Below, piece after piece: positions 1 to 21,779 of a DNA stretch of 21,779 nt. Location of the stretch: assembly GCA_029256645.1 (NCBI GenBank), contig JAQSXM010000007.1, positions 1-21,779 of the forward strand. The letters run 5' to 3'. The DNA comes from Sporomusa sp. Lineage in GTDB: Bacteria > Bacillota_C > Negativicutes > Sporomusales > Sporomusaceae. The translations under genes were made by a program, and so were the position numbers. Position 1 is the stretch's first letter. Every line of letters starts with the position of its first letter. The notes beneath the pieces were generated by a model. That model made no database searches, was not told where the DNA came from, and saw only the letters and a program-made list of their open reading frames with translations.

Positions 1-6
1 TGTTTA

Positions 7-1701
7 TTATAAATTGAACTTCTGAACAGTGAGTTGCAGCTCTTCTGCCATTTTCGCAAGGCTTTGGCTGCTTGCTGCAATCTGTTCCATCGAGGCTGAT
101 TGTTCCTCTGTTGATGCAGATACTGTCTGGGTCTGCCCGGCAGTGTTTTTACTCACTGCATTAATTACCTGAATTGCGGAAACAAGCTGTTGACTGCCTT
201 GACCCATTTGTTGTACACCTGCGGCGATTTCCTTACTCTGGGTGGATAATTCACTAATAAGTGTTGCAATCTGCTGGAAGGATTGTCCGGCATTATTTAC
301 CACCTGGGTTCCGACGCCAACCTCTTTTGTGCCATCATTCATGGCTACAACAGCAGCATTTGTCTCTGTTTGAATCTCATTGATCAAATCGGCTATTTTC
401 TTAGCCGCATCCTGAGATTGTTCGGCAAGCTTGCGAACCTCCTCGGCAACAACGGCAAAACCTCGCCCTTGTTCACCAGCTCTCGCTGCTTCAATTGCTG
501 CATTTAGGGCAAGAAGGTTAGTCTGACCGGCAATACCGGAAATAGTATCAACAATCTGCCCAATTTCTTTTGATCTTTCGCCCAGTTTTGCCACAACAGC
601 CGCAGAATTATTAACAGTATTCTCGATATTACCCATTTGATTAACAGCTACTGCAACTATATCAAGGCCCTCTTTGGCAGCGCCAGCGGTTTTGGCAGAC
701 GTGCTCTCTGAGGTGGAGATATGTTCGGTTACCTGTTGTATACTTGTTGATACTTGTTCTACAGTAGTCGTTGCATCCTCAATTGACTTTTGCTGCTGCT
801 CCGCGCCTTGGGCAACCTCAGTAATAGCATTAGCTACCAGACTGGCGGTTTGCGCCGATTGTTCTGAAATCGCAGTCAGCTCTTCAGAGGCCGCCGCCAC
901 TTGCCCGGCGCTTTCACTGATCTGGCTTACTATCATTTTGAGTTCTTGCTTAAGGCCGGTAATCGTGTTGGCCATATCACCAATTTCGTCATTTCTGACA
1001 GAGAAAATATCTTCTTGGGTTAAGTTTAGTTTTCCGATTTCGGTTAATTGACTGTTTAAATTTCTAATCCGGTTTGCCAAGTTACGTCCATACCAGCCGG
1101 CAAGCACCACAATCAGTATGCCGATGATGAGACTAACGGTAATAATAATATTTCTCTGGGACTGCGAGGCTTCAAGCACTAACTTGTTATTGCTGTTTAA
1201 AGATTCCTCTTGCAGCTGGAACATCTTTTCCATTTGCGGATCAACCCGCTCGGCGATTACCGTCCAGTCATCGATTACCTTATTTAGACTAGGATCATTC
1301 TCTTTCTTCGCCTTAAATAATTTGTCAGACATCATAGTGTAACCGGCCAGTAATTGTTCCAGTTTTTCAGCTTCTGCTTTAATCTCCGGCTTTTTAGTTG
1401 CAGGAATCCAATTCTTTACAATCTCATAACTCTTCTTGCTGGCCTCAACGGCATCTTTTTCAAAGTTTACATTGCCATAAGCAATTAACCCGCGTACGTC
1501 ACTAATGCTCTTATGATATTCATCCTGAGCTGTTTTCATCTGAATAGTTCTTGCCGTGGTATGTGTAGTGAGCCCATAAAATCTGTCGACAATATCTGCC
1601 GAAACATATAAAGAATAACCGAGTAAAGTTAAAAACACAAAAATTGGAATACCAAATGCTAGCATAACCTGTACTAAAAGTGGGGTGCGTCTACTACTCA
1701 T
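7..1701 (-). CDS. Methyl-accepting chemotaxis protein, HAMP plus MCP signalling domain
   Basis: Inner-membrane chemoreceptor that relays a ligand signal to CheA/CheW. From the ATG at 1701 (564 aa) there is a membrane segment at about residues 8-33, an extracytoplasmic helical sensor of about 150 residues, a second membrane segment at 184-205, HAMP at about 206-255, and a long coiled coil. The conserved hairpin tip lies at about 379-430 ([19 protein letters not shown], then [11 protein letters not shown]). The sensor looks alpha-helical, like a four-helix-bundle type, so the ligand cannot be read from it. I chose 1701 over the longer TTG start at 1758 because GGAGG sits 7 nt before this ATG. 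No C-terminal pentapeptide for CheR/CheB docking is visible. The gene stands alone, and the operon to its right ends in a terminator. Family sure; ligand unknown. Confidence 0.95.
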
Positions 1702-1740
1702 TAAATTTCCTCCAAATTCTAAGTTTCTATGATTTATTTT

Positions 1741-1747
1741 TTCGACA
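1741..1747 (-). promoter_or_regulatory. Candidate Spo0A box in the MCP leader
   Basis: Minus-strand TGTCGAA, the consensus 0A box, followed by an A run and lying 40 nt before the MCP start codon. A 7-mer occurs often by chance, so this is suggestive only. A similar site occurs upstream of the second MCP. Confidence 0.3.
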
Positions 1748-1886
1748 TATTCCAGCAATTTCCTGCATAATTAGATAATAAATTCACAAATCCCAAATTT
1801 TTATTAGGATGATTAACTACGGTCCAGCCACTAGTCTAGCATCTTACATAACACTTGCTCTCTGAGTAGCAAAGAAACAGGTGACT

Positions 1887-1940
1887 AAAAAACAAAAGGT
1901 TAGACCAACAGGGGAAATTGTCCTGCTGGCCTAACCTTTT
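1887..1940 (-). terminator. Rho-independent terminator after the methyltransferase gene
   Basis: A 19-bp stem (arms 1894-1912 and 1922-1940) pairs fully on the minus-strand transcript when two G-U pairs are allowed. On the plus strand the same two positions are A-C mismatches, so it is minus-oriented. A U-rich tract follows (A run at 1887-1892 on plus). It closes the uptake operon. Its descending arm nearly matches that of the terminator at 17065-17115. Confidence 0.9.
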
Positions 1941-1960
1941 TGGTATTATACTGCCATAAA

Positions 1961-2800
1961 CTAGTAGCCGATCACTTCGTCCGGTCTCCACCACAGGACA
2001 AAGGTTTTGGTTTTCCTAAGAAGTTTGAACCCTCCGTCTTGATTTGGTATTAAATAACGGTCAACGTTGCTGCGGTATTGCTCTTCAAATTCCGGGAGAA
2101 TCTCGCCGACAAAACGCAGATCTGCATAGGCTTGTTCACGGGAAACATAATCACGCTCAAAACCGTCATCCACAACAACGATATTCGGGTTCGCCCCCAT
2201 GTCATACACCATGTTGAACATCATGTTGTAGCCAAACATGCGGGCAGCAGGATCATGCGGCATTTTTTCCTGCCCAATACCTTCAAGAAAGTCTAACTGT
2301 ATTTCCCGGAGACTGGGGGCATTTGCCCAACCCAAAATATAGACATATTTTCTGGCAATCTGGTTGATTTTCACTAAATCGGAAAATCCCACTGAGCGTG
2401 AGGCAATGGCAATATCATATTTGCCAACGTTTTCAACCGCGTCTTTCGCCAGCCAGTTCGATCTCATTGGCGTAATATTGTGGACTCCTTCGCTCCTGGC
2501 ATTTTCCATGCATTTTGCCAGCATCTCCTCGGAAACATCCAAGGCAGTGACACTCTTTACCTTTTGGGCTACAGGAACAGACAACCGTCCTGGTCCACAG
2601 CCGATGTCGATTACCGAGTCCTCTGCAGACAACAGCATCTGCCCCACCTGTTTTTTGGTAAACTCCTTTTCAAGTTTCGCCATTCCGTCATACATACCGG
2701 CAACACTGCCCCATTGTTTTTCTTGAGCAGCCTCATCCATATTGGCAAATGGCATTTTCCGGTACTTTTGCAAAGCTTCCCAGTTAATTAATCCCTTCAT
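1961..2800 (-). CDS. Class I SAM-dependent methyltransferase, last gene of the uptake operon
   Basis: A 279-aa cytosolic protein with a Rossmann-type SAM domain. Motif I is VIDIGCGPGR at residues 63-72, and the acidic residue that would contact the SAM ribose is D88 (ALDVS). About 60 residues precede the SAM fold, and the C-terminal half shows no motif I recognise. It is not clearly UbiE, BioC or a precorrin methyltransferase. The ATG follows an AGAGGTG site, 68 bp after the substrate-binding-protein stop, and a terminator follows, so it is co-transcribed with an iron-complex-type ABC transporter. That suggests it modifies the imported ligand or a related cofactor (inference). Fold sure; substrate unknown. 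Confidence 0.85.
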   Translation of the reverse strand: MKGLINWEALQKYRKMPFANMDEAAQEKQWGSVAGMYDGMAKLEKEFTKKQVGQMLLSAEDSVIDIGCGPGRLSVPVAQKVKSVTALDVSEEMLAKCMENARSEGVHNITPMRSNWLAKDAVENVGKYDIAIASRSVGFSDLVKINQIARKYVYILGWANAPSLREIQLDFLEGIGQEKMPHDPAARMFGYNMMFNMVYDMGANPNIVVVDDGFERDYVSREQAYADLRFVGEILPEFEEQYRSNVDRYLIPNQDGGFKLLRKTKTFVLWWRPDEVIGY

Positions 2801-2868
2801 CTTTACACCTCTTTAACATCAGCCGATTTATTTTTTTCAACCCTCCCGGAACCGGCTAAACCTTATCC

Positions 2869-3945
2869 TTACCGGGCCGGAGGTTTTCCATTGATTATTC
2901 TGTTTGCCTCTTCTGCCGAAAGATCATAATTTAAAAAAGTCCGGTAAAAAAAGCGGGTTTCCTGAACGATGTCAATATCCTGAAACTTATCCGGATGCAA
3001 AATTTTTGCCGCCCACTGAATTTGCAACGCTTCCTCCGCACCGTACCGGTCCCAGAAAAAAGCCCCCTCCGGGTTGATATACACCTTCCCCGTTTGTACC
3101 GCCTTAAGTCGCCGCCACTTTTCATCCTGCAAGATTCCGTTCAGCGCTTTCGCTCCATCTTCCACTCCGTTCAAGGCCAGTGCCGTATTGCCAAATATAA
3201 TAACGTCGGGATTCCATGATATCAGTTGCTCCATCGATACTTCACCGCCGGTATCTGCTGCATTGATTCCCCCGGCAACCGTTATCCAGGCATTAATGAT
3301 AGTATCCCTTCCGTCTACCATTAATGGTGCCAGCCTTGTAATATGGATAACCTTTGGTTTTTGTTCCCGGGGAATCCCCTCGGTTATTCCGGTTATCCTG
3401 TTGAGGTTGTGATCCAGGTAAGCGATATATTTTTCCGCTCTCTGCTTTGCTTCCCCGCCAAGAATGACACCGGTTAACCGGAAGCACTCTTTCAAGCTGT
3501 CAAAATCGTTAAACATCAATTGAACAACCGGAATCTTTAAATCAGCTATTTTTTGGGCGCTTTTATTATTCAGCGGCGTAAAAACAATGTCCGGTTTGGC
3601 GGCCATCAGGGTTTCCAGATTTACACCCGTAGTATCAAAAGCCGTAACCGCCTGACTCATTTGTGGATTAACGACCTTCATCCAGGGCCGTTGTGCCGCC
3701 GCAGTCGTCGTCGCAACGATTTTATCACCCGCCCCCAGCATGCACACAACCTCATTGTGAGCAGGCCAGGCATCACCAATCCGTTTAATCTGCGCTGGTA
3801 TTGCCACTTTTGCGCCACTTGCATCGGTAATCGTGATTTGTTTGGGATTTACTGCCGGTTGAGCCTTAAAAGCGTTCTGGCATCCGGCTAGGAAAATGAG
3901 TAAGATAAAAATGCCGCCCAACATGGTATGCTTTCCTGTTTTCAC
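2869..3945 (-). CDS. ABC transporter substrate-binding lipoprotein, FecB/BtuF-like
   Basis: Periplasmic binding protein (358 aa) of the helical-backbone class used for siderophores, heme, corrinoids and some nickel or cobalt chelates. A lipobox LAGC at residues 19-22 makes C22 the lipidated cysteine. The body has the usual two-lobe signs: IKRIGDAWPAHNEVVCMLGA near the start, NLETLMAAKPDIVF in the first lobe and WNPDVIIFGN in the second. The tail (FFWDRYGAEEALQIQWAAK, then HPDKF and FYRTFLNYDLS) resembles a metal-chelate-binding subfamily. The start is GTG at 3945 after a GGGGGTGA site; an ATG 5 nt upstream is out of frame. It lies 41 bp after the receptor stop, within the operon. The ligand cannot be assigned from sequence alone. 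Confidence 0.9.
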   Translation of the reverse strand: MKTGKHTMLGGIFILLIFLAGCQNAFKAQPAVNPKQITITDASGAKVAIPAQIKRIGDAWPAHNEVVCMLGAGDKIVATTTAAAQRPWMKVVNPQMSQAVTAFDTTGVNLETLMAAKPDIVFTPLNNKSAQKIADLKIPVVQLMFNDFDSLKECFRLTGVILGGEAKQRAEKYIAYLDHNLNRITGITEGIPREQKPKVIHITRLAPLMVDGRDTIINAWITVAGGINAADTGGEVSMEQLISWNPDVIIFGNTALALNGVEDGAKALNGILQDEKWRRLKAVQTGKVYINPEGAFFWDRYGAEEALQIQWAAKILHPDKFQDIDIVQETRFFYRTFLNYDLSAEEANRIINGKPPAR

Positions 3946-3986
3946 CGCATCACCCCCTGCTTTTGCCTTCCGAGCACCTGTTCCTG

Positions 3987-5993
3987 TTAAAATTTCTTAC
4001 TGATCTCTACCCCGTATTCGGCGCCGGCATCATAATAGTTCATGCCTCTGCCATAACGCCGGTCGGTGATATTGCGCCCGTACAGGGTAAGTTTGGTACG
4101 TTCATCCAGGTCTTTGCTGATGTTGGCGTCGATAACGGTATAGCCGCCTAACTTAGTGGCGTCCCCCATAGAACTTGCAAACCGACTGAGGTGCAGCAGG
4201 TTGATATTGGCCGCGATATCGGCCTGCCTGTAGTTCAGCGCCAGATTGTAGCTGTTATGCGGTATATAGCTGTCATCCAGGGCGTTGCTGGAAGTAAAAT
4301 AAGAATATCCGGCTTTATAGCCAAACGTGTCGGACAAACGGCCATGCACCGACAGTTCCAGCCCTTTGCGCGTCAGATCCCTTCCGGTATAGGTAGTTAC
4401 ATTCATGCCATTCTCTGCATCGTAATACGTTTTTCCCGTAAAAACCCGGGCATCATTGATATCATATAAAAATGCCGTCAGCGAGGCATTGAGAGCCTTG
4501 TTATAGCTGGCCGTAACGCCTGTTTCATATTTATAACGCACTTCCGCATCAAGCAGCTCGTTGTTTTCCGTAAGCAGATACCTGCCTGCGGGCTGACGCG
4601 AGTAGGAGAAACGCGAAGACAGTTTATAGACCGGATCCAGCTGATAAGCAGCTCCCAGGGATAAGCTGACAGCTTCTTTATCCCATAGTTCCCCGTATGT
4701 CGTGTCGTATTGTATGTTGCTGCCGCTGCCGCCCGTGAAATATTTGGCGACGCCTTTGGTAACATGTTTTCTGTCCAGCCGCGCCCCGGTATCCAGCGTC
4801 AGTTTATCATTGACCCGCCTCTCCCCGTACAAATAGTAGCCGTACAGTTCCTCCTGGCGTTCATAGCCGGCCTGCCCCTGCACCCCGGTCGGTGAATGCC
4901 ACCACATGGCCTGGACGCCGAATTTCAGCGTATCCCGGCCAAAGTTCAGCGTATGCGCAAGGTTTAATTCGCGCAGGTATTCGTTTTCTTCCCAGCTCGG
5001 CTTTATTGACGGCGATGATACCAGCGCAATCCGGCTGGACCGCACCGAGCTATAGCCAAAACTAAAGGTTGTCGTGTGGTTTTCATCCCATAGTTTCGCC
5101 GCATTTGTTGTAAACAGCGTCGTATTAATGGGATCCCATTTGCCCAGGCTGCTGTAGCGATTCAGGTAACTGCCGTCTTCGTTAAACCATACTTGCTGAC
5201 CACTCCAGCCATTGTTGACAATCAGGGTCATATCGGCAAACCAGTCTTCGCCTTTATCGCCGGCCTTTAAAAAATAAGTATCAAAATTTCTGCCGTTAAA
5301 CCAGCCGGACCTGCCGTCGCTCCTGTCTTTTGCGTACCCCAGCGCATAATAAGCGGTGTCACCGGTTTTATCGCCATGCACGATGCTGAATTTTTCCGTA
5401 TCAAAAGTACCGTAACTCAGCTTGGCTTTGTCAACAGGCTCGGTTACTTTCAGGGTTTCTATGATAATGAAACCCTGACTGGGAGTGCCTCCCTTGGCAG
5501 TATTGGTGGCAAAATTGGCAATGGGACCCAGTGTCAGAATGGAGGCGTCCCGGACAAGGGTGATGGATTCGATCAGGTCAACCGGTAGATTGGCCAAAAT
5601 ACGCGAGGCCTGCGTGTCGGGCAAATAGACCCCGTCAATGATGATCCCGATATTATCGCCGCCGCGCGCCTGGACTTTGTAATAGCCCTTATTGCCCCAG
5701 CGCGTACCAATAATCCCGGTGCCGCGTTCGAGTATTTCCAGCACATCTTTGGGATGCATGGCTTCAATAGCTTCCCGGGTAATGACTTCCGTCGCCGCCT
5801 TGCTGCTTTCCGGAATGGCTAAACGGCTGTAGGCCGGTGTTTCCTCCTCTGCCTTTTGTGCCTTTACCATGACCGTCGACATTTCAGTGTCTTTAGCGGC
5901 AGCTGGTTCTTCCGCCCAGGCAGGCACTACCGCACCGACCATAGTGGACAAAACAATCGCTGCAACTGTTTTTCCCATCTTACTTTTTTTCAC
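3987..5993 (-). CDS. TonB-dependent outer-membrane receptor (uptake operon)
   Basis: A 668-aa ligand-gated porin that uses TonB energy to move a metal chelate or cofactor across the outer membrane. A signal peptide ends at AWA (residues 25-27), a TonB-box-like stretch MSTVMVKA lies at 38-45, the plug spans roughly 55-165 (IDGVYLPD, then IESITLVRDAS), and a beta barrel runs to a terminal phenylalanine, as expected for BamA-dependent assembly. The plug lacks the usual GGxxNIITK-like motif seen in the second receptor of this window (FATNTAKGG stands in its place). The start is GTG at 5993 after AGGAGTG; M6 is an alternative. It lies between the ATPase and the binding-protein genes with 30-bp and 41-bp gaps, so it is operonic. 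Substrate not determined. Confidence 0.93.
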   Translation of the reverse strand: MKKSKMGKTVAAIVLSTMVGAVVPAWAEEPAAAKDTEMSTVMVKAQKAEEETPAYSRLAIPESSKAATEVITREAIEAMHPKDVLEILERGTGIIGTRWGNKGYYKVQARGGDNIGIIIDGVYLPDTQASRILANLPVDLIESITLVRDASILTLGPIANFATNTAKGGTPSQGFIIIETLKVTEPVDKAKLSYGTFDTEKFSIVHGDKTGDTAYYALGYAKDRSDGRSGWFNGRNFDTYFLKAGDKGEDWFADMTLIVNNGWSGQQVWFNEDGSYLNRYSSLGKWDPINTTLFTTNAAKLWDENHTTTFSFGYSSVRSSRIALVSSPSIKPSWEENEYLRELNLAHTLNFGRDTLKFGVQAMWWHSPTGVQGQAGYERQEELYGYYLYGERRVNDKLTLDTGARLDRKHVTKGVAKYFTGGSGSNIQYDTTYGELWDKEAVSLSLGAAYQLDPVYKLSSRFSYSRQPAGRYLLTENNELLDAEVRYKYETGVTASYNKALNASLTAFLYDINDARVFTGKTYYDAENGMNVTTYTGRDLTRKGLELSVHGRLSDTFGYKAGYSYFTSSNALDDSYIPHNSYNLALNYRQADIAANINLLHLSRFASSMGDATKLGGYTVIDANISKDLDERTKLTLYGRNITDRRYGRGMNYYDAGAEYGVEISKKF

Positions 5994-6023
5994 ACCGCTT
6001 CACTCCTGTTAAATAATATATCT

Positions 6024-6839
6024 TTATCCCGTCTTTTCCGATGTGGAAGCTGTCTGGGCAGACAACGGGATGCAAGCAGACGCATCTTGTCCATCATTTA
6101 ACTGCAAATGAACAATTTGCACATTGACACCATACGTGTCTTTTAAATATTGTTCGGTAATCACCTGATGGGGAGCGCCGGTTGTAAGACTGCCGTTCTT
6201 TCTTATTGCAGCCACCTTCGACCCATATCTCAGCGCATGGTTGGGATAGTGGGTGGTCATCAGCACGCCGATGCCGGATTTTGCGACCAAGTCGCGGATA
6301 TAGTCCAGGACCCGTATCTGATTGCCAAAGTCCAGACTGGAAGTAGGCTCATCCATAATCAGAAATTCCGGCTGCTGCGCCAAGGCCCTGGCGATCAATA
6401 CCAATTGCCGTTCGCCGCCGCTGATGCGGGTATAGATGCTGTCGCGTAAATAGCCTATGGATAATGTCTCCAGGGCCTGGCCGGCTATTTTCATATCGGC
6501 GGACGATGGCGATCCAAACAGCCCCAGGCGGGCGCTCCGGCCCATCGCGACCACATCAAGCACGGTAAACGGAAAGGGCGGTGTGTGGGCTTGGGGAACA
6601 TAACCGATTTTTGCCGCCAGCTGCGGCTGGGACCAATTGGCAATATTCTCCCCATTCAGCAATATTCTCCCGGACTGAATTTTCAATAACCGTAAAATAG
6701 TTTTGAATAACGTGGTCTTGCCTACTCCGTTAGGTCCCAGCAAACACATGAAATCACCGGAATGAATTTCAAAGGAGATCCCTTCAATAACCGTTTTGGC
6801 TCCATAGCCACAAGAAATATTGTCAACTGTAAGAATCAT
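6024..6839 (-). CDS. ABC transporter ATPase, FecE/BtuD family
   Basis: Cytosolic ATP-hydrolysing subunit (271 aa) of the iron-complex/corrinoid-type importer. All motifs are intact: Walker A GPNGVGKT at 35-42, Q-loop Q83, signature ISGGERQ at 139-145, Walker B FLIMDEP at 159-165 and switch histidine H197 (TTHYPNH). The last 20 or so residues after the ATPase fold are polar and have no recognised role. The ATG at 6839 follows an AAGGGGTGG site and lies 21 bp after the permease stop. It would pair with the permease at 6861-7892 and the binding lipoprotein at 2869-3945. Confidence 0.95.
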   Translation of the reverse strand: MILTVDNISCGYGAKTVIEGISFEIHSGDFMCLLGPNGVGKTTLFKTILRLLKIQSGRILLNGENIANWSQPQLAAKIGYVPQAHTPPFPFTVLDVVAMGRSARLGLFGSPSSADMKIAGQALETLSIGYLRDSIYTRISGGERQLVLIARALAQQPEFLIMDEPTSSLDFGNQIRVLDYIRDLVAKSGIGVLMTTHYPNHALRYGSKVAAIRKNGSLTTGAPHQVITEQYLKDTYGVNVQIVHLQLNDGQDASACIPLSAQTASTSEKTG

Positions 6840-6860
6840 GCTGCCACCCCTTGCCGACTG

Positions 6861-7892
6861 TTAAGCCCATCCTTTTCGCGTATGTAAGAGAAGATAGAGA
6901 AAAAACGGCGCCCCGATTATCGATGTCAAAATCCCTAAGGGAACTTCCACAGAGAACATCGTCCGCGCTAAATCGTCCACCAGCAACATAAATATACTCC
7001 CCATAACGATTGAGACCGGGAGTAAAATTTTATAATTAGGCCCCACCAGCAACCGGGACAAATGGGGCACCACCAGACCCACCAGACCGATGACTCCGCT
7101 AATGGCCACTGCCGACGCCGTCACCATTGTTGCGCAGACCACAACAATAATCCGCAGCCGGACGGTATTTACCCCTAAGGCTTTAGCCTCTTCATCACCA
7201 AAAGACATAACATTCAAATTCCAGCGCAGCAGTGTCAGCACGAACAGTCCGGCCACAATCGGAACAGCGGCCAGATACACATCACGGTCGTTAACAGAGG
7301 CCAGGCTGCCCATCAGCCAATAGGTAATGGCCGGCAGTGCATCGTTGGGGTCGGCCACATACTTAATCAATGAAACAAACGAAGTAAACAACGTTCCTAT
7401 GATAATGCCCGCCAGGATCATGACCAGAATCGTCTCGCCTTTTTTTCCCAGCCAGAGGGTAATCAGGTATGTTGTCGTCACGGCCAGTAAGCCAAAGGCA
7501 AAGGCAGCCAATTGAATGCCAACGGCATCGAGAGACAACAAGATTGCCAGGGCTGCACCAAAACTGGCACCGGCTGTCACGCCTAAAATTCCGGGGGAAA
7601 CCATTGGATTGCGGAACATCCCCTGGTAAGCGGCACCAGCGGCTGATAAGGCCGCTCCCACCAGGATGGCGGCCATAATTCTCGGCAACCTGATTTTTAG
7701 CATGACAATTTCCAGATCCTCGGTCCAAAATGGTGTCAGGTGAATGATTTTTGACAGAAGAATCCCCAGGGCGATATCCGGGGCAATCGGATATCGCCCT
7801 ACCAGGAAAGATAAGAAAAATATAGCGGCTAACACCATAATTAATATGGAAAGTTTTATTGACTCAGCGGACTGCTCAGTTACTTTGGCCAT
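6861..7892 (-). CDS. ABC transporter permease, FecCD/BtuC family
   Basis: Inner-membrane channel subunit (343 aa) of a type II importer for iron-siderophore, heme, B12 or similar ligands. It is hydrophobic throughout, with about ten membrane segments expected for the family. The ATPase-contact region is recognisable as GLVGLVVPHLSRLLVGPNYK in the C-terminal third. I start it at the ATG at 7892, which has AAGGGG 6 nt upstream, rather than at the TTG at 7916. Only one permease is present, so it probably works as a homodimer. A 158-bp gap separates it from tonB upstream; I saw no terminator or known riboswitch there, so read-through is likely. Confidence 0.95.
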   Translation of the reverse strand: MAKVTEQSAESIKLSILIMVLAAIFFLSFLVGRYPIAPDIALGILLSKIIHLTPFWTEDLEIVMLKIRLPRIMAAILVGAALSAAGAAYQGMFRNPMVSPGILGVTAGASFGAALAILLSLDAVGIQLAAFAFGLLAVTTTYLITLWLGKKGETILVMILAGIIIGTLFTSFVSLIKYVADPNDALPAITYWLMGSLASVNDRDVYLAAVPIVAGLFVLTLLRWNLNVMSFGDEEAKALGVNTVRLRIIVVVCATMVTASAVAISGVIGLVGLVVPHLSRLLVGPNYKILLPVSIVMGSIFMLLVDDLARTMFSVEVPLGILTSIIGAPFFLYLLLHTRKGWA

Positions 7893-8050
7893 GTTATCCC
7901 CTTCAATCCCACACAACCGTTATGAATAGACCTACGCCATCCTCATCACGGCTGTTCAAAATATCCCGCCTCAACCGTTTGGCTGTCCATACCCGCTTCC
8001 ATACCGGGCTGCCGGCCGCCCTGTCAAAGCTTCCTGCTGATCACACTCCA

Positions 8051-8749
8051 TTATTCGAGTTCAAAAATAACAGGTACAACGACCCAAGCCGGAACCGGGC
8101 GCCCGCCTTGGTAGGCCGGGCTGAAGCGCCAGCGGCGCAGGCCGTTGACAGCCGCCTGATCCACGCTGCCATAACCGGAGCTTTGCACAATTGCCGTATC
8201 GCCGACTACACCTTTTTCGAGGATTAAGACCCGTACGCGCACCATTCCCTCCCAGCCGCGCAGCCTGGCTTCTTCCGGATAAGACGGCGGCGGACCGTCG
8301 ATGACATAGGGAAGCCGGCCTGATCCGCTATATGGTGAGCTTGAGCTCCCCTGGGCGTCATTGCCCTTGCCGCTAACAGACTGGCTGGCCGTATCAGTGC
8401 CATTACCGGCCTGTCCTATTTTTTCTTGCACCGGCATTTTTTTACTTACAGCATTACGATCAACAGTGGGAGCAGTATCAGAAAAAACCGGATCGGCTTC
8501 AGGCGAAAGCCGACTGTTAGTGACTGGTGCATCCCGGCTTGGCGGTGAATTGGGCTCTGCCGCTTGTACCGGCGCATCAGCAGGATCGTCCCCCATGTTA
8601 TACTCACCCAATTCCACTTCTATCGGCAGCAGCGGCTCCGGCAAAGCCTCCGGTTTATCCCGGAAATAAAAAAAACTAATGCCTGCAACAAGCATCAGAT
8701 GGACAGTTGCGGACAGGCAAAGTGCGATTCCCCAGCGTTTTTGCATCAT
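8051..8749 (-). CDS. tonB: Energy transducer TonB
   Basis: A periplasm-spanning protein (232 aa from the ATG at 8749) that passes proton-motive energy from an ExbB/ExbD motor to outer-membrane receptors. The N-terminal membrane helix carries the family SxxxH motif (SATVH). A proline- and serine-rich linker follows, then a C-terminal TonB domain starting at PPPSYPEEARLRGWEG and ending VVVPVIFELE. A GTG at 8758 is possible, but the ATG at 8749 overlaps the stop of the preceding small ORF as ATGA and no strong ribosome binding site precedes it, which fits translational coupling. No exbB or exbD lies in the window, so the motor must come from elsewhere. It heads the transport genes and probably serves both receptors here. 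Confidence 0.9.
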   Translation of the reverse strand: MMQKRWGIALCLSATVHLMLVAGISFFYFRDKPEALPEPLLPIEVELGEYNMGDDPADAPVQAAEPNSPPSRDAPVTNSRLSPEADPVFSDTAPTVDRNAVSKKMPVQEKIGQAGNGTDTASQSVSGKGNDAQGSSSSPYSGSGRLPYVIDGPPPSYPEEARLRGWEGMVRVRVLILEKGVVGDTAIVQSSGYGSVDQAAVNGLRRWRFSPAYQGGRPVPAWVVVPVIFELE

Positions 8750-8877
8750 TGCAGCCACTTTTTATTTTCTACAGCAATTACTACTGGGGCAATGTCAGCC
8801 GTTTTACTTAGCATCGCCACTCCAGATACCAACACCGGTTTACCATTCAAGCCAACACGTCCGTTCTTGTCTTTCAT
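8746..8877 (-). CDS. Small hypothetical protein upstream of and coupled to tonB
   Basis: A 43-aa ORF starting MKDKNGRVGLNGKPVLVSGV and ending KKWLQ. Two extra codons are possible from a GTG at 8883. A purine-rich stretch GGAGGCGGGG lies 7-12 nt before that GTG. Its TGA overlaps the tonB ATG (ATGA), and its own ATG overlaps the stop of a still shorter open frame upstream (TCATGA). It has a moderately hydrophobic middle but no clear membrane helix. I do not recognise it; it does not look like HemP/HmuP. It may be a real small protein or only a coupling leader for tonB. Confidence 0.4.
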   Translation of the reverse strand: MKDKNGRVGLNGKPVLVSGVAMLSKTADIAPVVIAVENKKWLQ

Positions 8878-8977
8878 GACCACAGTATTTCCCCGCCTCC
8901 GTAACTGTCAAGATACCTATTCAATTCCTCCTTTTGAGGGTTAATAGGGAATATCAAATTACTGGACAAATTACCAT

Positions 8978-9007
8978 ATTATACTTATTACGATATTACA
9001 ATTACAA
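8978..9007 (-). promoter_or_regulatory. Probable promoter of the tonB/ABC uptake operon
   Basis: Minus-strand perfect -10 TATAAT (8983-8978) and -35 TTGTAA (9007-9002), 18 bp apart. Transcription would start near 8970, leaving a leader of about 90 nt. I saw no clear Fur box over it. An 8-bp direct repeat GTAATTTG occurs twice just downstream, around 8956-8975. Confidence 0.5.
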
Positions 9008-9040
9008 ACATAAGTCAACACCTTTTATTAATTCAGTTTA

Positions 9041-9065
9041 TTTTTGTTCATTTTTGTTTGTTTTT
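9041..9065. repeat. Three T5 tracts in 10-bp phase upstream of the tonB promoter
   Basis: TTTTTGTTCA, TTTTTGTTTG and TTTTTGTGTT follow one another from 9041, so T5 tracts begin at 9041, 9051 and 9061. Tracts spaced one helical turn apart bend DNA. They lie about 35-60 bp upstream of the proposed -35, where curved or UP-like DNA can help RNA polymerase. Confidence 0.5.
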
Positions 9066-9156
9066 GTGTTGTATATCCATAGAAGAATTAAACTAAAAGA
9101 CAGGAAATGCATACCCAAAAGCAATTAACTATAAAAAGACTGCAAGCAAATAAACT

Positions 9157-9202
9157 AGCCCCTAATAATAGACACTTTTAAAGAAGTGCATTATCAGGGG
9201 CT
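9157..9202 (-). terminator. Hairpin terminator of the hydrogenase-like/FmdE-like operon
   Basis: Inverted repeat AGCCCCTAATAAT (from 9157) against ATTATCAGGGGCT (to 9202), extended inward by a CACTT/AAGTG pairing. On the minus strand it is followed by AGTTTATTTG, only moderately U-rich. Its first bases coincide with the TGA at 9204-9202 that ends the open frame beyond the FmdE-like stop. Confidence 0.65.
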
Positions 9203-9315
9203 CAGTTTAATATATATACCCAAGTTGACCTTGACAGAATGTAACCGCCCGCCATTCCTGCAGCCATCTGCTTTTCGGGCCAGGCGCCCATGGCAATCAG
9301 GCGACTGGTCGCTTG

Positions 9316-9861
9316 CTACTCAAGCTTCGGTATTTCCATAACATCGAATAATGCTTCGGCCGGGCTGGACATGAGAAACTCAGCAATCTCTTCTTTTAAG
9401 AGGGTAAGCCGTAAAGCATCGGCTAAAGTCAGGGTATCATCATGGGTTTTATAGGCAAGGGTGATAAATTCCGCCGGTAAGAGTCCGTGTTTTAAAGAAA
9501 AAATACGTTTCTTGCCATTGTAGGTTATCTCAAAATAATATCTACCGCCATAACCATCTGCTGCATCAGGAGCGTTTTTGGTGAGGGCAGTCTTGGGGTC
9601 AATCAGCATCGCTGACCGCGTTTTCGCGCGGGTAACCATTTCGAAGCCATCAATAATCCCAGGGCCCTGGACGCCAATCATGATGGCAAAATTTCCCCGC
9701 GAGGGTGGTTCATGCGGAGAAAGCTGGCTGAAAGCAAGTTCCATCAGCTTAAATGCCATTGCTACACCACCGATAAACTCCCGCCCGTGGTATTTAACCA
9801 TGTCCTGAAAGGTTATACTGAGCACATCATTGCGGTCTTTAATTAGTAATACCGGCTCCAT
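9316..9861 (-). CDS. FmdE-like family protein without cysteines
   Basis: A 181-aa protein whose N-terminal half resembles the FmdE (formylmethanofuran dehydrogenase subunit E) fold: ITFQDMVKYHGREFIGGVAM, then MELAF, then GPGIIDGFEMVTRAKTRSA. In typical members the first motif is HGHxCPG. Here only H25-G26 remain and the protein contains no cysteine at all, so a classical metal site is unlikely. The start is an ATG after a strong AAAGGAGG site, 88 bp after the hydrogenase-like stop. The TAG at 9318-9316 is followed in the same frame by 37 sense codons that end at the terminator, so the gene could be longer by read-through or truncated by a nonsense mutation. Family assignment is moderate, made by eye; function unknown. 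Confidence 0.6.
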   Translation of the reverse strand: MEPVLLIKDRNDVLSITFQDMVKYHGREFIGGVAMAFKLMELAFSQLSPHEPPSRGNFAIMIGVQGPGIIDGFEMVTRAKTRSAMLIDPKTALTKNAPDAADGYGGRYYFEITYNGKKRIFSLKHGLLPAEFITLAYKTHDDTLTLADALRLTLLKEEIAEFLMSSPAEALFDVMEIPKLE

Positions 9862-9949
9862 AGTTTCCTCCTTTACACTTATTGATTTATATTACTAAAA
9901 TCATGCTAAATTAATTTTTTTAATAGATTTCATATAGGCAATAACCTGA

Positions 9950-11068
9950 TTACTTCCAGATAAAATCAGCCAGGTCTAACTCGCGGTCAAATCGCTGAAA
10001 GGCTGATTCTGCATTCTGAGTTTGGCTTGTGGAAGGTTTCCCGCCTCCTGCCGTTAGACTGCTGCCCGGATAAGCACCCACGCCGGTCCCGCTGTCGCAT
10101 CCGGCAGCACAGTTATAGACTTCCAGCAGGGTAGGCAATGTTTGCTGGTTTAGCAGCGCCGACTGATAGCCTGCCAGAAAATTGTACACTGAGCCGGTCC
10201 CGCTGATTTTCTGATATCTCCCTGCGGGAAGATACTCAGCAAAACACTCACAAACCCCGCCATGAGCACCGAGCGTCAGGCCGTTACCTTCGTACGAATC
10301 GGTAAAATCGACCGGTTCATAGTTGGCCAGGTTGATACCGGCCGTATGGAGATATTGCTTCAGGCGGTTAATTGTGACACTATATTTGATCCCATACTGA
10401 TTGGTCCTGTGCCGGCGTATCTCGCCGCGCTTGGCGATACAGGGCGATAAGAAAGCAAACGGCTCGCTGACAGCAGTATTATATTTTCTCAGGTAGATGG
10501 CGGTACACTGGAGCGGGCTATATACCGGCATCAGATGTTCCTTTAGGCGGGGGGCATGGTAAATAATATAGTTGTTGACTGCCGCACAGGGAGAGGAGAT
10601 AAAGGGAGTGTCCTTCTTACGCCGCAATATTTGAAGATAAGCCCATATTGTAATATCAGCCCGCAATAGAACGTTATAGAAAGATTCAACCCCTAAAGTC
10701 TTCAGAAATCCAAACAGCTGCCGATAATCAGGGAAGTGTCGCCGCACTGCCGGCGCCACCAGCAGTGACAACGTTCTGCCTGCAGCCAACTCATCCAGGA
10801 AAAGCTCAATATCATCCTGATAGTCAACCGCTTTGTGCGGACAGCGCTGGTAACAGGCACCACAGGCAATACAGTCCTGATTAACAATCGGTTCCACCGA
10901 CAGACAGCCTGGATTTGTATAGCTATTGCCGAGCGGACAGGATTTCAGGCAGGCCTTACAAGTACGGCACTGGCGATCAACCACGCTGATTTCTGTTTGG
11001 CGCAGCAGTGGTGTCATTGTGCAGACTGGCGCCTGAGCCCCTGCCGCCTGGCTAATACCACAAAACAT
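9950..11068 (-). CDS. [FeFe]-hydrogenase-like iron-sulfur protein (short HydS-like)
   Basis: A 372-aa soluble protein. Residues 34-44 (CRTCKACLKSC) and 66-76 (CIACGACYQRC) bind two [4Fe-4S] clusters, ferredoxin style. The remainder is an iron-only hydrogenase large-subunit domain with degenerate H-cluster motifs: L1 SSPCAAV (C161), L2 LSPCIAKRGE (C210, K213, E216) and L3 EVYNCAAGCDSGTG (C320, C324). All four H-cluster ligands are kept, but the proton-relay cysteine of TSCCP is proline (P160). This is like sensory-type hydrogenases rather than fast catalysts, yet no PAS or kinase domain follows. The start at 11068 has AGGAGGT 5 nt upstream, so it overlaps the preceding gene by 55 bp. It is probably a redox or H2 sensor, or a reductase for the imported compound (inference). 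Confidence 0.8.
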   Translation of the reverse strand: MFCGISQAAGAQAPVCTMTPLLRQTEISVVDRQCRTCKACLKSCPLGNSYTNPGCLSVEPIVNQDCIACGACYQRCPHKAVDYQDDIELFLDELAAGRTLSLLVAPAVRRHFPDYRQLFGFLKTLGVESFYNVLLRADITIWAYLQILRRKKDTPFISSPCAAVNNYIIYHAPRLKEHLMPVYSPLQCTAIYLRKYNTAVSEPFAFLSPCIAKRGEIRRHRTNQYGIKYSVTINRLKQYLHTAGINLANYEPVDFTDSYEGNGLTLGAHGGVCECFAEYLPAGRYQKISGTGSVYNFLAGYQSALLNQQTLPTLLEVYNCAAGCDSGTGVGAYPGSSLTAGGGKPSTSQTQNAESAFQRFDRELDLADFIWK

Positions 11069-11532
11069 AAAATACCTCCTGCCGCCCCGGTGATCAACTG
11101 GGGCCAGCTCAGCATCATTTTAACAATCATTGCTAACTTCTCCGGCATATTGACAGCCAGTAACAGCCATGTCACCGAAAAATAAAGGCCGGCCATCTTT
11201 AACCCTGAGGCTGCGGCAATAGCTACCCAGCGATTGGTTGACAGGAATATTCTATACCCTGTGATGTACAGGATATTCGCAGCAGCCACCGGGATAATCA
11301 GTACCGGGACAGGTAGAGCCTGCTGGAGATACGCAATAACGGGGGCGGTAACCCCCAGAATCATGGCCGCCTGCCAGCCGGCGGTTTCCACAGCGGCAAG
11401 CAGGCAGGCATTGACAGCACTACCAATGACAAACATGGATACAAATGCAGGTACTGGTACAAACAGGCGCAGGGATTGAAATATAAACATCAGAGCCAGC
11501 AATAAGGCTGCTCTCGTCATTTTACGGTACAT
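11014..11532 (-). CDS. Small multi-pass membrane protein, ECF S-component-like
   Basis: A 172-aa, strongly hydrophobic protein with about five to six membrane segments. Its N-terminus (MTRAALLLALMFIFQSLRLF) and its compact size resemble substrate-capture (S) components of energy-coupling-factor importers, though I recognise no vitamin-specific motif. The ATG at 11532 follows GGAGGG. It sits 58 bp after the receptor stop and overlaps the hydrogenase-like gene by 55 bp, so the three are surely co-transcribed. Position suggests it moves across the inner membrane what the receptor brings in, or anchors the hydrogenase-like protein; both are inference. No ECF ATPases or T component are in the window. 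Confidence 0.7.
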   Translation of the reverse strand: MYRKMTRAALLLALMFIFQSLRLFVPVPAFVSMFVIGSAVNACLLAAVETAGWQAAMILGVTAPVIAYLQQALPVPVLIIPVAAANILYITGYRIFLSTNRWVAIAAASGLKMAGLYFSVTWLLLAVNMPEKLAMIVKMMLSWPQLITGAAGGILCFVVLARRQGLRRQSAQ

Positions 11533-11590
11533 GTTACCCTCCAGGGTTCAGACAGTGCTCCTTTGGGATACACAGAGTCTGCGATTTTGC

Positions 11591-13543
11591 TTAGAATTTC
11601 ATCCGGATTTCGCTATGTACAAACGCTCCCTGCAAGCACAGGTCATCATCTTTTTTATTAAGCAGATTCTCAACCCCTACGCTAAGCGTATGATTTTTAG
11701 TAAGTGTTTTTTCCAGGTTGACATTCCAGAGTGCATACGATTTGTTTTTACCGCTATCATAACCGACATCAGCATACAAAAAATCACCATAGAATTCGCA
11801 CCAGAGATTGGCCCTGACTGAGTCGTGGTCATTATAAGACAGGCGTGAGGCCAGCTTATGGCGGGCCCGGTTTACTAACCGGGTATTTTTTTCATCATTA
11901 GTAGCATCCAGGTTTGTATAATTAGCTGACCAGGAGAGGGTGTCTGACAGGGGGTAACTCAGTTCGGCCTCTACGCCCTGCATGGTGACTTGGCTAATAT
12001 TTTGATAAGTCAATTGATTGCCTGAGGGCAACCGTACCTCATCAATCATATTATCAAGCTTATTAACAAAATAGGTCAGCTTGCCTGTGGCCTTCCCCCA
12101 GTCCTGTTCCAGTGAGAGCTCATAGGAATTAGATTTCTCGGTTTGCAACTGATCATTACCTAACAATGTTATATTGGTTCCATTCCGGTTGACCGAAGAA
12201 TTAATATATAGCTGGTTAGGTGTGGGGCTGCGGAAGCCTTTGGCAACATTAAGTTTAAGCCTTGAATCAGGCGTGGCTTCATAGGTAAGGCCTACCTTCG
12301 GACTAAGATTGCTTTCAAACTTACTGCTGTCGTCATAGCGTAAGGATGTGACTGCCAACAGCTTGGGTGATACTTGCCACTGGTCCTGGACGTATAATGC
12401 GGAATAATCAAGATCAATGCCAGACCCTTCCTGTTTTATACCGCCACGGGTGATCGAGTATATTCCCTGGCCGGTCTTAACCCCGGTACCCCGAAATTTT
12501 TCCGGACGGTATTCACCGCCGTAGGTCAGGACATGCTGGGGGCCGGCCTCCCGGGTCAGCCGGGCTTCAAAACCGGGCACGGTACGGTGGGAGTCCCCAA
12601 AATTCATTAACTTCGAAGTAGCCACATTATACACATCAAGTTTCTTATAATACTCGGACAGGTACGCTCTCAAAAAAACAGAGTCATTTGGGGCCTGCTG
12701 CTTATTATAGCTTAGTGAATACTCATAACGCTCATTATTATCATTGATATTGGTTTTAATCTGCACTCCTGAGGGATTTGTCTTATACGCATATTCACGG
12801 GTATCCTCATTCATATATCCTGCTGTTAACGAAACAGTTTCTTTCTCCGATAGCTGGTAATCCAGGCGGGCGCTTATATTCTCCCGCTCGCCATAGGGCG
12901 CATAGGTTGTCCCATTGCTTTTGAAGACGGCATTATTCTCCAGCCTGGAACCGGATATGGTAACACCGGTTTTACCCTGTATCCCGGAATCATACGTAAA
13001 TTGATAACGGTCTTTGGCTCCCCGGTCACCGCTGAAGGCCCCGTGGTCCAGGCTGACACTAAAGGCCGGTTCAGTCGCCCGTTTGGTGATAATATTGACT
13101 ACACCGCCCATAGCTTCTGTACCGTACAGGGAGCTAACAGGCCCGCGCACAATCTCAATGCGTTCGACATTCTCCAGTGATATCCGGTCCAGCTCATAAT
13201 TCTGATCAATCTCAGAGGATATGCGTTTGCCGTCGATAAGGATCATTGAGAAACGGGAATCAAAGCCGCGGATTGAAATGGCATCCCGCCCGGTTGAGCG
13301 GTTCAAGCTGACACTAGTGGCCGTACTGATCACATCTTTCAGCGTATGAGCGCCGCGGGCCCTGATATCTTCCTGACTTATTACCTCTACCGATGCCGGG
13401 ACTGCTTTTTTCTTCATATCAGTCTTGGTTGCCGTAACAACGACCTCGTCCAGGGCAAATTCATCAGGCGTAACCGCCTGAGCATAAGCGTGGGCTGTGG
13501 AAAATGTCAGTGCGGTTAGTGCTAAGATAGCTGCTTTCTTCAT
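11591..13543 (-). CDS. TonB-dependent outer-membrane receptor (Fur-linked operon)
   Basis: A 650-aa receptor of the siderophore/colicin/vitamin B12 type. A signal peptide ends near AYAQA (about residue 21), the TonB box DEVVVTA lies at 32-38, the plug holds RGFDSRFSMILIDGKRI and ENVERIEIVRGPVSSLYG followed by GGVVNIITKR, and the beta barrel ends in MKF with a terminal phenylalanine. I start it at the ATG at 13543, preceded by GAGGAGGAAGACACC, rather than at the TTG at 13612. It heads an operon with the membrane protein, the hydrogenase-like protein and the FmdE-like protein. A near-consensus Fur box lies 75-93 bp upstream, so iron repression is likely. The ligand is not evident; an iron chelate is the default guess. 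Confidence 0.95.
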   Translation of the reverse strand: MKKAAILALTALTFSTAHAYAQAVTPDEFALDEVVVTATKTDMKKKAVPASVEVISQEDIRARGAHTLKDVISTATSVSLNRSTGRDAISIRGFDSRFSMILIDGKRISSEIDQNYELDRISLENVERIEIVRGPVSSLYGTEAMGGVVNIITKRATEPAFSVSLDHGAFSGDRGAKDRYQFTYDSGIQGKTGVTISGSRLENNAVFKSNGTTYAPYGERENISARLDYQLSEKETVSLTAGYMNEDTREYAYKTNPSGVQIKTNINDNNERYEYSLSYNKQQAPNDSVFLRAYLSEYYKKLDVYNVATSKLMNFGDSHRTVPGFEARLTREAGPQHVLTYGGEYRPEKFRGTGVKTGQGIYSITRGGIKQEGSGIDLDYSALYVQDQWQVSPKLLAVTSLRYDDSSKFESNLSPKVGLTYEATPDSRLKLNVAKGFRSPTPNQLYINSSVNRNGTNITLLGNDQLQTEKSNSYELSLEQDWGKATGKLTYFVNKLDNMIDEVRLPSGNQLTYQNISQVTMQGVEAELSYPLSDTLSWSANYTNLDATNDEKNTRLVNRARHKLASRLSYNDHDSVRANLWCEFYGDFLYADVGYDSGKNKSYALWNVNLEKTLTKNHTLSVGVENLLNKKDDDLCLQGAFVHSEIRMKF

Positions 13544-13617
13544 GGTGTCTTCCTCCTCATAAAAATTAAAATAAGTACAAATATTTTTGAGACCACAGAA
13601 ATAATCTTCCAATAAAC

Positions 13618-13636
13618 GATAATGAAAACCTTTATC
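13618..13636. promoter_or_regulatory. Fur box between the divergent receptor and Crp/Fnr genes
   Basis: GATAATGAAAACCTTTATC matches the 19-bp Fur consensus at 16 of 19 positions on the plus strand, and 15 of 19 on the other strand. It overlaps the proposed -35 of the Crp/Fnr gene and a TTGATA -35-like hexamer of the receptor operon, so an iron-loaded Fur could repress both. Confidence 0.7.
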
Positions 13637-13660
13637 AATTGCACTTAGGTGTATTATAAT
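13632..13660 (+). promoter_or_regulatory. Probable promoter of the Crp/Fnr-family regulator
   Basis: -35-like TTATCA (13632-13637) and perfect -10 TATAAT (13655-13660) with a 17-bp spacer. The start point would be near 13667, just before the palindrome at 13676-13699. Confidence 0.55.
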
Positions 13661-13675
13661 TAAATTATGGAATAA

Positions 13676-13699
13676 AATGTGTATCTCAGGTTACACATT
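13676..13699. promoter_or_regulatory. Perfect palindrome, candidate operator of the Crp/Fnr-family regulator
   Basis: AATGTGTA, 8 bp spacer, TACACATT. It lies downstream of the predicted transcription start and ends 18 bp before the regulator's ATG, a position that suits repression. TGTG/CACA arms are typical of Crp/Fnr-family sites, though the half-sites are spaced wider than in classical CRP sites. Confidence 0.55.
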
Positions 13700-13717
13700 G
13701 CGAGATTGGGGTTTAAG

Positions 13718-14401
13718 ATGGAAGATTTTATCACTGCCCTGGCCAATTGCCGTTTATTTAAAGGCTATACCAAATCAGACGTTCACAACTTTCTGCTGCC
13801 TGCTGAATACAAAATCAGCAATTTTAAAAAAAATCAGTTTATATTTAGAATGGATCAACCGATAACATATATAGGGATTATCCTCAAAGGCAGTATTGAG
13901 GTGCAGAAGATCTTTCAGTCAGGCAAGGTCATTAATCTGATTTATAAAGAAAAAGGCGAGTTGTTCGCCGAAGGAACTATATTCTCCCAAATGCCAGCCT
14001 ATCCCTGCCAGGTAATATCCCGGGAGAATACAGCTGTGATGCTGTTGCCTAAACAATACGTTATCAAGGCGCTGGCTGATGACAGCATCCTTTTAGCCAA
14101 TTTTTTGGCGCTCATGTCCGATAAGCTTATTTTTCTGAATAAAAAAATCGAGTTGTTATCCTATTGCTCAATTCAAAGCAAGATTGCGTATTCGCTATTA
14201 CACTGCATCGCAACCGACAATAATACCAGCATCATTGAGCTCCCGTATACGCAAAAGGCGTGGGCAGAGCATTTGAATGTATCACGCCCCTCACTTTGCC
14301 GGGAACTGAAAAACCTGTGCAAAGCAAAAATTATCCTGACAGACAAACGCACCATCACCATTTTGAAACGGGACAAAATAGAACAGCTGCTGAGTGAATA
14401 A
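13718..14401 (+). CDS. Crp/Fnr-family transcriptional regulator
   Basis: A 227-aa regulator with an N-terminal cyclic-nucleotide-binding-type beta barrel (about residues 5-120), a dimer helix (about 122-150) and a C-terminal winged helix whose recognition helix is in the segment AWAEHLNVSRPSLCRELKNL (181-200). The cysteines (C11, C97, C150, C163, C194, C201) do not form an FNR-type N-terminal cluster, and the cyclic-AMP-contact signature is not clear, so the effector is unknown. The ATG at 13718 has GGGG 7 nt upstream; a GTG at 13679 would add 13 residues but would start inside the palindrome. It is divergent from the receptor operon across a shared region with a Fur box, which suggests it controls that operon and itself. 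Confidence 0.88.
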   Translation: MEDFITALANCRLFKGYTKSDVHNFLLPAEYKISNFKKNQFIFRMDQPITYIGIILKGSIEVQKIFQSGKVINLIYKEKGELFAEGTIFSQMPAYPCQVISRENTAVMLLPKQYVIKALADDSILLANFLALMSDKLIFLNKKIELLSYCSIQSKIAYSLLHCIATDNNTSIIELPYTQKAWAEHLNVSRPSLCRELKNLCKAKIILTDKRTITILKRDKIEQLLSE

Positions 14402-14562
14402 CTAGGACGTGGGTGGATTTCTGATCACTTGAGGCCTGGCCTCCCCATTGTTTCACGCTTTTTCGACAAATAAACTGTAAATTTCGGCAGGATTATACAA
14501 ATAATGAGAGAATACAATGTGTAGGTGAAATAATTAACTTTCTAGGATGCAAAAGAAGAACC

Positions 14563-14632
14563 CACTTGTATCACTGCCGTTCCGAACCCATCTTATATAA
14601 AACACATACAAGTGCGGCAGCCTCGACGGAAC
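14563..14632. repeat. Three interleaved inverted repeats
   Basis: CACTTGTAT (14563-14571) with ATACAAGTG (14606-14614); CTGCCG (14574-14579) with CGGCAG (14615-14620); GTTCCG (14579-14584) with CGGAAC (14627-14632). The order is A B C then A' B' C', so the stems cannot nest and would compete with one another. Confidence 0.5.
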
Positions 14633-14923
14633 TCTTAGCTCACAATAATTGCAATAGAGTTATACCCTAAGTCGTCTACACATCTCTACATGTTGAATTG
14701 CTAACACTCAAAAATCAGTCAACTGCAATGATCAAATAATTTTTGTCGATTTAGTTTTATTTTTATAACATATCTTAAAATTTTTACAGAATATTACGAT
14801 TTTAAATTCGAAATACGGGCTCAGTGAATAGTTTATTTACGAGCGAATCGTTAGATGCTAGAGATTCTTTTTTCTTCCGGACACAGGTACGATTGCGGTT
14901 GACTCCATGCGGAGGGAGGATTT

Positions 14924-14944
14924 ATGACAGGCTATATCTTGTAG
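14924..14944 (+). CDS. Possible 6-codon leader peptide
   Basis: ATG ACA GGC TAT ATC TTG TAG (MTGYIL) preceded by GGAGGGAGG 4 nt before the ATG, one of the strongest ribosome binding sites in the window. It lies 81 bp before the MCP start. It could be a translated leader or a chance start behind a relic site. Confidence 0.25.
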   Translation: MTGYIL

Positions 14945-15025
14945 TCATTTCAAAAAAGAATGCAGCCTTGTCTGCATACTGCACACAAAGATTATGTAAT
15001 TATTTTACAGGTTGGAGGCAACAAT

Positions 15026-17020
15026 ATGCGGATGAACTTTTTTGCAAAGTTAGTGGTCCTGGTGTTGGTTCTTACGTTGACGGCAACAGGTATCACGGGA
15101 CTTATTCTGTTAAATGGCATGGAAACAAGTCTGAAGGAGAACGTAAACCGTGAGATACAAGCCCAGGTTAGTGGCTTAAACGGGCAAATTAGCTCAATGT
15201 TACAGGAGCAAATCAAGATTGGCCAGATTATCGCCAATCATGCTCATGTCACTGGCGGCAATGCTGCAGGCGCAACAGAGCTGGTCAATGCCATTGAGCG
15301 GGTTGATTCTGCCTCTTATGAGGCTGTTAATATCGTTGACCGGGCAGGCCGGGTAACCAATTTTGCCCCGGCAGCCGGCGCCGGACGCATGATAGGTACC
15401 TCGATAGCTGACAGGCAGTACTTTAAGGATGCTATGCAGACCGGCCAAACAATCATCAGTGACGTACTTACTTCCAAAGACACAGGCAGTCCAATTATCC
15501 TTATTGCTACCCCGATTAAAGACAGTGCGGGGGCTTTTGCCGGGATCGTCTGCCAAGTCATTAAACTGGATGCGTTGGAAAAAATGCGCTCTCAGGTTAA
15601 GATCGGTGAAACAGGGTATGCGAGCATTAACACCAATGTAAATGGAAAATCCATTATCATTGCTCATCCGGATAATACACTTGTTACAGAAAAGAAAGAT
15701 GTGTTCGAAACACCGATTGTTCAGGCAGCCCTGCGAGGGCAGAACCAGTTGAATTTTAAGAACCTGGCGGGTGCTGACGTAATTGGTGCCACAGGGATTG
15801 TTCCTTTAACCAATTGGATAATTATCGCCATGGTGCCGGAAAAAGAGGTGTATGCCGAAGTAAGTGTGAATCGCTACAAGATGCTGGCAGTCATGGGTGT
15901 GACGATACTTATCGTAATCGTCATTGCCTGGTATTTTGCCCGCAGGATAGCCAGCCGTTTAACCCATATGGTGCAGCGGGTGGCGCAGGTAGCTGACGGA
16001 GACCTGAGGGCTTCGCATACCGCCAGTTTATCCAATGACGAGATTGGCCAACTGGGAAAAGCGCTTGAATCCATGACCCAAAGCCTGCGTGGCGTTATCG
16101 GGCAGGTAACCCACTCTGCCGAACAGGTGGCAGCCTCGTCGGAGCAATTAACGACAGGTGCCGAGCAGTCGGCGCAAGGAGCCGGCCAAGTAGCCAACTC
16201 CATTACGCAGGTAGCAGCCGGCACTGAGCGGCAAACTGGTGCAATTCGCAAAACCGTCGCTGTTGTTGAACGGATTTCCTCAGAGATCAAGCAGGCGGCC
16301 GCTAATGTAAATGTTGTGGAGACAACCTCCGACAAGGCCGCAGGTGCCGCTAAGGATGGGGGCAAAGCGGTTGAGGCAGCGGTTAACCAGATGATTAATA
16401 TCGAGACTAAAGTAGTCCATTCGGCACAGGTTATCGCCAAATTAGGCGAGCGCTCCAAAGAAATAGGCCAAATCGTCGATACGATATCCGGGATTGCAGG
16501 CCAAACCAATCTGCTTTCACTTAATGCGGCTATTGAAGCGGCCCGGGCTGGCGAACAGGGACGTGGCTTCTCCGTAGTAGCCGAGGAGGTTCGCAAGCTG
16601 GCTGAACAGTCGCAGGAAGCCGCCAAACAAATCGCCGCCCTGATTACAGAGATCCAGGTCGAGACTGAAAGTGCGGTCCTCGCAATGAACGAAGGTACCC
16701 GCGAAGTCAAAATCGGATCAGATGTCGTTAATTCAGCCGGACAGGCTTTTGCAGAAATAGTTTCGTTGGTCGACCAGGTATCTGAGCAGATAAAAAGCAT
16801 CGCGGCAGCTGTTCAGGGAATAGCGAGTGACAGTCAGGAGATTGTCTCGTCCGTACAGGAGATTGATGTAATAAGCAAAGAAACCGCCGGTCAGACGCAA
16901 ACGGTTTCGGCGGTCACCGAGGAGCAGTCGGCTTCTATGGAAGAAATTGCAGCCTCCAGCGAGGCCTTAGCAAAATTGGCCCAGGATCTACAAACTGTCA
17001 TACAGCGCTTCAAAGTCTAG
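15026..17020 (+). CDS. Methyl-accepting chemotaxis protein with double-Cache-type sensor
   Basis: A 664-aa inner-membrane chemoreceptor. Membrane segment at 8-29, periplasmic sensor at about 35-280 that looks like dCache_1 ([73 protein letters not shown]), second membrane segment at 286-304, HAMP to about 358, then the signalling coiled coil with [19 protein letters not shown] and [18 protein letters not shown]. Such Cache sensors often bind amino acids, amines or organic acids; the ligand here is not known. The ATG at 15026 has GGAGG 7 nt upstream, and the longer frame from 14960 lacks one. A plus-strand terminator follows. The hairpin tip is nearly identical to that of the MCP at 7-1701. 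Confidence 0.95.
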
Positions 17021-17064
17021 CCAGTGATGGCTTAATTCCGGACTACAGTGTAGCTCAATCAAAT

Positions 17065-17115
17065 AAAGAGGTTAGATCAATGGACAAAAGAGTCCTGTTG
17101 ATCTAACCTCTTTTT
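17065..17115 (+). terminator. Rho-independent terminator after the second MCP
   Basis: Arms AAAGAGGTTAGATCAA (17065-17080) and TTGATCTAACCTCTTT (17098-17113) are a perfect 16-bp stem, extended past a bulge by GGAC/GTCC, then a T run at 17111-17115. Confidence 0.92.
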
Positions 17116-17205
17116 GCTAATAGTGGCAGAGAATCGGACAATAATCCAACATAACACTTTTACACTAATCAGCGTCCTTTAATCTTCCGGTACGGGATTT
17201 TTGTA

Positions 17206-17268
17206 TTGACCAAACGGATTTGGGTATGACCAATCTTTTGACCATTCCAGCCTCTTCTGGCTTATAAT
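17206..17268 (+). promoter_or_regulatory. Promoter with triple TGACCA direct repeats, upstream of the permease
   Basis: -10 TATAAT at 17263-17268 and -35 TTGACC at 17238-17243, with a long 19-bp spacer that itself holds the dyad CCAG-N6-CTGG (17247-17260). TGACCA occurs at 17207, 17227 and 17239 in the same orientation. The first two are 20 bp apart, about two helical turns, and the third overlaps the -35. The suboptimal spacer suggests an activated promoter. The LytTR regulator at 19537-20265 is the obvious candidate, since such proteins bind paired direct repeats about two turns apart. Confidence 0.5.
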
Positions 17269-17301
17269 TAACTAAAAATACAGCAGAGGAGCTTAATTCT
17301 A

Positions 17302-18690
17302 ATGAAACCTGGTCTAAGTAATGACAACAACACCCTACTTGGCAAATTCGGTTATCAACAGGAATTGAACAGAACACTAGGACTCAAAGATCTTACGATT
17401 TATGGGATTATTTTCATGGCCCCGTTAGCACCGATGCAGGTGTATGGCATGGTGGCTCAAGAAAGCAGCGGAATGTCCTGTTTAGTTTACCTTGTTGGTG
17501 TTATTGCGATGTTATTTACTGCATATAGCTATAGCCATATGTCGAAAGAGTTTCCCATCTCAGGCTCTGTTTATTCGTACATCCAGAGGGCCCTGAATCC
17601 CCATCTCGGCTTTGTCGCCGGCTGGATTATATTAGCTGACTACATCCTGGCGCCGGCTTTACTGTACTTGATGACCGGCATCTGGATGACCGGAATATTT
17701 CCGGGTATTCCCTCAGTCGTCTGGGGATTTGTATTTATTGTAATTAATACGTTGATTAATATCAGGGGAATAACCTTAACGGCAAAAACAAATTTAGTCA
17801 TGCTCTATCTGCAATTAGCCACATTACTGGTACTGTTAATTATCGGAATCAAATATGTCTTTATTGAAGGCAACGGCGCAGGCGGCTTTACACTAGCCCC
17901 CTTTTTCCAGGCTGACAACTTTAGCCCGGATCTTTTGGCCAAAGCCGCCTCTATTGCGGTTTTGGGGTTTCTCGGTTTTGATGGCATCAGCACCTTATCA
18001 GAGGAAGCCAAAAATCCAACCAAAACAATTGGCAAAGCAACCATTTTATCAATTATTATTATCGGGGTTTTGTTTATGTTTCAAGCCTACATGGCCCATC
18101 TAATTCACCCTGAATATCAAACCTTAAACCCGGAGATGGGATTTTTTGACCTGGCACAAGAAGCTGGCGGCAGCACTTTTTATACTCTGCTCATTATCAT
18201 TAATGTTGTAGCAATCGGGATAGCCGTCAACTTAAACCTCCAGGCTGCTACCTCCCGGATTTTATATTCCATGAGCCGGGACAACCTGCTGCCTTTCTCC
18301 AGCCTGTTCAAAGAGATTCATCCCCGGTTCCAAACCCCGGTACGAGCCACCTTTTTATCTGCCGGTATTAGCACAATCGCTGTTTTAACCCTGTCTATGG
18401 AAACAGTGTTGCGCTTTGTTAATTTTGGTGCAGTCACTTCCTTTATGCTGTTAAACCTTAGCGTATTCTTGTACTTTTATGTAATAAAGAAAAAGCGCAG
18501 CGGCCAGGCGCTGCTCTCTTATCTAATCATGCCGCTAATCGGATTTTTGATTGTAGGTTATGTCTGGACCGGCTTTGATGAGACTACCTTTACAGCGGGA
18601 GCCGCTTGGGTGGTCATTGGCATTATTATCGGTGCAGTAAAATCAAAAGGGTATAAAGAGGTTCCACCATCATTAAAAGCCCTTGGTTAA
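17302..18690 (+). CDS. APC-family amino acid/polyamine permease
   Basis: A 462-aa inner-membrane secondary transporter with about 12 membrane segments. The opening LNRTLGLKDLTIYGIIFMAP and the segments FPISGSVYSYIQRAL and FLGFDGISTLSEEAKNP are characteristic of the amino acid-polyamine-organocation superfamily, closest by eye to PuuP-like importers of amines or amino acids. Substrate not assignable. The start has GAGGAG about 9-10 nt upstream. The dehydrogenase gene starts 27 bp after its stop with its own ribosome binding site and no terminator between, so they form one unit. The adjacent kinase/LytTR pair and the repeats at its promoter suggest induction by an external signal. Confidence 0.88.
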   Translation: MKPGLSNDNNTLLGKFGYQQELNRTLGLKDLTIYGIIFMAPLAPMQVYGMVAQESSGMSCLVYLVGVIAMLFTAYSYSHMSKEFPISGSVYSYIQRALNPHLGFVAGWIILADYILAPALLYLMTGIWMTGIFPGIPSVVWGFVFIVINTLINIRGITLTAKTNLVMLYLQLATLLVLLIIGIKYVFIEGNGAGGFTLAPFFQADNFSPDLLAKAASIAVLGFLGFDGISTLSEEAKNPTKTIGKATILSIIIIGVLFMFQAYMAHLIHPEYQTLNPEMGFFDLAQEAGGSTFYTLLIIINVVAIGIAVNLNLQAATSRILYSMSRDNLLPFSSLFKEIHPRFQTPVRATFLSAGISTIAVLTLSMETVLRFVNFGAVTSFMLLNLSVFLYFYVIKKKRSGQALLSYLIMPLIGFLIVGYVWTGFDETTFTAGAAWVVIGIIIGAVKSKGYKEVPPSLKALG

Positions 18691-18717
18691 ATAATTAGTA
18701 AAGGGGGTAATAAGATT

Positions 18718-19476
18718 ATGCGATTGGAAGGAAAAACAGCAATTGTCACTGGCGCAGCCCAAGGTATTGGCGCCAGTACTGCCAAGAAATTTGCCGGTGA
18801 AGGGGCTAAGGTGATTGTCGCCGATATCATGGATTCCGGAGTGGATACCGTAACCGAGATTCGCAGCCTTGGCGGTGATGCCCATTTCTTCCGGTTAGAT
18901 GTTTCCCAGTCAGAGCAAGTCCAGGGCTTGATCAATTATACAATCGCAAAATATGGTTCCTTGCACATACTTTGCAATAATGCCGCCGTAAATCTGCCCG
19001 GAACTGTGGAAGGCCTGACAGAAGAGATGTGGGACCGGACTATGAATGTCAATCTGAAATCAATGTACCTGACCTGTAAATACGGCATACCTGAGATGAG
19101 AAAAGCAGGCGGTGGTTCGATTGTTAATGTCGGTTCTGCCAATAGTTTTGTGGCTGAAAGATTCTTTTCAGCCTATGTAGCCTCCAAAGGCGGCATTCTC
19201 ATGCTTACTAAAGCAATTGCGCTAGATTACGCCAAAGAGAATATTCGCGCCAACTGCATCTGTCCCGGCTGGCTTAGCACCGGGTTTAATGATGCCCATG
19301 CCGCTCTCTTGGGTGGACTTGATCATGTGCTCAGTGGTTTAGCTGATTTTCAACCAATTGGCCGCGCTATTGAGCCGGAAGAAATTGCCAATATCGCCTT
19401 GTTCTTAGCCTCTAATGAGTCTTCAGCCATGACCGGCAGTGCCGTAGTTGCCGACGGTGGATTCTCAGCCCAATAG
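18718..19476 (+). CDS. Short-chain dehydrogenase/reductase (SDR)
   Basis: A 252-aa NAD-dependent classical SDR. Nucleotide-binding TGAAQGIG at residues 11-18, D36 after the second strand (favours NAD over NADP), NNAA at 87-90, N112, and the catalytic triad S140, Y153 and K157 (SAYVASKGG). The C-terminus GSAVVADGG is typical of the FabG-like group. It would oxidise an alcohol or reduce a carbonyl; the substrate is unknown but probably derives from what the upstream permease imports. The ATG follows AAAGGGGGT. The last codons fall in an 11-bp tandem repeat that crosses the stop. Confidence 0.9.
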   Translation: MRLEGKTAIVTGAAQGIGASTAKKFAGEGAKVIVADIMDSGVDTVTEIRSLGGDAHFFRLDVSQSEQVQGLINYTIAKYGSLHILCNNAAVNLPGTVEGLTEEMWDRTMNVNLKSMYLTCKYGIPEMRKAGGGSIVNVGSANSFVAERFFSAYVASKGGILMLTKAIALDYAKENIRANCICPGWLSTGFNDAHAALLGGLDHVLSGLADFQPIGRAIEPEEIANIALFLASNESSAMTGSAVVADGGFSAQ

Positions 19477-19498
19477 CAGCCCAATAGCAGCCCAATAG
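19466..19498 (+). repeat. Three tandem 11-bp repeats across the SDR stop codon
   Basis: CAGCCCAATAG repeated exactly three times (19466-19476, 19477-19487, 19488-19498). The first TAG is the SDR stop. Because 11 is not a multiple of 3, the three TAGs fall in all three reading frames. The third copy runs into the terminator stem. Confidence 0.9.
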
Positions 19499-19547
19499 AC
19501 AAAGCGCTGTCGCCCCGCCGGGTTACATCACTTTGTCTATTTTTTTA
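19494..19547 (+). terminator. Terminator of the permease/SDR operon
   Basis: AATAGACAAAG (19494-19504) pairs with CTTTGTCTATT (19531-19541) across a 26-nt loop, followed by a T run to about 19547. The stop codon of the convergent response regulator (19539-19537) lies in the right arm. On the minus strand there is no U run after the stem. Confidence 0.8.
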
Positions 19548-20265
19548 TGATATCATGCCAATAACACAGAATCTCCTGAGCTATATCCTCAGCAATCAGT
19601 GCAGTCCGCACTTCATTGGCAAAATGAATTACATTGCCCTCAATGGCGTGAACCTGCTTCATATTGACCAGGAAAGACCGGTGAGTCAAATAAAAATAGT
19701 GGTCTTCCAGGTATTTGCAGTATACCCGTAAAGGAATTTTGGTTTCTAACTCAGCCGTTCTGGTGTGAACGTAAATCGTGCGGTTCAGGGATTCAATAAA
19801 CAGGACCTCCGCCGGGACTAATTGTTCAATATCCTGGCTAAATACAGGTATATACAGACCGCCATGCCTGATAAAGTTCTGATAATCAATATGCTTACTT
19901 AATTTCTCGATTGCTTGTCTAAAACGAAAGGGCGTAAAGGGTTTTTCAACAATATCGATAATCCCAAGATCATAGGTATAGCTGGCTTCCGGAATCATGC
20001 CTGTGACTAAAACAGCCGGAAGTTCCTTGCCACGCAGCCGCAGCGCAGCATAACTTTCCAGGCCGCCGCGTCCTTTTCCCAGGTTGAGATCAAGCAGTAA
20101 AGCATTAATCGCAGGGGTTGATGTAACCTTGCGAATTAAGTCATCCCCGTTTTTCACCATATCAACAACATGGACAAACTCACAGGCCCTTAAATTCATT
20201 AACAGCAAATCTTGTTGAAAAGGCTCGTCTTCAGCAATTAGTAAATTAATTTGAGGCTGCCGCAT
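19537..20265 (-). CDS. LytTR-family response regulator
   Basis: A 242-aa two-component regulator. The receiver domain spans about residues 5-120 with acidic pocket E12/D13, phospho-acceptor D59 (ALLLDLNLG), T88 and K108. A LytTR-type DNA-binding domain fills the C-terminal part (LVPAEVLFIESLNRTIYVHT to LTHRSFLVNMKQVHAIEG). Such proteins bind paired direct repeats and usually activate nearby genes. The ATG sits one base after the kinase stop (TAATATG), and its ribosome binding site AGGAGGG codes for the last residues of the kinase, so the two are translationally linked. Likely target: the permease/SDR operon convergent to it. Confidence 0.93.
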   Translation of the reverse strand: MRQPQINLLIAEDEPFQQDLLLMNLRACEFVHVVDMVKNGDDLIRKVTSTPAINALLLDLNLGKGRGGLESYAALRLRGKELPAVLVTGMIPEASYTYDLGIIDIVEKPFTPFRFRQAIEKLSKHIDYQNFIRHGGLYIPVFSQDIEQLVPAEVLFIESLNRTIYVHTRTAELETKIPLRVYCKYLEDHYFYLTHRSFLVNMKQVHAIEGNVIHFANEVRTALIAEDIAQEILCYWHDIIKK

Positions 20266-20266
20266 A

Positions 20267-21610
20267 TTACCCTCCTGTTGTTATCGGTATGATGATCGAG
20301 ATTTTGTTGATCTGATCTTGAGAAGTAAACGAAATTTCACCCTGAACCTGTTTGATAATCTCTTTGACAATATATAGCCCCAAGCCCCCGGTTTTGTCAC
20401 CGCCAGGCGGCTTGGTCGTATAACCATAATTAAATAGCAATGCCCGCTCCTGTTCGGAAACAGTAAAGCCCGAGTTTTCCACCTCAAAATAATAGCTTGT
20501 TTGATAATTCTTGCCAGTAATTTTGATATATCTTTCTGCTGCCGGAAATTTCATCGTTGCTTCGATGGCATTGTCCAGCAAATTTGAAAAGATCTTAATT
20601 AAATCCGTAGATTTTACCCGGTCAAAGGGATCCTGCGCAAGCTCAAACTGCATCTCTATTTGTTTATTCTGGGCAGCCACAAACTTTGACTGAAATAAGA
20701 CCAGCAGGGCCGGATTATTTACTTTTAAAGTCAGATCAACCAGTTTGACCTCATTAAACAAAGACTGCATATATTCCAGAGCTTTGTCATAATACCTAAA
20801 CTCAATTAATCCATATAAGACCTGAATATGATTAACAAAATCGTGTCGCAGGGATTTGACCGAAGTCAGGAAAGAAAGAAATTCTTCCTGGTAGGTTTGT
20901 TCAGTATCTCCTACCGCTTTTTTTGTTTCCAGTTGATACCATTTCTGAATGATAAAAAAGGTAATCAATACAATAAAAGTAAAAATAACATTGAAAAGAA
21001 AAGTAGAGTAGCTGTTGGTAACAACTTCTCTACTAATTTGCGTTACCAGTTCAGCACTCATATCAATCCCTAAGTACCCGATAATTTGTCCACCCTGATC
21101 CTTGATCGGAGCCCCCACCGACAAATACTCCCCCATCTCAGGGTCATGCAGAATATCTGTATAATAGGGCTCACCCTGCAGGGCACGTTTAATCTGGCTC
21201 TCAGGCAAGGTACATAAACCACCTATGGGAAATTGAAGGGGTGAATTAGGGGTCGTGCCATAAACGATTACCTTACTTACCTCGGGATTATCCACTAACA
21301 GGGTGTAGACATACATGGCACTTGTCTTCTTTTTAGCCTCATACAGGTATGAGCTGATTTGCCAATAGTCTTCGTTCACCTTTTTATCGATTAGAATGCG
21401 TTTATAGGTTTCTCTATCCAGATCGGCTGCAATCGATTTCGCCATTTCGATCCCTTGATTGGCAATAGCCACTTTTACCGAATTATTTGTCGAGTTATAT
21501 GTAACAAGCAGATTCATTAAGGTTAATAGCAGTAAAATTAAAGCAGCTACAAGGATAATTGTCTTTAGCTTTTTATTCTTCAGATAAGGAAGAGTTACTA
21601 GTGTCTTCAT
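20267..21610 (-). CDS. Sensor histidine kinase, Cache sensor with Spo0B-like/GHKL kinase core
   Basis: A 447-aa membrane kinase partnered with the LytTR regulator. Membrane segment at about 17-37, extracytoplasmic single-Cache-like sensor at about 40-198 (SAMYVYTLLVDNPEVSKVIV; LSVGAPIKDQGGQIIGYLGI), second membrane segment at about 203-223, phospho-acceptor H256 in SLRHDFVNHIQVL, and an ATPase domain with N-box FSNLLDNAIEA (341-351) and G-box KTGGLGLYIVKEI (406-418). The RHDFxNH helix is of the kind seen in AgrC- and CitA-like kinases. The ligand is not known; Cache sensors of this size commonly bind small organic acids or amines, which would fit the transported substrate next door. The start is ATG with GGGGGG upstream. 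Confidence 0.93.
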   Translation of the reverse strand: MKTLVTLPYLKNKKLKTIILVAALILLLLTLMNLLVTYNSTNNSVKVAIANQGIEMAKSIAADLDRETYKRILIDKKVNEDYWQISSYLYEAKKKTSAMYVYTLLVDNPEVSKVIVYGTTPNSPLQFPIGGLCTLPESQIKRALQGEPYYTDILHDPEMGEYLSVGAPIKDQGGQIIGYLGIDMSAELVTQISREVVTNSYSTFLFNVIFTFIVLITFFIIQKWYQLETKKAVGDTEQTYQEEFLSFLTSVKSLRHDFVNHIQVLYGLIEFRYYDKALEYMQSLFNEVKLVDLTLKVNNPALLVLFQSKFVAAQNKQIEMQFELAQDPFDRVKSTDLIKIFSNLLDNAIEATMKFPAAERYIKITGKNYQTSYYFEVENSGFTVSEQERALLFNYGYTTKPPGGDKTGGLGLYIVKEIIKQVQGEISFTSQDQINKISIIIPITTGG

Positions 21611-21638
21611 AGTTTTCCCCCCAGGATTCCTAACACTT

Positions 21639-21688
21639 ATTATACCTGCAAAACAGCATTAATTGTTTATAAGACTCTAATTTTGCAG
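21639..21688 (-). promoter_or_regulatory. Probable promoter region of the kinase/regulator pair with a dyad
   Basis: Minus-strand -10 TATAAT at 21644-21639, about 30 bp before the kinase start. No good -35 is visible. Inverted arms CTGCAAAA (21646-21653) and TTTTGCAG (21681-21688) flank the -35 area, so this may be an activated or autoregulated promoter. Confidence 0.4.
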
Positions 21689-21730
21689 AAAAAAAGCCCC
21701 CCAAAGAATAAATTATTCTTTAGAGAGCTT
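21689..21730 (-). terminator. Terminator of a minus-strand gene to the right
   Basis: Arms 21694-21711 and 21713-21730 pair over 18 bp on the minus-strand transcript when three G-U pairs are allowed, followed by a U run (A run 21689-21695 on plus). It isolates the kinase operon from the gene beyond the window. Confidence 0.85.
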
Positions 21731-21732
21731 CG

Positions 21733-21779
21733 TTACTCTGTCAAACAAAGTGATGTTTCTGCTATTGATTTAGTCTTTC
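21733..21779 (-). CDS. Possible 3' end of a gene entering from the right
   Basis: An open minus-strand frame enters at the window edge and ends KTKSIAETSLCLTE at TAA 21735-21733, immediately before the terminator. It is too short to identify. The position of the terminator is the main support for a gene ending here. Confidence 0.25.
   Translation of the reverse strand, partial: KTKSIAETSLCLTE

Follow-up and report, generated by a model that had tools for sequence, protein, structure and literature searches.

What could join a TonB-dependent receptor and a hydrogenase-like protein in one apparently iron-controlled transcription unit? The question is raised by a group of minus-strand genes in a stretch of 21,779 nucleotides from Sporomusa sp. 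(contig JAQSXM010000007.1), the whole of which is referred to here as the window. A preliminary description of this DNA had proposed four tightly packed genes for a TonB receptor, a membrane protein, an [FeFe]-hydrogenase-like protein and an FmdE-like protein, together with a 16/19 Fur box and a divergent Crp/Fnr regulator. Frames, junctions, box and regulator domains were all recovered (Table 1), and the "membrane protein", a correct but unspecific label, can now be named as an ECF S component. The junctions, in minus-strand order, are exactly 58 bp, -55 bp and 88 bp, the negative value being the overlap of the S gene with the hydrogenase-like frame, and a ribosome-binding-like stretch can be seen by eye in the window sequence before each gene start. 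For the receptor, an ATG with a ribosome site at 13543 gives a protein of 650 aa, and an alternative GTG start is possible for the regulator at 13679. The hairpin 3' of the operon, with its U-rich stretch, could form the end of the transcription unit; it is absent from the list returned by a consensus terminator scan.

Table 1. Features of the operon and its flanks, in window coordinates.
Feature	Position	Strand	Remarks
TonB-dependent receptor gene	open frame 11591-13612	minus	gene taken as 11591..13543
ECF S component ("membrane protein")	11014..11532	minus	putative inner-membrane substrate binder, RibU-like fold
[FeFe]-hydrogenase-like Fe-S protein	9950..11068	minus	two N-terminal 4Fe-4S motifs and H-domain
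Divergent FmdE-like protein	9316..9861	minus	canonical cysteines absent; probably partners the hydrogenase-like protein
Fur-box-like site	13618..13636		16/19 to GATAATGATAATCATTATC
Terminator-like hairpin 3' of operon	9151..9209	minus	-30.2 kcal/mol, z -5.27
Divergent Crp/Fnr-family regulator	13718..14401	plus	cNMP_binding and HTH_Crp_2 domains

The four-gene order is conserved in relatives and hence not unique to this genome. A scan of the genome collection returned 171 relatives of the hydrogenase-like protein, and among the best 80 of the 171 loci, which were kept, L001-L011 belong to the same subfamily (43-55% identity to the hydrogenase-like protein), the other 69 being 31-39% identical. 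An FmdE-like gene lies 3' of the hydrogenase-like gene in 10 of these 11 loci, the contig of L010 stopping at the gene end. In a class-level set of 380 genomes centred on Pelosinus (G003), 12 contain the FmdE-like gene, and 11 of the 12 carry receptor, S component, hydrogenase-like protein, FmdE-like protein and divergent Crp/Fnr regulator together, with the receptor at the front in eight and at the end in three. The receptor of L004 (G004) is found as two separate frames. In the twelfth genome (G317), and in a second copy in G010, the FmdE-like gene is accompanied by an NMT1-type ABC importer; in other sets the gene was found in 4 of 97 genomes (two of the matches strong, two weak) and in 2 of 15. 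Measured from the first possible start codon, the overlap between the S and hydrogenase-like genes is 29-58 bp in all 12 loci, the window included; nine loci start with an ATG behind GGAGG and three with TTG or GTG, where the real start is perhaps later. The gap of L101 was left out, its FmdE coordinate being a presumed one. All 11 S-type relatives have the Crp/Fnr gene as their divergent neighbour, as do L006 and L007.

Promoter sequences point to iron as the signal. Scored against GATAATGATAATCATTATC, which we take to be the Fur-box consensus, the Fur-type box is the sole match in the window at three or fewer mismatches, with 0.01 expected (100 shuffles). Of the 18 promoter regions of the module, 17 contain a match with at most four mismatches (16 with at most three), each of them reached by no more than 0.3% of 300 shuffles per region, which were first-order Markov resamplings of that region. 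These 17 sites, spanning two transporter types, amount to about ten distinct sequences, the remainder being common to close relatives. The best score in the region of L005 is 8 mismatches; the true promoter may lie elsewhere, because the region was chosen ahead of a large upstream gene and no Crp/Fnr gene was found on the contig. As background, 39 sites with at most four mismatches occur in 295,166 positions of the loci of 17 relatives, module sites included. None was found in 11 kb around each of four receptor/S loci that lack the hydrogenase-like/FmdE-like core (L168, L180, L185 and L188; the pair in L187, cut by a contig end, was left out of this count), and iron control therefore goes with the core. 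A sister operon is reported to be induced at low iron (PMC6311696, available text, the only source in the literature searched that bore on its iron response). Together with this, the matches support iron control of the operon, and Fur would bind at the promoter.

The receptor is matched by both plug and barrel domain models, and its best solved relative is the colicin I receptor (Cir; E 5.6e-47), Cir and ferric-enterobactin receptors being nearest. Heme ranks low as a cargo: heme receptors carry a histidine in the stretch equivalent to FRSP-GNDQL, and the receptor has none there. Its match to the TonB-hemin model is below the cut-off. The S component has a six-helix S-component fold closest to that of RibU, a riboflavin binder, and by sequence both it and the FmdE-like family gave only weak, unconvincing matches to solved structures. 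An EcfT/CbiQ-family gene (PF02361) occurs in 11 of 11 relatives, and an EcfT motor would be available to the S component. The S family is present in 179 of 380 genomes and is therefore not special to this module; its presence alone is not enough to identify the cargo, since several other contexts that we opened have neither receptor nor core.

A cargo other than iron is a doubtful but serious alternative. The operon would then import, at low iron, a vitamin-like heterocycle or an aromatic or sulfur compound to be modified by the protein pair. Uses of such a compound could include, for example, replacing iron enzymes or supplying sulfur. The RibU-like fold would suit this reading, as would the binding proteins of both sister systems scanned, which exceed the SsuA-family cut-off (TIGR01728; 180.2 bits in L106 and 189.7 bits in L128 against 163.5), and the available text of two Clostridioides difficile papers ties ssu to sulfur (PMC6311696, PMC7438776). 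A receptor/S pair also occurs with O-methyltransferase and MarR genes and without the core or a Fur-box match, so the cargo of the pair need not be iron. The O-methyltransferase and MarR proteins match the BchU and BilQ models, but with scores far under the cut-off. The alternative is, however, hard to square with two unrelated importers that share the same core and Fur-box matches, with the receptor's resemblance to catecholate receptors, and with the lack of any vitamin riboswitch at gathering threshold before the module in the window and 15 relative loci. RNA matches in the 15 relative loci were to rRNA, tRNA, T-box, lysine, c-di-GMP, intron and sRNA models.

The hydrogenase-like protein matches the H-domain model PF02906 with 88.8 bits (cut-off 22.1; E 5.9e-25). 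C161, C210, C320 and C324, corresponding to the cysteines of the H-cluster cubane and bridge, and K213, corresponding to the L2 lysine, are invariant in 34 of 34 aligned proteins. The catalytic residues of group A (C299 and methionines 353 and 497) are absent from the corresponding motifs SSPCAAV, LSPCIAK and EVYNCAAGC, the proton-transfer cysteine being replaced by proline and M353 by serine; residue roles are from the available text of PMC8163306, and correspondence was read by eye from pairwise alignments. In a quick tree with SH-aLRT support values only, 30 operon rows, including the L005-L007 proteins, group together in a single clade with support 100; the sensor-type proteins stand next to it, and the two are joined with support 99. 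The maturases HydG and HydF exceed cut-off in 15 of 15 module-bearing genomes; they may serve other hydrogenases there, and they do not discriminate.

It is conceivable, if unlikely, that this protein senses H2, CO or redox state and signals through the FmdE-like protein to uptake or to the Crp/Fnr regulator. The sister branch is sensor-type, all four members scanned carrying PF04060 and an MCP or GGDEF output; both residue replacements agree with the lost proton-transfer cysteine and changed M353 described for the putative sensory groups C and D (PMC8163306, available text); and the Crp/Fnr gene adjoins in the loci listed. Yet the operon protein, sister to hydrogenase-type sensors, stops after the H-domain, with neither the C-terminal Cx2Cx4Cx16C 4Fe-4S cluster nor a signalling output. 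Shrunken relatives, moreover, are without the conserved lysine and relay clusters, and where fusions were found the partner is FmdE rather than a regulator. We know of no signalling role of FmdE.

For the FmdE-like protein, the label in the preliminary description needs a qualification. The window protein gives no match to Pfam FmdE even at E 1, whereas 19 of 31 family members match PF02663 at E up to 1 (best 8.9e-8) and the family profile is homologous to FmdE over 146 columns (hhalign, E 1.4e-9); membership rests on these relatives and the profile comparison. In the alignments the HGHxC motif and second cysteine of FmdE are lost, the stretches reading YHGRxxIGG and GPGIIDG. The protein shares 96% identity with one from Sporomusa sp. 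In three proteins the hydrogenase-like and FmdE-like parts are fused (P0053, P0087 and P0088, the latter two 91% alike and both about 50% to P0053). Hydrogenases filled the 50 Foldseek/VIA matches listed for a fusion model and no FmdE was among them for the FmdE half, which says nothing against an FmdE fold. Genes for FmdE of the HGHxC type have importer genes, their types partly named by eye, nearby in each of the 4 loci opened (L107, L108, L134 and L135); among the genes there are homologues of the FecCD and methyltransferase genes in the cluster that neighbours the operon in the window. A Clostridium gene string fmdE-metM-hemABC has been published (PMC6615313, available text).

The same core is also found with another importer. 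L005, L006 and L007 have it near an NMT1-related ABC importer, directly behind a protein of 1330-1400 aa (scans covered the L005 and L007 binding proteins and the L007 large protein, BcrAD/BadFG and DUF2229). In L099 and L106, an NMT1 importer and FmdE-like gene accompany a remnant H-domain protein of 221-223 aa (profile match E 2.4e-10) with no ferredoxin motifs and no lysine. Within the family of L035, the remnant was matched in 13 of 71 genomes, counting a fragment of 82 aa and one weak hit within a longer frame; eight of the remnant-bearing genomes are presumably Clostridioides. Six contexts were opened: five have the importer (L128-L132), and L133 is the fragment. The FmdE-like gene follows the remnant only in L132 among L128-L132, and in the two presumed Clostridioides genomes opened the remnant stands beside the same importer. 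The four H-domain cysteines are the sole invariant cysteines in 7 of 7 remnants, in which electron-relay clusters and the conserved lysine were not found; long branches make the placement of remnants in the tree unsure. These retained cysteines would fit a protein that accepts and traffics iron or Fe-S clusters, and incorporates incoming iron into clusters, in the manner of eukaryotic Nar1, which is hydrogenase-like and binds Fe/S clusters without the [2Fe]H cofactor (PMC12621388, available text), a reading made quite improbable by the two ferredoxin motifs and lysine of the full-length proteins, which suggest electron transfer and a diiron site, and by the absence of Fe-S assembly genes, by eye, beside the module.

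Published expression data are available for one such sister operon. According to the available text of PMC6311696, C. difficile transcripts rise at low iron (log2 2.60 for ssuA2, 2.91 for ssuB2, 3.53 for ssuC2 and 2.93 for an iron hydrogenase-like gene) and in a fur mutant (4.39, 4.50, 6.10 and 4.38, respectively), protein levels are also raised for the three operon members with values, and the hydA transcript falls (2.59 and 3.08). The authors called the hydrogenase-like gene of the operon uncharacterized and, having detected no Fur box ahead of ssu, regarded the effect as indirect. The available text of PMC7438776 maps a SigH promoter at CD2989 and reads the ssu operon as sulfur supply. Judged by gene order and annotation, L128 is probably the published operon. 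In our scan L128 has a four-mismatch site roughly 18 bp ahead of its remnant gene, L130 and L132 have three-mismatch sites, L131 a four-mismatch site, and L129 and L133 none.

We tentatively favour, as the best explanation, an iron-starvation module for import and processing. Fur would bind the shared promoter and leave it under low iron; the Cir-type receptor would take a small, most likely catechol-like ferric chelate through the outer membrane; the S component and the cell's shared ECF motor would carry it inward across the inner membrane; and the hydrogenase-like protein, drawing on its two ferredoxin-type clusters and acting as one enzyme with the FmdE-like protein bound to it, would reduce or strip the iron of the chelate. 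The conserved gene set, the S/hydrogenase-like overlap, the fusions, the Fur-box matches of the core and their absence from the receptor/S loci without it, the Cir-like receptor, the EcfT/CbiQ gene, the low-iron induction in C. difficile (with hydA falling), the remnant beside the same importer and the importer genes near HGHxC-type FmdE genes count in favour of this module. Further leads are the published fmdE-metM-hemABC string and the O-methyltransferase and MarR neighbours of sister receptor/S pairs, with which an aromatic cargo would agree. Against it count the S component folding most like a riboflavin binder, NMT1-related alternative importers with SsuA-family binding proteins (L106 and L128), which are not a known ferric-chelate class, the Fur-box-free receptor/S pairs with O-methyltransferase and MarR, the shrunken H-domain proteins, whose missing electron-relay clusters are awkward for a reductase, the lack of a detected Fur box ahead of C. 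difficile ssu in one paper, with no site in L129 either, and the SigH promoter and sulfur-supply reading of ssu in another. An iron-rich protein made under iron starvation would also be costly. It is possible, rather than probable, that an [FeFe]-hydrogenase-type branch and an FmdE-like partner that lost its conserved cysteines were recruited into iron assimilation, where an H-cluster-type site would reduce or dismantle the imported ferric chelate; just as speculatively, the importers would be interchangeable, with TonB and ECF S in diderms and NMT1 ABC elsewhere, down to the four-cysteine remnant of Clostridioides-like genomes.

The suggestion that the operon couples iron or cofactor import to an Fe-S sensor or reductase is partly supported: the evidence favours iron control, and either function would fit the hydrogenase-like protein. 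No operon of this make-up was found in the titles and abstracts of the literature searched, as the preliminary description had supposed. To our knowledge, the iron acquisition of anaerobes is thinly charted. If true, the favoured module would assign a role to the C. difficile iron hydrogenase-like gene with its low-iron induction, to a transport-tied [FeFe]-hydrogenase branch and to an orphan FmdE-like fold, and would bring an ECF transporter into iron uptake. Pairing uptake across two membranes with a repurposed hydrogenase-type iron-sulfur protein would, should experiments confirm it, be a novel means of coping with iron scarcity.

Among known systems, the Cir/FepA catecholate receptors with FecBCD/FhuBCD importers have a Fur box and a Cir-like receptor in common with the operon, but here the inner-membrane step falls to an ECF S component or NMT1-type ABC importer instead of FecCD, and the cytoplasmic partner is hydrogenase-like. 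RibU shares fold, length and six helices with the S component, yet the two are only 12-15% identical. Despite its homology to FmdE (PF02663), the FmdE-like protein lacks HGHxC, the second cysteine and the zinc-ribbon tail. The group C and D proteins Tm HydS and Tam HydS resemble the hydrogenase-like protein in the lost proton-transfer cysteine, in two N-terminal clusters (PMC8163306, available text) and, for Tam HydS, in the serine at M353; the hydrogenase-like protein differs from them in lacking the C-terminal Cx2Cx4Cx16C cluster and PAS or other output, in its transport operon and in forming its own clade. The C. difficile operon ssuA2B2C2-CD630_29920 likewise has an importer and an H-domain-derived protein, induced at low iron and in the fur mutant (PMC6311696, available text); equated by gene order and annotation with L128 and L129, it has a sulfonate-family ABC importer in place of ECF, an H-domain protein of 209 aa without ferredoxin clusters, and no adjacent FmdE-like gene.

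The transport cluster that adjoins the module, which comprises genes for a TonB receptor, an ECF S component, an [FeFe]-hydrogenase-like protein and an FmdE-like protein, is also found next to the module in a relative's genome, G308 (locus L100), at 82-94% identity. In the relatives' loci L134 and L135, FmdE genes neighbour homologues of this cluster's methyltransferase (30%) and FecCD (48%). Genes for proteins of ~270 aa, each with a partial FmdE match, adjoin FecCD-type transport genes in L135 and L136.

Features of the window and of relatives' loci
Feature	Position	Strand	Basis
Methyltransferase, FecB-like binding protein, TonB receptor, ABC ATPase, FecCD permease and TonB, beside module	window 1961-8758	minus	
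Response regulator and sensor kinase pair, adjoining amino-acid permease and short-chain dehydrogenase	window 19537-21610	minus	by eye
Two chemoreceptor (MCP) genes, either side of transport region	window 7-1758 and 14960-17020		by eye
~270-aa protein, partial FmdE match	L135:4566-5378		
~270-aa protein, partial FmdE match	L136:3038-3850		
Broken receptor gene, Pelosinus propionicus, made up of two frames (523 and 151 aa)	L004:1587-3610		

Four complete receptor/S-component loci (L168, L180, L185 and L188) lack the hydrogenase-like and FmdE-like pair; an O-methyltransferase and a MarR-type regulator accompany the receptor and S component in each, and PF00891, an O-methyltransferase domain, was present in both proteins scanned (from two of the four loci). 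No Fur-box match (up to 4 mismatches from a 19-nt consensus) was found in the 11 kb inspected at each. These loci represent a predicted separate two-membrane uptake unit. Close to more distant S components in L170, L172 and L181 lies a class IV aminotransferase gene, which in L181 matches a D-amino-acid transaminase model; there, the S component is adjoined by a small membrane protein (about 100-120 aa) with no Pfam match.

In L005, L006, L007 and L010, the hydrogenase-like gene is directly preceded by a gene for a protein of 1330-1400 aa. The L007 protein, the one scanned, has BcrAD/BadFG and DUF2229 matches, and this large protein could possibly be an ATP-driven electron donor.
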